From Paenibacillus senegalimassiliensis (GTDB lineage Bacteria; Bacillota; Bacilli; Paenibacillales; Paenibacillaceae), in NCBI RefSeq assembly GCF_001486585.1, contig NZ_LN909046.1, positions 1,426,001-1,490,000 on the forward strand: DNA of 64,000 nt, read 5' to 3'. The notes below the pieces were generated by a model. That model was not told the origin of the DNA. It searched no databases and saw nothing but the letters and a program-made list of their open reading frames with translations. Made by a program: the position numbers and the translations under genes. Positions 1-64,000 of this stretch are shown here, piece by piece (the first letter of the stretch is position 1; each line of letters opens with the position of its first letter).

Positions 1-743
1 ACTGAAGGTGCTGGCGGAGCTGCCGTTGCCGCTGCTTCTAAAGACGCGCTTTCCGTTGTAGATCCGCTGATCAAACTATGGACCATTTCTTTGGAAAACT
101 TCACAGTGAGCAACTGCATAATAGTCGAATCAATTAAGTCTCCAATGGTCAAGCGGAAAGATATCTTGATCAAGGGATCCGCTTCCGGCAAGCTGCCAAG
201 TCCATGTCCACTCGTCATATTGAGAATATCGATACCAGGCGGCGAGATATTAACAAACCGATTGAAGATAGTCGACATCGAGGTTGCTGATGAACCCATC
301 ATCTGGTTCATGGCCTCTTGAACAGCACTGATATGGATTTCATTTAATTCCTCATTCGCCGGATTACCTTCTCCACCCAGCATCAAATCAGCAATAACTT
401 GAGCATCGCGGGTCTTGATGACCAGAGAGTTCATCCCTTCAAAACCATCAACATACTCGACGTGAATAGCTACATGCGGCTTTGGAAATTCGGCTTCGAA
501 CTGGGCTCGCGTAATGACTGATACCTTCGGGGTCGTAATGTCCACTTTCTTATTCAGCAGTGTAGACAACGCAGTTGCTGCGCTACCGAACGTGATATTG
601 CCGATTTCCCCAAGAGCATCCTGCTCCAGTGGCGACAATACATCATCAACCGTCGGTTCCGCTGGCGCTGAATCAGATTCCTGATTAGCCTGCTTCAGCA
701 GGGCATCGATCTCTTCTTGGGACAAATAATCTTTACTCGTCAA
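1..743 (-). CDS. fliY: Flagellar motor switch phosphatase FliY (partial, N-terminal about 247 residues)
   Basis: The open frame runs off the left edge of the window, so the C-terminus is missing. It begins with a FliM/FliN-type EIDALL motif and continues with a CheC-like phosphatase region (GEIGNITFGSAAT, then a second ALEA-type helix with NQMMGSSATSMS). In Bacillus-type bacteria FliY is a C-ring component that also dephosphorylates CheY-P. The chosen start is a TTG at 743: AAGGAG lies nine bases upstream, inside the end of fliM, and the two genes overlap by 11 bp, which suggests translational coupling. The identity is clear from the motifs and the position after fliM. The truncation is only the window boundary. 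Confidence 0.93.
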   Translation of the reverse strand, partial: MTSKDYLSQEEIDALLKQANQESDSAPAEPTVDDVLSPLEQDALGEIGNITFGSAATALSTLLNKKVDITTPKVSVITRAQFEAEFPKPHVAIHVEYVDGFEGMNSLVIKTRDAQVIADLMLGGEGNPANEELNEIHISAVQEAMNQMMGSSATSMSTIFNRFVNISPPGIDILNMTSGHGLGSLPEADPLIKISFRLTIGDLIDSTIMQLLTVKFSKEMVHSLISGSTTESASLEAAATAAPPAPS

Positions 744-1740
744 GTTCCTCAACTCCTTCGGTGACAATTTCGTCAATTTGCACAGCAACCCGGTCTTTTA
801 ACGTCCCCGGACTACCGATGTATTTAAGCCTGTCCCCAATCCGAATATGCAGCCCATCTTGTACCGGTTTGTTCAGCGAGATTACATCGCCTACGGAGAG
901 TCCCAGGAATTCGCGTATCGTGAGTTGTGACTCCCCTAGCTCCGCAATAATTGGCAACTGAGCTTTATGGACCCGATTGCGCAGCGCTTCAACCTCTTCG
1001 GGAACACGCGATTTCTTCTGTGATACAAACCAATGGTGAACCGAAAGCTTCGGCATAATAGGTTCGATAACAACATGTGGAATACAGAGATTGATCATCC
1101 CGGTCGTATCGCCTATCTTGGTGCTTAAGGAAATAAGTGCAATCGTCTCATTAGGTGAAACAATCTGCATAAACTGCGGGTTTGTCTCAAGCCCTTCCAT
1201 CCTCGGACTAATGTCTATGATGGTTTTCCAGGCTTCTTGCAAGCTTTCAAAGGCTCGGCTGAAAATGCGTTCCATGATAATCGTTTCAATCTCTGTCAGC
1301 GCTCCAAACTTGGAAGGTGCTGTTCCCAGCCCACCCAGCAGCCTGTCAAGCATGGCGTAGGCAACGTTGGGGTGAACCTCCAACACCATTCTCCCCTCCA
1401 ACGGCTCCGCCTCAAAAATGTTCAGAATCGTCATTTTGGGAATAGAACGGATAAACTCATCATAAGGAAGCTGCTCTACCTGAACCACACTAATCTGAAC
1501 AAACGTGCGAAGCTGGGCCGAAAAATAGGTGGTGAGATAACGGGCAAAATTCTCATGAATCCGGGTCAAGCTCCGAATATGATCCTTGGAAAATCTCACG
1601 GCTCGTTTAAAATCATAAGCCCGGATTTTCTTCTGCGTTTCTTCCTTCTTCAGTTCCTCGGCATCCATCTCTCCGGATGACAGCGCGGCAAGCAGTGCGT
1701 CAATCTCATTCTGCGATAATACATCAACCAACCATCTCAC
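733..1740 (-). CDS. fliM: Flagellar motor switch protein FliM
   Basis: 335 residues, close to the family length. The N-terminus has the CheY-P binding EIDALL motif (SQNEIDALLAAL). The middle domain carries the GG(L/M)G-type signature region (LDRLLGGLGTAPSKF) that contacts FliG, and the C-terminal third is the SpoA/FliN-like domain (GDVISLNKPVQDGLHIRIGD). It builds the cytoplasmic C-ring that sets rotation direction. It sits between fliL and fliY in the standard fla/che order. An ATG at 1740 follows AAGGGGG closely. A TTG three codons downstream has more usual spacing and gives the common MVDVLSQ start, so the true start may be 1731. Confidence 0.97.
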   Translation of the reverse strand: MRWLVDVLSQNEIDALLAALSSGEMDAEELKKEETQKKIRAYDFKRAVRFSKDHIRSLTRIHENFARYLTTYFSAQLRTFVQISVVQVEQLPYDEFIRSIPKMTILNIFEAEPLEGRMVLEVHPNVAYAMLDRLLGGLGTAPSKFGALTEIETIIMERIFSRAFESLQEAWKTIIDISPRMEGLETNPQFMQIVSPNETIALISLSTKIGDTTGMINLCIPHVVIEPIMPKLSVHHWFVSQKKSRVPEEVEALRNRVHKAQLPIIAELGESQLTIREFLGLSVGDVISLNKPVQDGLHIRIGDRLKYIGSPGTLKDRVAVQIDEIVTEGVEELDE

Positions 1741-1779
1741 CCCCTTGGAAAAACTCGTATTCGGTCGATATTAGTAGAT

Positions 1780-2259
1780 TCAAATTCTAGTCATAATAAA
1801 GTTGGTAATATCGATCTGAATCAAATTCCCTTCCGGCAACGATTTGTTGATCAGGTTGAGTAGCTTGGTACTCAGATTGTCTTTCCCTAATGCCCCAGTC
1901 AGTTCCTCCGGCTTGGTGTCAGCCAACGTCTTAATGATAATTGGCTTAATCTTGTAATCCTTAATTTTGTCAAAGGATTCCTTGGAGATCTCGTTATCCA
2001 ACTGGAAGGCAAAATTCATGACTACCACGTAATTCGGATCTGACAAGTTTGTCTTGATATCATCGATTGTTGCTGTCACTAATACAATCTCATCCGCTGA
2101 TAACTGTCTAGTTTGCGCTACACTGTTAACAGCACTTCTCACTTCTGTGCCGGGCTCAGGTTTGTTCATTTGATTCACCAGCAAGAAGGCAGCCAGTACG
2201 ATCAGGGTGACAGCCAGCAAAATCGTCATCAGCCAAGGCAGCATTTTCTTCATGACCAT
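1780..2259 (-). CDS. fliL: Flagellar basal body-associated protein FliL
   Basis: 159 residues with a single N-terminal transmembrane helix (about residues 8-29) followed by an extracytoplasmic domain, the normal FliL layout. FliL surrounds the stator ring and supports torque and switching. It overlaps the 3' end of swrD by 10 bp and precedes fliM, matching Bacillus operon order. The second Met (MKKML, position 2253) is an equally plausible start. Sequence conservation in this family is low, so the call rests on topology plus context. Confidence 0.92.
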   Translation of the reverse strand: MVMKKMLPWLMTILLAVTLIVLAAFLLVNQMNKPEPGTEVRSAVNSVAQTRQLSADEIVLVTATIDDIKTNLSDPNYVVVMNFAFQLDNEISKESFDKIKDYKIKPIIIKTLADTKPEELTGALGKDNLSTKLLNLINKSLPEGNLIQIDITNFIMTRI

Positions 2260-2474
2260 TCCTCCGTTTGTTGCACTTTAATAGTTGCTGCGTGGATGCC
2301 GATTTCCTGGTAATATTCCTTGACCATCGCAATCACATCGGCCGCCTTCTCCAGCACAATAATACGCTTGCCCGTTACAAGGGTGACGTATGTATCCGGT
2401 GTTTCTTCCACCGTTTCAATCATTATTGCATTAAGCCACAACTGTGAACCGTTCAAGCGCGTTACAGAAATCAT
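2250..2474 (-). CDS. swrD: FlbD/SwrD family flagellar protein
   Basis: 74 residues, starting MISVTRLNGSQ, a typical FlbD-family opening. The body is a small beta-rich domain (TYVTLVTGKRIIVLEKAADVI). In B. subtilis the homologous swrD lies between flgE and fliL and is needed for flagellar power during swarming. The same position here supports the call. An AGGAGGG-type ribosome site precedes the ATG. The charged C-terminal tail is short. Confidence 0.9.
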   Translation of the reverse strand: MISVTRLNGSQLWLNAIMIETVEETPDTYVTLVTGKRIIVLEKAADVIAMVKEYYQEIGIHAATIKVQQTEEWS

Positions 2475-2550
2475 GATTTCCCTCCTGAGTGATCATGGGA
2501 CCGGATAAGCAGCCCGGGAAGAACGGGTCCCTCCCAGGCTACCCACTAGC

Positions 2551-3375
2551 TTATCGTTTCAGGTTAACGACTTCCTGTAGAACTTCGTCAGACGTAGTGA
2601 TAATCCGCGAGTTGGCCTGGAAGCCACGTTGAGCCACGATCATCTCGGTGAACTCCCCAGTGAGGTCAACGTTGGACATTTCCAACTGACCGGATACGAC
2701 AGCGCCCGTTCCCTCTTCAGCATTATTAGGGTTGGTGTATTCAAGCTCCCCTTCTGCAATAGCATTCAAAGAAACACGGTAGAGGTTGCCACCAATCTTT
2801 TCAAGCCCCTCGGGATTCGTCACTCTGGCTATGCCAAGTTGGTCACCCTGCTCAGTCGCTCCTGCAGCTGTCTTCAACATAAAAAATCCATCAGAAGCAA
2901 TCGTAAAAGCCGTGGTTTCTTCAAAATCAATGGGTTCAAGTACGTCTCCACCGGCATTACAAACTAGCAGCCCGTCTGACGTAACCAATTGACCTAATGC
3001 GTCCAAATGGAAATCCCCTGCCCGTGTCAGGAACGGAACTTCTTGATCTGCAGTCAGCTTCACCAGGAAAAATCCGTCCCCATCAATACGCAAATCCAGC
3101 GGATTGTTGGTTGTCATGGCACTACCGCCGGTGTGAAGCGTGTCGATTGAACCGATGGATACACCCAATCCCACTTGCTTCGCATTAACACCACCGGATT
3201 CACCATCAACGGGAGCCGTAACTCCGGAAATCGTTTGGCTCATAATATCCTTAAACATCACTCGCCCAGCCTTAAAACCAACTGTATTTACGTTAGCGAT
3301 ATTGTTACCGATAACGTCAAGCTTGGTTTGAAAGCCGCGCATTCCGGATACGCCAGAATACATAGATCTTAACAT
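2551..3375 (-). CDS. flgE: Flagellar hook protein FlgE (FlgG-like)
   Basis: 274 residues with the classic rod/hook family N-terminal motif (MLRSMYSGVSGMRGFQ, then NNIANVNTVGFKAGR) and C-terminal flg_bbr_C motif (VDLTGEFTEMIVAQRGFQANSRIITTSDE). The central FlgE/F/G-like domain is short, as in the Bacillus hook protein that older annotations call FlgG. It polymerises into the hook outside the cell on a scaffold capped by FlgD. Its place after flgD and before swrD supports the hook role rather than the distal rod. A GAGGAGG-like site precedes the ATG. Confidence 0.94.
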   Translation of the reverse strand: MLRSMYSGVSGMRGFQTKLDVIGNNIANVNTVGFKAGRVMFKDIMSQTISGVTAPVDGESGGVNAKQVGLGVSIGSIDTLHTGGSAMTTNNPLDLRIDGDGFFLVKLTADQEVPFLTRAGDFHLDALGQLVTSDGLLVCNAGGDVLEPIDFEETTAFTIASDGFFMLKTAAGATEQGDQLGIARVTNPEGLEKIGGNLYRVSLNAIAEGELEYTNPNNAEEGTGAVVSGQLEMSNVDLTGEFTEMIVAQRGFQANSRIITTSDEVLQEVVNLKR

Positions 3376-3467
3376 TCTTTCATCCTCCTCTTTGATTGTC
3401 TTGCTCTGAAGCCGCTTCAGTCGATCCGCGGTCTTCCTGGCTTCCGTACCCGGTCCAGCCAGTCTAG

Positions 3468-3851
3468 TTAGGCAATAATTACTGCGCTATCAATTTGCGT
3501 GAATACATTATCTTTCATGCTGCTGCCATCCATTGCAGTCACAACCGTACGGTTATCCACATTCACAATTAGGGCCATATCCTTCATCAGGATTAGCGAG
3601 TCCTTCGCCCCTTTGGCCGCCGCACTGTCAATGGCTGAACCGATTTGATGAAGCTGCTCCGGCTTCAATTCAATCCCCCGCTGCTCCAATCGTTTGACCG
3701 CATGACTGCTAAAATGCACTAGTTGATCCTGCAGCATATCCTTAAAGGATGCTGTTTGAGGGGTATTCGCTTGAACCGCTTTGCTCTGTTGCAAGTTGCC
3801 GGGTTGCAGTCTACCCGCATAGAACTGTCCAACCTTTATGGGGACATTCAT
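3468..3851 (-). CDS. TIGR02530-type flagellar operon protein
   Basis: 127 residues, found between flgD and flgE in many Bacillales. The conserved core is HFSSHAVKRLEQRGIEL followed by ILMKDMALIVNVDNRTVVTAMDG, a family signature of 'flagellar operon protein' TIGR02530. Its biochemical role is unclear; from its position it probably assists hook assembly. The start overlaps the flgD stop by four bases, so the two are likely translationally coupled. No membrane segment or signal peptide is visible. Confidence 0.88.
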   Translation of the reverse strand: MNVPIKVGQFYAGRLQPGNLQQSKAVQANTPQTASFKDMLQDQLVHFSSHAVKRLEQRGIELKPEQLHQIGSAIDSAAAKGAKDSLILMKDMALIVNVDNRTVVTAMDGSSMKDNVFTQIDSAVIIA

Positions 3852-4345
3852 GACGGATCAACTCCTTGCTCTGTCTCTTCCTCAACAGGCACTGAAACTT
3901 GTTCAATCTGCGAGACTTCCAGCTCTCTGGCTCCGATTTTGACATAATGAACACCACTGCGTACAACGATGGAATCCACAATGCCACTATCCCTCTCCTG
4001 AATGACTTCAGGCTGACCAGTAACCACATCATAATTACCTGTTTTCGTTTGGCTAATCCAGGTTACTTCTTTGCCAATCAAGCCTGATGTATTCCCCAAG
4101 GATTCGCCCATCTTGCTGATCTGATCAGAAATGTTGGTCAGTTGCTCTACTGAAGTAAACTGAGCCATCTGGGCAACCATTTGTGTATTATCCATAGGTG
4201 ATAGCGGATCCTGATTTTGCATTTGAGCCATCATCAGCTTCAAGAAAGCGTCCTTGCCTAGCTCATTGCTTTTTTTACTTGCTTTTTCTACATTCGCTTG
4301 CGAGTAATTCGGCCACATTACAGAGGATGTATACGTATCTGCCAT
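3848..4345 (-). CDS. flgD: Flagellar hook-capping protein FlgD
   Basis: 165 residues. The N-terminal FlgD signature is present (LGKDAFLKLMMAQMQNQDPLSPMDN...QMAQFTSVEQLTN), followed by a short Tudor-like tail (GLIGKEVTW...DSIVVRSGVHYVKIG). FlgD caps the growing hook and lets FlgE subunits add. The protein is shorter than enteric FlgD, as is usual in Bacillales. It lies downstream of fliK and overlaps the next gene by four bases. A strong AAGGAGG site precedes the ATG. Confidence 0.95.
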   Translation of the reverse strand: MADTYTSSVMWPNYSQANVEKASKKSNELGKDAFLKLMMAQMQNQDPLSPMDNTQMVAQMAQFTSVEQLTNISDQISKMGESLGNTSGLIGKEVTWISQTKTGNYDVVTGQPEVIQERDSGIVDSIVVRSGVHYVKIGARELEVSQIEQVSVPVEEETEQGVDPS

Positions 4346-4369
4346 GAAATTACCTCCTTTCCGCCTAAT

Positions 4370-5791
4370 TTAAGCTCTGGCTACAAAGGAACTACCGTAA
4401 TCCTGCTCCTTGGCCTTCACTTCAGCTATCCATTCATTCCACTCTTCATTAAGATCGTGGATAGTCAGAAGATCATCTTCCGCCAGTTGTCTGCGTTTCT
4501 CAGCTTGCTTCTGCCCTGTACCATTCCCGGATTGACGTCCATCATCATGATACATATGGGAGGACAATGCTGTATTCTGCGTAACTTCCAATTTGCTGAC
4601 TTGCAGCCCTTGCGATTGGAGCGCAGCTCTTAATTGCGACATTTGTTGCTCCAGAGATTCCTTGGCGAAGGCATGTTCCGTTACGAATTGAGCCGTTAAC
4701 AGCCCGTTTTGCATCGTAATTTTCACATCAACTTGGCCCAAATGTTCCGGATACAGCGAAATTCTCGCCTCTGAAACACCTTGCAATTTGACGATCTCCA
4801 GTTTGTTGACCAGGAAACCACTCATTTCTTTGCCAAAGTTCTCAACTGGCACTGGCTTAGCTACTTGCTTCAAGGCAGCAACACCATGATCTCTCAAGGC
4901 TAACTGTCCGGCGGTCACGATATTCCCCGTTTCCAGACTTGTATCCGGCTCTCCACCTTGACCATCGCTTACCGAGTCTGCCGAAGCTGCTGACGTTCCA
5001 ATTACTTGAGCAAATTTAGCTGTCGAAACATCCGATGCTTGTTGTCCTTGCTGCAATGGAACTGATAGGTTACCGTTCTTCAGCCCCTTGGAATGTTCTC
5101 CTGAGTTGCCTTGCCCACCAGCCGTAGCTCCTGACCCGGCGACTACCTTGGCTTGTGTAGTTAAGTTCGTTAATTCAGCACCTTTGAGGTTCAGGGTCTT
5201 GGAATCTGACGCATCTGGCAGATCATTAAGCAGGCTTTGCAACGTCTGCAACATCATCTTGACCTGATGCTGATTCTCCGTACCAGAAGCCGACTCGCTT
5301 GACGACAGTAATTGAACCAATGCATCCTGCACGGCAAAACGTATCGTTTCCGCGTGCTGCGCCAATACCGGCAGAGCATGTGCCTCTTGATTTCCGTTGT
5401 CTGCAGTTCCGGCATTCCCCGGCAGAACTAACGTTTGGAGAGATTGCAGCCAGCCCTGGAGAACAGATAACAACGTGGAATCATTTTGCAAGGCCTCATC
5501 AAGCTTGGGCAGATCCTGCAGGAGATTTTCAAGTGCTGCATTTAGCTCAGCATCAGTCCCCTCAGCCTCTGCACCTTCCGCCAAACCTGTCAAACCGACC
5601 AAAGCCAGCAGGGACATCGAGGTCTGACCTTCCTGTGACTTTGCATCACCCATCAGCATAGAAATAAGCTTCTGATCAAAGGAAGCGCCGCTACTTTGAC
5701 TTGCTTCTGCTTTACCACTGGCTCCGTACCACAAAGCATTTGTCGTCGTCTTACCCGTAGTTACATTCGTAATTGCTTGACTCATTTTCAT
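4370..5791 (-). CDS. fliK: Flagellar hook-length control protein FliK
   Basis: About 473 residues. The long N-terminal two thirds is low-complexity, rich in Ala, Gln, Leu and Ser. The C-terminal Flg_hook domain (about residues 340-420) is recognisable from LRISLYPEHLGQVDVKITMQNG and LRAALQSQGLQVSKLEV. FliK is the secreted ruler that measures the hook and switches export specificity. ATG 5791 follows AGGAGG by about five bases. A GTG at 5797 and an ATG at 5785 are alternatives. Its position between ylxF and flgD is standard. Confidence 0.94.
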   Translation of the reverse strand: MKMSQAITNVTTGKTTTNALWYGASGKAEASQSSGASFDQKLISMLMGDAKSQEGQTSMSLLALVGLTGLAEGAEAEGTDAELNAALENLLQDLPKLDEALQNDSTLLSVLQGWLQSLQTLVLPGNAGTADNGNQEAHALPVLAQHAETIRFAVQDALVQLLSSSESASGTENQHQVKMMLQTLQSLLNDLPDASDSKTLNLKGAELTNLTTQAKVVAGSGATAGGQGNSGEHSKGLKNGNLSVPLQQGQQASDVSTAKFAQVIGTSAASADSVSDGQGGEPDTSLETGNIVTAGQLALRDHGVAALKQVAKPVPVENFGKEMSGFLVNKLEIVKLQGVSEARISLYPEHLGQVDVKITMQNGLLTAQFVTEHAFAKESLEQQMSQLRAALQSQGLQVSKLEVTQNTALSSHMYHDDGRQSGNGTGQKQAEKRRQLAEDDLLTIHDLNEEWNEWIAEVKAKEQDYGSSFVARA

Positions 5792-5828
5792 TTTCACCTC
5801 CTTTCAAGCAAAGATGGTTATAGCACCC

Positions 5829-6785
5829 TTATTTCGAGACAAGTTGATTCAAGATTTTCACAGAAGTTTTTTCATCCGCCTTCGTCATTTCGGCCAATAT
5901 ATCCGACCGCGCCGAGCTGTTCACCGACTTCATGATTCTCAGACCTTTATCCGGGCTTATTTTGTAGGTCTGTAACACAAGCTTTGCGGCCTCGGCGGCC
6001 GGCATAGCTGAGAAGGTTTGGCTTAGCTCCGTATCATCCAACGCCGTTCCCGTAGTTGACGAAGCCTGATCGGTCTCTGCTTCTTTCTTCAATCTCGATT
6101 GCAGAGCAGCAATGGCCAAATCGTCTGCCTCTTTGACATCTTTCAATTTAATTGAAATGTCGGCTGCTTTTTGCGGATTCATCTTCTCTAAGATGGCCAC
6201 CTTGCCCTCATTATTCATGGCATTAAGCATTTGCACCGTTTCTTCCGTAGTTAACTTATCGAAGATAGCCGCCGCTTTGCTAGGGCTCATCCCTGAGTAT
6301 AACTGTGCTAGCTTCTTGACTTCCTTCTGGTAAGCCTCTGCTTCTGCCTTCTCTTCCTCTACCTGCTTCTGCACCTGCGCAGCCGCAAGCTGTTCTTCCA
6401 GTTCTTTCACCTTTGCTTGCTGGGCCTCGGCTTGCTGAGCCGCAGTTTGCAAATCCGTATCCTGCTTAGCCACTTGCTCCTGGAGCTGCTTTACCGCAGC
6501 ATCTATACTCTTCTGCTGCTCTTTCAATTCCTTTTCCTTATCTGCGGCCAGCTTCTGCTCCTGCTCGTCTTCCGTTCGCTCCGGGTCCGGAACGAAGTCC
6601 CTTACGACAGGAATGGCATCGGCCCACCGGTACATCATGTTACGGAAATCCATATTAAATAAGGTGAGCATAACTCCCAGTAGTACAACCGTGAATAGAA
6701 TCGGCGTCGCAAAAAACAGAAAACGCGAAAATCCTCCGCCTGATTCTTCCAACTCCTCGTCCAGCTCCAGATCCGTTCTAGCCAT
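5829..6785 (-). CDS. ylxF: YlxF/MotE-like flagellar operon membrane protein
   Basis: 318 residues: an N-terminal transmembrane helix (about 22-45), a long Glu/Gln/Lys-rich coiled coil (about 75-160), then an MgtE_N-like helical domain (LYSGMSPSKAAAIFDKL...VAILEKMNPQKAADI). This architecture matches YlxF of the Bacillus fla operon, between fliJ and fliK, and resembles the MotE stator chaperone. Its exact role here is inferred. A second helical repeat (SAMPAAEAAKLVLQTY) lies near the C-terminus. AGGAGGGGG precedes the ATG. Confidence 0.88.
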   Translation of the reverse strand: MARTDLELDEELEESGGGFSRFLFFATPILFTVVLLGVMLTLFNMDFRNMMYRWADAIPVVRDFVPDPERTEDEQEQKLAADKEKELKEQQKSIDAAVKQLQEQVAKQDTDLQTAAQQAEAQQAKVKELEEQLAAAQVQKQVEEEKAEAEAYQKEVKKLAQLYSGMSPSKAAAIFDKLTTEETVQMLNAMNNEGKVAILEKMNPQKAADISIKLKDVKEADDLAIAALQSRLKKEAETDQASSTTGTALDDTELSQTFSAMPAAEAAKLVLQTYKISPDKGLRIMKSVNSSARSDILAEMTKADEKTSVKILNQLVSK

Positions 6786-6827
6786 TAATCCCCCTCCTTC
6801 GACAAGTCCATGTCAATCCCGCTATCC

Positions 6828-7271
6828 TTAACGGGCTCTCATGGCAAACCGGACAGTCGCCATCTCATCCAGCTCGTTTTGTTCCCGAAGAAGCAGTTCG
6901 TGCTGAAATTTGTCTTTGGCTTTTTCCTTCGCTTTTAGCCAAACCTTCTCATCCAACAGCTTGCCGTTCAATATAGTCTTTTTTTGCTCCACGTTTATTT
7001 CTGCCCTTCGGATATCCCCAAGCTTCCGCTCAATGGCCTGCTCCATGTACTCCATATAACGCTGTAATTCCTGGAGTTTGACCATCGGAGCTCTATTGGC
7101 CATCTCATATTGCAGCACCGCAGCGGTCTGTTCTTGCTCCTCCAGCAGTTGTTCGAGGGAACGTTGCTCAGATTGAAGCTGTCCTACCGCAGCAGAGAGC
7201 ATCCACTCAGCTTGCGTCTTCTCGTTTGATTTCAAATCCACAACTTTTTGATAGACATAACGGAACCTCAT
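6828..7271 (-). CDS. fliJ: Flagellar export chaperone FliJ
   Basis: 147 residues, almost entirely charged amphipathic helix predicted to form a coiled coil, with the FliJ opening FRYVYQKVVDLKSNEKTQAEW. FliJ couples the FliI ATPase ring to the FlhA export gate and escorts chaperones. It lies immediately after fliI in the usual order. The length is normal for the family. Identification combines the coiled-coil pattern, the N-terminal motif and context. Confidence 0.93.
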   Translation of the reverse strand: MRFRYVYQKVVDLKSNEKTQAEWMLSAAVGQLQSEQRSLEQLLEEQEQTAAVLQYEMANRAPMVKLQELQRYMEYMEQAIERKLGDIRRAEINVEQKKTILNGKLLDEKVWLKAKEKAKDKFQHELLLREQNELDEMATVRFAMRAR

Positions 7272-7281
7272 CCTTTAAGGG

Positions 7282-8598
7282 TCATCTCCTTGCAAATTCA
7301 GAAATTAAACGATCCTGTACTTCGGCAAGCGTTACCTTCTCATCTACCTTCTGCCTTGTGAACGCCCAAATGCTCTGGATATATCCAATGGCTTCATCAA
7401 TGTCTGCATTGGAGCCTGATTGATAGGCTCCGATATTAATCAAATCCTCGGAATCCTTGTATACCGCCATCAGTCTCTTCAAATTCTCCGCAGCATCATT
7501 TTGCTCGTCCGTCACGATATCCTTCATAACACGACTGATACTGGCTAGAATATCGATGGCAGGAAAATGGCCCTTGTTAGCAATGTTTCGGTTCAGCACG
7601 ATATGTCCATCCAGAATTCCGCGTACCGCATCGGCGATCGGCTCATTCATATCATCGCCGTCTACGAGAACCGTGTAGAAAGCGGTAATTGATCCTGATG
7701 GGCCTGTCCCCGCCCTCTCCATCAGCTTAGGTAAAGCTGCAAATACGGATGGGGTGTACCCACGCATTGCCGGAGGTTCACCAACGGCCAGTCCCACTTC
7801 ACGAAGCGCCATAGCGTACCGGGTGACGGAGTCCATCATCAACATGACATTCAATCCACGATCCCGAAAATATTCAGCAATGCTCGTTGCAATTAGCGCA
7901 CCCTTCATCCGAATCAAGGCTGGCTGGTCCGAAGTAGCTACGATGACCACTGAGCGTTCCAGTCCTTCCGGTCCCAAATCCCGCTCAATAAAGTCCAGCA
8001 CCTCACGTCCACGTTCCCCGACCAGGGCAATCACATTGACATCAGCCGCCGTATTGCGGGCAATCATCCCCATCAGGGTACTCTTCCCGACACCGGAACC
8101 GGCAAATATCCCTACGCGCTGACCCTTGCCGATGGTCAGCAGGCCGTCGATAGCCCGCACCCCGATACTGATAGGTTCAAGTACACGGGGACGATTCAAC
8201 GGATTGACCGGCTTACTGTAGGTCGAATGATGGCTCATTCTTGATGGCAACAATGACCCATCCAGGGGTTGCCCCAAGCCATCGAGCACCTTGCCAAGCA
8301 GTTCAGAGCCTACTTGTACAGTAAGCGGCTTACCCGTTCCTACAACATCACAGCCTGGGCCAATTGCTTGTAATTCCCCAAGGGGCATCAGCAACACCTT
8401 GTTATCACGAAAGCCGACAACTTCGGCTTGCAGTGGCTGTGAAGCCTTGCTGGGATAAATGTAGCAAAGCTCGCCTATGCTGGCATCCGGGCCTTCGGAT
8501 TCAACCATCAGTCCTATGACTTGCGTGACCTTGCCGTTAACCCTGACCGGATCAAGCTGCTTGAGATGATCGATATAACGTTCAGCGTTCATACTCAT
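7282..8598 (-). CDS. fliI: Flagellum-specific ATPase FliI
   Basis: About 438 residues from the chosen ATG. Walker A (FAGSGVGKST) and Walker B (LNVMLMMDSVTRYA) mark it as a member of the F1-beta/type III secretion ATPase family. It powers unfolding and export of flagellar substrates on the cytoplasmic face. The longer open frame (to 8715) is not used because it would overlap fliH by over 130 bp; ATG 8598 follows AAGGG and overlaps the fliH stop by 17 bp. It lies between fliH and fliJ. Confidence 0.96.
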   Translation of the reverse strand: MSMNAERYIDHLKQLDPVRVNGKVTQVIGLMVESEGPDASIGELCYIYPSKASQPLQAEVVGFRDNKVLLMPLGELQAIGPGCDVVGTGKPLTVQVGSELLGKVLDGLGQPLDGSLLPSRMSHHSTYSKPVNPLNRPRVLEPISIGVRAIDGLLTIGKGQRVGIFAGSGVGKSTLMGMIARNTAADVNVIALVGERGREVLDFIERDLGPEGLERSVVIVATSDQPALIRMKGALIATSIAEYFRDRGLNVMLMMDSVTRYAMALREVGLAVGEPPAMRGYTPSVFAALPKLMERAGTGPSGSITAFYTVLVDGDDMNEPIADAVRGILDGHIVLNRNIANKGHFPAIDILASISRVMKDIVTDEQNDAAENLKRLMAVYKDSEDLINIGAYQSGSNADIDEAIGYIQSIWAFTRQKVDEKVTLAEVQDRLISEFARR

Positions 8599-9448
8599 CG
8601 TTCCCTTGCCCCCGATCCTCCGACTGCAATGAAATGCGAAGCAACTCTTTCTTGATCTCCGCCAGTTGAGTATCGATTCGCGCGTCCACACTTCCAAACG
8701 ATGAGCGGATGACACAACCGCGATCCTTAACTGTAGGGTCTGGAAGAATTTGCAGCTCTGCCTGGGAGTCGATGGCCAAGGTTAATTCCTCACGCGCAGC
8801 TTGTACAAACGAGAAGTATCCCGGGGATACACATAACGCAATGACTCCCTGCTCTCTCTTCCGAGCCAGACTTTTTCGGATAAGCTCCAGAGTGTATTCC
8901 GGCTCCAGAGAGAGTTGCTTGTCGATAACCTTCTCGGCAATCGCGGAGCTCAAGTCAACCAAGAATGGCTCCGCTTCCTGAATAATACGATTCTTCTCAT
9001 CATAAGCATGCTCTAGGACTGTGCTAGCTTCACGCATCATTTCCTCAACCTTGGATCGCATCGCTTCCTCGGCTTGAACCTTGCCTTCTTCATAACCTTG
9101 ATTGAAGCCTTCCGCTTTCAGAGCTTCAATCATATCCTCATCCTGTTCACGGCGTTCTTGCCACCAAAGTTCGATTTGTTCCTTGGCCTCCGTCAATAAC
9201 TGTTCGGCCTTGTCCGAAGCCTCCCTGACCTGCTGTTCAGCAAAATCCTTGGCATCACTCAGCATCTGCCGCCTCGCTTGCTCTGCCTCAATATCTTCGG
9301 GAGAGGGAACAACTTCCTTCACCTGCTCGCGCTCGGCAGGAGAATCTGTCACTTCCTCCGCCGCAGGAGCAGCGTAAGACTTGGCTAAATCTAGTTGCTT
9401 CAATATTTCAACGGGAACATACTGCGACACCTTGATCAGGTTAGACAA
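8582..9448 (-). CDS. fliH: Flagellar assembly protein FliH
   Basis: About 289 residues. A Glu/Gln/Ala-rich coiled coil (about residues 40-150) precedes the FliH/HrpE-type C-terminal domain (SSAIAEKVIDKQLSLEPEYTLELIRKSLA...DRGCVIRSSFGSVDARIDTQLAEI). FliH is the stator-like negative regulator of FliI. GGAGGAG lies nine bases before a TTG at 9448, overlapping the fliG stop. An ATG at 9457 is in frame but sits directly against the ribosome site, so TTG is preferred. Confidence 0.92.
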   Translation of the reverse strand: MSNLIKVSQYVPVEILKQLDLAKSYAAPAAEEVTDSPAEREQVKEVVPSPEDIEAEQARRQMLSDAKDFAEQQVREASDKAEQLLTEAKEQIELWWQERREQDEDMIEALKAEGFNQGYEEGKVQAEEAMRSKVEEMMREASTVLEHAYDEKNRIIQEAEPFLVDLSSAIAEKVIDKQLSLEPEYTLELIRKSLARKREQGVIALCVSPGYFSFVQAAREELTLAIDSQAELQILPDPTVKDRGCVIRSSFGSVDARIDTQLAEIKKELLRISLQSEDRGQGNDEYER

Positions 9449-10457
9449 CGATGTCATCTCCTCCGCCACGGGCAATGATAATCTCACCCGCTTCTTCCAA
9501 TCTGCGGATGGTAGCTACGATACGCGTTTGAGCTTCTTCAACGTCACGCAGCCGTACCGGCCCCATATATTCCATTTCTTCCTTGAATGTCTCGGACATC
9601 CGTTTGGACATATTGCGGAACACCGCTTCTCTGACCTCTTCGCTGGCCACTTTGAGGGCAAGCTGCAAATCGGCATTTTCGAGATCGCGGATAATACGTT
9701 GAATCGAACGATTGTCGATATTGACAATATCTTCGAACACAAACATGCGTTTCTTGATTTCTTCGGCCAATTCCGGATCTTGAACCTCCAAGGAATCCAG
9801 AATCGTTCTCTCTGTCCCGCGGTCTACCCCATTCAGAATCTGTACGATGGACTCAATGCCACCCGCGCTGGTGTAATCTTGTGTTACCGTTGCGGACAAC
9901 TTCTGCTCCAGCACGCGTTCCACTTGAGAGATAACCTCAGGAGAGGTACTATCCATGACCGCAATTCTTCTGGCTACTTCGGCCTGCTTGTCCTGAGGAA
10001 GCGAGGACAGAATCGCCGCGGCTTGTTCAAATTGCAAGTAGGATAGAACCAAAGCAATCGTTTGAGCATTTTCATTCTGAATAAAGTTCAGAATCTGGCT
10101 TGGATCAGCCTTTCTAGCAAAATCAAAAGGTCGAACCTGCAAGGTTGCCGTCAGACGATTGATGATATCGACGGCTTTGGATTGACCCAGTGCCTTCTCC
10201 AAAATTTCCTTGGCATAGTTGATACCGCCCTGACTGATATATTCCTGAGCCAGGCAAATTTGGTGGAATTCAGCCATAATCATATCTTTGTCCGCGCTAT
10301 CCACCGTACGGACATTGGCAATTTCCAACGTTAATTGTTCAATTTCATCATCCCGCAAGTGCTTGAAGATTTGGGCCGATACTTCTGGACCCAATGTAAT
10401 CAGCAATATTGCGGCTTTTTGTTTCCCGCTTAAAACCGGGCTCGCTGTTTTTGACAA
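9441..10457 (-). CDS. fliG: Flagellar motor switch protein FliG
   Basis: About 338 residues with all three FliG domains. The N-terminal domain binds FliF (KQKAAILLITLGPEVSAQIFKHL). The middle domain carries a HPQTIALVLSYL-like motif, here NAQTIALVLSYLQ. The C-terminal torque domain has the charged helix EEIKKRMFVFEDIVNIDNRSI. It is the rotor protein that faces the stators. A TTG at 10457 has AGGGG eight bases upstream; a GTG at 10466 is the in-frame alternative but lacks a spaced ribosome site. Confidence 0.96.
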   Translation of the reverse strand: MSKTASPVLSGKQKAAILLITLGPEVSAQIFKHLRDDEIEQLTLEIANVRTVDSADKDMIMAEFHQICLAQEYISQGGINYAKEILEKALGQSKAVDIINRLTATLQVRPFDFARKADPSQILNFIQNENAQTIALVLSYLQFEQAAAILSSLPQDKQAEVARRIAVMDSTSPEVISQVERVLEQKLSATVTQDYTSAGGIESIVQILNGVDRGTERTILDSLEVQDPELAEEIKKRMFVFEDIVNIDNRSIQRIIRDLENADLQLALKVASEEVREAVFRNMSKRMSETFKEEMEYMGPVRLRDVEEAQTRIVATIRRLEEAGEIIIARGGGDDIVV

Positions 10458-10468
10458 TGCGTTCACCC

Positions 10469-12052
10469 CTATTCGTCAGCCAGCCAGGTGCGAAGCAAGT
10501 TAACGAACTCATCCGGCTTCTTCTGGGCCAGTGTTTCCAATTGTTTGCGCACTTGGTTCTCATTCGTGACTGTATCCAAATTAATTGATGGAAACTCCGG
10601 AGCGAGCGGTAATGGAATTTCTTCCTCCACTTCCAGGTCTGGCTTGCTGCGACGACGGAACAATACGATGCCGAGAGCGGTCAAAGCCAGCAGTGCTGCT
10701 GCGCCAACTCCCCATACCCACGGGCTGGACAAGGTCAAGCCAGCCTTTTGTGCATCTCCCGAATGAAAAGGTTGGGACAATACCGAAACTTTTCTCTGCA
10801 ATTCCTCGTCTGTATAAGTAGTACCTGAATCCGCCAAGTACGATCCGACAATATTAGATAGAATATTCTCAATCGCCAAACGGGTATTCTCATCCAAAGT
10901 TTGTTCACCCTCAGGTGGTTCAACAGCAACATTGATGGTTAAATCTTTAATAACATAAGGGCTGGCGATAATATCCTTGGTAATTCTGTTGACTTCGTAG
11001 TTAATCGTCGACGAACTTTCTTCTGACGACGATCCCCCACTCTCTTCTGCCGAAGGATAATTAACGACATCCTCTTGCCCTGTCCCGGGCACACCGCTAT
11101 CCGGACTTGCACCTGTGTAGCTCTTTTGAATCCGTTGAGCGCTGATTTCAATCCCTCTCATATTATCCGTGTCTACCGGAGTGACGAGGTTATCCTTTTG
11201 ACTGATCTGATCAAAATTCAGCTTGGAGGCTACCAACACTTCTATTTTGTCTGGACCGGTCAATTTGGATAGAAATTGCTTCACGCTTTGGCGAACATCG
11301 CTTTCGAACTTCTTCTGTAGCGCCATGTTCTCCTGAACGGCTGTCGTAAGCGAGCCCGATGAGCCGCCTTGCCCTGTTGGAAGAAGCACGGTGTCATCGC
11401 TGGCCGATAAGGAGATGTTCTCTATCGGCAAGTTAGGCACGGATGTCTTGACCAAGTTGAAATATCCGTCAATCGCATCTTGATTAGGACGATATCCCGG
11501 CTTGAACGACATCACGATGGAAGCCGTTGCCTTTTGTTGTTCCTCCGCACTGGCAAATACATTTTCTGCCGGAAGGTTAATGAGCACCTTGGCATCGTTG
11601 ATGCCTTGCATCCGTTTAAGAAGTTGTTCTACTTCGCCGTTTAACGCGCTCTTATATTTGACGTTAAACTCGTTGTCGGTCATCCCGATCAAAGAAGAAC
11701 TTTGGTTAAACGCTTCTAAACCGATGGAACCGTTCTGTACGATGCCTTGCGATCCAACGTCGACCTTCACACGAGCAGCATCTTTGCTGGGCACCGATAT
11801 GGTCGATCCATCAGATCCAAGCTGATAAGGAACACCCGCTGATTCCAAGTGGGTAATGATCCCAGCCGCGTCGGTAGAATCCAGATTTGTGAAAGCTACC
11901 TCATATTCGGTCTTGGAGAATTGGATCGTCAGCAAAATAATAGCTAGCATAATAAAAGCAATCGTTGAGATCAGTAGTATTTTTTGTTTTTGACTGAATT
12001 GGTTCCAGTATCCGGTTAAACGATCCCGATACTGTGTAATTCTCTCATTCAC
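10469..12052 (-). CDS. fliF: Flagellar MS-ring protein FliF
   Basis: 527 residues with two transmembrane helices (about 24-44 and 450-470) flanking a large periplasmic-side YscJ/FliF ring domain (ATKVDVGSQGIVQNGSIGLEAFNQSS-type region) and a disordered Ser/Glu stretch (about 325-350). FliF builds the MS ring in the cytoplasmic membrane, on which the C-ring and export gate assemble. The C-terminal tail (EFVNLLRTWLADE) binds FliG, encoded immediately downstream. The start is GTG with GAGGTGA upstream. Confidence 0.96.
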   Translation of the reverse strand: MNERITQYRDRLTGYWNQFSQKQKILLISTIAFIMLAIILLTIQFSKTEYEVAFTNLDSTDAAGIITHLESAGVPYQLGSDGSTISVPSKDAARVKVDVGSQGIVQNGSIGLEAFNQSSSLIGMTDNEFNVKYKSALNGEVEQLLKRMQGINDAKVLINLPAENVFASAEEQQKATASIVMSFKPGYRPNQDAIDGYFNLVKTSVPNLPIENISLSASDDTVLLPTGQGGSSGSLTTAVQENMALQKKFESDVRQSVKQFLSKLTGPDKIEVLVASKLNFDQISQKDNLVTPVDTDNMRGIEISAQRIQKSYTGASPDSGVPGTGQEDVVNYPSAEESGGSSSEESSSTINYEVNRITKDIIASPYVIKDLTINVAVEPPEGEQTLDENTRLAIENILSNIVGSYLADSGTTYTDEELQRKVSVLSQPFHSGDAQKAGLTLSSPWVWGVGAAALLALTALGIVLFRRRSKPDLEVEEEIPLPLAPEFPSINLDTVTNENQVRKQLETLAQKKPDEFVNLLRTWLADE

Positions 12053-12083
12053 AATGTCACCTCATCCGAAGCATGTTCGAGCA

Positions 12084-12392
12084 TTAAATTTGCGTACGCA
12101 TAATCTCTTGATAAGCTTCTATCACTTTATTGCGGACTTGCGTAGTCAATTGCAAACTTAACAAAGCTTGCTCCGAGGCGATCATCATTTCATCGGCGTT
12201 CACTTTGCCCAAGAGGAACTGATTGTTCACTTGCTGTGCATTAACTTCCTGAGCGGCAATACCTTCAATGGCATCATTCAGGAAAGCACCAAACTGCTTG
12301 ATCGATCCCGCGGGAGTCTGCGACTGCGTCTGGCTGGTCAGTTGTGTTCCGGCCAATGGCTTTACAGCGTCAAAGCTCATTCTCTCAATCAA
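12084..12392 (-). CDS. fliE: Flagellar hook-basal body protein FliE
   Basis: About 102 residues. The C-terminal half has the FliE signature (VNADEMMIASEQALLSLQLTTQVRNKVIEAYQEIM). FliE links the MS ring to the rod. A TTG at 12392 is preceded eight bases upstream by AGGAG. A GTG at 12401 and an internal ATG at 12380 are alternatives. It follows flgC in the usual order and is of normal size. Confidence 0.94.
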   Translation of the reverse strand: MIERMSFDAVKPLAGTQLTSQTQSQTPAGSIKQFGAFLNDAIEGIAAQEVNAQQVNNQFLLGKVNADEMMIASEQALLSLQLTTQVRNKVIEAYQEIMRTQI

Positions 12393-12439
12393 CGTCAACA
12401 CTCCTAACTACAAGTTATAAGTTATCTATCATCTATCTA

Positions 12440-12889
12440 CTATTTACCGATTTGCAAAGCCTTGGTAATCATCGCTTTACTTGCATTGAGCGCGGTCACA
12501 TTGGCCTCATAGGAGCGAGTAGCCGAGATCATATCGACCATCTCTTTTAAAATGTCTACATTAGGCATGTATACATAACCTTCATTGTCTGCATCAGGAT
12601 GAGTTGGGTTATAAACCGGTTTGAACGGAGCCGCATCCTCCTGAATTTTGGTGATTTTGACTCCTTGACCAACTGCCCCTTTTCCCATAGCTGAGTCGAG
12701 AGCACTATTGAAATCAAGTTCTTTAGGAGCCATAACAACGGTTTTGCGGCGGTAAGGAACAGCCTTGCCATCCTCGACTCTGGATCGAGTCGTTTCAGCA
12801 TTGGCGATGTTCGAGGAAATAACGTCCATACGAAGACGTTGTGCGGTTAAAGCCGAAGAGGTGATACTAAAACTGTCGCTGATCTTCAA
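12440..12889 (-). CDS. flgC: Flagellar basal-body rod protein FlgC
   Basis: 149 residues. The rod-family N-terminal motif (ALTAQRLRMDVISSNIANAETT) and the FlgC C-terminal motif (NVDILKEMVDMISATRSYEANVTALNASK) are both visible. FlgC is a proximal rod subunit exported through the flagellar type III apparatus. The start is TTG, six bases after the flgB stop codon, with GGGAG overlapping the end of flgB. Confidence 0.96.
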   Translation of the reverse strand: MKISDSFSITSSALTAQRLRMDVISSNIANAETTRSRVEDGKAVPYRRKTVVMAPKELDFNSALDSAMGKGAVGQGVKITKIQEDAAPFKPVYNPTHPDADNEGYVYMPNVDILKEMVDMISATRSYEANVTALNASKAMITKALQIGK

Positions 12890-12895
12890 TGTTCA

Positions 12896-13303
12896 TTATC
12901 TCCCTTCCACAGCAGTTCGTTTCATTTTAATCAGATAGTTCATTTGTTCGATATAAGCGTTGTAACGCAACTGATTGTTTGCAAGCTGTGTCATTTCACT
13001 ATCGATATCCACGTTGTTTAGGTTATTATTCATAACCGTGTTCTCGTCCGTTGTCACCAAAGGCTCAGGGACGCCATTCGTTGGACCTATAACGAAATGC
13101 CTGGAATTAGTTCTTTGTCCTTGCAACTCGGGCACTCCATCCTTCATCTCGGCTTGCAGCATATTTTCAAAAGCTACGCTCGAGCGTTTGAAGTAGGGAG
13201 TATCTACATTAGCAATATTATTGGAAATAACCCCTTGCCGAATATTCGCGGCCTGAACGGCTGTTTCTAGTCTGTCGAACCCTACTCCGTTCAACAATTG
13301 CAC
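12896..13303 (-). CDS. flgB: Flagellar basal-body rod protein FlgB
   Basis: 135 residues with the rod motif (QAANIRQGVISNNIANVDTPYFKRSSVAFENML) and a C-terminal helix (NNQLRYNAYIEQMNYLIKMKRTAV). FlgB is the first rod subunit and, as in Bacillus, the first gene of the fla operon. The start is GTG with GGGGAGGG upstream. The upstream 300 bp carry two perfect 0A boxes (see the regulatory entry). No CodY gene lies upstream, unlike in B. subtilis. Confidence 0.96.
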   Translation of the reverse strand: MQLLNGVGFDRLETAVQAANIRQGVISNNIANVDTPYFKRSSVAFENMLQAEMKDGVPELQGQRTNSRHFVIGPTNGVPEPLVTTDENTVMNNNLNNVDIDSEMTQLANNQLRYNAYIEQMNYLIKMKRTAVEGR

Positions 13304-13609
13304 TTCATTTCCCTCCCCTGCTTCATCAAATTACCTTAAATTTCATTATTCAACAAACAGTACGCAAATCCTCTTTTTTTCGACATTATTTTGCTAATCA
13401 TTGTCTTTCTTTTTATCTTTCTTATGTCCTAGACGAAAAAACGACTAATAATGTCATATATCCTAAGTTTCACGGAGATTCGACATTATTACAATAAGAA
13501 AAAAGCCCTATCTTTCCAAAATTCCATGTAATTCATTTATATTATTATATAATTATGGTATTTTTTCAATATTAATGTAAATGCATTAAGGCGATATTTT
13601 GTAGATTTT
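13304..13609 (-). promoter_or_regulatory. Upstream region of the fla operon with two perfect Spo0A (0A) boxes
   Basis: This AT-rich stretch holds no gene. On the minus strand TGTCGAA, the exact 0A-box consensus, occurs at 13379-13385 and 13479-13485 within a 12-bp direct repeat whose copies are exactly 100 bp apart. An inverted AATAATGTC lies between them at 13447-13455. A TTGAAA with TATAAT 14 bases downstream (minus strand, about 13540-13565) could be a SigA-type promoter, but the spacer is short. The binding role of Spo0A is inferred from the consensus alone. Confidence 0.5.
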
Positions 13610-13611
13610 GT

Positions 13612-13664
13612 CAGATAAACAAAGGACCATCCGCCTGTATCCGGCGAAATGCTCCTTTGTTAAC
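13612..13664 (-). terminator. Rho-independent terminator after hslU
   Basis: On the minus strand the arms AACAAAGGA and TCCTTTGTT enclose an inner GCCGGATACAGGC hairpin and are followed by a short T-rich stretch. It lies about 50 bp after the hslU stop and separates hslVU from the fla operon. Confidence 0.75.
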
Positions 13665-13712
13665 AATTTGTGAAAATCGTCTCAGGTCCCAGTCAGAAAC
13701 TTTCATATCAGC

Positions 13713-15119
13713 TTACAAGATGAACTGACTAAGGTCACGATCCTGGGCAATATTTCCCAGTTTTTCTTTTACGTATTCCGGGGTGATCATCATTTTATCA
13801 AGGGTTAGCTCTGGAGCCTCGAAGGAAAGGTCTTCCAGAAGCTTCTCCAGAATGGTATGCAATCTTCGAGCTCCAATGTTCTCCGTATTGGAATTCACTG
13901 CCGCTGCAATACGGGCAATTTCTTGGATTGCTGCCGCAGAGAACTCAATTTCCAGGTTCTCCGTGCGCAGCAACTCCACATACTGCTTGGTTAATGCGTT
14001 CTGAGGTTCCGTCAGAATAGACACGAAATCCTCCAGTGTAAGGCTGCTAAGCTCTACACGAATCGGGAAACGTCCCTGAAGTTCGGGAATTAAATCCGAG
14101 GGTTTGGCAATGTGGAAAGCCCCTGCTGCGATGAACAAAATATAATCCGTTTTGATCGGGCCATATTTAGTCATGATCGTCGAACCTTCAACAATAGGTA
14201 AAATGTCCCTTTGAACGCCTTCACGCGAAACATCCGGACCTCCACCCTGGCCACTGCGACTTGCTACCTTATCAATTTCATCGATAAAAATAATACCGGT
14301 TTGCTCGGCACGTGTTACCGCCTCTTGAACCAGATCATCTTGATCGATCAATTTGGCTGCTTCCTCTTGGGTCAATACCTTACGCGCTTCCTTGACCGTC
14401 AATTTTCTTTTTTTGGTGCGTTTGGGAAGGAGGCTGCCGAACATTTCCTGCATGTTCATGCCCATCTGGTCATTGCCCTGGCCGGCGAACATATCCATCA
14501 TGGTCGGGGTGTTATCCTCCACCTCTACTTCAACGATGTCGTCCTCCAACTGGCCGGACAGCAACTTAAAGCGCAATTGGCGGCGACGTTCGGTCAAGTC
14601 GGCATCTTCCGTGCTGGATTCCTGTTCAGGCGTCTCATTGGCATTTCCGCCCCCAAACAGCATCTCAAAAGGATTACGCCCACCTTTGGCTTTATTATCA
14701 GAGGGTACAAGGATATGAACCAAACGCTCGTTAGCCAATTCTTCCGCTTTATCCTTTACTTTCTCCGTACGCTCCAGCTTAACGGTACGTATCGCCGTTT
14801 CGATAAGATCACGGACCATAGATTCCACGTCACGGCCCACATACCCGACCTCCGTGAATTTGGTCGCCTCTACCTTGATAAACGGCGCACCGACCAATTT
14901 GGCGAGCCTGCGGGCTATCTCCGTCTTACCCACCCCGGTCGGACCTATCATCAGTATATTCTTGGGCACGATCTCATCTTGCACTTCTTCATGAAGCAGG
15001 CTACGACGGTAACGGTTACGCAAAGCGACCGCGACCGATTTCTTAGCCTGTTTTTGTCCCACGATATATTTATCAAGCTCCGCAACAATTTGTCTTGGCG
15101 TTAAATTCTGATCAGCCAT
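13713..15119 (-). CDS. hslU: ATP-dependent protease ATPase subunit HslU (ClpY)
   Basis: 468 residues from ATG 15119 ([22 protein letters not shown]). Walker A ([15 protein letters not shown]) and Walker B ([12 protein letters not shown]), the intermediate I-domain (about 110-245) and the C-terminal helix ending in DLSQFIL are present; that last segment inserts into HslV. HslU unfolds substrates and feeds them to the HslV chamber. GGGGGGA precedes the ATG with good spacing, so the five-residue N-terminal extension in the open frame is not used. It lies downstream of hslV. Confidence 0.97.
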
Positions 15120-15153
15120 TTTACGTCCCCCCAAACTATGTTCTTGCCTAAGA

Positions 15154-15690
15154 TCATAATTCTTCTACAATGATGTTCCCGTTGGTGTACACGCAAATCT
15201 CTGAAGCAACCTCCAGCGAGGCGCGCGCCATTTCCTTCGCTTCCATGCCTGTGGCATGTCGCTTTAGCGCACGAGCTGCCGATAGTGCAAAATTACCACC
15301 TGAGCCGATAGCAAGAATCTCATCGTCAGGTTCAATGATTTCACCGTTACCGGAAATTAATAGCATACCGGTCTTATCCATAACTATCATAAGAGCCTCT
15401 AATTTGCGCAGCACGCGGTCTTGCCGCCAATCCTTGGCTAATTCCACCGCAGCCCTTTGCAAACTGCCGTGATGTTCTTCCAGCTTGCCTTCAAATTTCT
15501 CGAACAGCGTAATGGCATCGGCAACCGAGCCGGCAAATCCGGCAATCACCTGACCCCGGTACAAGCGACGCACCTTCTTGGCCGTCTGCTTCATAATTAC
15601 ATTTTGCCCAAATGTGACTTGCCCGTCTCCGGCTATCGCTCCCTGACCGTTATGACGCACGGCGCAAATCGTTGTGGCGTGAAAAGTCAT
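15154..15690 (-). CDS. hslV: ATP-dependent protease proteolytic subunit HslV (ClpQ)
   Basis: About 178 residues of the N-terminal nucleophile hydrolase fold ([51 protein letters not shown]). The Met at 15690 leaves Thr as the residue exposed after Met removal (M-TFHATTI), aligning with the Ser of B. subtilis ClpQ (family knowledge). An ATG two codons upstream (15696) has a better-spaced GGAAGG but would start MDM. HslV forms a two-tiered proteolytic barrel with HslU, encoded next. No xerC/codV gene separates it from trmFO. Confidence 0.95.
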
Positions 15691-15778
15691 GTCCATGGCT
15701 ATGCCTTCCTTTCATCAGCGCTCATTCTATGTTATGAAATAGCTTATTGTCAGCATAACCTTTTTGCCTTATAGATTG

Positions 15779-15814
15779 CAAAAAAACGGTTGTTAGTCCA
15801 ACCGTTTTTCTGCA
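15779..15814 (-). terminator. Terminator overlapping the trmFO stop
   Basis: On the minus strand an AAACGGTTG/CAACCGTTT stem around a short loop is followed by a T-run. It includes the trmFO stop codon, so trmFO and hslV are probably separate transcripts. Confidence 0.7.
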
Positions 15815-17115
15815 ATAAAGGATGTTAAGCTTTGTAACGCACGCCTCGCGAGCGCTTCGTTCTTCTCCGCTTTTTTGCGGTAACGGGTATCCAACTTCGG
15901 GAATAGTCCAAAGTTAGCATTCATCGGCTGAAAGTGTTCAAAATCGGCTGTGGTTATATAACGAGCCATGCTTCCCAGGGTTGTATCTTCCGGGAAGACG
16001 ATCCCCTCTGTCTCGGTGGCAGCTCTAGCTGCGTTAATGCCCGCAATCAGGCCCGATGCCGCAGACTCGACATATCCCTCCACCCCGGTCATTTGACCGG
16101 CAAAGAACAAGGTCGGTCGCTCTTTTAGCTGATATGTCGGGGAAAGCAGCTTGGGCGAATTGATAAATGTATTGCGATGCATGACACCGTAACGGACAAA
16201 TTCAGCATTCTCCAATCCTGGAATCATGGAGAAGACCCGTTTTTGCTCTCCCCATTTCAGATGAGTCTGGAACCCCACCAGATTGTACAGTGTGCCCGCA
16301 GCATTGTCCTGACGCAGTTGAACAACCGCATGAGGAAGCTTGCCTGTATGGGGATTCATCAAGCCAACAGGCTTCATGGGACCAAATAACGCCGTCTGCT
16401 TCCCGCGTCGCATCATAATCTCAATCGGCATACAGCCTTCAAAATAGATCTCTTTCTCAAACTCCTTCAATTCGGCAACCTCTGCCGTAATTAAAGCATC
16501 ATAGAAAGCATCAAACTCTTCTTCCGTCATCGGACAATTCAGATAAGCAGCTTCACCCTTATCGTAACGCGATGCCAGATATACTTTACTCATATCAATT
16601 GATTCCTTCTCCACGATAGGAGCAGCGGCATCATAGAAATAGAAATAGTCCTCACCGGTCAAACGGCGAATTTGCTCTCCTAACGCCGGAGAAGTCAATG
16701 GGCCTGTAGCAATGACTACAATGCCCTCCTGCGGAATTTCAGTGATCTCTTCGTTCCGCACCTCAATGAGCGGATGCTCGCGCAAAGTTCTGGTAATCTC
16801 TCCCGAGAACCCGTCCCGATCAACGGCAAGTGCTCCGCCCGCGGGAACCGCATGACGATCAGCCGCTCCGAGCACCAGCGAATCAAGCATCCGCATCTCT
16901 TCCTTGAGAACCCCGACCGCATTGGTTAGCCCATTGGCACGCAGCGAGTTGCTGCATACCAATTCAGCAAACTGATCGGTATGATGAGCCGGGGTCTTGA
17001 CGACGGGCCGCATCTCATACAGCACAACAGGGATGCCACGGCTAGCAATCTGCCAAGCCGCCTCACTCCCAGCCAGACCCGCCCCGATCACGGTAATCTT
17101 ATCTTTAGTTGTCAA
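15793..17115 (-). CDS. trmFO: Methylenetetrahydrofolate-tRNA-(uracil-5-)-methyltransferase TrmFO
   Basis: 440 residues, normal for the family. The FAD-binding Rossmann motif is at the N-terminus ([21 protein letters not shown]), followed by YEMRP and the conserved ELVCSNSLR segment. Further on are [20 protein letters not shown] and [21 protein letters not shown] motifs. It uses folate and FADH2 to make ribothymidine at position 54 of tRNA. It lies downstream of topA, as in Bacillus. AGGGAGGATTAAAG precedes the ATG. Confidence 0.97.
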
Positions 17116-17186
17116 CTTTAATCCTCCCTACACTACCCATGAAGTATCTCTAAGCTGCCGGAGCCTACCTGCACTCCCCAGGATTT

Positions 17187-19289
17187 TTACTCATCTGCAC
17201 CATCATCGTTCTCTTCAACTTCTTCCACGTAGTCACAAGCGGTACAACGCAGTTTGACACCTTGCTTGTTACGCTTCTCAATCATCAAAGAGCTACATTT
17301 AGGGCATGGCTTCGGCGATGGTCTATCCCAGGATACGAAGTCGCACTCCGGATAGCGGTCACAGCCATAGAAGACCCGTCCTTTCTTGCTGCGACGCTCC
17401 ACCACATGACCTTCCTTACAGGTGGGACATGGAACGCCGATATCCTTGACGATGGGCTTCGTATTGCGACAATCCGGAAAACCTGAGCACGCCAGAAACT
17501 TACCAAAGCGCCCCAGCTTGTAAACCATAGGCTTGCCGCATTTTTCGCAGATTTCGTCGGAGACCTCATCCTCGATCTCAATTTCCTTCATCTCTTCTTC
17601 AGCCACTTGAAGCCGCTTCTCGAAGGACTCATAGAACTCGCCAAGCACTCGGACCCAATCCTCGGCCCCTTCTTCTACATGGTCAAGGTCTTCCTCCATA
17701 TGAGCTGTAAATTCCACATTCAATATTTCAGGGAAAAATTGCTCCATCTGCTCGATAATGAGTTCCCCTAGTTCCGTAGGCATAAACTTCTTATCTTCAA
17801 TAGCAACGTACCCACGCTTTTGAATCGTCTCTAACGTTGGTGCATACGTACTTGGACGCCCGATACCAAGCTCCTCCAGTGTTTTAACCAGACGGGCTTC
17901 GGTATAGCGTGGAGGTGGTTGGGTGAAATGCTGCTTGGGATCAATGGCTTCCTTCTTAAGCTTATCCCCCGATTTTAATGGCGGCAAAAATTTATCGTCT
18001 TCATTGGCTTTCCCGTCATCATTGCCTTCCACATACACCTTCATGAAGCCGGGGAAACGAATTTTCGAGCCTACGGCACGAAATGTAGCTTCACCAGCGG
18101 CAATGTCCACTGACATCGTATCCAGCACGGCAGAAGACATCTGACTTGCCATAAACCGATCCCACACCAACTTGTACAAGCGATATTGATCCCGGCTGGT
18201 GAATTCCTTCACGGATTCAGGATCACGCAATGCCGAGGTCGGACGAATGGCTTCATGGGCATCCTGTGCCCCGGCAGCCTTCTTCACATACTGTCGCGGA
18301 GTCTCAGGCGCATAGGCATCTCCGTATTTCCCGACAATATATTCCTTCGCCTCTTCCTGAGCCGACGCAGCGATCCGCGTGGAGTCTGTACGCATGTAGG
18401 TGATCAAACCGACGGTACCCTCTTTGCCGAGGTCCACCCCTTCATACAATTGCTGAGCTACGGACATCGTCTTGGCCGCACGGAAATTAAGCTTACGCGC
18501 AGCCTCCTGTTGCAGGGAACTCGTGGTAAAAGGAGCTGCCGGATGGCGAAGACGCTCCTTCTCCTTCACATCAGCTACGCTGAATTTAGCCTTTTCAATG
18601 GCGCTCAGAATTTGCTGGACTTGTTCTTCACTCTTCAGTTCCAGCTTCTGGCCATGGAGTTGATGGAACTTCGCTTCAAAGGCACTGTCTCCCGTCTTCA
18701 ACTTAGCCGTAATGCTCCAGTATTCTTCCGGAACAAATGCAGAGATCTCATTCTCACGATCCAGAATAATTTTGACCGCTACGGACTGTACCCGTCCGGC
18801 AGACAAGCCCTTTTTGACCTTCTTCCATAACAGAGGGCTGATTTTGTAACCTACAAGACGATCCAGGATACGTCTCGCCTGCTGCGCGTTAACAAGATCC
18901 ATATTGATTTTGCGCGGCGTTTTGAAGGCATCCTTGACGGCTTGCTTAGTAATTTCATTAAATACAACGCGGCATGTTTCCGTTTTATCCATGTCAAGGA
19001 CATGGGCCAGATGCCAGGCAATGGCTTCCCCTTCACGATCCGGGTCAGCCGCCAGATAAATTTTCTTCACTTTTTTACTGGCGTCTTTTAATTCCTTTAG
19101 TACGGAACCCTTACCACGGATCGTAATATACTTCGGACTGAAGTCGTTCTCTACTTCAACCCCAATTTGACTCTTGGGCAAATCGCGAACATGCCCCATT
19201 GAGGCTTTCACGATGAATTTGCTGCCTAGGTATTTACCAATCGTTTTCGCCTTTGCAGGCGACTCCACGATGACGAGTGAATCCGCCAC
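17187..19289 (-). CDS. topA: DNA topoisomerase I
   Basis: 700 residues. The TOPRIM domain is at the N-terminus ([17 protein letters not shown], then [14 protein letters not shown]). The catalytic Tyr is residue 298 in [10 protein letters not shown]. The C-terminus has three zinc-binding modules with Cys pairs ([21 protein letters not shown]). It relaxes negative supercoils behind transcription. It sits between dprA and trmFO, the standard Bacillus order. The acidic C-terminal tail ([12 protein letters not shown]) is short. Confidence 0.97.
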
Positions 19290-19377
19290 AGGTTCGTCCT
19301 CCTCTCAAACAATACAAAGCTTCTAATAGATGATACGCATATAGTCATATATTGGGCCACTCTCAGTTAGGAATGGA

Positions 19378-20469
19378 CTATATTAGTTGATAAACGACGC
19401 CGGGTAACTGCACCACCGTTTTTTTCATGATTAAAGATAACAGAACTGAATGCAAAAGTCCAAAATCCCACCCGGTCCGAACGAGCAGTTCGTCAAAACC
19501 CAGCGTTCCCTGCTCCAACATATGGTATATGCGGCGCTCCTCATCTGTCAACTCGTTTTCTGTTACCGCTTCCCTGACAGACTCTCCCACAGACGGTAAA
19601 AATGATTCATACTCCTCTAAAATGTCACTCGCATCTGTCACGATCTTGGCCCCTTGTTTGAGCAATGCCAATGTTCCTCGGCTTTTGGGTGAAGTGATTG
19701 GACCTGGCACAGCAAATACGTCGCGGTTAGCCTCCAAAGCCAAGTCGGCCGTTATAAGCGACCCACTGCGCGCATCGGCTTCAACCACCACCGTCCCTCG
19801 TGCAATTCCGGCGATAATCCGGTTGCGCTGGGGGAACATACCCGGATGCCCTGGCGTTCCGGGAGGATACTCGGAGACGACGAGGCCCTGCTCCACAATG
19901 CGCCGATACAGTGACGTATGCTCCGAAGGATAAGGTACATCGATGGCGGTACCCAGCACAGCAATGGTTGGCCCTGCGGCCAGCAAGGCTGCTTCATGGC
20001 ACACACCGTCAATGCCCCGAGCCAGCCCGCTTACAATGCTGATTCCCCGTGATGCCAGCTCCTCCGTCAGCATGGATGCAACCTTCCTTCCATAAGCTGT
20101 AGGCACACGTGTACCAACCAAGGCTACAGACAGACTATGTAGCAGCTTCGATTCTCCTTTGGCATAGAGCACCCAGGGAGGACGCATCGTTTCCTTCAAT
20201 AGTAAGGGGTATTCCGCATCAAGCCGGGTAATGACCTCAATATCTTTTTGTTCAAGCTGTTCCCTCCGGGCTTCGATCCAGTCCCTTGACCACTCGCTGC
20301 ACAGCTTCATAGCCAGTTCCAGATCCAAGCCACGTTCCAACCAATCCGATGAGTTAAATTGCAAGGCATGCTCCCATCCCCCTAATGGATGATTAATGAT
20401 ACATTGCAATGTGGCAAAGCCAATTCCAGGAAAGGCGTGCAGTCCTGCCAAAATCCATTTCTTCTCCAT
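19378..20469 (-). CDS. dprA: DNA-processing protein DprA (Smf)
   Basis: About 363 residues from ATG 20469 (MEKKWILAGLHAFPGIG), which has GGAGGAAGT upstream; the eight-residue extension is not used. The Rossmann-type DprA core is clear: VALVGTRVPTAYG, SGLARGIDGVCHEAAL, GTAIDVPYPSEH, FPQRNRIIAGI and SGSLITADLALE. The C-terminal winged helix has the TDEERRIYHMLEQG motif. DprA loads RecA on incoming single-stranded DNA during transformation. It lies between sucD and topA, as in B. subtilis. Confidence 0.96.
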   Translation of the reverse strand: MEKKWILAGLHAFPGIGFATLQCIINHPLGGWEHALQFNSSDWLERGLDLELAMKLCSEWSRDWIEARREQLEQKDIEVITRLDAEYPLLLKETMRPPWVLYAKGESKLLHSLSVALVGTRVPTAYGRKVASMLTEELASRGISIVSGLARGIDGVCHEAALLAAGPTIAVLGTAIDVPYPSEHTSLYRRIVEQGLVVSEYPPGTPGHPGMFPQRNRIIAGIARGTVVVEADARSGSLITADLALEANRDVFAVPGPITSPKSRGTLALLKQGAKIVTDASDILEEYESFLPSVGESVREAVTENELTDEERRIYHMLEQGTLGFDELLVRTGWDFGLLHSVLLSLIMKKTVVQLPGVVYQLI

Positions 20470-20501
20470 AGACTTCCTCCGTATCCGTCCCATAAAACAA
20501 C

Positions 20502-20540
20502 AAAAAGCAACCCTCTGCCCATAGGCGTAGAAGGTTGCTT
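20502..20540 (-). terminator. Rho-independent terminator between sucD and dprA
   Basis: On the minus strand AGCAACC pairs with GGTTGCT around a loop and is followed by TTTTTG. It ends the sucCD transcript about 70 bp after the sucD stop. Confidence 0.85.
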
Positions 20541-20610
20541 ACCTTGCATTAAGAGGTATTAAATTCTCGAACTACCTCTAAGAGACATTTTTCTTGCATT
20601 ATAGCAAAGC

Positions 20611-21540
20611 TTAGTTTGTCGTGCAAAGATTTAAGAGGCCGCGTTCCTCCAGAACGCTAACCAGCGTCGCTCCCATTTCCGAGGGGGTTGGGGCTACCTT
20701 AATCCCGCAAGCCTCAAGCTTGGCGATTTTCTCCTTGGCCGTCCCCTTGCCTCCCGATATAATAGCACCGGCATGGCCCATCCGCTTGCCTGGAGGCGCT
20801 GTTACACCGCCGATAAAGCCCACGACTGGCTTCGTCATGTTCTGCTCAATCCATTCGGCAGCCTCTTCCTCAGCCGTACCTCCAATTTCACCAATCATGA
20901 TAACCGCATGGGTGTCTTCATCGTCATTGAAACGACGTAAAATATCAATGAATTCAGAGCCCTTGACCGGGTCCCCACCAATGCCGACAGCAGAGGATTG
21001 CCCGATGCCACGAGTTGTCAATTGATGAACTGCTTCATAGGTCAGCGTGCCGCTTCGCGAAACAACACCAATATGTCCAGGAAGATGAATGTAACCCGGC
21101 ATAATACCGATTTTGCATTCCCCCGGAGTAATGACACCTGGACAGTTCGGACCAATCAGGATCGTACTTTTTCCTTCCATATAACGCTTGACCTTAACCA
21201 TGTCGAGCACCGGAATACCTTCCGTGATGCATATGACAAGCTCCAGCTCTGCTTCCACAGCCTCAAGAATGGAGTCCGCCGCAAAGGCAGGAGGTACATA
21301 GATCACGGTCGCTGTCGCACCCGTAGCTTCCTTAGCTTCCAGCACCGTATTGAACACCGGCAGGCTAACTACTTCTCCCGTCTCCAAGGTAATATCAACC
21401 TGGGTACCGCCCTTGCCTGGCGAGGTTCCGCCAACCATCTGTGTCCCGTAATCCAAGGCCCCTTTAGCATGGAACAATGCTGTTTTCCCCGTAATTCCCT
21501 GGGTAATGACCTTCGTATTTTTATCGACCAAAATACTCAT
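20611..21540 (-). CDS. sucD: Succinyl-CoA synthetase, alpha subunit
   Basis: 309 residues. The CoA-binding Rossmann domain opens the protein ([30 protein letters not shown]). The CoA ligase domain carries the phosphorylated His in [31 protein letters not shown] is the family signature. With SucC it interconverts succinyl-CoA and succinate with substrate-level phosphorylation in the TCA cycle. It lies 36 bp after sucC, in one operon, with an AGGGGAGG site before the ATG. Confidence 0.98.
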
Positions 21541-21576
21541 ATTTCGAGCCTCCCCTTCATGGATAGGTGAATGACT

Positions 21577-22737
21577 TCAGGATACAAGTGCAACTATTTT
21601 CTGGGCACCGTCCGCCATTGAGCCCGCCGCAACAATAGGCAAACCGGAGTCGGCCAAAATCTGCTTGCCGAGTTCCACATTTGTCCCTTCCAGACGCACA
21701 ACCAGCGGACGGTCCAATTCAACTTGACGTGCCGCTTCAACGATGCCTGAAGCAATCACGTCACATCTCATGATGCCGCCAAATATGTTCACGAAAATCC
21801 CCTTCACCTGAGCATCGGACAAGATGATCTTGAAGGCCTCAGTCACCTTCTCTGCCGTGGCTCCACCACCTACATCCAGGAAGTTGGCGGGATCTCCGCC
21901 GTAGTATTTAATGATATCCATCGTCGCCATGGCCAGGCCCGCTCCATTGACCATACAGCCGATATTGCCATCTAGTGAAATGTAGCTCAAATCAAACTTG
22001 GATGCCTCGATCTCCTTCTCGTCCTCCTCAGTTAAATCCCGCAGGGACAAGATATCCTTATGACGGAACAGCGCATTAGAATCAAAGTTCAGCTTGGCAT
22101 CCAGCGCCAGCACATTGCCATCGCCTGTTACAACGAGGGGATTAATCTCTGCGATAGAGCAATCTTTATCGACAAAGGCCTCATAGAGAGCAAGCATAAA
22201 TTGTACCGTTTTTCCGACCAGTTCAGACGGAATATGGATGTTGTAAGCCAAGCGCCGAGCCTGATAAGGTTGTAAGCCAATAGCCGGATCAATAACTTCC
22301 TTGAATATTTTCTCTGGTGTGGATGCGGCCACCTCTTCAATCTCCGTACCGCCTTCTTCCGACGCCATCATGGTTACCCGGCCGGTTACACGGTCGATGA
22401 CTACCCCAACGTAGTACTCTTTTTTAATGTCACAGCCTTGCTCGATCAGCAGCCGCTTAATCTCTTTGCCTTCAGGACCCGTCTGATGCGTAACCAGTAC
22501 CTTTCCAAGCAGCTCACTGGCATACGCCCGAACTTCCTCCAGGCCCTTGGCCACCTTTACTCCTCCAGCCTTGCCCCGTCCTCCGGCATGAATCTGTGCC
22601 TTCACGACCACAACCGGAGTCCCTAGCGCTACCGCCGCCTCCACGGCTTCATCCACCGTAAAAGCCACTCTTCCCTCAGGAACGGCCACGCCGTACTGCT
22701 TCAGGACTTCTTTTCCTTGATATTCATGGATATTCAT
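21577..22737 (-). CDS. sucC: Succinyl-CoA synthetase, beta subunit
   Basis: About 386 residues from ATG 22737 ([17 protein letters not shown]), preceded by AGGAGG ten bases upstream; an extension to 22758 is not used. The ATP-grasp domain shows [21 protein letters not shown] and [24 protein letters not shown]. The C-terminal ligase domain has [12 protein letters not shown]. It is the nucleotide-binding, ADP/GDP-specific partner of SucD. It is the first gene of the sucCD operon. Confidence 0.98.
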
Positions 22738-22858
22738 GGGTAAAAATCCTCCTATCAACAGGCGGTATTAGAGAGTTCAAACCGAGATCATTGTACCACT
22801 TTTTTAAAACGCTTACCTTAAAAAGTTCATTATTTATACACAACTTTTTTATATGGTT

Positions 22859-22879
22859 TTCATCTCATTTTGAGATGAA
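22859..22879. promoter_or_regulatory. 21-bp palindrome upstream of sucC
   Basis: Perfect 9-bp arms TTCATCTCA and TGAGATGAA flank a TTT centre. It lies about 120 bp upstream of the sucC start, in the sucC-yifB intergenic region (22738-23240), which holds no convincing gene. The core ATCTCA-N3-TGAGAT recurs at 23018. It looks like a dimeric repressor operator, but the regulator is not recognised. Confidence 0.5.
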
Positions 22880-23017
22880 TCAATAAATGAAAGGTTAGAA
22901 ATTGTGCGGGTCCTCCCTATTTCATGCAAGCGCTTTTAATTATTGATTTTATCCTTAATCTTAAGTATTGTACCTTGGGCCAGTTATTTTGTTTTTCCTG
23001 ACAGAATACGACAAAAT

Positions 23018-23032
23018 ATCTCAATATGAGAT
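23018..23032. promoter_or_regulatory. Second copy of the ATCTCA-N3-TGAGAT palindrome
   Basis: Perfect 6-bp arms ATCTCA and TGAGAT around ATA, followed by GAA as in the first copy. It lies about 155 bp from that copy and about 210 bp upstream of yifB, so the pair could serve either divergent gene. Confidence 0.5.
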
Positions 23033-23240
23033 GAATGAAGCCTATTTCAACTTTTTTAATAAAGCTACTATTCTTGTGATATATTTGATTGTTCTGAAAC
23101 TTAAGTCCACGATACCTTGACAATTTTACAATGGAATCCTAAAATACATATTATTTAGTTGACCGGAAAATAAGGAGGCACCTTTTTCCAAATCCGCTTT
23201 GTAATTGTGCGGTAATTTGTGGAAAGAGGTGCTTTTTGCG

Positions 23241-24845
23241 ATGTATGGAAAATTGCACAGTGCGTGCTTGTACGGTATTGATGGAGTTGTGATTGAGGTA
23301 GAAGTGGATTTGGCTAATGGAATTCCCCAAACGCATATCGTGGGACTTCCTGACTCTGCCGTTCGGGAAGCGGTAGATCGGGTGCGGGCAGCGATCAAGA
23401 ACTGTGGGTACCGCTTCCCCCTCCAGCGGGTGACTATTAATTTAGCTCCTGCGGATTTAAGAAAGGAAGGCGCTGCCTTTGACCTGGCCATCGCCCTGGC
23501 CCTACTTACGGCGAGCGATCAAGTCAGACTGCCTGCGGATGAACGTATCCTGATCATTGGCGAATTATCGCTCGATGGCCAGCTTCGCTCAGTGCCTGGT
23601 GTCTTATCGATGGTGGACCGGGCACGAAGGGAAGGCTTCCACTCTGTTCTGCTTCCACGCGAAAATGCCAAGGAGGCCCTATTACTAGGAGGAATTCGAG
23701 TATATGGCATCTCGCATCTGAATGAACTGAACCCTGGGGGTGATGGCTCTAAGAGGGAAGAAAGTGATATGAGTTGTCATCCCCGGCAAGGAGAGGGACA
23801 GCCCTTGCTCTTGGCTACACTAAAACATCTTGAGGTTGAGTCTGGAGCGAGCTCCAGCACCTCTGCTGCCCTGGTGCCTCCGCTTGATTATAGCGATGTT
23901 GTGGGCCAGCGCCATATCAAACGTGCGTTGACTATTGCTGCCGCGGGCTTTCATAATATTGTGCTGATCGGCCCACCGGGAACAGGTAAGACCATGTTGA
24001 TTCAAAGGCTACCGTCGATCCTTCCCCCTCTGAGCCCGGAGGAATCGCTAGAGGTCACCAAAATCTACAGTTCGGCAGGCAAGCTGAACCATCATGGACA
24101 TGGCTTAATTTCCGTCCGGCCCTTTCGCTCCCCCCATCACACGATCTCATCGGGAGGTCTGATTGGTGGAGGCAGCATTCCCAAGCCCGGTGAGGTGAGT
24201 TTGGCCCATCACGGCGTTCTCTTTCTTGACGAGTTGCCCGAATTCTCCAGGCAGGTACTGGAGGTGCTTCGTCAGCCACTGGAGGAACGCAAGGTGACAA
24301 TTAGCCGCTCCCGTGCTGCATTTACTTTCCCGGCCCACTTTTTACTTGGGGGTTCTTTAAATCCTTGCCCGTGCGGATTTTTTGGTTCAGAGCCACCCCT
24401 GCCAGCGTGTAGTTGCACGCCTTGGCGCATCGCTCAGTACCGGGAGAAGCTCTCGGGCCCACTGCTGGATCGTATCGATATGCAGGTGGAAGTGCCAAGA
24501 CCGCAACAATGGCAGGAGGATACCCAGCCCCTAAGCTCTGCTGATATGCGGAAACAGGTGCTTAGTGCAGAACGAATACAGCGCCAGCGTTACAAGGGCC
24601 TCTCAATCTCTCGTAATAGCGAGCTCTCTGGCAGCCTGCTCAAAAGGTTTGCCCCGCTGGAGCCGGATGCCGCCAAGCTATTGCAAGCCGGGTTCGAATC
24701 ACTTGGGCTGAGTCTACGGGCCTGCGACCGTATCATTAAGCTCGCCCGCACCATTGCCGATCTGAACGGGCAAGAACAGATCCGTGCTGAACATATTGCC
24801 GAGGCCATTCAATACCGCCAGCTCGACCAGCTTACCACTCATTAA
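23241..24845 (+). CDS. yifB: YifB/ComM family Mg-chelatase-like AAA+ ATPase
   Basis: About 534 residues on the plus strand from ATG 23241 (MYGKLHSACLYGIDG), with AGAGGTG upstream. The N-terminal Lon-protease-like ChlI domain (HIVGLPDSAVREAVDRVRAAI) precedes a P-loop (LIGPPGTGKTML) and Walker B (HGVLFLDELPEF). The conserved GSLNPCPCGFFG segment and the C-terminal Mg_chelatase_C domain (LLQAGFESLGLSLRACDRIIKLARTIADLNG) follow. ComM homologues are branch-migration helicases in transformation (family knowledge). It converges with the next gene, overlapping by 14 bp. Confidence 0.95.
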   Translation: MYGKLHSACLYGIDGVVIEVEVDLANGIPQTHIVGLPDSAVREAVDRVRAAIKNCGYRFPLQRVTINLAPADLRKEGAAFDLAIALALLTASDQVRLPADERILIIGELSLDGQLRSVPGVLSMVDRARREGFHSVLLPRENAKEALLLGGIRVYGISHLNELNPGGDGSKREESDMSCHPRQGEGQPLLLATLKHLEVESGASSSTSAALVPPLDYSDVVGQRHIKRALTIAAAGFHNIVLIGPPGTGKTMLIQRLPSILPPLSPEESLEVTKIYSSAGKLNHHGHGLISVRPFRSPHHTISSGGLIGGGSIPKPGEVSLAHHGVLFLDELPEFSRQVLEVLRQPLEERKVTISRSRAAFTFPAHFLLGGSLNPCPCGFFGSEPPLPACSCTPWRIAQYREKLSGPLLDRIDMQVEVPRPQQWQEDTQPLSSADMRKQVLSAERIQRQRYKGLSISRNSELSGSLLKRFAPLEPDAAKLLQAGFESLGLSLRACDRIIKLARTIADLNGQEQIRAEHIAEAIQYRQLDQLTTH

Positions 24846-25584
24846 CGGCGTACAGTACGACTCCTACAATCTGCTTATATAATTCCGAGGATAGCTGCTC
24901 GTACTTCTCGGATAGATTTTTATCCCGCGCCATTCCCCAGGGGGAATCATTCCAAGAGCCCATGCCCCCAAAGACATCTGCAGAGCTGGCCGCGTAAAAC
25001 ATGTTCAAATGCTTCTGAGGCAAGGGAATTTCAATACCGGAGGCTTTGGGCGATTCTCCCGTTAGCACCTGCTCTGCTTGACGGAACAAATAGCCGAAAT
25101 TGTCACACTCAATATCGTCAGCCAATTGGGCAATTTCACGAAGCACCTTGGCAAAATTCTCTGTATTGTCTGGGAAAACAGGCTTTTCTTGCTGCGGGTT
25201 CTCCCAGCGATTCTCAACATAATGGATGTCCCATCCCTTTTTGCCGGTATTAAATGTCCACGTTGGCATTAAATACGTGACTTCCCCATCCTTGTAAAAG
25301 CAAGTCAGCAGGTTACGGCGCGCACCGGCAAAAGCGAGTAAATGCCGATCCTGCACCTCGGCAGGGGTCAAAAATTTCACCTCTGTAAGCTTGCGTTTGA
25401 GGGCTTGTTTATACCATTCCTCCACGTTGTTGAATGGACTTCTCACTGCCTTGTCCTTGTGAAGACAATCGAAGGTCACGGAATGCTCGTAGGAGGTCAT
25501 CTTGTAATTTATTTTGCTCTTTTGCTTCAGTGCTTGCTTCGTGCTGGCTACAAGACTACTGATTTGATACATTTCTCCGTTCAT
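24832..25584 (-). CDS. Conserved protein of unknown function
   Basis: 250 residues, not recognised. It is soluble and has no signal peptide or membrane helix. Visible segments include RNLLTCFYKDGEVTYLMPTWTF, which is aromatic-rich, and a helical C-terminus (LSEKYEQLSSELYKQIVGVV). Its GC content and codon use look like the surrounding core genes, so it is probably a lineage-specific resident gene. It converges on yifB and is bounded upstream by a long inverted repeat. ATG 25584 has GGGAG upstream. Confidence 0.75.
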   Translation of the reverse strand: MNGEMYQISSLVASTKQALKQKSKINYKMTSYEHSVTFDCLHKDKAVRSPFNNVEEWYKQALKRKLTEVKFLTPAEVQDRHLLAFAGARRNLLTCFYKDGEVTYLMPTWTFNTGKKGWDIHYVENRWENPQQEKPVFPDNTENFAKVLREIAQLADDIECDNFGYLFRQAEQVLTGESPKASGIEIPLPQKHLNMFYAASSADVFGGMGSWNDSPWGMARDKNLSEKYEQLSSELYKQIVGVVLYAVNEW

Positions 25585-25671
25585 CTCTTCAAAGCTCCCC
25601 TCTCCGTACGATAGTGATCAGGAATAACTGTATACTACATCAAGTCCGTGGCACAAGGCACTGAAGAATGA

Positions 25672-25720
25672 ACGGGCTAGGACTACAAGGGGAATGATTC
25701 CCACTGAAGTCCTAGCCCGT
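25672..25720. terminator. Long inverted repeat downstream of yraN
   Basis: Thirteen-base arms ACGGGCTAGGACT and AGTCCTAGCCCGT enclose an inner GGGAAT/ATTCCC hairpin. There is no clear T-run, but it sits just after the yraN stop and could end transcription from either side. The GGGCTAGGA arm recurs in the terminator at 58787. Confidence 0.55.
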
Positions 25721-25739
25721 ATGTATTCAATGTCCGGGC

Positions 25740-26132
25740 TTAGAAGGCCGCCTGGATATGCTCCAGTTCCATTTTACCAATCCGATCAAAGGTAACGGCA
25801 ATGACATCAAAACGAACTTGAGCATCCGATTGCCCGGTCTGATGCAAATACACCGCTGCAGTGCTGCGAACCTGAGTGATTTTACGAGGAGTCACCGCCT
25901 CTAGAGCCGTTCCAAACCCAGCAGCCCTGCTACTACGACTCCGCACTTCAACGATAATCGTCCAGCTTCCTTGCCGGGCAATCAGATCAATCTCCCCGGA
26001 ACGACAGCGCCAGTTGCGCTCCACGATCGTGTAGCCAAGGGTGAGCAGATGCTCAGCGGCTGCCAGTTCCGCGCGGCGCCCCCGCTCTTTTCGCTCATCT
26101 CCCGGAGTTCTTTTGCTATATGGGTTATTCAA
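25740..26132 (-). CDS. yraN: YraN family (UPF0102) nuclease-like protein
   Basis: 130 residues. The family motifs are clear: RRAELAAAEHLLTLGYTIVERNWRCRSGEIDLIARQ and IIVEVRSRSSRAAGFG, which form the GEIDLI...EVR core of a PD-(D/E)XK-like fold. The YraN family is widespread but poorly characterised; a nuclease role is inferred from the fold. The start is TTG with GAAAGAGAG upstream, overlapping the previous gene by 8 bp. It usually lies near rnhB, as here. Confidence 0.92.
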   Translation of the reverse strand: MNNPYSKRTPGDERKERGRRAELAAAEHLLTLGYTIVERNWRCRSGEIDLIARQGSWTIIVEVRSRSSRAAGFGTALEAVTPRKITQVRSTAAVYLHQTGQSDAQVRFDVIAVTFDRIGKMELEHIQAAF

Positions 26133-26430
26133 GGAACAACTCTCTTTCCATCATTTTATCGGAACGATATATAAATGTTAAAATTTCTGCGACCAGATCA
26201 TACAGCTCGGCTGGAATTTGCTGATCCAGATCCAGCTTGGATAGCACCTCAACCAGAGCGGCATCCTCTTGAACAGGAATCCCATGTTCCCGAGCTGTCT
26301 CCAGAATACGCTCTGCCAGCAGTCCCTTACCCTTGGCAGCCACGATAGGGGACTCTCCCTGACCAGGATCATATTTCAAAGCAACCGCTTTTTTGAAAGC
26401 CAATTCAGGCTCTTTTGCCTCTTCACTCAT
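26125..26430 (-). CDS. FlhB C-terminal-like protein (YlqH type)
   Basis: 101 residues resembling only the cytoplasmic tail of FlhB/EscU export switches: AVALKYDPGQGESPIVAAKGKGLLAERILETAREHGIPVQED. It lacks the membrane domain. The autocleavage NPTH motif of full-length FlhB is absent; the equivalent place reads LKYD. In B. subtilis ylqH has the same position. It overlaps the fliK-like gene upstream by four bases and yraN downstream by eight, forming a tight cluster. Its role is unknown, possibly linked to flagellar export. Confidence 0.88.
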   Translation of the reverse strand: MSEEAKEPELAFKKAVALKYDPGQGESPIVAAKGKGLLAERILETAREHGIPVQEDAALVEVLSKLDLDQQIPAELYDLVAEILTFIYRSDKMMERELFLE

Positions 26431-27975
26431 ACCCGGTAATCCACCCCTTTGTAGGGACTTGGCGCATAGGACAGCGGCAGGCTGAAATCCGTCGTCTCCC
26501 CTTCTTCTGTCTCAGGTGAGATTAGCGGCTCCGCCTTCAGCGAAAGAAGCTTGTAGCCCGCCCCGGCTAGTGCCGTCTCAATCTCGTCATGACGAGATTC
26601 CAGGAATACACCGGTAACTTCCTTCTCGCTGTATAGCTTAAGCAGCACCTTCTTATCGGCAACCTGCACGTCGACCATAATTTGACCCAGTGCTTGCATT
26701 TGCAAATCGAACCATAGCCGGCAGTTAGCCGGGTCCAATTCGCCCTTGCGACCGCGGCGGGATTCAATATGCACCGCGGCAGTCTGTTGCCCATCGGGAC
26801 CGATGAAGGGCAGGAACATCGTGACCTGCGCGAACGGAGCGGTCCGATCGGTATTTAGCAGCAACTGCTGTCCGGTCAGTTGCATCACCAGTTGCCGGGC
26901 CGCCTCTTGCAAAGGCGGCGGCAGTTCGCTTGAGGCCATCACTTGCAGCAGAAGGCCCTTCAAGCTCTCCTGCGCAGCCGTGCTGGCGGTGCCCGCCTCC
27001 CTGCTGCGGGCCACTGGCTCCCCGGCCCGCTGTCCCACCGGCCATGCTCTCCTCCGTCATGGCCGAACCCAGTGCAAGCAGCAACGTTTGCAGCCTGCCC
27101 GCTAGCTCGGCAGGGGCCCCCGCATTTCCGGCAGATATTCCCGCCGTCAGCGCTTGTCCCCCAGCCCCGCCTGCAGGCAAGCCGCCTTGCTGCGCTAACT
27201 GCACCAGCCCTGCCGCCTGATTCGGCTGAGCTGTACTACTGGACACCGCACTCCCCGCCGCCGAAGAGGAGGAAGCTCCTGTACCGGCTCCAGGTAGCGG
27301 TGGCTGGCTGGCTGGTGCTCCTTCAGTAGTGCCAGTGGCAGCCTTTCCGGCCGCAGCCCCTTGACTCCCGCTCTCTGATTGACGCAGGAAAGCCCCTAAC
27401 TGCTCCTCCAGCGAAGACAACAGTAGATGAAGTGGAGGGCCAAAAATAGCTTGATGTAACCCGGCAATCGATTCGCCGGTAATCGGCAGGCCTCGGCTAA
27501 AGGCAATCCCCGCAGCCTGTACCCACTCCGACAAAGGCACACCCGCTGGTCTTTGACCTGACACCTGTTGCAGCAATAATACATTATCCTTCGTCAAGGG
27601 CAACCCGCTCTTCTGCATCAATTGCAGCAGCTCGCGATTAGCCGGGGTATTCTCCAAGCCTAAGGATTCCAACGTCTTGGTAAGGGAAGCAGCCGATAAC
27701 ACGGTATTCGCTGCTGTCTCCATGGGTTTTAGTACCGGCAATCCCCCTTGAGCCTCGGGCTGGACCTGAAGCAACGTCGTTTCCCCCGGACGAAGCGGAG
27801 TTTCCAGAGCTGCGTGCAGCTTCACACCCTGAACCTGAATCACCGCATCCTGCCCATCCTCTGATACGGACAACACCGTTCCACGGACCACCTGCCCCGT
27901 TCTTAATTCCAGGGACTTGGGCTCCCCAGTCCTTACATCTCCCATCATGCTGCGCAGCAGCGGTCCGATATTCAT
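26427..27975 (-). pseudogene. FliK-like (YlqG-type) gene interrupted by a frameshift
   Basis: Two overlapping reading frames together encode about 510 residues. The N-terminal part (from 27975, MNIGPLLRSMMGDVRTG) has a beta-domain and an Ala/Gly/Gln-rich linker. At about 27040, in a G-rich stretch, the frame shifts, and the other frame carries the hook-length-control-like C-terminal domain (LWFDLQMQALGQIMVDVQVADKKVLLKLYSEKE). The first frame continues as nonsense to 26764. This could be a true single-base mutation, a phase-variable G-tract or a sequencing error. The homologous position in B. subtilis holds ylqG. Confidence 0.8.
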
Positions 27976-28044
27976 AACTTCCCCTCCTCCTATAACCTGA
28001 TATGGAAAACCCGCCTCCTGCGAGAGCGGGTCAATGACACGGGT

Positions 28045-28665
28045 CTAGAACAACGTCTGCTCTTCTTCCGCAAGCAGGTTTCGCATAAAGCTTCTGCGGT
28101 GCAGCGGCGTGGGTCCAAGGGCTAAAATCTGCTCACGATGAAATTTGGTCCCATAACCCTTATGTATGGCAATACCGTACTCAGGATACTTCGCATCCCA
28201 TTCCCCTTGACATAGCCGATCTCGCGTTACTTTGGCGATAATGGAGGCTGCGGCAATCGACTGACTGGTCGCATCTCCTTTAATAACCGACAATTGGGGG
28301 AGCGGAACATCCACCTTCTCGGCATCAATCAACAGGAAATCTGCCGGAACTGCCAGCCCTTCTACTGCTTGCTTCATGGCCAGCCGAGTGGCTTGCTTGA
28401 TATTAATTCGGTCGATGGTCGCCGCATCCACATAACCAATCCCTACGGCCAACGCTTCCTCCATAATGATATCGTATAATTGATCTCGTTTTTTAGCGCT
28501 TAGCTTCTTAGAATCATTGACTTCCTGGAGCACGAGTTGCTGGGGCAAAATGACCGCTGCGGCCACCACATCTCCAAACAAGCAACCTCTTCCCACTTCG
28601 TCAATGCCAGCAATATGCTGATAGGAAGCTCCATATTCCCGTTCATATTTCAACAAGTCTTCCAT
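28045..28665 (-). CDS. rnhB: Ribonuclease HII
   Basis: 206 residues. The catalytic GIDEVGRG motif (Asp and Glu) is at about residues 20-27, and further acidic residues appear in ADFLLIDAEKVDVP and VTRDRLCQGEWDAKYP. HKGYGTKFHREQILALGPTPLHRRSF is the family C-terminal motif. It removes ribonucleotides from DNA-RNA hybrids and misincorporated ribonucleotides. It lies downstream of rbgA, as in Bacillus. A GGAGGC site precedes the ATG. Confidence 0.97.
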   Translation of the reverse strand: MEDLLKYEREYGASYQHIAGIDEVGRGCLFGDVVAAAVILPQQLVLQEVNDSKKLSAKKRDQLYDIIMEEALAVGIGYVDAATIDRINIKQATRLAMKQAVEGLAVPADFLLIDAEKVDVPLPQLSVIKGDATSQSIAAASIIAKVTRDRLCQGEWDAKYPEYGIAIHKGYGTKFHREQILALGPTPLHRRSFMRNLLAEEEQTLF

Positions 28666-28794
28666 AATGCCTCCTTCAAACCTCCACCGTGGAACTTGCC
28701 TATAAGCTACTCCAAACTGATGGAAGTCACCACCATGGCCTTATCCCTTATTATCGGCTTTCTGCCTTGGATTCTATAGTACATCCTGTGAAAA

Positions 28795-28831
28795 AAATAG
28801 CCCTCGGCGAGAGGCCGACGGCTATTTCTTA
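28795..28831 (-). terminator. Terminator at the rbgA 3' end
   Basis: The stem AATAGCCGTCGGC/GCCGAGGGCTATT around a short loop is followed on the minus strand by a T-run. It abuts the rbgA stop codon. Confidence 0.85.
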
Positions 28832-29692
28832 ATAAGGTGCTTCCAGCGAATATCTGCCCAGCTTACCGGCCCTGAGCTCACGAAGCAGGATTTGCGATGC
28901 CTTCTCCAAGTCCACGCGTCCACCGCTCATGATGCAACCGCGCTTACGCCCGACTGCCTCCATCACGGCAACAATTTCATCAGAATCCTCATAGTCCTGC
29001 GGCTCTTCAGCCAGCTCAAAACGAGCTTGAAATGGTTCCCAATAATAACGGACGAGATATTTGACCGCAAAAAAAGCGATATCTTCCACATTCAGAATCT
29101 CTTCTTTAATGGCTCCTGTCACGGCCAACCGGTAACCTACGTTTTGATCCTCGAATTTGGGCCATAGAATACCCGGCGTGTCCAGTAATTCCATCTCCGT
29201 ACCGACCTTAATCCATTGCTGTCCCTTGGTTACACCAGGACGATCACCCGTAGCGGCTATTTTCCGGCCAGCCAGCCCGTTAATCAGGGTCGACTTACCT
29301 ACGTTAGGAATCCCTACAATGAGAGCCCGCACCGCCCGGGGATTAATTCCTTTGGAGATTTGCTTCTCGATCTTATCCTTGAACAGTTCCTTCGCCAAGC
29401 GAGGAATTTCCTTTAAGCCTTGTCCGCTGGAAGCGTCCGCTTCCACAGCCATATGGCCCTCTTGCTTGAAATGTTCGATCCACTGCTTCGTCACAAGCGG
29501 ATCAGCCAAATCTGCTTTGTTCAGCACGATCAAGCGTGGCTTGCCCTGCAAAATCTCATCAATCATCGGATTACGACTGGATACAGGCAGCCGAGCGTCC
29601 AGCAGTTCTATCACCACATCGATCAGCTTCAATTTATCCTGAATTTGCCGGCGTGCCTTGGTCATATGACCGGGAAACCATTGTATTGCCAT
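28829..29692 (-). CDS. rbgA: Ribosome biogenesis GTPase RbgA (YlqF)
   Basis: About 287 residues from ATG 29692 ([18 protein letters not shown]). The circularly permuted GTPase motifs appear in order: LNKADLAD (G4), then [13 protein letters not shown] (G1) and [10 protein letters not shown] (G3). RbgA is needed for late 50S subunit assembly. The C-terminal helical domain ([25 protein letters not shown] region) contacts rRNA. It lies between lepB and rnhB. The upstream three-residue extension is not favoured. Confidence 0.96.
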
Positions 29693-29736
29693 ATTTGTCA
29701 CCTCATATTTCCATGAACGCGCCTTTATTTCACCTT

Positions 29737-30393
29737 TTAATGCCGAATGAATTTAAAATCGCTTAGCGGCCAAAATACCATGTCGGCTCGGCCCACAATT
29801 TCACTATAGCTAACATAACCGATTCTCCGGCTATCCGTGCTGTTCGATCGATTATCCCCCAGCACAAATACATAACCCTCGGGTACGGTTCCATCAGGAA
29901 CGTCCTGGTTCGGGAAGTTCGCTTCTATATTATATAACTCATTATTCTTATGTTTCTCATCAACGACGTCTTTAATGTACGTCTCGTCCACGATTTGTCC
30001 ATTTACCGTTACCGTATCCCCTTCTACCTGCACAGTATCTCCGGGAACGCCTATCACACGTTTGATAAAATCACGACCCTCCAGCGGTACATGGAACACG
30101 ATCACTTCCCCAGGCTTGGGATCGCGGATATCATATATGATTTTGTTAACGATAATACGTTCACTCGTGTGAAAATTCGGCTGCATGGACGGACCATCCA
30201 CGATAAACGGTGCAAAGAACAGCCAACGGATCAAGAGAACCAGCACCACAGCGATGACAATGGCCTTTAGCCATTCCAGTATCTCGCTTTTTTCATTCTT
30301 ATCCTTATGTACTGTTCCCGGTCCTTCCGGTTGCCCCATCTGTCCAAACGACTGCGATTGCTCCGAATAGTGCTGCTCTCCCTGTTTCTCCAT
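29737..30393 (-). CDS. lepB: Signal peptidase I
   Basis: 218 residues. A disordered, polar N-terminus (1-38) precedes one transmembrane helix (about 41-62). The catalytic Ser is residue 69 in [10 protein letters not shown] and the catalytic Lys is residue 111 in [29 protein letters not shown] is the family C-terminal motif. It removes signal peptides on the outer face of the membrane. It lies between rplS and rbgA, the Bacillus order. GGGAGG precedes the ATG. Confidence 0.97.
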
Positions 30394-30447
30394 GGGTCGC
30401 GGCCTCCCTTATCCCTCACAAATGGGTAAATGGAAAAAGTAAAGGGG

Positions 30448-30476
30448 CTTGAATATACAAGCCCCTCCTGTTCGTT
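30448..30476 (-). terminator. Terminator after rplS
   Basis: The stem AGGGGCTTG/CAAGCCCCT with a six-base loop is followed by TTTACTTTTTC on the minus strand, a few bases after the rplS stop. Confidence 0.88.
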
Positions 30477-30483
30477 AATTGAA

Positions 30484-30828
30484 TTAACGACGCACTTCTT
30501 TAATTCTCGCTGCTTTACCGCGAAGTTCACGAAGATAATACAACTTCGCACGACGCACTTTACCACGGCGAGCCACTTCGATTTTATCGAGTTTCGGGGA
30601 ATTAAGCGGGAAAGTTCTTTCCACACCTACACCATTCGAAATTTTACGAACTGTAAAAGTTTCGCTGATTCCGCCGCCACGACGCTTAATAACAACACCT
30701 TCAAACAATTGGACACGTTCACGAGTTCCCTCAATAACCTTAACGAACACTTTCAAAGTGTCCCCAGGGCGAAAACTCGGAATATCCTTGCGAAGTTGTT
30801 CTTGCGTAATCGCTTGTACGATATTCAT
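30484..30828 (-). CDS. rplS: 50S ribosomal protein L19
   Basis: 114 residues, standard length. Motifs are [61 protein letters not shown] and [22 protein letters not shown]19 sits at the subunit interface. In B. subtilis rplS directly follows trmD; here trmD is about 26 kb away, across the accessory island. GAAGGAGGGAG precedes the ATG. The 300 bp upstream hold no gene; an autogenous leader could be there, but I cannot demonstrate one. Confidence 0.98.
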
Positions 30829-31069
30829 CTATGACTCCCTCCTTCCACTCAGGTGTTCATGCCTCTTCCGGAGAAATCTCAGTGTTCTCCTTCATCATCC
30901 GCAGCGGACCACCGAATTCACAACAAACTGAATTTTATCATAAATCCCCGGACATAGCAAGAAATTTTAGCGATCTGATTGCAATGCCACAGGCGTTTAA
31001 AGAGGTGTAAAAAGTCGGCCTTTTAACCTCCCTAACCTCCCGGAAGGAACGCTCTATTTTCTTTCCATC

Positions 31070-31117
31070 AAAAGAAATAGACCGCCCCCGAGGAAAGGTT
31101 TCGGTCTTATTTCTTAG
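31070..31117 (-). terminator. Terminator after the Gly/Tyr-rich small protein
   Basis: Arms AAGAAATA-GACCG and CGGTC-TTATTTCTT form an interrupted stem about 20 bp after the stop at 31137. A run of T follows on the minus strand. Confidence 0.7.
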
Positions 31118-31136
31118 AGGTACGGATTACAGCAAG

Positions 31137-31400
31137 TTAGATCAAGGCAATGGCCAACAGCGTAAACAAGCTGAGCGTCAAAATCTGCTCTCCAGCAGGA
31201 GACGGTCCATAACCGTATCCATAACCATATGGGGGAACAAACGCTGACGTTTTAACTCGTCCGCTTCCGCCTGAGACTTTCAGATAAACATTTTCCCGGT
31301 CTACATTAACAACGGTCCCCTCGTACACATTGCCATCGCGGCACATGACACGTACTCTCTTGTTCATACAGTACATACAATTATAATAAATTTCCACCAT
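31137..31400 (-). CDS. Small protein with Sm-like fold and Gly/Tyr-rich segment
   Basis: 87 residues. Residues 14-45 (RVRVMCRDGNVYEGTVVNVDRENVYLKV) look like an Sm/SH3-type small barrel. A YGYGYGYG stretch follows, then a hydrophobic C-terminal helix (LTLSLFTLLAIALI). Cys residues at 8 and 11 form a CMYC pair. It could be membrane- or spore-surface-associated, but no function is recognised. AAGGGGAGC precedes the ATG and a terminator follows, so it is probably monocistronic. Confidence 0.7.
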   Translation of the reverse strand: MVEIYYNCMYCMNKRVRVMCRDGNVYEGTVVNVDRENVYLKVSGGSGRVKTSAFVPPYGYGYGYGPSPAGEQILTLSLFTLLAIALI

Positions 31401-31541
31401 TACGAGCTCCCCTTCCTTTGCAAGCTAATGCATAGTATGAGAAGCGTGGACGAACGGTATAGGCTGATGTAACAGATAGGTGACTACAACGTTAGCCCAA
31501 AAATTCAGCTATAGCTAATAATGTGGATGACTCACTACATA

Positions 31542-31571
31542 TTGCAGGCTTGCTAGCGTATACATTATAAT
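31542..31571 (+). promoter_or_regulatory. SigA-type promoter for the tRNA
   Basis: TTGCAG and TATAAT are separated by 18 bp, ending 36 bp before the tRNA. The rest of 31401-31606 holds no gene. Confidence 0.7.
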
Positions 31572-31606
31572 GAACATAACTAGAGTTACGTTGGCAGTCA
31601 CAATAT

Positions 31607-31680
31607 CGGGGTATGGCGCAGTCAGGTAGCGCGCACCCTTGGGGTGGGTGAGGCCGTGGGTTCGAATCCCGCTACTCCGA
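31607..31680 (+). tRNA. tRNA-Pro (GGG)
   Basis: The full cloverleaf can be drawn: acceptor CGGGGTA pairs with TACTCCG (one G-T wobble), the D arm is GCGC...GCGC, the anticodon stem CACCC/GGGTG encloses the loop TTGGGGT with anticodon GGG, and the T arm is GTGGG-TTCGAAT-CCCGC. The discriminator is A and CCA is not encoded. It is one of few plus-strand genes here and has its own promoter and terminator. Confidence 0.95.
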
Positions 31681-31695
31681 TTCCTATTTTCAAAT

Positions 31696-31738
31696 AAATG
31701 ACCACTTCTTGTGTGATGAAGAAGTGGTCATTTTTGTT
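31696..31738 (+). terminator. Rho-independent terminator after tRNA-Pro
   Basis: A 14-bp stem (AATGACCACTTCTT/AAGAAGTGGTCATT) with an eight-base loop is followed by TTTTTGTTGTT on the plus strand, 16 bp after the tRNA. Confidence 0.93.
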
Positions 31739-31770
31739 GTTAAGTGTTATCTCTATATCGCTCCAGCCTT

Positions 31771-33072
31771 TCAAAAGAAACCAACCCGGCCCTGACCCGG
31801 CTGCTCCAGCCACTGGTGCTTATGGCTCTTGTCCAGTTCCCCCCGCATGCCCTGAATCAGCTTGGCAATATCCACACGTCCTTGCTGATGCCATTCAAGC
31901 GCCGCACTTACATACACCTCGCCAAGTTGAGCCAGTGAGAAAGATTCAGTATGACGCGCTGCTTCCTGCGTTCCTTCTGCTCCAGCAAACAAATCAAATC
32001 CCCGTTGCTTGAGATATTGCTCGCGCAATGCTTCACTTGGCATGGTAATCTCATAAGCACGGTCAAACCGCCCGGCCCGGTTCATGAGTCCCGGATCAAT
32101 TTTCTCGGGATAATTCGTGGTGCCAATTAAGAAGATACCTTCCTTGGAGGTTGCACCATCCAGCGTGTTTAAGAAGAAGGAACGAACGCCTTCAGGCATG
32201 GAATCGATGTCCTCAATAATGAGGACCATTGGAGCCAGCCGTTTGGCTGATTCGAACACCTCTCGTACAGATTCACTCGTCGTATACTCGGTAATTTGCC
32301 AGTAGGCTGACGGACCAGGCACACTTCCGGCGATCGATTTTACCAAGGTTGTTTTACCATTACCCGGATGTCCATACAGTAGAATCCCCCGCTTGTAGGG
32401 GATATCAAACTGGCGGTAAAATGTGCGATCCTCCTCAAAGAACTGATCCAACGCACCAAAGATATCCTGCTTGATCTGTTCCGAGAGTACCACCTGATCC
32501 CGGGTAACTGCACGGGTAATCGCTTCGCCTTGACGTTCGATACCATTCCGGGTATCGGTGAAGACGGTCACCCGCTTCATATTTTGCTGCCGTTCACGCT
32601 CACGCACCGTGCTTAAGAATTGCTTCATTTGCTCTTCACTGGCGGCAAATACGAAATCTTCCGTATAGATGCCATTCGAGCGGAAGAAGGGAATTCTCGC
32701 CAGGGCGACCCCCCATTTGGGATAGGCGAACACATTATTGCGTAACGAATATTGCATTCCGTACGTAGGTACATCGCCCTCATCGTCATAGTGGAACGTG
32801 CGAAGCTCCAGGTCCTCAAAGACCCGAGCCACTAGCTCCACATTCTCGCTCTCCGACCGAAGATCCTCCTCCAGAAGACTCCAATATTCATTGTTTGGAT
32901 CATCGCTGGCAAATAGCTCATAACGTATCCCGTAGCGGGAATAAATCGCCTCAATAATACCGCTAATTAAATGGGCATAGGTAGCATAACCTTCAATTGG
33001 CTCCACGGAATTAGGCTTCATTGCGTAAATGGAAGAGATACTTTGTATTTTATTTAGATTTTGTAATGTCAT
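31771..33072 (-). CDS. AAA+ ATPase encoded with RtcB
   Basis: About 433 residues from ATG 33072, which overlaps the rtcB stop as ATGA. An N-terminal domain of about 200 residues precedes a single AAA module: Walker A GHPGNGKTT (residues 234-242), Walker B LIIEDID, sensor GTTNYPEKID and the RFD arginine-finger region NRAGRFDRAYE. The four-base overlap implies coupled translation, and the context suggests a role with RNA ligase RtcB, perhaps remodelling RNA or RNPs. The N-terminal domain is not recognised. A 12-residue extension in the open frame is not favoured. Confidence 0.88.
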   Translation of the reverse strand: MTLQNLNKIQSISSIYAMKPNSVEPIEGYATYAHLISGIIEAIYSRYGIRYELFASDDPNNEYWSLLEEDLRSESENVELVARVFEDLELRTFHYDDEGDVPTYGMQYSLRNNVFAYPKWGVALARIPFFRSNGIYTEDFVFAASEEQMKQFLSTVRERERQQNMKRVTVFTDTRNGIERQGEAITRAVTRDQVVLSEQIKQDIFGALDQFFEEDRTFYRQFDIPYKRGILLYGHPGNGKTTLVKSIAGSVPGPSAYWQITEYTTSESVREVFESAKRLAPMVLIIEDIDSMPEGVRSFFLNTLDGATSKEGIFLIGTTNYPEKIDPGLMNRAGRFDRAYEITMPSEALREQYLKQRGFDLFAGAEGTQEAARHTESFSLAQLGEVYVSAALEWHQQGRVDIAKLIQGMRGELDKSHKHQWLEQPGQGRVGFF

Positions 33073-34529
33073 GACTTGGCCCCCTTCACGGCAGCAAGCG
33101 GCTTGCATTTAGCGACAACCTGTGCCAGCCCTGCTCCGGTCACACTTTCAATAATTTCATCCACATTTTTGTACGCTTGCGGCGACTCATCCAGGATGGA
33201 TTCCAGCGAACGCTGGTTAACAACAATTTCATCTTCGGTTCCTACGCGGAGTGCAGCTTCAAAGTCTTCAACCTTCACCAAGCGTTTGGTTGCTGTACGT
33301 GAGCGGATGCGACCTGCTCCATGGCAAATGGAATAATAATTGTCTGCCCCTTCTGGCTGCCCCACCATAATATAGGAAGCGGTCCCCATCGAACCGGGAA
33401 TGAGTGCCGGGTGTCCGGTAGCCATATATGGCTTCGGATTACCGGTATGTCCAGCCGGCAACGCCCGCGTTGCTCCTTTGCGATGCACGAACACCCCGCC
33501 ATGCTGCGGATGTTGTTCTTCCCAGGCATAATTGTGCATCAAGTCGTACAACGTGCTAAATTCGCATTTTGGCCCAAACACTTCGCGGAAAGCTTCGCGC
33601 ATGGCATAGGCAATCAGATGGCGGTTCGTCACCGCGAAGTTCAGTGCAGAGTACATCATGTTCACATAATGTCTGCCTTCTGCATGCTCCAAGGGAGCAA
33701 AGACCAGCTTGGGATCAGAGGTCCCCCATCCGTGGCGCTGCATCACCTTAAGGATGGCTGATGAGCTCATTTGACTAACATATCCGCCCCAGGCTCGCGA
33801 ACCAGAATGAATCATGACAACGATCTGGCCGTCATACAACCCCCATGCTTCTGCAATACTCCGGTTCTCCTCGGCAATTTCAATCGCCTGAATCTCGGCA
33901 AAGTGGTTACCGCCTCCCAGCGTGCCAAGCTGTCTATGTGCCCGGTGCCAGGTCATATCCGGCACAAGATCCAGCACACTTTCATCAAAAGCAAATTTGC
34001 TGCTCTCCACATGAGTTAATGAGGTGGATTTTTTGGGAGTATAGCTGTCCGGGATATATTTCTTAGGCAGTCCGTGCAGTCCTTTGCGTACAATATGTTC
34101 CAGCCGAATATCGGAATAATGTCCACGCTGATTGGCCTCCATCGGCAACACCTTTTCAATGGCCTTGACCAATTTACGCCGCAGCTTTACGTCTTTAAGA
34201 TCATCCTTATGCAGGTTGGTCATATGCACCCGCATGCCGCAGCCGATATCACTGCCTACAATGCTGGGAGATACATACCCGCTTTGCGCATCCCATACGG
34301 CCGTCGTGCCGATACAAGTACCCACACCGACATGCACGTCTGGTGTATAGCTCATATAGCGAATATCCGGAATTTGCAAATTGTTGTTTGCCATTTCAAA
34401 TACCTTGTAATCCAGAGATGAGAATAACTGTTGTGCTGCATAAACCGTCAGATCGCCAGAGGGCAGCTTCACCTCATGACGAAAGGCACCTTGTTCATTT
34501 AATGATGTTCCATATATTTGAGTATTCAT
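33069..34529 (-). CDS. rtcB: RNA-splicing ligase RtcB
   Basis: 486 residues. Metal and GTP binding motifs are visible: DVHVGVGTCIGTTAVWD, GSDIGCGMRVHM (Cys97), GTLGGGNHFAEIQ, MIHSGSRAWGGYV and the guanylated His in SICHGAGR. RtcB joins 2',3'-cyclic phosphate or 3'-phosphate ends to 5'-OH RNA. In bacteria it is linked to RNA repair after tRNA or rRNA cleavage (family knowledge). It is cotranscribed with the AAA+ gene and lies about 1.4 kb from tRNA-Pro. AAAGGA precedes the ATG. Confidence 0.96.
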   Translation of the reverse strand: MNTQIYGTSLNEQGAFRHEVKLPSGDLTVYAAQQLFSSLDYKVFEMANNNLQIPDIRYMSYTPDVHVGVGTCIGTTAVWDAQSGYVSPSIVGSDIGCGMRVHMTNLHKDDLKDVKLRRKLVKAIEKVLPMEANQRGHYSDIRLEHIVRKGLHGLPKKYIPDSYTPKKSTSLTHVESSKFAFDESVLDLVPDMTWHRAHRQLGTLGGGNHFAEIQAIEIAEENRSIAEAWGLYDGQIVVMIHSGSRAWGGYVSQMSSSAILKVMQRHGWGTSDPKLVFAPLEHAEGRHYVNMMYSALNFAVTNRHLIAYAMREAFREVFGPKCEFSTLYDLMHNYAWEEQHPQHGGVFVHRKGATRALPAGHTGNPKPYMATGHPALIPGSMGTASYIMVGQPEGADNYYSICHGAGRIRSRTATKRLVKVEDFEAALRVGTEDEIVVNQRSLESILDESPQAYKNVDEIIESVTGAGLAQVVAKCKPLAAVKGAKS

Positions 34530-34611
34530 AAATTATTAATTAATCCTTTCTTAATCCATTTCATAAAGTGTACATATCCTGCTCGAAGTCATATCTCGGC
34601 TCATAGAACAC

Positions 34612-34642
34612 AAAAAAGCCATGGGCCAGCTCGCCCATGACT
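34612..34642 (-). terminator. Terminator-like hairpin in the rtcB leader
   Basis: On the minus strand CATGGGC pairs with GCCCATG around a six-base loop, followed by GCTTTTTTG. It lies about 80 bp upstream of the rtcB start and could act as an attenuator or end an upstream transcript. Confidence 0.6.
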
Positions 34643-34774
34643 TCTTCGCTTTAAACATTTTCATGCAGAAGAACTCGCTGCCAGCTACCTGACAGCCGCT
34701 CCTTCTATAGCCATAGCTGTAAAGTGACCTATCAAGGAATATCACAACTATCCCGTAATAAGTCACCTTCTCTC

Positions 34775-34870
34775 CTATGTCTCCCGTATGAGGCTGAAGA
34801 AACGATGAGCAGTATATGAAATTGCATTTACACCAAAACTAAGCGACCGAGCAGCATAAACTACCATCAT
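34775..34870 (-). CDS. Candidate 31-residue leader peptide upstream of rtcB
   Basis: A short frame MMVVYAARSLSFGVN... ends with TAG at 34775. GGGAGG lies seven to eight bases upstream of the ATG, a strong ribosome site for so small a frame. It precedes the terminator-like hairpin in front of rtcB by about 130 bp, so it could be a regulatory leader peptide. There is no homology evidence, and chance cannot be excluded. Confidence 0.35.
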   Translation of the reverse strand: MMVVYAARSLSFGVNAISYTAHRFFSLIRET

Positions 34871-34984
34871 TGCCTTCAACCTCCCTTCATTTAATGTAAC
34901 TCATCTTAAGCCAAGTCCTTTTTCCATGTCAACCCTTTTATTGGGAAATAGGATGTAAGACCTATATATTCTTGCTAGAGGATC

Positions 34985-35497
34985 TCACTCCCAATCAACC
35001 GGTTTGTAAAAATACGGTCCGCATGTTGATTCATGGGTATGAACATAGGTCCAGTTAAAATGCTTGTCAAATACATAAATATCTTGTTCAGAATCAAAGT
35101 CTCCAGCAACCACATTGTTGGCATTACTATAATGCAGAAGCAGGGGAGAATTTTGATACATCACGTATAGCTCCGCTTTAGCTTCAGCATCAAAGGCTTC
35201 CCTTGCCTCAGCTTCTCTCAAGCAGGATTGCTTTTCATAACTGAAAATATGCCACTTAAACTGGTCATAGTAAATAGCCTCTTTATCTTCATCACTGATA
35301 TGTTGGGCAAACGTATTTTCCCATAATTCTATAATCTCTTGATCCCCTTCATATATTTCTGTACTGACTACTCCCTTTTCAAGCAGATTCTTTCTGAACA
35401 AATAGTTCTTGTGGATAAACTCAAGTGACCAATATACTCTTTGCAGCTCCTCGTCGGGTAACTGGTCTAACATCTCGATGATTTGTTTTTTAATCAT
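34985..35497 (-). CDS. DUF4275 family protein
   Basis: About 170 residues from ATG 35497, with GGAGGG upstream. The DUF4275 pattern is visible: WENTFAQHISDEDKEAIYYDQFKWHIFSYEKQSCLREAEAREAF and, near the C-terminus, DIYVFDKHFNWTYVHTHESTCGPYF. The function is unknown. The AT-rich sequence and position mark the start of the accessory island beyond rtcB. No cassette-type repeat is visible at either end. Confidence 0.85.
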   Translation of the reverse strand: MIKKQIIEMLDQLPDEELQRVYWSLEFIHKNYLFRKNLLEKGVVSTEIYEGDQEIIELWENTFAQHISDEDKEAIYYDQFKWHIFSYEKQSCLREAEAREAFDAEAKAELYVMYQNSPLLLHYSNANNVVAGDFDSEQDIYVFDKHFNWTYVHTHESTCGPYFYKPVDWE

Positions 35498-35542
35498 AAA
35501 TGCTCCCTCCAAAATTGAACTGTCTGACAAGTTCTTTGTAGG

Positions 35543-36025
35543 TTAGTTATACCTCTGTTCAATTTCTTTTTTAAACACGTTTATAGGTTTTTCATAGGAT
35601 ATTGGTTTATAGATCATTTTATTTAACCAGGCACTAAGATCATATGTGCTATCAAAAATCACATTATCAGAGTATAGGGTCATCTCTGTCATCGTCCCGA
35701 TTACACTCCTACTATCCGTCTTTGCAATTTTTATATCTCCTGCCTCCAAGAAATATTGATCTATTAAGCTCTTACTCACACCCTCTAACATTAAGTATTC
35801 TTTGAGTTGTGTGATGAATTCCTCTTGAAGTTTTCTGGCGTGAGAACTCCTTATGCCACCGATTACTAGGCATAATCGACTGGAGTCATTAACAAAAATG
35901 ATATACTTTTTTCTGAGTTGCAGAATATTTACATGCCAACTAAATAGTGAATCCGCCTCTTCAAGTTCAACTGGGGATACTTTCATGTCCTTTAGAAGCT
36001 TTTGAGTGAATTTAAGTGCTAGCAT
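35543..36025 (-). CDS. DUF6933-like protein
   Basis: 160 residues. MLALKFTQKLLKDMKVSP followed by LFSWHVNILQLRKKYIIFVNDSSRLCLVI resembles a small family of unknown function annotated DUF6933. The later GDIKIAKTDSRSVIGTMTEM segment fits as well. It is a soluble protein with no catalytic motif visible. A GGGAGCG site precedes the ATG. It lies 13 bp beyond the DUF4275 frame. Confidence 0.72.
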   Translation of the reverse strand: MLALKFTQKLLKDMKVSPVELEEADSLFSWHVNILQLRKKYIIFVNDSSRLCLVIGGIRSSHARKLQEEFITQLKEYLMLEGVSKSLIDQYFLEAGDIKIAKTDSRSVIGTMTEMTLYSDNVIFDSTYDLSAWLNKMIYKPISYEKPINVFKKEIEQRYN

Positions 36026-36043
36026 TTTATTCGCTCCCTTTAA

Positions 36044-36571
36044 TCATTCTGTATATTCATTCTCCAAAATGGAAAATAAATAGGAATCATGAAATTTCCC
36101 TTTAGTCCATAGGTGTTCTCTTAAATGGCCTTCCTTCTTCATGCCAATCTTGCTTAAAACATTCGCTGATCCAATATTACCTGGACGACATGTTGCATAA
36201 ACTCGATGTACCTTGAATTTTTCAAACGCTAACTTTAATAATGCTTTTGAGGCTTCACTTGCGTATCCTTTTCTCCAGTATTCCGGATTGAAGCAATACC
36301 CGATTTCCGCGTTTAACTCTTTAATATAAATTCCACATCCGCCTATTAACTGATTGCTATCTTTCAATAAAACGGCAAATTCAAAGTCGGTTCGGTCCAC
36401 TGCTCGTTGGTTTTCAATTTGTTGTTTCACATATGATTTTGTTTCATCTTCATCGTTGGGTCCCCAAATCATATGCTCTGTCACCTTAGGGTTAGACGCA
36501 TACACATGGATATGAACCCAATCCTCCATTACGAGATCCCGAATAATTAATCTTGAGGTTTCAATGTACAT
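36044..36571 (-). CDS. GNAT family N-acetyltransferase (RimJ/RimL type)
   Basis: 175 residues. It starts ETSRLIIRDLVMEDWVHIH, and the acetyl-CoA loop is in YWRKGYASEASKALLKLAFE, followed by HRVYATCRPGNIGSANVLSKIGMKKEGHLREH. This is the RimJ/RimL-like subgroup that acetylates N-terminal amines or small molecules; the substrate is unknown. Four further GNATs occur in the island, a common pattern in cassette-borne cargo. Confidence 0.93.
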   Translation of the reverse strand: MYIETSRLIIRDLVMEDWVHIHVYASNPKVTEHMIWGPNDEDETKSYVKQQIENQRAVDRTDFEFAVLLKDSNQLIGGCGIYIKELNAEIGYCFNPEYWRKGYASEASKALLKLAFEKFKVHRVYATCRPGNIGSANVLSKIGMKKEGHLREHLWTKGKFHDSYLFSILENEYTE

Positions 36572-36601
36572 CCCAAAGTCTCCTTACGAGTCATTCATGT
36601 T

Positions 36602-37106
36602 TTAAAGATTTTGCGATAATTCAAAAAAATTCTCAACAATGGCCAAGTTATCTTCTACTGATGCTCTTCCGTCTACTTCAATTAATTTCAAACCCCTGCT
36701 ATGTACTTCACTTTTGATAAATTTAGCAAACTGAATATCCCGATTCATCCAATTTTCAAAAGATTGGTCTGGATCTTGACATTTGTCCATTATTGAATGA
36801 ATCCAGTCCCGTTTCGAATATTGCTCCATTTGAAAATCTGAAGTTGGAACGATCCACACACCATGATTAACATGGGGGAGATACTGAAAAACAAGCTCCG
36901 GCAATAACGCAACTCCTTGATAATCCCTTAATTTTGTTCATTGTTGGATGTAGGTTTGCATTACTTCTTTCAATATGATTCTGATAAACCTCGTCACATT
37001 TATAATAGGTTAGGTTATACTTGGCAGCTAGCAGCTCAGCAATAGTGCTCTTACCCGAACAAGGAGATCCGCCAATCCAATAAATCAATCGCGAATGAGT
37101 ATTCAT
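36602..37106 (-). pseudogene. P-loop kinase-like gene with an internal out-of-frame deletion
   Basis: The N-terminal frame (from 37106) has a Walker A, GGSPCSGKSTIAELLA, and reads to HPTMNKIKGL. The C-terminal frame (from 36904) begins at PELVFQYLPHVNHGVWIVPTSDFQ, with VALL just before it in the same frame, and ends at 36602. Intact relatives carry a longer central segment between these points, so part of the middle has been lost and the halves are in different frames. It was probably a 2-phosphoglycerate-kinase-like or shikimate-kinase-like nucleoside kinase. The 5' end overlaps the next gene by four bases. Confidence 0.75.
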
Positions 37107-37468
37107 ACGTTGGTATATTCATTTATGGCTTGAACAGCCATTTTTAATGCTCGGATTCTTCTATTTAATAACGTTCTTTGGGAACTATTCTCCTTACACT
37201 TAGCATAACTTTTCTCAAGGGATGGAAATAAATTAGTCAGGGTTTCAAGAGCTTCTTTTAAATCATTCTCGGAATAGTTGTGAGGAGTTTGATTCCAATA
37301 GTATTCAAGCATCGCTAAGCCAATGTAATGGGCTTTGAGTCGTTTCTTTATAAGCGTAGTATTGGAACCTTCATCCGTCATTTTAGCTAAGGCAGTTTCG
37401 GATTTGTGGATTGTAGATTGTATCGATTTTAATGCTTCAGCTCTCTCCGATTGCGATATGTTCTCCAT
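37103..37468 (-). CDS. Helical protein of unknown function
   Basis: About 121 residues from ATG 37468 (MENISQSERAEALKSIQS), with GGAGGAATATC upstream. It is highly charged and almost wholly alpha-helical, with possible coiled-coil heptads. No family is recognised. Its stop overlaps the start of the broken kinase gene as ATGA, suggesting that the two once formed a translationally coupled pair. Confidence 0.7.
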   Translation of the reverse strand: MENISQSERAEALKSIQSTIHKSETALAKMTDEGSNTTLIKKRLKAHYIGLAMLEYYWNQTPHNYSENDLKEALETLTNLFPSLEKSYAKCKENSSQRTLLNRRIRALKMAVQAINEYTNV

Positions 37469-37504
37469 AATGATATTCCTCCCCATTCATCATTTATTTC
37501 TTAT

Positions 37505-38011
37505 TCAGACTCTTTCGCTATTTCTCAATGTAAAATATATTAAATTATCTACAAGCTCACTTTCTTGCTTAAAGCCCATCTTTATTAATACGCTCTGTGA
37601 CTGAATATTTTCCACTTCCGTTGTTGCTTCAATATAATCTAACTTCATTAGATCGAATCCGATTCTAATCATCTTCTCCAATGCTTCCTTCATAAGTCCC
37701 TTGCCCCAGTATTGAGGGGATAAATCAAAGCCTATTTCAGCCTTGGATTCTATTGTCTCTGTTGACCAACAGTGAAAGCCGCATGTCCCTACCAGTTCAT
37801 AATTCTCTTTACTAAAGAGCCCATATCTACAGCCTGAATCTTGTATGTGAAAAGCAATGATCTCTTCAGCCTCACTCCTATCTTTACATACTTCAATGTC
37901 CATAAATCTCGTTACTTCTGGGTAAGAAAAGTGTTTGTAAACGGCTTCAACATCATTCAGAGTTAGTTCCCTCATAAATAATCTTTCAGATTCAATATTG
38001 GGGTAATTCAA
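37505..38011 (-). CDS. GNAT family N-acetyltransferase
   Basis: 168 residues of the RimJ/RimL-like group: ESERLFMRELTLNDVEAVYKHF at the N-terminus, acetyl-CoA loop region SPQYWGKGLMKEALEKMIRIGF, then YIEATTEVENIQSQSVLIKMGFKQE. The substrate is unknown. It lies 36 bp beyond the start of the helical protein gene. Confidence 0.93.
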   Translation of the reverse strand: MNYPNIESERLFMRELTLNDVEAVYKHFSYPEVTRFMDIEVCKDRSEAEEIIAFHIQDSGCRYGLFSKENYELVGTCGFHCWSTETIESKAEIGFDLSPQYWGKGLMKEALEKMIRIGFDLMKLDYIEATTEVENIQSQSVLIKMGFKQESELVDNLIYFTLRNSERV

Positions 38012-38058
38012 TATAATCTACCGCCTTTTTTTATATTGCTTTATAATTCTATGATTTT

Positions 38059-38550
38059 TCAAAATACCTTACTAGTATATGGGAGTATGGATTGATCTGA
38101 AAAATATTCATTAAAGAATTCATGCGTAGTTCCAGGAAATTTATAAAGTTCTACTAAATCTTGTGATTTGAATACGGTTTGCTTTATTTTATTAATGGGT
38201 AACCACTCGCTCCCGACCTGTCCAATATCAGCTTGTACGCTTTTTAATTTACTAGTCGGGGATTGAACCGTGCATTCATAAATAAATTCAATAGAATGAA
38301 CTTCTTTCATTATGAATGAATATTCATGATTATTGGAAATGTACTCTCTTATACAAACGAACTTATTTATCGATATTTCAATTCCTAGTTCTTCCATACA
38401 TTCGCGAATTAGTGCCTCTTCTAATGTTTCGTTTGGTTCTTGCGCTCCTCCGGGCAGTGCATAATAAATACCTATATTCGGTCTTCTTTTCTTGATTAAT
38501 AATAGATGATCATCCTTAATAATTAAAGCTCTTACTGTATTTCGTATCAT
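38059..38550 (-). CDS. Nudix hydrolase
   Basis: 163 residues with a nearly complete Nudix box: GGAQEPNETLEEALIRECMEELGIEI matches G-x5-E-x7-R-E-x2-E-E-x-G. The preceding LLIKKRRPNIGIYYALPGG is typical. It hydrolyses nucleoside diphosphates linked to another moiety; the substrate is unknown. It is followed on the upstream side by a strong hairpin, so it may be separately transcribed. Confidence 0.93.
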   Translation of the reverse strand: MIRNTVRALIIKDDHLLLIKKRRPNIGIYYALPGGAQEPNETLEEALIRECMEELGIEISINKFVCIREYISNNHEYSFIMKEVHSIEFIYECTVQSPTSKLKSVQADIGQVGSEWLPINKIKQTVFKSQDLVELYKFPGTTHEFFNEYFSDQSILPYTSKVF

Positions 38551-38572
38551 CTCAAATATCCCCCCCCGATCT

Positions 38573-38617
38573 AAACACCCCAGCCTTAGATAGTTCTTAT
38601 CTTAGACTGGGGTGTTT
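38573..38617. terminator. Strong bidirectional-type hairpin
   Basis: Arms ACACCCCAG-CTTAGATA and TATCTTAG-CTGGGGTGT, with a short loop, are followed by TTTTGT on the plus strand. A close variant lies inside cassette site S11 at about 52844-52889. Confidence 0.75.
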
Positions 38618-38707
38618 TGTATCCTCAACATGAATATCTAGTGCTAAAACGGATAATCATGTAGTTTTCCCGGTAACAACTCATCTCCTTGGAGAATAAC
38701 ACTTTTT

Positions 38708-38893
38708 TCAGTACGTGTACAATGCCACAAAGAGCCCGATGGCAGATGTCAAATTGCATCCATTTTTCGCCAAGTAGATAGGTATGGTTTGCATGAGGGG
38801 TTCAGCAAGCGGAGTGAACATTTTGGCTTCCAAAGGAGTGACAATCACAGACAGAATACCGGCAAGCCCAAATAACAAGAAATTCGATATCAT
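38708..38893 (-). CDS. Possible small hydrophobic protein
   Basis: 61 residues with two hydrophobic stretches (about 3-20 and 34-58). The ribosome site is weak (TAGGAAC), and the frame starts 12 bp after the stop of the next small gene, so the two may be co-translated. It may be a remnant of a larger membrane protein. Low confidence that it is expressed. Confidence 0.35.
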   Translation of the reverse strand: MISNFLLFGLAGILSVIVTPLEAKMFTPLAEPLMQTIPIYLAKNGCNLTSAIGLFVALYTY

Positions 38894-38904
38894 GAAGTTC
38901 CTAT

Positions 38905-39063
38905 TTATTTCTCAACAATAACTAAAGAGACCGAAACATTACCGTCACCAGTCCCCATTGGTTTTTGACTGATTACTTTCCAACCATCTGATAATAAATG
39001 ATTAAGCTCTTCCAAGTTATTTCTCTTTTCCGTCAAGAACCAAACGATCACTGCTTTTTGCAT
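38905..39063 (-). CDS. Small conserved-looking protein (52 residues)
   Basis: A short frame starting MQKAVIVWFLTEKRNNLEEL and ending in SVSLVIVEK. The pattern strand-helix-GWKVISQKPMG-strand resembles small DUF4177-like proteins with an 'L-x-EGW-x-V' motif. GGAATGAACTTA upstream contains only a weak ribosome site. It lies 25 bp beyond the AraC-type gene stop, in the same direction. Function unknown. Confidence 0.5.
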   Translation of the reverse strand: MQKAVIVWFLTEKRNNLEELNHLLSDGWKVISQKPMGTGDGNVSVSLVIVEK

Positions 39064-39088
39064 TAAGTTCATTCCTTTCTATTTCATT

Positions 39089-40000
39089 TTAATTGGTTTT
39101 AATAGGCAATACATAATCTATAATGACCTTCTCCCCCCGATTCAAGGGCTCACAATAGCGTTCGATCGTATATACTTCACACCAGTAAAAACTGTCATGA
39201 TCAATTTTTTTACCGGTTTTTTCAATTGCCTCTGTGATTAATAAGTATGCTGAATCAAGTATTTCCGCAACATTAGCTCCTTCGATCTGAATATGTGCCG
39301 TCAAACCGGCAGGAACATGCTTCGCAACTAATCCATCTGGTATTTGTGTGCCAATACATACAAAATCTCCGATAATAAATTCAAAGTTATTCATATCCTG
39401 AAAATTGTACATCATACCAATGCCAGCATTTGAGTCAATATCATTGCAACATTTTACATCCGACAAAGTTTCTAATTTCTCGGTAACGTTACTTTTAAAG
39501 AAGTCTTGCCACACCTCCCCAGCCTCAAAAAAAGAGGTATCACGATGCATTCCTACCATTAGGCGCTCTTCAACTTCCTTATAAATAATCTTTTTCATCT
39601 CCGCCATAATACGTTTTCCTCCTATAAATCGCATTTCCAAGTAATTAATCGGAAGATAGTTATTTAGTTTAGCAGTTTCAATCTTTGCTTCTGATGGCGT
39701 GATACCATGGTGTTCTTTAAATGCGCGTGAAAATGAAGAATGTGAATGAAATCCATACTTTATGGCTACATCTAAAACGGAAATATCGCTATTTTTCAAA
39801 TCATATCCAGCTAATGTCAGCTTGCGTTTCCTTACATAGTCGGCGATACTGACACCCGATATAAAAATAAAAATACGTTGGAACAAAGCTGCTGGACTCA
39901 TCGCAATTTTTGATATTTCATTATAATCAATTTCAAAACCGTCAAATATGTTTTTTTCAAGGTATTGTATTACATCATCAAAGGTTTTACTGCTGTTCAT
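39089..40000 (-). CDS. AraC family regulator with GyrI-like effector domain
   Basis: About 303 residues from ATG 40000, with GGAGGATC upstream. The N-terminal AraC helix-turn-helix pair is seen in MSPAALFQRIFIFISGVSIADYVRKRKLTLAGYDL and IKYGFHSHSSFSRAFKEHHGITPSEA. The C-terminal half (about 140-300) is a GyrI-like effector-binding domain (VPAGLTAHIQIEGANVAEI...FYWCEVYTIERY). Such proteins sense small molecules, often drugs. The target genes are unknown; the two small genes just downstream are candidates. Confidence 0.9.
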   Translation of the reverse strand: MNSSKTFDDVIQYLEKNIFDGFEIDYNEISKIAMSPAALFQRIFIFISGVSIADYVRKRKLTLAGYDLKNSDISVLDVAIKYGFHSHSSFSRAFKEHHGITPSEAKIETAKLNNYLPINYLEMRFIGGKRIMAEMKKIIYKEVEERLMVGMHRDTSFFEAGEVWQDFFKSNVTEKLETLSDVKCCNDIDSNAGIGMMYNFQDMNNFEFIIGDFVCIGTQIPDGLVAKHVPAGLTAHIQIEGANVAEILDSAYLLITEAIEKTGKKIDHDSFYWCEVYTIERYCEPLNRGEKVIIDYVLPIKTN

Positions 40001-40156
40001 ATATTGATCCTCCATGCTTTATATCTTAAAGTGTTGGATACCATTTTGCTGTACATTAAGTGTACAAGTTTTGCAAAAGTATAAAGATAACTCCTGAAGT
40101 TTCCCCAACCTGCCCATTCTCTTCGAGGAGAAAATCTTGATTGATATAACCGCCTG

Positions 40157-40699
40157 CTACTCAGACACCCACTCTTCCGCCAGAATAGCATACTGATAGG
40201 CATCATGCCAGACGGGCTGTCCCTCATTATCTCTATAGAAAAATGCTTTTTTCATATGGTGACCTTCTCTTCGCATGGGCAAGCGTTCCAACAATCTCCA
40301 CGACGAATGATTTTCAGGGTTACACATGGCTATCACCCGATGGGCCTTTAACACTTCAAATCCGTACTGTAATACTCTTCTACTTGCCTCGGTAGCATAT
40401 CCATTTCCATAGTATTTAGGGTTAAATATATACCCAAGCCCCCACGTTAAAAACTCATCTGGTTTTATTTGATTAAAGTAAATGTGTCCAACCATGTTAT
40501 GAGTCTCTCTTAACACTACAGCCATAAAGATATCGTTCTGTGACCGCTCTAATGCCATCTGCTTGCACTCTACTTCATCACAAACGTTACCTGGTTCATA
40601 TTTCAATACTTCTTCTATGGACAAATAATCATGTAAGTCCTTCCAGTCATTGGATTGAAAGTTTCTTATAAGTAATCTTTCTGTGTCTAGATTTATCAT
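40157..40699 (-). CDS. GNAT family N-acetyltransferase
   Basis: About 180 residues from ATG 40699, with AAGGTG upstream (ATG 40705 is also possible). RimJ/RimL-like: LDTERLLIRNFQSNDWKDLHDYL, then FNPKYYGNGYATEASRRVLQYGFEVLKAHRVIAMCNPENHSSWRLLERLPMRREGHH. The substrate is unknown. The 40016-40156 gap holds no gene. Confidence 0.93.
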   Translation of the reverse strand: MINLDTERLLIRNFQSNDWKDLHDYLSIEEVLKYEPGNVCDEVECKQMALERSQNDIFMAVVLRETHNMVGHIYFNQIKPDEFLTWGLGYIFNPKYYGNGYATEASRRVLQYGFEVLKAHRVIAMCNPENHSSWRLLERLPMRREGHHMKKAFFYRDNEGQPVWHDAYQYAILAEEWVSE

Positions 40700-40735
40700 A
40701 TTCATCACCTTAGGTCTTTCTTTTTGGGTCTAACC

Positions 40736-41272
40736 CTATAAAACATGTTTGCTTATCACTGTATCATCCCACACCTGAACTTCAATATATCGCTCTGGTC
40801 CACGCTTACCATCATGGTTCCACACCTGCGGCATCCCGTACTCACCAATGATTTCCCTAATCTCTTCAAGCGTATAGACCTGCCCTCTATAGAGCTTACC
40901 ATCCTTGTATCTCATCGTTGGGAACAAATCTCCATAGGTAAAGCTAATAGTAGCCGGATCAAATTGATCCAAGTCAATCTGAATGACACATCCCTGATTG
41001 TACCAACTCCGAATCCACTCACACTCGCCCAACGTCATATAATGTGGGAACTCCTTGGTCGGTTTGCCTCCCCTTTTCACAAACATTTCTCTCGCTTTAC
41101 TCTCAAGTTCTCTTCTAACTGATAAATAATCCGCCGACCTCTTACTTGCAAAAACATCTCCACTTTGTCTCAGTTGATCCAATGTCTTCTCCGCTATCTC
41201 CTCAGACAAACTGGACAGATTCTTGAAGGGTCCACGCTCATATTCATAGTAATGGTATACATAATGCTTCAT
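40736..41272 (-). CDS. Protein of unknown function
   Basis: About 178 residues from ATG 41272 (MKHYVYHYYEYERGPFKNL). It is aromatic-rich and soluble. EFPHYMTLGECEWIRSWYNQGCVIQIDLDQFDPATISFTYGDLFP and VWNHDGKRGPERYIEVQVWDD are distinctive segments. No family is recognised. A long GC-rich imperfect palindrome (about 41324-41390) lies upstream and could be a decayed cassette site or a terminator. Confidence 0.7.
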   Translation of the reverse strand: MKHYVYHYYEYERGPFKNLSSLSEEIAEKTLDQLRQSGDVFASKRSADYLSVRRELESKAREMFVKRGGKPTKEFPHYMTLGECEWIRSWYNQGCVIQIDLDQFDPATISFTYGDLFPTMRYKDGKLYRGQVYTLEEIREIIGEYGMPQVWNHDGKRGPERYIEVQVWDDTVISKHVL

Positions 41273-41323
41273 CGGTAAATTCTCCAATATTTATTTTGGT
41301 TTTGAAAATTTTGCATAATGTTC

Positions 41324-41392
41324 TTAACCTGAGACTTCAACCCCCAACGGGGCGGCCGCAGCGCAAAGCGCGGCTAGGTTGCCCTTCCCCTA
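41324..41392. repeat. GC-rich multi-hairpin palindrome, possible decayed cassette site
   Basis: An outer AACCT/AGGTT pair encloses a CCCC-AAC-GGGG hairpin and a CCGCAGCGC/GCGCGG hairpin. The end GCGGCTAGGTT resembles ACGGCTAGGTT at 43590-43600. It could be an old, divergent relative of the cassette sites. The similarity is weak. Confidence 0.35.
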
Positions 41393-41400
41393 TGTATTAA

Positions 41401-41418
41401 TTATCATAATTATGATAA
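41401..41418. promoter_or_regulatory. Palindromic operator before the toxin-antitoxin genes
   Basis: TTATCATAA and TTATGATAA form a perfect 18-bp palindrome 34 bp before the antitoxin ATG. Autoregulation by the antitoxin at such a site is usual for this type of module; here it is inferred. Confidence 0.6.
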
Positions 41419-41452
41419 AATTAATAACATCAAAACGATTGAGGTGAAGATC

Positions 41453-41728
41453 ATGCCTACGATTCGTCCAATTTCCGATTTAAGGAATAACTTTAACTTG
41501 ATTTCTGAAATTGCCCACCAGGATGGAGAACCCATCTTTATCACTAAGAATGGCCAAAGCGATCTTGTTGTCATGAGTCATGCCACATATGAAAAACAAC
41601 AAGCGCTAATCGAGTTGTATCAGAAACTTGCCGTAGCCGAAAAACAAAGCAATGAAAGAGCTCCCAAGAAAAGTCATGCTGAAGTCATGAAAAATCTGAG
41701 GAGCCAGATCCATGGACAAGAAATTTAA
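41453..41728 (+). CDS. Type II antitoxin, Phd/YefM family
   Basis: About 91 residues on the plus strand from ATG 41453, with GAGGTGA upstream. IRPISDLRNNFNLISEIAHQDGEPIFITKNGQSDLVVMSHATYE is the Phd/YefM DNA-binding fold; the C-terminal half is the helical toxin-binding tail. It overlaps the toxin gene by 17 bp. It is one of only two genes in the island that run against the rest, with its own promoter region. Confidence 0.93.
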   Translation: MPTIRPISDLRNNFNLISEIAHQDGEPIFITKNGQSDLVVMSHATYEKQQALIELYQKLAVAEKQSNERAPKKSHAEVMKNLRSQIHGQEI

Positions 41729-42017
41729 AATCGAATACTTACCCATAGCTGAAGACGATATATCCAATATCATCCAATATATCATGCTTGATAATCCCGA
41801 TGCAGCCCTATCCATGGCTGATACATTTGATCATCACATTGCTATTTTAGAGAGCTTTCCGTTTAGCGGATCCACTCCCAATGATATTAGACTTCAAGCT
41901 CTGAATTATAGAATGTTAGTTGTTGAGTCTTATCTTATTTTTTATGTAGTTATAGACGATACTGTGGAAATTCGAAGAATTCTTCACGGTAAGCGAAAAT
42001 ACAGCTTCCTGCTTTAG
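41712..42017 (+). CDS. Type II toxin, RelE/ParE family
   Basis: 101 residues. IEYLPIAEDDISNIIQYIMLDNPDAALSMADTFDHHIAILESFPFSG and LVVESYLIFYVVIDDTVEIRRILHGKRKY are the RelE/ParE fold motifs, with R and H near the C-terminus. It is either a ribosome-dependent mRNase or a gyrase inhibitor. It forms a two-gene module with the overlapping antitoxin. Toxin-antitoxin modules often stabilise cassette arrays in Vibrio integrons (family knowledge). Confidence 0.92.
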   Translation: MDKKFKIEYLPIAEDDISNIIQYIMLDNPDAALSMADTFDHHIAILESFPFSGSTPNDIRLQALNYRMLVVESYLIFYVVIDDTVEIRRILHGKRKYSFLL

Positions 42018-42026
42018 CTTCTTTTA

Positions 42027-42275
42027 TTACACCCAAAAGATGTCGTTATTATCAATCTTCATTAATTGTTTCTCAAAATCTTTCACTGGTTCAATATCCT
42101 CTACAAAATGCCACTTATCCTTGCTGTCCTTCCAATAAACTTTCCAATAGGATTCCTCTAACCTTAATTGAGCTATCTGAGCCTTTTCCACGATTATACA
42201 TCTGACAACCGAAGGGCGATAGCCCTGCAGCTTGAATACTTTGTTAATCGCATTATTATTTCCATCCTTATTCAT
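42027..42275 (-). CDS. DUF3024-like fragment with a chimeric N-terminus
   Basis: 82 residues. The C-terminal half (IAQLRLEESYWKVYWKDSKDKWHFVEDIEPVKDFEKQL) is the end of a DUF3024-type domain. The N-terminal half is composite. Residues 1-15 (MNKDGNNNAINKVFK) match the tail of the MurG-like protein at 43630 (GNDNAIDNV). The next part is translated from a sequence that matches the right half of cassette site S11. It is therefore probably a remnant joined by recombination, not a full gene; the start may not be real. Confidence 0.5.
   Translation of the reverse strand: MNKDGNNNAINKVFKLQGYRPSVVRCIIVEKAQIAQLRLEESYWKVYWKDSKDKWHFVEDIEPVKDFEKQLMKIDNNDIFWV
42180..42246 (-). repeat. Half cassette site (S11-like) fused to a gene remnant
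   Basis: The segment ending GAATACTTTGTTA matches the right half of S11 (52900-52962) over about 65 bp with few changes, including the GGGCGATAGCCC hairpin and the GTTA core at 42243-42246. No left half is present. Confidence 0.7.
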
Positions 42276-42329
42276 TCTCTATGTAATCTCACCTGATCTC
42301 CTAGGGATGAATGCTTCAATACGTTCCCC

Positions 42330-42779
42330 TCACATCATTTTCATTACAAATCCGGTCTTTTCTCCTTTCTTAAACCCACAACTCTCATAAAATTCATGGG
42401 TTCCTTCCATTCTTGCACTTGTCATTAACATCACTTTATAACAATTGTGTTCCTTAGCTATTTCGGTAGCTTTCTGTAGCACCAATCGGCCATAACCGTA
42501 TCTTCTGTATTCTGAATGTGTAACCACATTCTCAATTAATCCATAAGGTCTAGCCCCTCTAGTTAAATTCCTTATCACTGCTAAAATACATGAAGAGACA
42601 ACCTTCCCCTCATGCTCTACAACAATTATTTTCATCAGCTTGTCACTCATTATCTCGTTCCATTGCTCTTCAATTTCATTAATATTTATATCTGGATCAT
42701 CTTCATTCAAATGCTTATAGAGCAATAGGAGTTGATCTAACTCATCATGATGAATTAGTCGGATAATCACATTGGTCAT
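42330..42779 (-). CDS. GNAT family N-acetyltransferase
   Basis: 149 residues of the single-domain GNAT type: VVEHEGKVVSSCILAVIRN, the acetyl-CoA motif YRRYGYGRLVLQKATEIAKEHNCYKVMLMT and the ending THEFYESCGFKKGEKTGF. The substrate is unknown. GCGAGGTAG precedes the ATG. A relic of a cassette site (42814) lies just upstream, as for intact cassettes, which supports a former cassette origin. Confidence 0.93.
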   Translation of the reverse strand: MTNVIIRLIHHDELDQLLLLYKHLNEDDPDININEIEEQWNEIMSDKLMKIIVVEHEGKVVSSCILAVIRNLTRGARPYGLIENVVTHSEYRRYGYGRLVLQKATEIAKEHNCYKVMLMTSARMEGTHEFYESCGFKKGEKTGFVMKMM

Positions 42780-42813
42780 GTTTACTACCTCGCTTTAAAG
42801 TTTTATAAACACA

Positions 42814-42836
42814 TAGCGTTGCTGTATCTACGAACC
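42814..42836 (-). repeat. Relic of the left end of a cassette site
   Basis: TAGCGTTGCTGTATCTACG followed by AACC resembles the standard left arm TAACGTTCCTGTATTCACG of intact sites, with the core mutated. It is 35 bp upstream of the GNAT start, the normal distance. Confidence 0.5.
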
Positions 42837-42865
42837 AAGGCGGAGACTATTTTAATTAATAAAAA

Positions 42866-42903
42866 AACACGTTATCTTTGACAAGGCAAAATAAACGTGT
42901 TCT
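42866..42903 (-). terminator. Terminator after the small membrane protein
   Basis: AACACGTTTA and TAACGTGTT arms are followed on the minus strand by TTTTTTTATT, ten bases after the stop at 42913. Confidence 0.85.
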
Positions 42904-42912
42904 TTATTAGTT

Positions 42913-43227
42913 TTATGCGAAAAAGGGAATGATGCCTAAGATCGGATAAACTACCGCATAATATTGTAGGGGAATAAAAAATAGAGTATGACGATTTCCT
43001 AACCTGAACCGCTCCCCTGTTGTTTCATTAATCATAATTTCATCTTTATCTCTGTTCAAACGCTTACCAATAAACCATATAGGTACAGCCGATATGGTTA
43101 GTCCAATAAAGTAAAACCAATTTGAGTTCTCATCACTAAATCCTAATGAAGCAAGTACAGCCGCTATTGCTATAGGGAAAATAATACCGATAATTCCCCA
43201 GCCTTTCCAAAAAATCATTACAATCAT
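42913..43227 (-). CDS. Small membrane protein of unknown function
   Basis: 104 residues with three hydrophobic segments (about 8-28, 37-54 and 81-102). Between them lies a polar stretch (GKRLNRDKDEIMINETTGERFRLGNRH). No family is recognised. It has a good terminator downstream and a weak AAGGATG ribosome site. The 43228-43629 gap beyond it holds only decayed repeats and a terminator. Confidence 0.65.
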   Translation of the reverse strand: MIVMIFWKGWGIIGIIFPIAIAAVLASLGFSDENSNWFYFIGLTISAVPIWFIGKRLNRDKDEIMINETTGERFRLGNRHTLFFIPLQYYAVVYPILGIIPFFA

Positions 43228-43388
43228 CCTTTTCTAAATAACTTTAATATATGTATCTATTTTCCTCATCCAGTATACTTTTTGTATAAGAAATAAATCA
43301 ATGGTTTATTCCGCCCGTAAGTTTAACCTCTAAGTGAATATATCTTAATATTATTTTAGAGATTATTTATTTTTGCGCTGATTTCCTA

Positions 43389-43600
43389 TAACGTTTTCAA
43401 GCCATTCAATTTCCGTCATCCTAGGTAGAAAATACACCTACAAGGATTTAAAGATGCTCTATATCTCTTCAATGAATTACGTATCACAAAACTTTAAAAG
43501 CCCTTTGGGCTTTTTCTTTTAGACCCTGTTATATAATAAAGTTTCTATGTTTTTGACGTCTCACCCATTTAAACCGTAGGGCCGCTCAGAACGGCTAGGT
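43389..43600 (-). repeat. Possible enlarged, decayed cassette site
   Basis: CCTATAACGTTTTC at 43386 matches the left end of intact sites (core TAAC at 43389). The sequence ACGGCTAGGTTCGATGTC near 43600 resembles a right end with a disturbed core. In between, an AAAAGCCC/GGGCTTTT hairpin with a T-run (43497-43516) looks like a terminator. The assignment as one site is tentative. Confidence 0.35.
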
Positions 43601-43629
43601 TCGATGTCATTATCATCTTATAAAAAGAC

Positions 43630-44700
43630 CTATAAAGCATTCGCTGTAATTAGCTCAACTACGTTGTCAATTGCATTATCATTTCCGCTCTTGCTCATTC
43701 TCTTTTTAATTTCATGTCTCTTCTCAAATACATGATTGACTGATTCTATAAATGAGGCATCATTCATTTCTTCTTCAAATAAAACTTCACAGTAGCCCGA
43801 TGACTTAAATGATTGAGCATTTAACACCTGATCTCCCCTACTCGCTTTTCGTGATAATGGGATTAATAACATCGGCTTATTCAGGGATAAAAACTCGAAT
43901 ATTGAGTTCGATCCAGCTCGTGAAATAACAATATCAGTCATTGCTAAAATATCGACCAATTCACCGTAAACATATTCAAATTGCTTATACTCACGATAAT
44001 GACTGTATGAACTATCTATTTGTCCTTTACCACATATATGTACAACCTGGAACCTATTAATTAAATGGTGCAAATTTCTTCTAAGTATCTCATTAATTTT
44101 TTGCGATCCAAGACTGCCCCCTATACAGAGAATCACTGGCTTATTTCTTGTAAAACCACAAAATGTTAAGCCTTTAATTGCGCTACCTTGCATAAGCTCT
44201 TCCCTAATAATAGCTCCAACGTACACTGCTTTATCATTTTTTATATGCTCCTTTGCTTCAGGGAAAGTCACACATATCTTCGAGGCAAAAGGGATAGAAA
44301 TCCTGTTTGCTAAGCCAGGAGTGATATCAGATTCATGGATAATAATAGGTACACGGTTCATCCATGCTGCTAGAACTACAGGTACAGAGACAAAACCACC
44401 TTTTGAGAAAACTACATTCGGTTTCATGGCTCTAATCACTTGATAGGCTTGAAAAACCCCCTTTATCACACGAAACGGATCTTTTAAGTTCTCTCTGTCA
44501 AGATATCGTCTTAACTTTCCCGTTGATATGCCAATGTACTCTACATTAGCAAGTTTCTTAATAAGTTCTTTCTCAATCCCTTCTTTAGACCCTATATATT
44601 TCACATCCCAGCCCATATCAATAAACTTCGGGATTAATGCTAAATTAACAGTCACATGACCAGCAGAACCACCACCGGTAAACAATATTCGCTTACTCAT
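43630..44700 (-). CDS. MurG-family glycosyltransferase
   Basis: About 356 residues from ATG 44700 (MSKRILFTGGGSAGHVTVNL), with GAGGTG upstream. It follows the MurG layout: an N-terminal GGGSAGH loop, VVFSKGGFVSVPVVLAAWMNRVPIIIHESDITPGLANR, and a C-terminal UDP-GlcNAc site (CIGGSLGSQKINEIL; ISRAGSNSIFEFLSLNKPMLLIPLS). It would add GlcNAc to lipid I or a related lipid. It is probably an accessory paralogue, since the housekeeping murG normally lies in the dcw cluster. Confidence 0.88.
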   Translation of the reverse strand: MSKRILFTGGGSAGHVTVNLALIPKFIDMGWDVKYIGSKEGIEKELIKKLANVEYIGISTGKLRRYLDRENLKDPFRVIKGVFQAYQVIRAMKPNVVFSKGGFVSVPVVLAAWMNRVPIIIHESDITPGLANRISIPFASKICVTFPEAKEHIKNDKAVYVGAIIREELMQGSAIKGLTFCGFTRNKPVILCIGGSLGSQKINEILRRNLHHLINRFQVVHICGKGQIDSSYSHYREYKQFEYVYGELVDILAMTDIVISRAGSNSIFEFLSLNKPMLLIPLSRKASRGDQVLNAQSFKSSGYCEVLFEEEMNDASFIESVNHVFEKRHEIKKRMSKSGNDNAIDNVVELITANAL

Positions 44701-44934
44701 CTTGATCACCTCGCCAGGCATGAATTTTATATGTTTACTAGTCCTACTACAAGAAATTCTTTTCCCTATCTGTAGGGATAAAACTTACTATGTTTCATTT
44801 CGTATTCTACAAATTTTTCGAAGTTTTTCTCAACCCATGCTTCAAAATAGAGATTAATCTTTTCAACGGCTTCATCTCGATTCAAAAAATCCTCTCCTTA
44901 AATTACTAATTTATACAAATTACTTCTTAAGTGC

Positions 44935-45029
44935 TAAAGTATCGGGTTGCTCCTCCATTTAACCGGTTAAATATCTGTCTCAGGTCAAGGGTTGAGTTTG
45001 TCTCGCACACTGCGTTGAATACAATGTTA
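44935..45029 (-). repeat. Cassette site S1 (divergent)
   Basis: The right arm GTTGAATACAATGTTAG matches intact sites. The left arm CTAAAGTATC is diverged, and a perfect palindrome ATTTAACC/GGTTAAAT replaces the usual first hairpin. The core GTTA is at 45026-45029. The cassette end triplet GTTAGA pairs with TCTAAC at S2. Confidence 0.65.
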
Positions 45030-45058
45030 GATGATATTGCTGCCTTCCACGAAATATC

Positions 45059-45493
45059 TTATGTTATATCTTTCTTAATAATCTCAGTCTTAGTATGTTC
45101 GACATTACCATCCACTCTTCTATGTACTCGTATATCCCAGTCTGCCCTATTCAATGCCCGTAATAATTTCTTAGTTTCTATCCTAATATCTTCCCATACC
45201 TGGCTCTCTTTTAATATTTTCCGATCAAGAAAAAACTCAGGCGGTTGATTTAAACTTTGTACTTCAAGAAAATTATCAAATGCTTCTAATAATACTGCCT
45301 GTTTTGTTGAAATTAACCCTTCTTTAATATAAGAATCAATATGGTCTCTATAAAAAGTATCAAAATCTATTACCATCTCATCTCCAGTATGGCCAATTCC
45401 AATGATATGAATCTGCTTCTCAGCCGATAATGACAAAGTAATTAGTGCTTTTATAAATTCTTCGAAGTGATACATAATTAACTCTTTGTTCAT
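45059..45493 (-). CDS. Cassette protein of unknown function
   Basis: 144 residues in the S1-S2 cassette. ALITLSLSAEKQIHIIGIGHTGDEMVIDFDTFYRDHIDSYIKEGLIS is followed by a helical region and a basic C-terminus (RALNRADWDIRVHRRVDG). No family is recognised. GAAGGTAAGAG precedes the ATG about 40 bp inside the cassette end. AT-rich compared with the flanking core genes. Confidence 0.72.
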   Translation of the reverse strand: MNKELIMYHFEEFIKALITLSLSAEKQIHIIGIGHTGDEMVIDFDTFYRDHIDSYIKEGLISTKQAVLLEAFDNFLEVQSLNQPPEFFLDRKILKESQVWEDIRIETKKLLRALNRADWDIRVHRRVDGNVEHTKTEIIKKDIT

Positions 45494-45534
45494 TTCTCTT
45501 ACCTTCTTTCAGATAAAAAAGTAGTAATTTAGTC

Positions 45535-45622
45535 TAACCGTTCTTGTGTTCATTCCCCCCGGAGAGGTTATCTGGAGAATACCAGATCAAAGGCGAATGT
45601 CCATAGCATGAATATGATGTTA
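45535..45622 (-). repeat. Cassette site S2
   Basis: 88 bp from TAAC to GTTA. Arms GTGTTCA and TGAATAT are present; the middle hairpin ATCTGGA/ACCAGAT and a third GGCGAATGTCC-like hairpin are visible. The first hairpin is degenerate. Confidence 0.85.
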
Positions 45623-45652
45623 GGTGATGTATTGCGATTTCTTCGATTTTGC

Positions 45653-46189
45653 TTAAGAATCATTACCGTTTGTCTGTCTTTCTCTGATTTCAGTAATTAT
45701 CCGGTGATATTTTTCAATTTCAAAATTAAATTCTAATTCATTGGCACTCATTATGCTTTTAAGGTGCTCAAGTTCTTGTATTAATACCCTAGAAAATTCA
45801 AAAATCTGAGTCCATGAAAAGATAAACTTATTTGAACTTTCAATTGTCTTATCATTGAAAGGGGATTGCTCTGTTAACCAAATTATTCTTTCTGCCTCGT
45901 GAATTACTTCAACATAGTAACCACCACAACCAAATATTCCGCAGGTGCATGTAAATAAAGGATATGTTCCTGGACTAAGTAAGGACTTAAAAAATTCTTC
46001 TACTATAAATACTTCATCTTCATCTAATTTTTTCTCATTGATATATAAGAATAGTTTCCAATCAACGATAGGAACCATTCGACCTTTCACTCTTGTTATA
46101 TTCTTATATACTTTTCTCGTCTCTATTTTCATCTCTGTAGACAATTTATCTGGTCTAAATTTTTCATTTTGCTTTGAGTGAATTTCCAT
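45653..46189 (-). CDS. Cassette protein with a CxC...C motif, unknown function
   Basis: 178 residues. A Cys cluster (FTCTCGIFGCGGYYVEVIHE) around residues 93-110 could bind metal. The N-terminus is polar and the C-terminus helical (FEIEKYHRIITEIRERQ). No family is recognised. AGAGGTG precedes the ATG. It shares the S2-S3 unit with a second gene; a short TATAGCGTTC relic at 46267 suggests two cassettes whose site was lost. Confidence 0.72.
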   Translation of the reverse strand: MEIHSKQNEKFRPDKLSTEMKIETRKVYKNITRVKGRMVPIVDWKLFLYINEKKLDEDEVFIVEEFFKSLLSPGTYPLFTCTCGIFGCGGYYVEVIHEAERIIWLTEQSPFNDKTIESSNKFIFSWTQIFEFSRVLIQELEHLKSIMSANELEFNFEIEKYHRIITEIRERQTNGNDS

Positions 46190-46299
46190 AGTTCACCTCT
46201 GATTCTTCTTACTTTTTTATGTATCTATGTTTAAATATTTCTTCCAATCTTTTCTTTTCGAACTGATATAGCGTTCAAATTCTGTTTTTGCTATGTCGT

Positions 46300-46536
46300 T
46301 CAATTTTTATAAATCTCGTTCTCAAATCTCTCGTTCTTTATCAAAATCATAGCTAAGGATTCACCACAACTTGCTTGAATCATGTCGTCAGTTAAATCTT
46401 GATTTGCCGTTACCATTAAAGCTTCTATTACCGTCTCATGATGATACTCACTTAAATCCATGGCTACGTCGTCTCGCTCCGAATCTGAAGCACTCTCATC
46501 TAGCAATATTTCAATAAGCTTTTCCCACTTCTCCAT
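46300..46536 (-). CDS. Small HEAT-repeat-like cassette protein
   Basis: 78 residues, all helical: WEKLIEILLDESASDSERDDVAMDLSEY and HHETVIEALMVTANQDLTDDMIQASCGESLAMIL resemble two HEAT-type repeats. Such short proteins often bind partner proteins, for example as immunity proteins; the role here is unknown. TTGAGGGAG precedes the ATG. Confidence 0.7.
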   Translation of the reverse strand: MEKWEKLIEILLDESASDSERDDVAMDLSEYHHETVIEALMVTANQDLTDDMIQASCGESLAMILIKNERFENEIYKN

Positions 46537-46606
46537 AGAACTCCCTCAACATTCAGGTCACTTATTATTTGTTCAGATTATTCTCTAGCTTTACGTATTT
46601 TTCAAT

Positions 46607-46696
46607 TAACGTTCCTGTGTTCACGACCCGACGCATGTCGGGTGTCCGGCGACTGCCGGACCAAGGGCGTATGCCCGTAGCGTGAATATTATGTTA
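46607..46696 (-). repeat. Cassette site S3
   Basis: 90 bp. Three perfect hairpins: CCCGAC-GCAT-GTCGGG, GTCCGGC-GACT-GCCGGAC and GGGC-GTAT-GCCC, within the GTGTTCACG/CGTGAATAT stem and TAAC/GTTA cores. Confidence 0.92.
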
Positions 46697-46749
46697 TCTG
46701 ATGCATCCACCTTCTATGAATTAGCTTTCAGTTCGCTTGTCCTTATTGT

Positions 46750-47064
46750 TTATTTATTCTTTAAATATTCTATCTTCCCTTTAGCTATTGTCTTATTAGT
46801 CCTTAAAGAAAAGCTGTTTCCAGGCTCTAATAAATGATTTGGCGCTTCACTTGAGTCATAACATAAAAAATATAGATCAGCCTTAGCATTTCTACACTCA
46901 TTAGGTTTAACATGTAACTCAACTACCGCACTCCAAAGTCCATATTTCAATTCTTTATCCAAATCAAAAACTATAGGTGTTGAAAAATCTCCAATAATCA
47001 ATCTTTTTTGCCCGCCCTCTTCCTCGCTCAAAAAGTACAAACTAACTACCGCTATTTTTTTCAC
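46750..47064 (-). CDS. Cassette protein, copy 1 of a duplicated cassette
   Basis: 104 residues, GTG start with AGGAAG upstream. MKKIAVVSLYFLSEEEGGQKRLIIGDFSTPIVFDL followed by LWSAVVELHVKPNECRNAKADLYFLCYDS suggests a beta-sandwich, resembling small EF-Tu-tail-like barrel proteins (uncertain). The same gene recurs at 52438 with one residue changed (Arg here, Thr there, in SLRTNK). The identity stops at the flanking site cores. Confidence 0.8.
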   Translation of the reverse strand: MKKIAVVSLYFLSEEEGGQKRLIIGDFSTPIVFDLDKELKYGLWSAVVELHVKPNECRNAKADLYFLCYDSSEAPNHLLEPGNSFSLRTNKTIAKGKIEYLKNK

Positions 47065-47135
47065 TGAAAACCACTTCCTAATTTATAGGGTGTTTTGTCT
47101 TTATCGTTTCTATTAGTCTTTCCGGATGTTTCTGA

Positions 47136-47247
47136 TAACGTTCCCGTATTCCTGAACCCCGTCAGGGGTTGTCTGCAGCCATTGCCTTCATCGCCTTATC
47201 TTCTGCAGACCAAGGAGTGGCAGCGACGAAGCAAGAATATTATGTTA
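47136..47247 (-). repeat. Cassette site S4 (type B)
   Basis: 112 bp. The first hairpin is AACCCC-GTCA-GGGGTT and the second arm is GTCTGCAG...CTGCAGAC with a long loop. Cores and the GTATTC/GAATAT stem are conserved. Confidence 0.88.
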
Positions 47248-47278
47248 TATGTAGTGATCCACCTCTTGGATGTTACAT

Positions 47279-47737
47279 TCAATCCCAATAATTATATATA
47301 ACTTCTCCGATTGTTCCTGGTCCCCAGTATTTAATCATTTTTTGTTCGTATTTTGTTAGTGTTTTTATATGATCTTTTAATAGTGTTTGCTCTAATTGTT
47401 CTTTCGGCAGCACTTTATATCTTTCATTAAATGTCGATCTCATAGATTCAGGTTCATCTATAAATTTAATTCCGCTAATGTTGACTACCGAAGCGTATGC
47501 AACAAAGGGATAAATGGAATGAAAGAGTATATAGAAGTTCTCTGTTCGGTTATAAATATGATAAGTATAAAAGCTCCCATTGTTCGTTAGTAATTCTTTC
47601 TTTATACATTCTCCGTTATTCGATCTTATCGCCTCGAACAGATACACCTCGAACTCCTTATTGTTTTGTTCTCCCCAGTTTTCAGAAGTAACAGAAAATC
47701 CAGTGACACCAGGCTGCATTACTTCATTAATCTCCAT
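47279..47737 (-). CDS. Cassette protein of unknown function
   Basis: About 152 residues from ATG 47737 (MEINEVMQPGVTGF), with AGGTGAATC upstream. The sequence is aromatic-rich: FYTYHIYNRTENFYILFHSIYPFVAYASVVNISGIKFID, then a charged helix. No family is recognised and there is no membrane segment. It fills the S4-S5 cassette. Confidence 0.72.
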   Translation of the reverse strand: MEINEVMQPGVTGFSVTSENWGEQNNKEFEVYLFEAIRSNNGECIKKELLTNNGSFYTYHIYNRTENFYILFHSIYPFVAYASVVNISGIKFIDEPESMRSTFNERYKVLPKEQLEQTLLKDHIKTLTKYEQKMIKYWGPGTIGEVIYNYWD

Positions 47738-47783
47738 TGATTCACCTACCAAGGTTCATATATAGGTTTAGGATCATTTCATC

Positions 47784-47873
47784 TAACGTTCCTGTATTCA
47801 CGACTCGACGTATGTCGAGTATCCGACGAATGCCGGATCAAGGACGAATGTCCGCAGCGTGAATATATTGTTA
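47784..47873 (-). repeat. Cassette site S5
   Basis: 90 bp. Hairpins ACTCGAC-GTAT-GTCGAGT, ATCCGAC/GCCGGAT (one wobble) and GGAC-GAAT-GTCC. The triplet GTTAGCCGA pairs with TCGGCTAAC at S6. Confidence 0.93.
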
Positions 47874-47896
47874 GCCGATGTTAGTTTTCTTCTAAT

Positions 47897-48868
47897 TCAT
47901 AAACCTAATCTAAAATCTTCAATTTTCTGTTTAATAACTTCTTCTGAGTTATTCCCATTCTTTTTTAGCATCAACATTTGTTCAAAATCTGTATCATTTA
48001 TAAAAATAATCAGTTTGCTATGTGCCATCCAAATCTCTCTTTGAGTATAAATTGCAGATTCTTTTGGTTCTGTTCTTAAAGCTATGATTCCAAACATTCC
48101 AGGGCCATAATCTTTTAAATAGTTTGCCATCTGTAATACACAACCTTTGTCCACTTTGGTTGAATAATTTTTCGCGTCAACTATGATATAATCTGCTCTG
48201 TATCTACCTCTTAAATATTTCCAATACCCTTCATCACAATAGTTAGCCATAATAATGTCTCTTCTATTGGCTCTTATGTGATCAGAAAGTTCGATAATCG
48301 GTTTACCTAAGTTAGGACAAAAAAGGTGCTCAAGTATGTTAGCACAGATTTTCTGATAAGCCATCCAGTGCCTATTCCCTTTTGAACAGTTATTCAATTG
48401 TATTAACAATTCATCTTCTTCTGTTTTGCTAAATAACTCATTTTTTTCAAATAATCTTTTTAATTCTTCTGATTGTGACCTTCTTATCTGCGAATGAAAT
48501 ATTTTTGACAATTCATCAATGTCCCATACTGTCAACCAATCTTGTTCGCTTAATTTGCTTTTTTGCTTTGATGAGAGTTCTCCCGGGAATGCTAAAACAA
48601 TTTTATATTTAGATGATTTATACACAGATAACTGTTTTAGGACTTGTTCTAATCTATTCATTGAGAAAATAGGGCTTACTTTACACTGGATTAAAACCTT
48701 TTTTCCTCGATACTCTGCAGCAATGTCAACCCCATAATCTCCATGCACTTGACTTTCCATCACAACATTACTGAAATCTAGATGTTCTTTCATCATATTT
48801 GCCAATTCATATTGAAATATGTATCCAGTTAGAGCACTTGCAGCACTATAATTTCGATTTGGTTCCAT
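47897..48868 (-). CDS. Mrr-like restriction endonuclease domain protein
   Basis: 323 residues. The N-terminal half carries a PD-(D/E)XK core: YQLANMM-like helix, then HGDYGVDIAAEYRGKKVLIQCKVSP, which has the D...Q-x-K residues of the Mrr_cat type, and YKIVLAFPGELS. The second half (ADYIIVDAKNYSTKV) contains a second D-x-K-like element and may be another nuclease-fold module. A defence or genome-surveillance role is inferred. AGGGGATAA precedes the ATG. It fills the S5-S6 cassette. Confidence 0.82.
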   Translation of the reverse strand: MEPNRNYSAASALTGYIFQYELANMMKEHLDFSNVVMESQVHGDYGVDIAAEYRGKKVLIQCKVSPIFSMNRLEQVLKQLSVYKSSKYKIVLAFPGELSSKQKSKLSEQDWLTVWDIDELSKIFHSQIRRSQSEELKRLFEKNELFSKTEEDELLIQLNNCSKGNRHWMAYQKICANILEHLFCPNLGKPIIELSDHIRANRRDIIMANYCDEGYWKYLRGRYRADYIIVDAKNYSTKVDKGCVLQMANYLKDYGPGMFGIIALRTEPKESAIYTQREIWMAHSKLIIFINDTDFEQMLMLKKNGNNSEEVIKQKIEDFRLGL

Positions 48869-48916
48869 TATTAATTATCCCCTATACTTCTAAATGAACT
48901 TTAAACTAATTTCGGC

Positions 48917-49006
48917 TAACGTTCCTGTATTCACGACTCGACGCATGTCGAGTGTCCGGCGTATGCCGGACCAAGGACGAATGTCCGCAGCATGAATATT
49001 ATGTTA
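48917..49006 (-). repeat. Cassette site S6
   Basis: 90 bp and the clearest example: ACTCGAC-GCAT-GTCGAGT, GTCCGGC-GTAT-GCCGGAC and GGAC-GAAT-GTCC lie within a GTATTCACG/CATGAATAT stem and TAAC/GTTA cores. Confidence 0.95.
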
Positions 49007-49044
49007 TAGGAAGTTTCTGGATCTAATGTTTACTTTTCAAGTCA

Positions 49045-49965
49045 TTAATCGTTTAATACTTCATTAATTTTTAAATAAATATTTCCTGTCTGAGAAGCAT
49101 ATCGCCGCTTCCTCACAATCAAAGAAACAAAATCAATTTGATTTTCTAATACAGCCATCAAATCAGCACCATCCATTAAAAGAATAGTACTTCTACCTAC
49201 TGAATGTATTCTTACAGCATCTTCAGAGAATCCGTTGATAGACAAGAAAAGGCCTAGCGTATTATCAAGTTTTCTCTTTACTTTTCCTGTAAAACTATCT
49301 AGCTCTGACGCATCAGACAAGTGCGACCTCCATTTTGCTTCGAATAAAAAATCAGTTCCTTCTAATGAAAAAGCACCATCAATCTGTTCTCCTGTATTTC
49401 TAAATGATGCTTTAGGATCTAAGTCAAACAGTTCGAAAAGATCATACAGAACTTTCTCTAATTCAAATCCTCTTTTTTGAAAATCTTTTGAAGTAACTAG
49501 CCTAAAATAATTTGCCTTAATCTCGTCCAATTTATTTAAGACCGCTTGGCTTGATCTAATTTTCTCTAAATTTTTCATACGTTTTCGCTTGATTTCTTCT
49601 TCATCCTTTAATTTTTGAGTTTGATCTTCAACAACCATTCTTAAATCAGCTACAGCCTGTTTTGCACGTTCAACTTTTTTTCTTCCATCTTCAAGCTGTT
49701 CTAGGTGACGAAAATTGTCCATTTTTATTACTTCTGAGATTAAGCGACGTATATCTCCAATATATTTTTCTTGATTATTACATAGTTCATCTACAATATC
49801 TGAAACGATCTGCCTTTTATATCCATTCCAATCGGGTCTATTGATTATAGACGTATCATTAATACAATTATTCAAAAAGCTCCTGAGATTATTTTTGTAC
49901 CAATATACATTGCATAATGCTTCTTTCAAAAGTTCAATAGCAACTGCTGAGAATTTTTTCTCCAT
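49045..49965 (-). CDS. Restriction endonuclease-like protein with coiled coil
   Basis: 306 residues. A helical N-terminal domain and a coiled coil (about 88-150, VERAKQAVADLRMVVEDQTQKL) precede a C-terminal nuclease fold: GFELEKVLYDLFELFDLD, GEQIDGAFSLEGTDFLFEAKW and DNTLGLFLSINGFS. The D...E-x-K residues fit the PD-(D/E)XK family. A defence role is inferred. GGAGGTAC precedes the ATG. It is the only gene of the S6-S7 cassette. Confidence 0.82.
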   Translation of the reverse strand: MEKKFSAVAIELLKEALCNVYWYKNNLRSFLNNCINDTSIINRPDWNGYKRQIVSDIVDELCNNQEKYIGDIRRLISEVIKMDNFRHLEQLEDGRKKVERAKQAVADLRMVVEDQTQKLKDEEEIKRKRMKNLEKIRSSQAVLNKLDEIKANYFRLVTSKDFQKRGFELEKVLYDLFELFDLDPKASFRNTGEQIDGAFSLEGTDFLFEAKWRSHLSDASELDSFTGKVKRKLDNTLGLFLSINGFSEDAVRIHSVGRSTILLMDGADLMAVLENQIDFVSLIVRKRRYASQTGNIYLKINEVLND

Positions 49966-50005
49966 AAAGATGTACCTCCAAAAAAAGATTTTCGGAAATT
50001 TTCTA

Positions 50006-50053
50006 TAACGTTTCTGTATTCATGAACCCCAAAGGGGTTGTCTGCTGAAATGT
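50006..50053 (-). repeat. Cassette site S7 (type B, right half deleted)
   Basis: TAACGTTTCTGTATTCATG and the AACCCC-AAA-GGGGTT hairpin match S8 up to TCTGCTGAAAT; the rest, including the GTTA core, is missing. This site probably cannot recombine. Confidence 0.85.
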
Positions 50054-50080
50054 CTCCTCGTCGAGATAGCTCAGTTTCAA

Positions 50081-50776
50081 TCAATAATTAAAAAACTCTT
50101 TCCTCTTAATGAAGTTATACATGAAAGGATGATCCTCTTTATTATCTGGATATCTGATACTTTGGTAATCTATCTTCAAATCATCTTCTGTATTTAAGAC
50201 AATCTTCCCCTCAGTTGTAATAAAGAATAGACCTGCATCATACGCAACCTCATGTGTAACACACAAACATACTCCGTTCTGAATTTCTTCTGTACCACCG
50301 TCTGAAACAGGCCATATATGAGCGGCCCGCAAAACTTTAGAATTACTAATGTTACAAACAGCACATTGATTGTTATAAGCTTTTAAAACTTCATCTCTAA
50401 ATGACTTTTGTTTTCTTACAGGTTTTAAAACAATTGATTCTTGCCATTCTCTAGCATTAGGATACGGCCTTCTTGCGTTATATGATTCCTCATCCTCTAA
50501 AATAACGCTCCCGTCATCTTTAGATACTGACGTAGGTAAAGAATCATATCTTAGCATTGACATATCCAAAAGTCCCCATTTCCCATTATAGCCAAGGACA
50601 ACCATTACACGCATTTCATTCTTAGCATGATAAAAATAATTGAAAACAGGATAAATAAGTGCATCATCTAAACCCTCTATGACTTCTTCTCTAATAGCCT
50701 GATTTCTTTTTTCTCTTATTGCAGCATTGTTAGCTTCTCTCAATAATTCTTTAGTAAAATATTTATTTGAATGCAT
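50081..50776 (-). CDS. HNH endonuclease
   Basis: 231 residues. The C-terminal HNH core is clear: NQCAVCNISNSKVLRAAHIWPVSDGGTEEIQNGVCLCVTHEVAYD, with Cys pairs (CAVC) and the AAHI catalytic His. The N-terminal domain (about 1-120) may recognise DNA. It resembles HNH restriction endonucleases of the type II/IV class; a defence role is inferred. GAGGAGAGTG precedes the ATG. The 3' end abuts the truncated site S7. Confidence 0.9.
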   Translation of the reverse strand: MHSNKYFTKELLREANNAAIREKRNQAIREEVIEGLDDALIYPVFNYFYHAKNEMRVMVVLGYNGKWGLLDMSMLRYDSLPTSVSKDDGSVILEDEESYNARRPYPNAREWQESIVLKPVRKQKSFRDEVLKAYNNQCAVCNISNSKVLRAAHIWPVSDGGTEEIQNGVCLCVTHEVAYDAGLFFITTEGKIVLNTEDDLKIDYQSIRYPDNKEDHPFMYNFIKRKEFFNY

Positions 50777-50813
50777 GTTACATCACTCTCCTCTGTATTT
50801 TTCGTATTTCCTA

Positions 50814-50923
50814 TAACGTTCCTGTATTCATGAACCCCAGCGGGGTTGTCTGCTGAAATCCCTCTTCGAAATCCATCCCGCAGACCGAGGCTCCAACGGA
50901 GCCGATGCTTGAATATTATGTTA
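50814..50923 (-). repeat. Cassette site S8 (type B)
   Basis: 110 bp. AACCCC-AGC-GGGGTT, GTCTGC...GCAGAC and GGCTCC-AAC-GGAGCC hairpins. The triplet GTTATGTGA pairs with TCACATAAC at S9. Confidence 0.92.
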
Positions 50924-50960
50924 TGTGAGGTATCTGCCTTCTTGGAAATTCAGAATATAT

Positions 50961-51434
50961 TCATTTCTTTTTCAGTTCTTTCTTAGCCTCATCTCGAATA
51001 ATTTGAATACATTTCTTGACTGCACCATACCATCTATCAAAGTCTCCAACATAATCACCATTACTACTCTCTTGTTCGATATTCTTTACAAGTTCCTCCA
51101 ATGATTTTGTCGATTTTTCAGAAATTATAAAAGCACCTGAAGCATAAATTTTATATATTTGTTGTTTTGAATGACTAAAATTCTTCCATAGTTCTTCATG
51201 AACATCACTATTAATTTTCTTAATTTTTATACCCTCATCGAATAGCTCGCCAAAGTAATATTGTAAATAGGATAGTTCCTCAATAATTTTCGAGTAAGTA
51301 TCTGCTTTTCTTTCCCACCACTTTTGAGTATAAAATTGCTTAATTGATAATCTAACAGTAATAAAGGAAGTTACAATAGATATTAATATTCCTGGAAATA
51401 TTTTTGAAGTTATTACATCGAAGATAATGGCCAT
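50961..51434 (-). CDS. Membrane-anchored helical cassette protein
   Basis: About 157 residues from ATG 51434 (MAIIFDVITSKIFPGILIS), with GGAGGAATT upstream; the longer open frame would run into site S9. An N-terminal transmembrane helix (about 10-28) is followed by a cytoplasmic helical domain (WWERKADTYSKIIEELSYLQYYFGELFD) and a Lys-rich tail. The layout matches the 54138 gene. Function unknown; similar small membrane proteins act as effectors or sensors in phage defence, but that is only a comparison. Confidence 0.75.
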   Translation of the reverse strand: MAIIFDVITSKIFPGILISIVTSFITVRLSIKQFYTQKWWERKADTYSKIIEELSYLQYYFGELFDEGIKIKKINSDVHEELWKNFSHSKQQIYKIYASGAFIISEKSTKSLEELVKNIEQESSNGDYVGDFDRWYGAVKKCIQIIRDEAKKELKKK

Positions 51435-51467
51435 CTTAATTCCTCCATTGTTTGCAGGTATTTCACA

Positions 51468-51557
51468 TAACGTTCCTGTATTCACGACTCGACGCCTGTC
51501 GAGTGTCAGGCGAATGCCGGACCATGGACGAATGTCCGCAGCGTGAGTATTATGTTA
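51468..51557 (-). repeat. Cassette site S9
   Basis: 90 bp. ACTCGAC-GCCT-GTCGAGT, GTCAGGC/GCCGGAC (one mismatch) and GGAC-GAAT-GTCC hairpins, with TAAC/GTTA cores. Confidence 0.92.
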
Positions 51558-51612
51558 AGTGATGTTCCAGTCTTCTTCGAATCATTCGCTCACTTTATGA
51601 TGTCTTTGTGTA

Positions 51613-51990
51613 TTATGAACGGAGTAATTTAAATGCCTTTAGATCAATACCAAATTCTCCTTCTGTCAATATATCAAGTCCCAAAAGTCCATTAATGTTG
51701 TGATATTTAAATGAAGTAAAATCGATGTATACATCCTTTAAAATGAAATCCCCTACCTGTATACCCTCGATTCGTTTACTGAAGGCATGCTCTTTGCCTC
51801 CAATTCCGTAACTCGTTATGATCTCATCTTCAATTTCTACCTGAATTCCAATCTCATCGACCTCATCTTGTGAAATCAAACTATGACTAGCTCCGGTATC
51901 GATCACAATGTTCGATATGATTTTCTTCTGCTTATTAAAATGGACTGTTATTTCTGTAAATAACAGTCCATCCCTATATTCAATATTCAT
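51613..51990 (-). CDS. Retropepsin-like aspartic protease
   Basis: 125 residues. The active-site motif NIVIDTGASHSLIS is at about residues 27-40 and the second family motif NINGLLGLDILTEGEFGID is near the C-terminus. Such single-domain proteases work as homodimers. It follows directly after its partner gene (51991), with no gap, so the two are probably co-translated. The substrate is unknown; the partner could be a substrate or inhibitor. Confidence 0.88.
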   Translation of the reverse strand: MNIEYRDGLLFTEITVHFNKQKKIISNIVIDTGASHSLISQDEVDEIGIQVEIEDEIITSYGIGGKEHAFSKRIEGIQVGDFILKDVYIDFTSFKYHNINGLLGLDILTEGEFGIDLKAFKLLRS

Positions 51991-52233
51991 TTAAAGACTT
52001 CTCCTTAACCCTATATTTTTCCGTACCTTCACAACGACCTGATCTTTAGAAGTATGATAAACCAAAGTCTTGTCTCGGCTGTTCAGTAATTCTCGAGTGG
52101 CGTCTTCATCACTGATCGGACCAATCACAGCCACATCATCAATGACTTCTTGATGGTCCGTTTCTTCCGAATGAAGAACTTCAAACTTTACGAACTGGTT
52201 CGGGAAAATCTGTTGAACTTCTTCCCATTTCAT
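51991..52233 (-). CDS. Partner protein of the aspartic protease
   Basis: 80 residues, acidic: MKWEEVQQIFPNQFVKFEVLHSEETDHQEVIDDVAVIGPISDEDATRELLNS. It ends in RKNIGLRRSL with its stop directly before the protease ATG. It resembles short proteins found upstream of retropepsin-like genes in Firmicutes, of unknown function. GGAGGGACAACG precedes the ATG. It shares one cassette with the protease. Confidence 0.78.
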   Translation of the reverse strand: MKWEEVQQIFPNQFVKFEVLHSEETDHQEVIDDVAVIGPISDEDATRELLNSRDKTLVYHTSKDQVVVKVRKNIGLRRSL

Positions 52234-52298
52234 CGTTGTCCCTCCTGTTCTTTTGATGGTTATATTATACCATTTTATAAGCTTGTAACTCTCACTGG

Positions 52299-52384
52299 GT
52301 TCCTGTATTCACGACTCGACGTATGTCGAATGTCTGGCGACTGCCAGACCAAGGACGAATGTCCGCAGCGTGAATATTATGTTA
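52299..52384 (-). repeat. Cassette site S10 (left core lost)
   Basis: The site starts GTTCCTGTATTCACG but TAAC is replaced by CTGG, so the core adjoining the protease cassette is missing. Three hairpins (CTCGAC/GTCGAA, GTCTGGC-GACT-GCCAGAC, GGAC-GAAT-GTCC) and the right core GTTA remain. Confidence 0.9.
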
Positions 52385-52437
52385 TCTGATGCATCCACCT
52401 TCTATGAATTAGCTTTCAGTTCGCTTGTCCTTATTGT

Positions 52438-52752
52438 TTATTTATTCTTTAAATATTCTATCTTCCCTTTAGCTATTGTCTTATTAGTCGTTAAAGAAAA
52501 GCTGTTTCCAGGCTCTAATAAATGATTTGGTGCTTCACTTGAGTCATAACATAAAAAATATAGATCAGCCTTAGCATTTCTACACTCATTAGGTTTAACA
52601 TGTAACTCAACTACCGCACTCCAAAGTCCATATTTCAATTCTTTATCCAAATCAAAAACTATAGGTGTTGAAAAATCTCCAATAATCAATCTTTTTTGCC
52701 CGCCCTCTTCCTCGCTCAAAAAGTACAAACTAACTACCGCTATTTTTTTCAC
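52438..52752 (-). CDS. Cassette protein, copy 2 of the duplicated cassette
   Basis: 104 residues, identical to the 46750 protein except Thr for Arg in SLTTNK. The whole 447-bp unit from GTTA (52381) to TAAC (52827) matches 46693-47139 with two base changes. The flanking site arms differ at 11 of 82 positions on one side and belong to a different type on the other. This is the best direct evidence that cassettes have moved. Confidence 0.8.
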   Translation of the reverse strand: MKKIAVVSLYFLSEEEGGQKRLIIGDFSTPIVFDLDKELKYGLWSAVVELHVKPNECRNAKADLYFLCYDSSEAPNHLLEPGNSFSLTTNKTIAKGKIEYLKNK

Positions 52753-52823
52753 TGAAAACCACTTCCTAATTTATAGGGTGTTTTGTCTTTATCGTTTCTA
52801 TTAGTCTTTCCGGATGTTTCTGA

Positions 52824-52962
52824 TAACGTTCTTGTATTCGCGAAACACCCCAACCTTAGATAGCTCTTATCTTAGGCTGGGGCGTTTGTTGTCTGAGCTT
52901 CTTCCATGATTATACATCCGACAACCAAGGGACGATAGCCCCGTAGCGTGAATACTGTGTTA
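52824..52962 (-). repeat. Cassette site S11 (enlarged, contains a terminator-like hairpin)
   Basis: 139 bp. After TAACGTTCTTGTATTCGCG comes an ACACCCCAACCTTAGATA/TATCTTAG-CTGGGGCGT stem related to the hairpin at 38573. Then follow about 65 bp shared with 42180-42246 and the GTTA core at 52959. The cassette end GTTATGTGAA pairs over ten bases with S12. Confidence 0.88.
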
Positions 52963-52999
52963 TGTGAAGGACTGGTCTTCTCTGCGTGCACACTCAATA

Positions 53000-53269
53000 T
53001 TATTTACATACTTTCTCTAATATTTTTTTACTTATCTCTAAACATCTTTCTTCCGTCTCTTGAAATTGATTCCCTAAGTATTCTGTTAAGATCTTATATA
53101 TGTATTTTCCAAACTCCTTTTCATTTAGACTTTCATTTGATTGTATATATAGGGTTAACTTTTTAATTTCTGAATCATACTCGTCTTGTGGACAATGTAT
53201 AGCAAGGAGTTCTGCCGGATCCCACTGATCTATGATTGTCTTTATCGAAGTAAATGTTTTTGGTTTCAT
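53000..53269 (-). CDS. DUF1871-like cassette protein
   Basis: 89 residues. TIIDQWDPAELLAIHCPQDEYDSEIKKLTLYIQSNESLNEKEFGKYIYKILTEYLG matches the pattern of DUF1871 proteins (W-D-P...P-x-DEYD). It is helical and soluble, function unknown. AGGAAAAAAGAG precedes the ATG. It fills the S11-S12 cassette. Confidence 0.78.
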   Translation of the reverse strand: MKPKTFTSIKTIIDQWDPAELLAIHCPQDEYDSEIKKLTLYIQSNESLNEKEFGKYIYKILTEYLGNQFQETEERCLEISKKILEKVCK

Positions 53270-53320
53270 CTCTTTTTTCCTTCTGTTTTATATATTATTG
53301 ATCTTTTCCAATCTTTCACA

Positions 53321-53410
53321 TAACGTTCCCGTATTCACGACTCGACGTATGTCGAGTGTCCAGCGAATGCCGGATCAAGGGCGTATGCCCGCAGCGTGAA
53401 TATTATGTTA
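53321..53410 (-). repeat. Cassette site S12
   Basis: 90 bp. ACTCGAC-GTAT-GTCGAGT, TCCAGC/GCCGGA (one mismatch) and GGGC-GTAT-GCCC hairpins with TAAC/GTTA cores. GTTAGGTG pairs with CACCTAAC at S13. Confidence 0.93.
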
Positions 53411-53437
53411 GGTGGAGTCATGTTCATCTTCGAATTG

Positions 53438-53950
53438 CTAAAAAACTTGTATGGATCTTAAACACTCTTCATCTTCTTTATACGTACAAATCTGATTCGT
53501 ATCCAAGCCATTACAAATAGAAAAGTACCCTTTCGAGGTAGCAAACCCTATACCGTTTAAAATCCAATTTGAAGCTCGTTGTCCGACCTCTTCTGAAATT
53601 GATTTACTTGCTATTAATGTGGATTCCAATCGTTGTTCAATAATCTCGATTCCGACAATCTCTGCTTGTCTAAATCCCAGAAGTTCTTTCCGATCCTTAC
53701 GCCATTCATATTCAAATTTTCCGTACTCTTCAAAATCATATTTTTCTAGTTCTTGTGTTCTGTCAATTGAATTCATGGACAAAGCCAATTCTTCTAACTT
53801 GTAATTACAAACTTCTAACTGACACGAAGTCAATTCTAAAAGGATTGGAGAATCTTCATTCCACTCTTCATCAACTTTGTTCCACATTGAATACACATTT
53901 ATAATTTTCTGTGTTCTCAGCTTCTTTAGCTGAGAATCAAAATTTTCCAC
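53438..53950 (-). CDS. Cassette protein of unknown function
   Basis: 170 residues, apparent GTG start with a poor ribosome site, so the start is uncertain. CQLEVCNYKLEELALSMNSIDRTQELEKYDFEEYGKFEYEWRKDRKELLGFR is followed by VGIEIIEQRLESTLIASKSISEEVGQRASNWILNGIGF. It is probably a soluble alpha/beta protein. No family is recognised. It fills the S12-S13 cassette. Confidence 0.68.
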   Translation of the reverse strand: MENFDSQLKKLRTQKIINVYSMWNKVDEEWNEDSPILLELTSCQLEVCNYKLEELALSMNSIDRTQELEKYDFEEYGKFEYEWRKDRKELLGFRQAEIVGIEIIEQRLESTLIASKSISEEVGQRASNWILNGIGFATSKGYFSICNGLDTNQICTYKEDEECLRSIQVF

Positions 53951-54035
53951 AATTTCAATACTACTATAACATCACGGTTCATAGTTTTTGATTCCAAATT
54001 TCATAGTTTGTTCTCCCGCTTTACATGATTTCACC

Positions 54036-54125
54036 TAACGTTTCTGTATTCACGACCCGGCGCATGTCGGGTGTCCGGCGACTGCCGGATCAAGGGAGTA
54101 TGCACGCAGCGTGAATATATTGTTA
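54036..54125 (-). repeat. Cassette site S13
   Basis: 90 bp. CCCGGC-GCAT-GTCGGG, TCCGGC-GACT-GCCGGA and a degenerate third hairpin. GTTAGACGA pairs with TCGTCTAAC at S14. Confidence 0.93.
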
Positions 54126-54137
54126 GACGATGTCCGT

Positions 54138-54770
54138 TCAATTCTCGCCTATCTTGATCTGTCTTTTAAATAAAATACCGATTTGTTTTATTATATTTGA
54201 ATATTCTTCTCTATACTTGTTGTTTATTTCTATTGTGTCTCTAATAGTCTTTTCATCTCTAGGGCTATAGGTAGAATGATTTCTTAAATCAATGAGTTTT
54301 TCTTTGCCAATTTTATAACTAGAAAACTTATCTAACAATTCAGATAATCGTTCATAATGCTTATCCTCAATTAGTAGTATGCTTTTTTCTAATATTATTG
54401 TTGTTTCACTTAGCTGCTTTGAAAAATCTTGAAGGTTAGCTTCCATGGCTTTTTCCCAAAGCTTGTCTGCAACTATCTTTAAATCGTACAATGATCTATA
54501 CAAATCGTTATACAACTTAAATTGATGTTCTGTATATCGAGCAAATAATATTTTGTCTTTTTCATAATCTCTTTTTTTTGCTTCTAAATCATTTATGTAA
54601 CTAGCTTTCAATTTTTCAAGCTCTGCTTGATAATTCTTTCTATCTTTTTCTTGAATATGAGTAGCCCAAATTCTTCCTAGCCAACTTGAAATGGCTATGA
54701 TAATTGCTCCAGCACCACCTACAGAGAGAACTGCCGCAACGATAACATTCCATGCTTCTTGAAGATCCAT
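54138..54770 (-). CDS. Membrane-anchored coiled-coil cassette protein
   Basis: About 210 residues from ATG 54770 (MDLQEAWNVIVAAVLSVGG), with AGAGGTAT upstream; the longer open frame runs into site S14. A single transmembrane helix (about 8-30) is followed by a coiled coil (about 37-75, EKDRKNYQAELEKLKASY) and a helical domain of about 130 residues. The layout resembles the 50961 cassette protein. No family is recognised. It sits close to the integrase end, so it may be a recent arrival. Confidence 0.78.
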   Translation of the reverse strand: MDLQEAWNVIVAAVLSVGGAGAIIIAISSWLGRIWATHIQEKDRKNYQAELEKLKASYINDLEAKKRDYEKDKILFARYTEHQFKLYNDLYRSLYDLKIVADKLWEKAMEANLQDFSKQLSETTIILEKSILLIEDKHYERLSELLDKFSSYKIGKEKLIDLRNHSTYSPRDEKTIRDTIEINNKYREEYSNIIKQIGILFKRQIKIGEN

Positions 54771-54802
54771 TTTTATACCTCTTTCTTCTATAGGATTTCG
54801 TC

Positions 54803-54894
54803 TAACGTTCCCGTATTCACGACCCGGCGTATACCGGTTGTCCGACGAACGTCGGACCCAGGGCCGCACGGCCCGCAGCGTGAATAATATGTTA
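54803..54894 (-). repeat. Cassette site S14
   Basis: 92 bp. CCCGGC-GTAT-ACCGGT-type first hairpin, GTCCGAC-GAAC-GTCGGAC and GGGCCG-CA-CGGCCC. GTTAGTTGA pairs with TCAACTAAC at 55557-55565. Confidence 0.93.
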
Positions 54895-54901
54895 GTTGAT
54901 G

Positions 54902-55525
54902 CTACTGCACTAAATTTATAATTTCTTCAAACAAAGCCTCTATGTCTTCTCTTTCTAGATAATTGATAGACGAAATTTTTCTGCCTACTCCATTTAAAGA
55001 TGTTCCTGTTATAAATCCTTTATACTGATCTGTAATCCAAAAGCGATCATGAAACTTCTCACTATATTTAATGTCTAAGTTCATTCCTAGTCCTCTGATT
55101 CTTCCAATAAAAATACTTTCTAAACTTCGATTTCTTCTGTTTGATGTAATCACTTTTACAATTCTAGCTTTACTTTTTTCGACGATTTTTAGAATCATCT
55201 CTAAATAATCTTCATTATAATTAGGAGGGAAGAAGTACGAATCAATGACAATTAATTCGTTTTGTTCAGATTCTATGTTTATTAAATAATCCGAAAATTT
55301 ATTTATTTTTTCTTCTTGATTCATGTTCATCCATAGAATTTCTTCTAAAACAATCTCAAAGTTTTGTTGTTTAACATATGACTCTATTTCTTGGTGTGTA
55401 GGACCTAAATAGATTCCTAATGAAAGACCAGCAGTTTCGTATAATTCTTTGCTAAACTTAGACATAATACATCCAATGTCTTCTTGCTTACCTTTATATT
55501 TATCTTCCAATAAAATGTAATACAT
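54902..55525 (-). CDS. PLD-like-domain cassette protein (tentative)
   Basis: About 207 residues from ATG 55525 (MYYILLEDKYKGKQEDIG), with AAGGAGG upstream. The C-terminal segment EKFHDRFWITDQYKGFITGTSLNGVGRKISSINYLEREDIEALFEEI resembles single-motif phospholipase-D-like domains seen in some bacterial conflict proteins (HDRFW followed by G-TSLNG). The N-terminal half is unrecognised. It is the cassette next to the recombinase, so it is the most recently acquired under an integron model. Catalytic activity is uncertain. Confidence 0.72.
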   Translation of the reverse strand: MYYILLEDKYKGKQEDIGCIMSKFSKELYETAGLSLGIYLGPTHQEIESYVKQQNFEIVLEEILWMNMNQEEKINKFSDYLINIESEQNELIVIDSYFFPPNYNEDYLEMILKIVEKSKARIVKVITSNRRNRSLESIFIGRIRGLGMNLDIKYSEKFHDRFWITDQYKGFITGTSLNGVGRKISSINYLEREDIEALFEEIINLVQ

Positions 55526-55561
55526 ATTTTCCTCCTTCAAATTATATAAAGTAGTTTCAAC

Positions 55562-55669
55562 TAACGTCTTTTATCTGAATTTCGTATATATTCCACATAT
55601 CGGTAATTATCCGATCTTCTTCAAGTATAATCCATTTAGAGGAATTGACGAAGTATATTTTATCCAGTG
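55562..55669 (-). other. Candidate primary recombination site (attI-like) beside the recombinase
   Basis: TAAC at 55562 closes the last cassette, but the following sequence keeps no hairpin arms of the usual site (it continues GTCTTTTATCTGAATTTCG). A short ATCGG/CCGAT inverted repeat occurs at about 55597-55613. It therefore differs from the cassette sites while sharing their core, as attI does in integrons. The assignment is by analogy. Confidence 0.5.
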
Positions 55670-56813
55670 CTACTCTCCATCCTTCAGCTCCAGCCGATCA
55701 AGCGGGCTCTGAATACGCTGTATGTTTTTTGTGCTGACATGTGTATATCGTTGAGTGGTTCGAGCGCTCTGATGACCTAGCAGTTCCTTCATCAAATGAA
55801 CAAAAGAAAGGATGTTCATGGAGAATTTTAAAAATATAGCGGAGGTCGGTTCCGCCCTCAAGCAAATGAGTTGCAAATGAATGACGCAACGAGTGAACAC
55901 TTACCTTTTTAACTATTCCTCCCCGTCTTTTTGCATTTTCAAAAACCTTTTGGACAGTACGCTCCGTCACATGGCGCCCGGAACGTTGACCTGGAAATAA
56001 CCATTCTTCAGGTTGAGACTGAATCATATAAGCTTGCACCACACTCATAGCCGTTGGAGATAAGAGAGTCATTCGGTCCTTCATCCCCTTACCTTGCCGG
56101 ACACGCAAGGTCTGTCGTTCCGTATCCAAATCTGCGAGACGTAGCCGAACCACCTCGCTGACTCTTAGCCCCGAAGAATAAGTCAGGTATAAAACAGCTT
56201 GATGCTTGAGATTCGTTAGGCACGTTAGTAGCCGGATCACCTCATTTTCTGATAAAACATTGGGCAGGATATGCTGCTTCTTAGGGCGGATATACTGAAT
56301 TTCATTCATTGGCTTGTTTAATACGTATTTAGCATAGAAGCGAATTGCACTAATCGTCTGATTTACACTGGAATGAGAGATGTGCTTGGCTAATAAAGAC
56401 AAACAATATTTTTGAACGGCATCACTGCTGATCTCGGACGCATCAGGCGGGAGTGAGTCGATAAATCGCTTTACCTGACTGCAATAGGCTTTGATCGTCT
56501 TACTGCTATAGCCACGCTTTTTCAACTCTTCAATTAGAGCATTACGATAATCCATCTTTTGACTCCTTAAGTTTTTTTCAAATGCATTAAACCATTCAAA
56601 CTCCTTTACCAGCGCAGGCTCCAGCCAAATCAAATTTCTTGGAAAAATTTCCATAAATTAAAAGATGACTGACTCCTTGTACGGAATAATCCACAGCTTC
56701 TGATTCGGATCCCACCGTCTACCCTGAATTTTCCGAATGAACACAACATGCTCTGGGTTGTAAGGCAGCTTAAAACCTAGTGCATCCGCATTCAACTTTC
56801 TAATTTCTATCAT
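55670..56813 (-). pseudogene. XerC/IntI-type tyrosine recombinase, disrupted by a stop and a 43-nt net insertion
   Basis: Three pieces form one gene. Residues 1-51 (56813-56658, MIEIRKLNADALGFKLPYNP...GRRWDPNQKLWIIPY) end at an in-frame TAA. The main part (56654 down) has a SAM-like core-binding domain (RGYSSKTIKAYCSQVKRFI) and catalytic Arg (SGLRVSEV), Lys (GKGMKDR) and HSLRH. At about 55789-55834 extra sequence shifts the frame. LLGHQSARTTQRYTHVSTKNIQRIQSPLDRL, with the last catalytic His and the Tyr, is then in another frame to 55670. No IntI-type insertion precedes HSLRH. It runs in the same direction as the cassettes. Confidence 0.88.
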
Positions 56814-56954
56814 GATCATGACCTCTCTTCCTGCAAAATAGAATTATTTTTCTGCCTGGCTTCCTGAAATATTAATCATGACTACCCATCCATCGGGTTT
56901 TCTCTTGGGATATAACCGTGCTGCTAAAATGCGTCTAAAGACACTAGCCTAAAC

Positions 56955-56996
56955 AAAAAAGCGATCCCCTTTCCCTAATGGAAAAGAAAATCGCTT
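56955..56996 (-). terminator. Terminator between the core operon and the recombinase
   Basis: GCGAT...ATCGC closes an interrupted stem with inner CTTTTCC/GGAAAGG arms, followed on the minus strand by TTTTTTG. It insulates the recombinase and array from trmD transcription. Confidence 0.85.
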
Positions 56997-57126
56997 CCGA
57001 TGCTTTCGGATTCTGCTAAATACCGAACTTGCTCTTTTTATTGCACACGCTCCATGCCTATCCATCTAACTTCAAGTAGTCGTACTGTGCATTCCTGGTC
57101 TGCCGGGTGCTTGTATTTATTTCAGG

Positions 57127-57291
57127 CTAATGCCCTTGGCTATAGAAGCTAATAATGTCATCTACGGTCAGCAGTTGTTGGTCAGGCTCCCGAGCTTCCT
57201 TTTGCAGGCCCGCCCCGTCGCCTCCGTGCAACCCTTCGCCATCTGGCGTAATCTGCTTCTCGTTTGGTTCATACATGTGTTCCAAATCCAT
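57127..57291 (-). CDS. Small acidic protein of unknown function
   Basis: About 54 residues from ATG 57291 (MDLEHMYEPNEKQITPDGEG), with AAGGAGG nine bases upstream; a longer in-frame start at 57342 has no ribosome site. It is Glu/Gly-rich and polar, ending in LTVDDIISFYSQGH. No family is recognised. It follows trmD and ends before a strong terminator, so it may be the last gene of that operon. Confidence 0.6.
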   Translation of the reverse strand: MDLEHMYEPNEKQITPDGEGLHGGDGAGLQKEAREPDQQLLTVDDIISFYSQGH

Positions 57292-57408
57292 ATTTCGTTT
57301 CCTCCTTGCTGCCTTAAGATCATGCATTGTTTTATTACCCAACTTTGCATGATATGCAACAGCAAGCAGAATAATGACACTTATTTTCGCGGTCTCGGCG
57401 CTATAAGA

Positions 57409-58215
57409 TTAATCAGCTTCCCGCTGAAGTTCCTCCAGCCACTTCTGCTCCTTCGCAGAGAGCTCCACTCCCTCAAGCAGGTCGGGGCGCCGCTCCCAGG
57501 TGCGACGAAGTGCTTCCTTCCGTCGCCAATCGGCAACATTGGCGTGATGCCCGCTAAGCAGGATATCCGGAACCTGCCAGCCGCGAAAATCAACAGGCCG
57601 CGTATAATGCGGATATTCCAGCAACCCGGTGCTGAATGAATCCGTGACGGCGCTCATTTCATTACCTAGCACCCCCGGCAGCAGCCGGGCCACGCTATCA
57701 ATGACAACCATAGCCGGTAGTTCTCCACCCGTCAGTACATAATCGCCAATGGAGATCTCATCAGTCACCAGATGCTCACGAATCCGTTCATCATATCCCT
57801 CATAATGTCCGCAGATGAACACCAAATGCTCTTCCCGTGCCAGCTCCTCGGCTTTTTGCTGCGTGAAGGTCTCCCCCTGGGGACACATCAAAATAATGCG
57901 GGGCCGGTCCACAGACTCACCTGCTTCAACTCCCGCTTGACCTATAGATGTCTTTTCGCTTCCCTCTGCCGTACTCTGACTCTTCTCATCTAACAGGGCC
58001 TCCACAGCCCGGAAGATCGGCTCAGGCTTGAGCACCATGCCCCCACCGCCGCCATAAGGCGTATCATCCACCGTGCCGTGCTTGTTCCCGGCGTAATCGC
58101 GAAAATTGACTGCATTCAAGGAGATGATCCCCTTCTCCTGCGCTTTTCCAAGAATGCTACTGCCAAATACGCCGGCAAACATCTCGGGGAACAAGGTCAA
58201 TACATCCACCCGCAT
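57409..58215 (-). CDS. trmD: tRNA (guanine-N1)-methyltransferase TrmD
   Basis: 268 residues. The trefoil-knot SPOUT signature is clear: [48 protein letters not shown] and [22 protein letters not shown]. It makes m1G37 in tRNAs reading CUN, CCN and CGG, preventing +1 frameshifts. The central loop carries an insert ([22 protein letters not shown]). Its start nearly abuts the rimM stop. In Bacillus rplS would follow directly; here the island begins instead. Confidence 0.97.
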
Positions 58216-58216
58216 G

Positions 58217-58735
58217 TTACAGCAATCCTTCCATCACGTGAACCCGGACCAGCTTGTCCTTAATGCTAACGTCCAGAACCACATCATCAATGACTGGCAA
58301 CAGCAATTGCTTGCCTGACGGTAGCTTTACTACCCAGACATCATTGGCCCCTGGCCGCAAGATCTCTATAATTTCACCCAGATCCTCATTCTCGTCACTG
58401 ACAACCCGGCAACCTATAATTTCATGGAAATAATATTCATTCTCCGGCAGCTCGACGGTCTCGGACTTGGATACCTTCAGTTCATATCCCTTGTACTTCT
58501 CTACCTCGTTAATATTGGAAAATTCGGCAAATTGCACGATATACATTTGCTTATACGGCCGTGCTGACTGCACTACTACAGTAGACTGCTCCCCCGTCTC
58601 CGGGTGCACCATAATCAGACGCCGTTTAGGCGCGAACCGAACTTCCGGAAAATCCGTTTGCAATAACACCTTCAGCTCGCCACGAATCCCATGTGTATTT
58701 ACAATTTTGCCTACAGACAATAAAGAATCAGACAT
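58217..58735 (-). CDS. rimM: Ribosome maturation factor RimM
   Basis: About 172 residues from ATG 58735 ([22 protein letters not shown]), with GGGAGGG upstream. The N-terminal RimM domain ([17 protein letters not shown]) and the PRC-barrel ([36 protein letters not shown]) are both present. It assists maturation of the 30S head through S19. It overlaps nothing and lies two bases before trmD. Confidence 0.96.
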
Positions 58736-58786
58736 AATACCCTCCCTAATCATGTAACCGTCATTTCATGTTTCAGCATGTACGAA

Positions 58787-58811
58787 AAAGGGCTAGGACA
58801 AACATCCTAAC
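58787..58811 (-). terminator. Terminator between khpA and rimM
   Basis: GGGTTAGGA and TCCTAGCCC arms around a six-base loop are followed by TTTTTC on the minus strand. Its arm resembles the long inverted repeat at 25672. Confidence 0.8.
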
Positions 58812-58849
58812 CCGCTTTCGTATATCTTTTTGAATGATCAAAAAGTTCT

Positions 58850-59080
58850 TTAAGATAGAATATCGACGGTCACCCGTTTATCCATCTTCACGGCTGCCGA
58901 TGCCACAACCGTGCGGAGCGCCTTGGCGATTCTTCCCTGCTTGCCAATGACCTTCCCTACATCATCAGGATGCACGGACAATTCATAGACAATCAGATGC
59001 TCCTTCTCCACGACCTCCACACGGACATCGTCCGGATGATCAACAAGAGCCTTCGCAATAACGCCGACTAATTGTTCCAT
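58850..59080 (-). CDS. khpA: KH-domain RNA-binding protein KhpA (YlqC)
   Basis: 76 residues, the standard length. KH motif: SVHPDDVGKVIGKQGRIAKALRTVVASAA, with the GKQG loop that contacts RNA. In other Gram-positives KhpA works with KhpB in RNA regulation and cell elongation (family knowledge). It lies between rpsP and rimM, as in B. subtilis. Confidence 0.95.
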   Translation of the reverse strand: MEQLVGVIAKALVDHPDDVRVEVVEKEHLIVYELSVHPDDVGKVIGKQGRIAKALRTVVASAAVKMDKRVTVDILS

Positions 59081-59102
59081 ATACGACCCTCCGAATCAGC
59101 AA

Positions 59103-59375
59103 TTATTTCTGCTGTCTAAGCTCATGGAATTTCTTCATCACGCCTGCATTGCTAAGCAAGTTGCGAACGGTATCAGATGCTTGCGCACCATCTTGAAGCC
59201 ACTTCAATGCTTTATCTTCATCGATGTTCACTACTGCTGGTTGTGCAACCGGGTTATAGTAACCAATCTCCTCGATAAAACGGCCGTCACGCGGGGAACG
59301 GGAATCCGATACCACGATACGGTAGAAAGGAGCTTTATGAGCACCAATACGTTTCAAACGAATACGAACTGCCAC
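59103..59375 (-). CDS. rpsP: 30S ribosomal protein S16
   Basis: 90 residues from a GTG at 59375 ([19 protein letters not shown]), preceded by AAAGGAGGT; the upstream 11 codons are not used. [25 protein letters not shown] and [30 protein letters not shown] are family motifs. S16 stabilises 16S rRNA folding. It lies between ffh and khpA. Confidence 0.97.
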
Positions 59376-59436
59376 GAAATTCACCTCCTTTAAAGAATTC
59401 ACTTTCATGTATAATTACATTTCCCTTCACAAGCCT

Positions 59437-60816
59437 TTACCGGAAAGGAAACCTCATACCCTTGCCACCAGCTTTGCCAAGCTGCTTCATCATTTTGTTC
59501 CCCTTGCCCTTGGGCCCCATCATACTGGAGAACTGCTTCATCATCCGCCGCATCTCGTCAAACTGCTTGATCAGGCGATTGACGTCCGCCAATACCGTTC
59601 CACTGCCAGCAGCAATACGTTTACGACGGCTATGATTAATCATATCAGGATTTTGCTTCTCTTCCTTGGTCATGGAATGCACAATCGCCTCTACTCGGCC
59701 CATCTGCTTCTCATCGACCTTGACATCCTTCATCTGCTTCATGTTGCCCATGCCCGGGATCATATCCATGATCTGATCAATCGGGCCAAGCTTCTTGACC
59801 TGCTCCATCTGCTCCAGGAAATCGTCGAACGTAAATTCCGCGTTACGCATCTTCCGTTCCATTTTCTTGGCTTTATCCGCATCAATGCCGGCTTGAGCCT
59901 TCTCAATCAGAGACAGCATGTCACCCATACCAAGAATCCGCGAAGCCATACGTTCCGGATGGAACGGCTCCAGGGCATCCATCTTCTCACCCAAAGCGAC
60001 GAACTTAATCGGACAGCCAGTCACCGCTTTAACGGATAAGGCCGCACCACCACGAGTATCGCCATCCAGCTTGGTCAAGACTACCCCGCTAAGACTAAGC
60101 TGTTGATTGAAGCTCTCTGCCACATTAACCGCATCTTGCCCTGTCATGGCATCGACCACGAGCAACACTTCGTCCGGCTGAGTAATCTCATGAATTTGCC
60201 GTAGCTCCTCCATCAATTCCTCATCGATATGCAGACGACCAGCGGTATCAATCAGCAAGTAATCATTGCCGTTGTCCTTGGCGTGCTGCAACGCCTGACG
60301 TGCAATCTCTACCGGACTGTTACCTTCCGGCAATGCGAAGACCGGTACCTTGATCTGTTCACCTAGTACCTGCAACTGCTTGATAGCAGCCGGACGGTAA
60401 ATATCTCCCGCTACCAGCAGGGGACGATGGTTGTCCTTAAGCAATAGCTTGGCCAGCTTGGCAGAGGTCGTCGTCTTACCGGCACCCTGCAAGCCCGCCA
60501 TCATAATCACTGTCGGTGGACGATTGCTGCGAGCCAGCTTGGCTTGGCTTCCTCCCATCAACTCCGTCAACTCTTTGTTGACGATATCGATGATTACCAT
60601 GCCTGGCGTGAAGCTATCCATCACTTCCTTGCCAACCGCCTTCTCCTTGACCTTGGCGATGAACTCCTTCACGACTTTAAAGTTGACGTCCGCTTCCAGC
60701 AAGGCCAGGCGCACTTCGCGCATCGCTGCATTTACATCATCTTCGGATACCTTCCCTTTGCCCCGCAGCTTGCTGAACACGTTTTGCAATCGGCTTGTCA
60801 AACCTTCGAATGCCAT
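59437..60816 (-). CDS. ffh: Signal recognition particle protein Ffh
   Basis: 459 residues. The N and G domains carry GLQGAGKTTTSAKLA, DTAGRLHIDEELMEEL and LTKLDGDTRGGAALS. The C-terminal M domain is Met-rich (MKQMKDVKVDEKQMGRVEAIVHSM; MRRMMKQFSSMMGPKG) and binds SRP RNA and signal sequences. It pairs with FtsY, encoded upstream. It lies between ylxM and rpsP. GGAGGTGACG precedes the ATG. Confidence 0.98.
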   Translation of the reverse strand: MAFEGLTSRLQNVFSKLRGKGKVSEDDVNAAMREVRLALLEADVNFKVVKEFIAKVKEKAVGKEVMDSFTPGMVIIDIVNKELTELMGGSQAKLARSNRPPTVIMMAGLQGAGKTTTSAKLAKLLLKDNHRPLLVAGDIYRPAAIKQLQVLGEQIKVPVFALPEGNSPVEIARQALQHAKDNGNDYLLIDTAGRLHIDEELMEELRQIHEITQPDEVLLVVDAMTGQDAVNVAESFNQQLSLSGVVLTKLDGDTRGGAALSVKAVTGCPIKFVALGEKMDALEPFHPERMASRILGMGDMLSLIEKAQAGIDADKAKKMERKMRNAEFTFDDFLEQMEQVKKLGPIDQIMDMIPGMGNMKQMKDVKVDEKQMGRVEAIVHSMTKEEKQNPDMINHSRRKRIAAGSGTVLADVNRLIKQFDEMRRMMKQFSSMMGPKGKGNKMMKQLGKAGGKGMRFPFR

Positions 60817-60860
60817 ATATCGTCACCTCCATTCGTAACAATTCCGCTCATAACTCCATC

Positions 60861-61214
60861 TTACAATTGCTCCGCCTCGCGAAGCAAATTTCCTGCCTGT
60901 TCTTTATGTACAGAAGACATCGCACTGTCCTCAATAATTTGCTGTAACCGGGCTAACACACCGCTCTGAAGCTCATGCTTCTTCAGCAGTCCCAGCTTCT
61001 CTTCATACGTCTCAAGCATGCCTTCGGCACGTTTGATATGCTCATAGACCGCCTGACGGCTAATCTCGAATTCTGCCGCAATTTCCCCCAGCGAGAAATC
61101 ATCGAGGAAATAATATTTCAAGAACGTCTGCTGCTTCTCAGTCAGCAACGCTTCATAGAAGTCGAACAAAAGGTTGATCCGATTCGTTTTCTCAAGCCTA
61201 TTCTCCTGACTCAT
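60861..61214 (-). CDS. ylxM: YlxM family SRP-associated helix-turn-helix protein
   Basis: About 117 residues from ATG 61214 ([19 protein letters not shown]), with GGAGGGAG upstream. [43 protein letters not shown] is a sigma-factor-like helix-turn-helix. YlxM associates with the SRP pathway in Gram-positives. It precedes ffh in the same operon. The extended open frame to 61265 is not used. Confidence 0.95.
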
Positions 61215-61435
61215 ATGGGCACTCCCTCCGTCAAGGAAAAACACTTTACAGCGCATCAACTCCACCTATAATACAGAAACCCGAAAAAGATGTCAAGTAT
61301 TTTCCCTTAACATCTTGGCATGGAAATTTTTCTCGGTTGGAGGGCGCCTCAAATAATAGTAAAAACCGCTCTCCAAAGGCAAAGTGCTCGCTAAACCACG
61401 AACAATTCCAGCCCTAGATAAGCGGTTCTTCTCGC

Positions 61436-62080
61436 TTAGTGCGGCAGCAAATACAGCAAAATCGCAAAGAAGTGAGTAACACTTCCGGCGAGGACGAACA
61501 AATGCCAGATGGCATGATGGTAAGGGAAGCCACGCCACACATAAAAAATCGTTCCCAGACTATACGCAATGCCACCCGCTACCAGTAAAGCCATTCCCTG
61601 AAAAAGTATAGCAGCGGTGAGCGGCCCCCATGCAATCACGATTAACCAGCCCATGATCAGGTAGAACACCGTTGACAGGACCAGGAATCGCTTCACGAAG
61701 AAGGCTTTGAATATGACACCAGCCAGCGCAATCCCCCATACAATCCCGAACAGGCTCCAACCTAAAGGCCCCCGAACTGCTACTAGCAAAAATGGGGTAT
61801 ACGTACCAGCAATATAAATGTAGATAGAGGAATGGTCAAAAATTTCAAACAAATCCTTGACCCGTCCTTCCTTAAAGCTATGCACCAGCGTGGAGCACAT
61901 ATAGAGCAGCAGCATACTGGCCCCATAAATGGTAAAGCTGACAATATGCCATGCCGTTCCCTTAAGGCTTGAGAAGACAATCAGCAGCACCAGCCCAGCT
62001 ACACTTAGCAATGCCCCAATGCCGTGAGTAATCGCGTTGGCGACTTCCTCCCTGCGGTTAAACGAATGCGTATTGGCCAT
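61436..62080 (-). CDS. Hemolysin III family membrane protein
   Basis: 214 residues, seven predicted transmembrane segments. REEVANAITHGIGALLSVAGL, CSTLVHSFKEG, FEIFDHSSIYIYIAGTYTPF and FPYHHAIWHLFVLAGSVTHF are the HlyIII/PAQR motifs with His residues that can bind metal. The function of bacterial family members is not settled; some affect membranes. It is inserted between ftsY and ylxM, which are usually adjacent. GGAGGCGGAG precedes the ATG. Confidence 0.93.
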   Translation of the reverse strand: MANTHSFNRREEVANAITHGIGALLSVAGLVLLIVFSSLKGTAWHIVSFTIYGASMLLLYMCSTLVHSFKEGRVKDLFEIFDHSSIYIYIAGTYTPFLLVAVRGPLGWSLFGIVWGIALAGVIFKAFFVKRFLVLSTVFYLIMGWLIVIAWGPLTAAILFQGMALLVAGGIAYSLGTIFYVWRGFPYHHAIWHLFVLAGSVTHFFAILLYLLPH

Positions 62081-62176
62081 CTCGCTCCGCCTCCTTTCCT
62101 CTTGCCATGTTAATAATCTAGGCTCATACCTATAATATACGGTAAAGTTGCCCTATTTGTTACCTCAATGACAGAA

Positions 62177-63172
62177 TCAAGCTTCTTCCGCCTCTTCCTC
62201 TTCCGCAATCAGTCCGGCGAACAAGCCATGGACAAATTGCTCCGAATCAAACGGCTGCAAATCCTCGACCTTCTCACCAAGGCCCACGAACTTCACAGGC
62301 AGACTCAGCTCCTGACGAATGGCAATGACAATACCGCCTTTTGCCGTACCGTCCAGTTTGGTCAGCACCAATCCGGTTACACCACTCTTCTCTCCAAATA
62401 GCTTGGCCTGGCTCAGGGCGTTTTGCCCAGTCGTCGCATCCAGCACCATCAGCACCTCATGAGGAGCGCCGGGAATTTCCCGTTGAATAACCCGGTAAAT
62501 TTTGTTCAGCTCTTCCATCAGATTGGATTTGTTCTGCAAGCGGCCTGCCGTATCGCAGAGTAAAATATCTGCCCCACGCTGCTTGGCTGCTTGAACCGCA
62601 TCGAACATTACCGCCGCTGGATCGGACCCGGACTGCTGCCGAATGACGTCGACTCCTACCCGGTCACCCCATACTTCCAATTGCTCAATGGCGCCCGCCC
62701 GGAAGGTATCCCCTGCAGCCAGAATCACCTTTTTGCCCTGTTGCTTATAGAAATGAGCCAGCTTCCCGATGGTCGTTGTCTTGCCGACGCCATTGACGCC
62801 TACAAATAAAATCACGCTGATGCCATCAGAGCTTAGATGCATTTCGCTATCTTCATCCCCGCGTAGCAAACCCACCAGCTTCTCGGACAAAAGCGGCTGC
62901 AATTCGGCAGGTGCCTCAATACGACGCTGCTTAACCTCCTGCTGCAGCTCATCAATCAACTTGAGCACGGTATTAACGCCGACGTCCGCACCAATCAAGA
63001 TTTCCTCCAGCTCTTCAAAAAATTCATCATCGATTTTCTTGCGCCGAGTCACCAGCTCCGTTACCTTCTCCACGAAGCCCTTGCGACTCTTCTCCAGTCC
63101 ATCTCTGAACTGCTTTGTCACCGATTCCGTTCTGGAAGCGATACTGTCCTTCAATTTCTTAAAAAAACTCAT
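62177..63172 (-). CDS. ftsY: Signal recognition particle receptor FtsY
   Basis: 331 residues. A short charged N-terminus precedes the helical N domain and the G domain: FVGVNGVGKTTTIGKLA, DTAGRLQNKSNLMEEL, LTKLDGTAKGGIVIAI and KFVGLGEKVEDLQPFD. It docks Ffh-ribosome complexes at the membrane. The Glu-rich C-terminal tail (AEEEEAEEA) is short. It lies downstream of smc, as in Bacillus. Confidence 0.97.
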   Translation of the reverse strand: MSFFKKLKDSIASRTESVTKQFRDGLEKSRKGFVEKVTELVTRRKKIDDEFFEELEEILIGADVGVNTVLKLIDELQQEVKQRRIEAPAELQPLLSEKLVGLLRGDEDSEMHLSSDGISVILFVGVNGVGKTTTIGKLAHFYKQQGKKVILAAGDTFRAGAIEQLEVWGDRVGVDVIRQQSGSDPAAVMFDAVQAAKQRGADILLCDTAGRLQNKSNLMEELNKIYRVIQREIPGAPHEVLMVLDATTGQNALSQAKLFGEKSGVTGLVLTKLDGTAKGGIVIAIRQELSLPVKFVGLGEKVEDLQPFDSEQFVHGLFAGLIAEEEEAEEA

Positions 63173-63215
63173 GCAGGGTTAACCCTCCTTATGTTGTCCA
63201 TCCAATAAATGTCAG

Positions 63216-64000
63216 CTAAGCAATTTCAACCGTTTCTTCATCCTCCAACTTGACGGAGACGAGCTTGGACACGCCGCCTTCCTCCATTGTCACGCCATAT
63301 AGCACGTCCGCTTCCTCCATCGTCCCCTTGCGGTGGGTTACCACAATGAACTGGGTCTGCTCGGAGAACTCGCGTAAGTACTGGGCAAAACGCGAGACAT
63401 TGGCTTCATCCAGCGCCGCTTCGACTTCATCAAGCACGCAGAACGGCACCGGCTTCACTTGTAAAATGGCAAATAGTAACGCCATCGCCGTCAGCGCCCG
63501 TTCACCACCGGACAGCAATTGCAGATTTTGCAGCTTCTTGCCTGGAGGCTGTGCTACTACGTCAATACCAGTATCCAGCAAATTCTCGGGATCGACCAGA
63601 ATCAGGTCGGCCCGGCCACCACCGAACAGCTTGGAGAACACAATCACAAATTCCCGGCGGATCGCATCAAAGGTAGTTTTGAATCGCTTGGACATCTCCT
63701 CATCCATCTCGCGAATGACCTGATAAAGCGTCGCCTTGGCCTCGACAAGATCATCCTTCTGCTCACTAAGGAATTGATAGCGCTCGGAGACACGATTGTA
63801 CTCATCAATGGCTCCAAGGTTCACTTCCCCAAGGATCGTAATCTGCCGTTTCAGTTCCCGGACCTCTCCTTGAGTCTGTGGCACATCCTCTGGCACAGCA
63901 TACCGCTGCTTGGCCAATTCATAGCTAAGTTCATAATCCTCAGACAGCTTGCGTAAAATGTTATCCAGCTCCACATCCAGGCGATTGGCCTGTATCTCGG
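63216..64000 (-). CDS. smc: Chromosome segregation protein SMC (partial, C-terminal about 260 residues)
   Basis: The frame enters from the right edge of the window (...EIQANRLDVELDN). It has the end of the coiled coil and the C-terminal ATPase lobe: the signature LLSGGERALTAMALLFAI, Walker B PFCVLDEVEAALDEAN and VTHRKGTMEEADVLYGVTM. SMC condenses and separates chromosomes with ScpAB. It precedes ftsY as usual. Truncation is only the window edge. Confidence 0.96.
   Translation of the reverse strand, partial: EIQANRLDVELDNILRKLSEDYELSYELAKQRYAVPEDVPQTQGEVRELKRQITILGEVNLGAIDEYNRVSERYQFLSEQKDDLVEAKATLYQVIREMDEEMSKRFKTTFDAIRREFVIVFSKLFGGGRADLILVDPENLLDTGIDVVAQPPGKKLQNLQLLSGGERALTAMALLFAILQVKPVPFCVLDEVEAALDEANVSRFAQYLREFSEQTQFIVVTHRKGTMEEADVLYGVTMEEGGVSKLVSVKLEDEETVEIA

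Follow-up and report, generated by a model that had tools for sequence, protein, structure and literature searches.

A probable integron-type gene-cassette array adjoining an I2-less tyrosine recombinase in Paenibacillus senegalimassiliensis

Approximately 14 minus-strand units of one or two genes each lie at about 44935–55565 of the window, the 64,000-nucleotide stretch of Paenibacillus senegalimassiliensis DNA analysed here, and a tyrosine-recombinase gene adjoins them at 55673–56843 (Table 1). The original prediction had described such same-strand units with related palindromes and a tyrosine-recombinase neighbour, and all of these were seen again, as was the duplicated cassette that it reported (46611–47151 versus 52299–52839, 97.2% identity over 541 bp). 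The cargo includes candidate anti-phage genes, and many of its genes belong to no named family. Cassette 1 starts with GTTAGTTGA, which is complementary to its own end TCAACTAAC. Half or degenerate sites are present near 42246, 45029 and 50006. The end triplets of unit 13 match in only one of three bases, so a site between its two genes may since have been lost. A scan of the 64-kb window at Rfam gathering thresholds returned one tRNA only.

Table 1. Features of the cassette array and adjoining recombinase gene (window positions).
Feature	Position	Strand	Remarks
Recombinase pseudogene	55673–56843	-	N-terminal piece in ORF 56658–56819; main catalytic piece 55698–56654; last piece in other frame, 55670–55900
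Putative attI/first-cassette junction	55562–55565	-	GTTA core on minus strand, ...AAAAGAC directly before
Cassette 1	54807–55565	-	Gene 54902–55540, weak PDC-S05/VPA1262-domain similarity
Cassette 1 attC-like site	54803–54894	-	
Cassette 2 gene	54138–54869	-	243-aa ORF, no family; shorter reading 54138–54770
Cassette 2 attC-like site	54036–54125	-	
Cassette 3 gene	53438–53950	-	170 aa, no family
Cassette 3 attC-like site	53321–53410	-	
Cassette 4 gene	53000–53269	-	89 aa; cassette has near-identical copy in Paenibacillus sanguinis (L084)
Cassette 4 attC-like site, long form	52824–52962	-	
Cassette 5 gene	52438–52752	-	Duplicate of cassette 12 gene
Cassette 5 attC-like site	52295–52384	-	GTTA core lost (minus-strand sense)
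Cassette 6, two genes	51613–52233	-	51991–52233; 51613–51990, clan AA aspartyl protease
Cassette 6 attC-like site	51468–51557	-	
Cassette 7 gene	50961–51485	-	174-aa ORF, first codons overlap a site
Cassette 7 attC-like site	50814–50923	-	
Cassette 8 gene	50081–50776	-	HNH endonuclease; site reduced to R' half near 50006
Cassette 9 gene	49045–49965	-	306 aa, no family
Cassette 9 attC-like site	48917–49006	-	
Cassette 10 gene	47897–48868	-	Mrr_cat restriction-endonuclease domain, PDC-M36A-like C-terminal part
Cassette 10 attC-like site	47784–47873	-	
Cassette 11 gene	47279–47752	-	157 aa, no family
Cassette 11 attC-like site	47136–47247	-	
Cassette 12 gene	46750–47064	-	104 aa, duplicate of cassette 5 gene
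Cassette 12 attC-like site	46607–46696	-	
Unit 13, two genes	45653–46536	-	46300–46536 and 45653–46189
Unit 13 attC-like site	45536–45622	-	One extra base at GTTA core
Unit 14 gene	45059–45493	-	144 aa
Degenerate distal site	44960–45029	-	No match to covariance model at E ≤ 0.1

Twelve related sites in the window span 87–139 bp from core to core, and both cores (TAAC and GTTA on the plus strand) are intact in ten of them. These sites follow the plan nnnTAAC, spacer, L box, stem-loops, L box, spacer, GTTAnnn, and the interior of the window form folds as several stem-loops. Changes on both sides occur in 12 of the 28 pairs of a 12-site MAFFT alignment (shuffle mean 5.7, with none of 500 shuffles as high). 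In the same alignment 90.7% of cells pair, versus 30–42% with partners slid by 1–3 columns, a comparison that favours the unslid version because the structure was derived from these 12 sites. The stems carry compensatory changes. Some L-box pairs vary in sequence, and at two of the eight L-box positions pairing is no more frequent than expected. Among 274 sites, 153 have 4- and 7-base spacers, and among candidate extrahelical bases the commonest bulge is one T in the 3' arm (64 times). The attC-type features present are R''/R' boxes with AAC/GTT, inner pairing boxes and a conserved fold. When the whole 5.06-Mb genome was searched with a model of the 12 sites (150 of 1425 candidates scored), 12 matches were obtained at E ≤ 1, every one in the array. 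Locus L124 holds a candidate classical attC with the same TAAC/GTTA cores between dfrA15 and aadA13, and our model gave no match in this classical array at E ≤ 0.01.

Complementarity between cassette ends was evaluated in two sets, using site-finding models in which the triplet columns were left unpaired. The first set comprised 95 adjacent pairs, of which 86 were testable, and 219 of 258 end bases are complementary (shuffles about 101 ± 7); for the second, 145 of 173 were testable and 388 of 435 end bases are complementary (shuffles 160.6 ± 9.4). None of 10,000 shuffles was as high as the observed value in either set, and the two ends of the same site match in only 1.29 (first set) and 1.10 (second set) of 3 bases. 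The 163 perfect end pairs comprise 27 different triplets; 27 of the 86 testable cassettes in the first set and 32 of the 145 in the second fall short of full complementarity. Additionally, 15 pairs of cassette copies are located in different contexts, and what was copied is the gene together with its site, bounded at GTTA. As judged from sequence, these results show that the mobile unit is a gene plus one site, with edges in the GTTA core and ends that are complementary within their own unit.

Comparison with Paenibacillus sanguinis (L084) reveals a flank that is 91.8% identical and a recombinase region that is 90.9% identical up to the attI-side GTTA, beyond which the arrays differ; the two genomes are identical over ...AAAAGACGTTA and divergent from there, as was also seen in two other sister species. 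Their arrays have one cassette in common, at another place, and cassette order differs. Specifically, cassette 4 matches its P. sanguinis copy at 99.4% over 497 bp with other neighbours on both sides. Genomes G018 and G009 present the same picture at 95.7%, with divergence at the attI-side GTTA. This attI-side end is common to L026, L027, L028 and L031, and L030 ends there. The boundaries in sister genomes fall at the TAAC/GTTA cores, as the original prediction had anticipated. The comparisons show a putative attI next to the recombinase gene, with apparent insertion at the attI end (the ...AC/GTTA boundary).

The recombinase gene of the window has a Pfam PF00589 match and is oriented with the cassettes. 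With an intact 387-aa relative as a tblastn query, residues 13–372 align at 56843–55734 (70%) and residues 348–387 at 55792–55673; the reading frame is interrupted downstream of the N-terminal part and a second time close to the C-terminus, with stops inside the match. With this gene broken, the cassettes of this strain can probably no longer move, barring a recombinase supplied in trans. The broken state was absent from the original prediction. The protein has an N-terminal extension, and the IntI-specific I2 stretch (patch III region) is absent from all eight relatives, one of them from Chryseobacterium, that were aligned with IntI1, IntI2 and a Vibrio IntI. In a structure comparison, recombinase residues 277–301 stand opposite IntI4 174–240, and IntI4 is the best match among solved structures, both by fold and by sequence. 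Intact relatives score 210.3 and 210.2 bits against the IntI profile TIGR02249, under its cut-off of 265, and the best NCBIfam model is NF040815 XerA_Arch (221.6 and 218 bits for two relatives, cut-off 220; 182.8 bits for the broken window ORF). The family is separate from three Xer rows in a 24-row tree with long branches, in which the Xer and Sinorhizobium rows were cut to their matched part and proximity to IntI is not separable between the family and Xer. On these sequence grounds, the window recombinase is no classical IntI but an I2-less, XerA/IntI-like tyrosine recombinase.

Of the 296 genomes of the order that were searched with the 12-site model, a search of the kind proposed in the original prediction, 180 contain sites. 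Recombinase orthologues are present in 113 of the 296, and 112 of these also have sites, as do 68 of the 183 that lack a recombinase match at E ≤ 1e-35 (Fisher p 3.8e-32). Repeats without recombinase linkage, raised beforehand as evidence against the system, thus do occur in these 68 genomes, which have at least one site each and two or more in 46. Model R1 was applied to 15 loci of recombinase relatives from other genomes and detected adjoining arrays in 11. The four first loci without a site have an array side of less than 1 kb (L025, L028 and L030) or of 9 kb (L024 of genome G032, whose recombinase has four stops). With the short fragment matches L106 and L107 excluded, at least one site lies downstream of the recombinase and on its strand in 29 of 32 named Paenibacillus loci, 178 of 185 sites in these loci are on the downstream side and all 185 are on the recombinase strand; the weak match L106 has 14 sites on the opposite strand. 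In other families of the phylum, 8 of 18 loci (17 genomes) gave no model R2 match at E ≤ 0.01. A repeated TAAC...GTTA palindrome is visible by eye in one of the eight, L142. Model R2 had no match in L123, L124 or L129. For Bacteroidota, the link (a Chryseobacterium plasmid) comes from inspection: a generic TAAC...GTTA palindrome scanner applied to three Bacteroidota loci and L127 missed the by-eye sites in L123, and an end-complementarity scan of L123 gave nine matches versus four in an upstream control, no clear excess.

These findings argue strongly that the locus belongs to an integron-type cassette platform that is widespread in Bacillota and is run by an I2-less XerA/IntI-like recombinase. 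In this platform, the recombinase gene is followed by a fixed attI-side boundary and then by a row of units, each ending in one palindromic site. For excision, the recombinase would join two sites at the GTTA core, yielding a circle with one restored site, and would insert such circles at attI. End bases vary widely from cassette to cassette but remain complementary inside each one, so that base pairing is most likely what the enzyme recognizes; like IntI on attC, it would read the site as a folded single strand. The original prediction of a cassette-capture system is supported by arrays with different cargo beside orthologous recombinases in many relatives. Where it had left the choice between a divergent integron and a Xer-like analogue, the evidence favours the latter, as integron logic is combined with a recombinase without the IntI hallmark. 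We lean, with some reserve, towards a second kind of integron, in which an I2-less Xer-like family would carry out folded-single-strand, attC-type recombination in Bacillota, where it is widespread, and possibly in Bacteroidota (the Chryseobacterium plasmid). Either I2 would not be needed for cassette capture or the trait would have arisen twice.

It is possible, if rather unlikely, that the same cassette logic operates with a recombinase that acts on ordinary double-stranded DNA, as Xer does on dif and Cre on lox, and that the palindrome serves only as a symmetric binding site. The Xer-like catalytic core without I2 and the top-ranking XerA_Arch model are consistent with this view, but the many triplet kinds among perfect end pairs and the varied L-box pairs would be needless for a sequence-reading binder. 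A symmetric site also predicts crossover on the TAAC side and both orientations, whereas junctions are seen on the GTTA side and every counted site points one way. It is highly improbable that this is a classical integron served by a diverged IntI or by one encoded elsewhere, with the adjoining recombinase a bystander. The attC architecture (AAC/GTT cores, paired L boxes) and the pseudogene in the window would fit, but sites accompany the I2-less recombinase almost without exception and nearly always lie on one side of it; moreover, IntI over the TIGR02249 cut-off was found in 0 of 29 genomes, in a search without a positive control (0 of 14 control genomes also). We give equally little credence to the view that the array is an ancient relic, inherited vertically, whose cassettes have not moved recently in this lineage. 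Although the recombinase is broken and several distal sites are degenerate, the cassette shared with P. sanguinis is far closer than the flank and recombinase, which differ by 8–9%, and has other neighbours; the internal duplicate and the differing cassette order also speak against a relic. Dispersed palindromic repeats (REP/BIME/MITE-like, or terminators) between genes by chance might account for palindromes at gene ends and for genomes with sites and no recombinase match, but this reading was rejected as barely conceivable, since matches in the genome are confined to the array, end complementarity tracks the unit rather than the palindrome, and copied units span gene and site with GTTA edges.

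The portions consulted of PMC9024848, PMC7790495 and PMC9668308 describe integrons as extremely rare among Firmicutes and treat the I2 helix as the mark of their integrases; a passage of PMC8618304 lists Firmicutes among phyla with integrons. No report of such a system was found in the open PMC literature, a scope that leaves out subscription journals and preprints. Our data suggest that integrons exist in Paenibacillus and its relatives but rely there on a different enzyme. The prevalence of sites in the order, tied to an I2-less recombinase, would alter the accepted host range of integrons and could explain why IntI-based screens miss such arrays. The system also offers a natural test of whether I2 permits folded-single-strand recombination.

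Classical integron cassettes undergo crossover at GTT. Like IntI integrons (classes 1–3 and sedentary chromosomal), the present system combines a recombinase, attI and a cassette array of mixed accessory cargo, with a palindromic site ending each cassette, AAC/GTT cores, inner paired boxes and probable crossover at GTT. It differs in a recombinase that lacks I2, falls under the TIGR02249 cut-off and has an N-terminal extension, in a gene oriented with the cassettes, in the several stem-loops inside window sites and in its common 4/7-base spacers. The reverse integrons of Treponema denticola, in the description given in part of PMC4909258, have an IntI gene oriented as the cassettes; the orientation is alike, but the I2-less recombinase here sets the systems apart on that description. 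For archaeal integrons, the sections of PMC9668308 drawn upon report arrays and folding attC sites in hosts beyond the classical range and a putative attI downstream of the integrase gene, as here, but an IntI that keeps the additional domain absent from the present recombinase. According to an extract of PMC9024848, IntegronFinder 2.0 found one complete Firmicutes integron, in Limnochorda pilosa, and CALIN denotes an attC cluster without IntI. Arrays of the present kind might be labelled CALIN; the Bacillota host is shared, but the present arrays are common and linked to a dedicated recombinase other than IntI. In an integron-like subgroup of tyrosine recombinases the insertion is described as not fully conserved, and therefore insertion-free relatives were already known as sequences, but the text seen of PMC8138268 does not link them to cassette arrays. 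The XerA, XerC and XerD dimer recombinases share the catalytic core without I2, and XerA_Arch is the best model, but the present family is separate from Xer in the tree and lies beside arrays. In Xer/dif pdif modules, genes are flanked by XerC/XerD sites of about 28 bp, whereas the units described here have far longer palindromes and a dedicated recombinase adjoining them.

The array in the window comprises 14 units, each holding one or two genes, with related palindromic sites between them, and a tyrosine recombinase gene lies upstream in the same direction. The 12 sites in the window span 87-139 bp from core to core and, on the coding strand, have the layout nnnTAAC, short spacer, TATTCACG, stem-loops, CGTGAATA, spacer and GTTAnnnGAAA. 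In a plain MAFFT alignment of these sites, 90.7% of cells are pairing and 12 of 28 pairs carry two-sided changes, and none of 500 shuffles gave values as high for either measure. Pairing falls to 30-42% when the partner is slid by 1-3 columns, a control biased toward the structure because this was derived from the same 12 sites. A covariance model built from the 12 window sites recovers all of them, and yields no further site outside the array in the 5.06-Mb genome (E<=1; 150 of 1425 candidates scored). These data establish the unit structure and the conserved fold of the sites. Beyond the array, a murG-like C-terminal fragment adjoins half an attC-like site, and the two perhaps represent the decayed distal end of the array.

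The circular form of an integron cassette carries one site, such that the bases beside AAC (cassette end) and GTT (cassette start) come from one paired box. Therefore, the variable triplets at the two ends of one cassette should pair with each other, whereas those of one array site should not. Among 95 adjacent pairs in a first set, 86 were testable after exclusion of those with spacing of at least 2.5 kb or a core other than AAC/GTT, and end triplets match at 219 of 258 positions compared with 101.3 +/- 7.2 for shuffles. A second set, which had played no part in finding the pairing rule, gave 388 matches of 435 (145 of 173 pairs testable, 113 perfect) compared with 160.6 +/- 9.4. The two ends of the same site agree at only 1.29 and 1.10 of 3 positions in the first and second sets, respectively, and none of 10,000 shuffles was as high as observed for cassettes in either set. 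Perfect pairs were found in 163 of 217 clean-ended cassettes and use 27 of the 64 triplets. That these triplets are varied yet complementary suggests base pairing, and hence a folded strand, and points to a mode of recognition that would rest on such pairing.

The edges of arrays and cassettes were examined by comparing related loci. For the window, the closest comparison is Paenibacillus sanguinis (L084), with 91.8% identity over 6.1 kb of flank and 90.9% over 2.4 kb including the recombinase gene. This likeness reaches the sequence ...AAAAGACGTTA on the side of attI, the insertion boundary beside the recombinase gene, and the arrays differ past that point. Sites aside, the only long array piece that aligns is cassette 4, which is 99.4% identical over 497 bp, higher than the flanks, and occupies a different place in the array. 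Genomes G018 and G009, from sister species, are 95.7% identical through the recombinase gene and adjoining flank and diverge exactly after ...ATGACGTTA; their arrays differ except for one common stretch (307 bp at 99.7%, 570 bp at 94.7%), which is interrupted in G009 by an insertion-sequence copy. Four additional loci (L026, L027, L028 and L031) have flanks 80-93% identical that stop at GTTA, where the L030 sequence ends.

Repeated cassettes within arrays diverge between AC and GTTA. For 15 pairs of copies with at least 88% identity, 13-20 of the 20 bases inside the cassette start match (mean 19.1), as do 14-20 inside the cassette end (mean 17.9). Outside, 5-14 match downstream (mean 10.3) and 8-20 upstream (mean 13.9), where the flank is part of another, partly conserved site and tandem copies account for the value of 20. 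These boundaries define the mobile unit as gene or genes plus one site. The repeated 287-bp cassette of the G009 locus (L022) has no coding-strand ORF of at least 80 aa.

Coordinates of features in the window and in related loci
Feature	Locus	Coordinates	Strand	Remarks
Cassette array	Window	~44.9-55.6 kb	minus	
PhdYeFM antitoxin and ParE toxin genes	Window	41444-42017	plus	Just outside array
murG-like gene, then fragment like its C-terminus	Window	42027-42291 and 43630-44721		NF009102, 521.8 bits; beyond array
Identical 1.2-kb copies	L022	924-2145 and 12368-13589		Transposase-like ORFs; in or beside array; one interrupts stretch common with sister species
287-bp cassette	L022	7532-7834, 14728-15604		Four copies in one array, 98-99% identical, three in tandem beside attI
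Repeat with TAGGCTCGGGTTTATCCCA	L144 (phylum-level relative)	2651-5881		At three places; locus extends 13 kb beyond recombinase; no model match
Recombinase-bearing plasmid region	L123 (Chryseobacterium sp. SNU WT5, NZ_CP041688.1)	8968-13300		Recombinase 39% identical over 91% of query

Sites and recombinase are linked across genomes. Among the first 15 loci retrieved around recombinase relatives, 11 carry sites; those without extend less than 1 kb (L025, L028, L030) or 9 kb (L024) on the array side. Within the order, the recombinase is present in 113 of 296 genomes (E<=1e-35; six candidates scored per genome) and at least one site in 180 (E<=0.001; up to 11 candidates per genome scored), with 112 genomes carrying both, 115 neither, 68 sites only and one the recombinase only. 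The recombinase of this last genome (G032) has four internal stop codons. The site-only genomes, of which 46 carry two or more sites, may have either recombinase-free arrays or a diverged enzyme.

A total of 204 sites were found in 32 named Paenibacillus loci fetched by their recombinase. Orientation was counted without L106 (14 sites, all on the strand opposite to the recombinase match) and L107 (5 sites), whose recombinase matches are short fragments. All 185 remaining sites lie on the recombinase strand and 178 are downstream of it; 29 of these loci have at least one site, and L094, which stops at its match, has none. In the wider phylum, the recombinase is present in 40 of 398 genomes (E<=1e-40). 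A later site model, R2, matches 10 of 18 loci from 17 such genomes (E<=0.01), and each of the 39 hits shares the strand of the recombinase and lies downstream of it. One locus, L140, has an additional second recombinase on the opposite strand; another without R2 hits, L142, has repeated TAAC...GTTA palindromes by eye. The L144 repeat is perhaps another site type. At E<=0.01, R2 had no match in L123, L129 or the classical dfrA15/aadA13 array L124.

The window recombinase is broken, as an intact 387-aa relative matches it by tblastn in two overlapping pieces in different frames, with stops inside the matched stretch. Its main ORF is 86% identical to that of P. sanguinis, and intact relatives are present in sister species, including G009 (L022) and G018 (L021); a Paenibacillus yonginensis protein is 96% identical to the G009 enzyme. 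The intact recombinase has ~100 residues ahead of its SAM-like domain (start at 114-115), an extension missing from three aligned IntI rows and outside the comparison with Xer rows, which were cut to the matched part. An AlphaFold model (mean pLDDT 82.7, pTM 0.55) has IntI4 as its best fold match (2a3v, E 4e-15, TM 0.49/0.59) and XerA second. The IntI-specific insertion I2 is absent from the relatives compared, as judged by comparison with the IntI4 structure and alignment with IntI rows. Relatives score 210 bits with the IntI profile TIGR02249 (cut-off 265), and two score 221.6 and 218 bits with XerA_Arch (cut-off 220). A 24-row tree sets the family apart from three IntI and three Xer rows, on a branch that includes a Chryseobacterium protein (support 91/96), although its relation to these rows is unsure because of long branches.

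That Chryseobacterium plasmid recombinase has the N-terminal extension and lacks I2. It is followed by mostly same-strand genes with palindromes bearing GTT/AAC cores between them, and the ends of three gene units look self-complementary by eye, for example GTTATACGAT...ATCGTATAAC. A ~280-bp unit is present four times, with a hypothetical protein annotated in two, and farther on there is a gene for a group II intron maturase. Common recombinases of Acinetobacter plasmids (47 of 64 records) are ~48% identical to this enzyme across residues 81-347, and one related record uses the name TnpF.

Median unit spacing is 768 bp among 258 units. In 225 of these the coding strand holds the longest ORF, in 28 the opposite strand does, and 5 have no ORF or a tie. 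A scan of the 144 longest among 223 cargo ORFs of at least 70 aa found GNAT, Mrr_cat and AAA_18 as the top Pfam families (four proteins each, among the first 25 of 92 families), and PADLOC single matches among the first 25 of 209 include Drt8, PDC-S56, Old, AriA and a NucC-type effector. Among the proteins encoded by the window cassettes are Mrr_cat, HNH and aspartyl-protease members.

In the mechanism we propose, the recombinase would act on one folded strand and use the GTTA core to join a site either to a second site or to attI. Cassettes would be inserted at attI, excised as circles and stored in a single orientation. A passage in PMC7790495 notes that a second strand exchange would linearise the chromosome; in an enzyme without I2, something else would prevent this step.

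Passages in earlier reports credit Firmicutes with one complete integron and a few CALIN, which are attC clusters without IntI (PMC9024848), leave the absence of integrons from Firmicutes undecided (PMC2426708), or name Firmicutes among integron-bearing phyla (PMC8618304). Searches of the open PMC library brought up no description of the present arrays. The system is one that would work like an integron, and the features tested place it outside the IntI-defined integrons. Compared with the enzymes of those integrons, the recombinase here lacks the IntI-specific insertion, scores below the TIGR02249 cut-off and carries an N-terminal extension.
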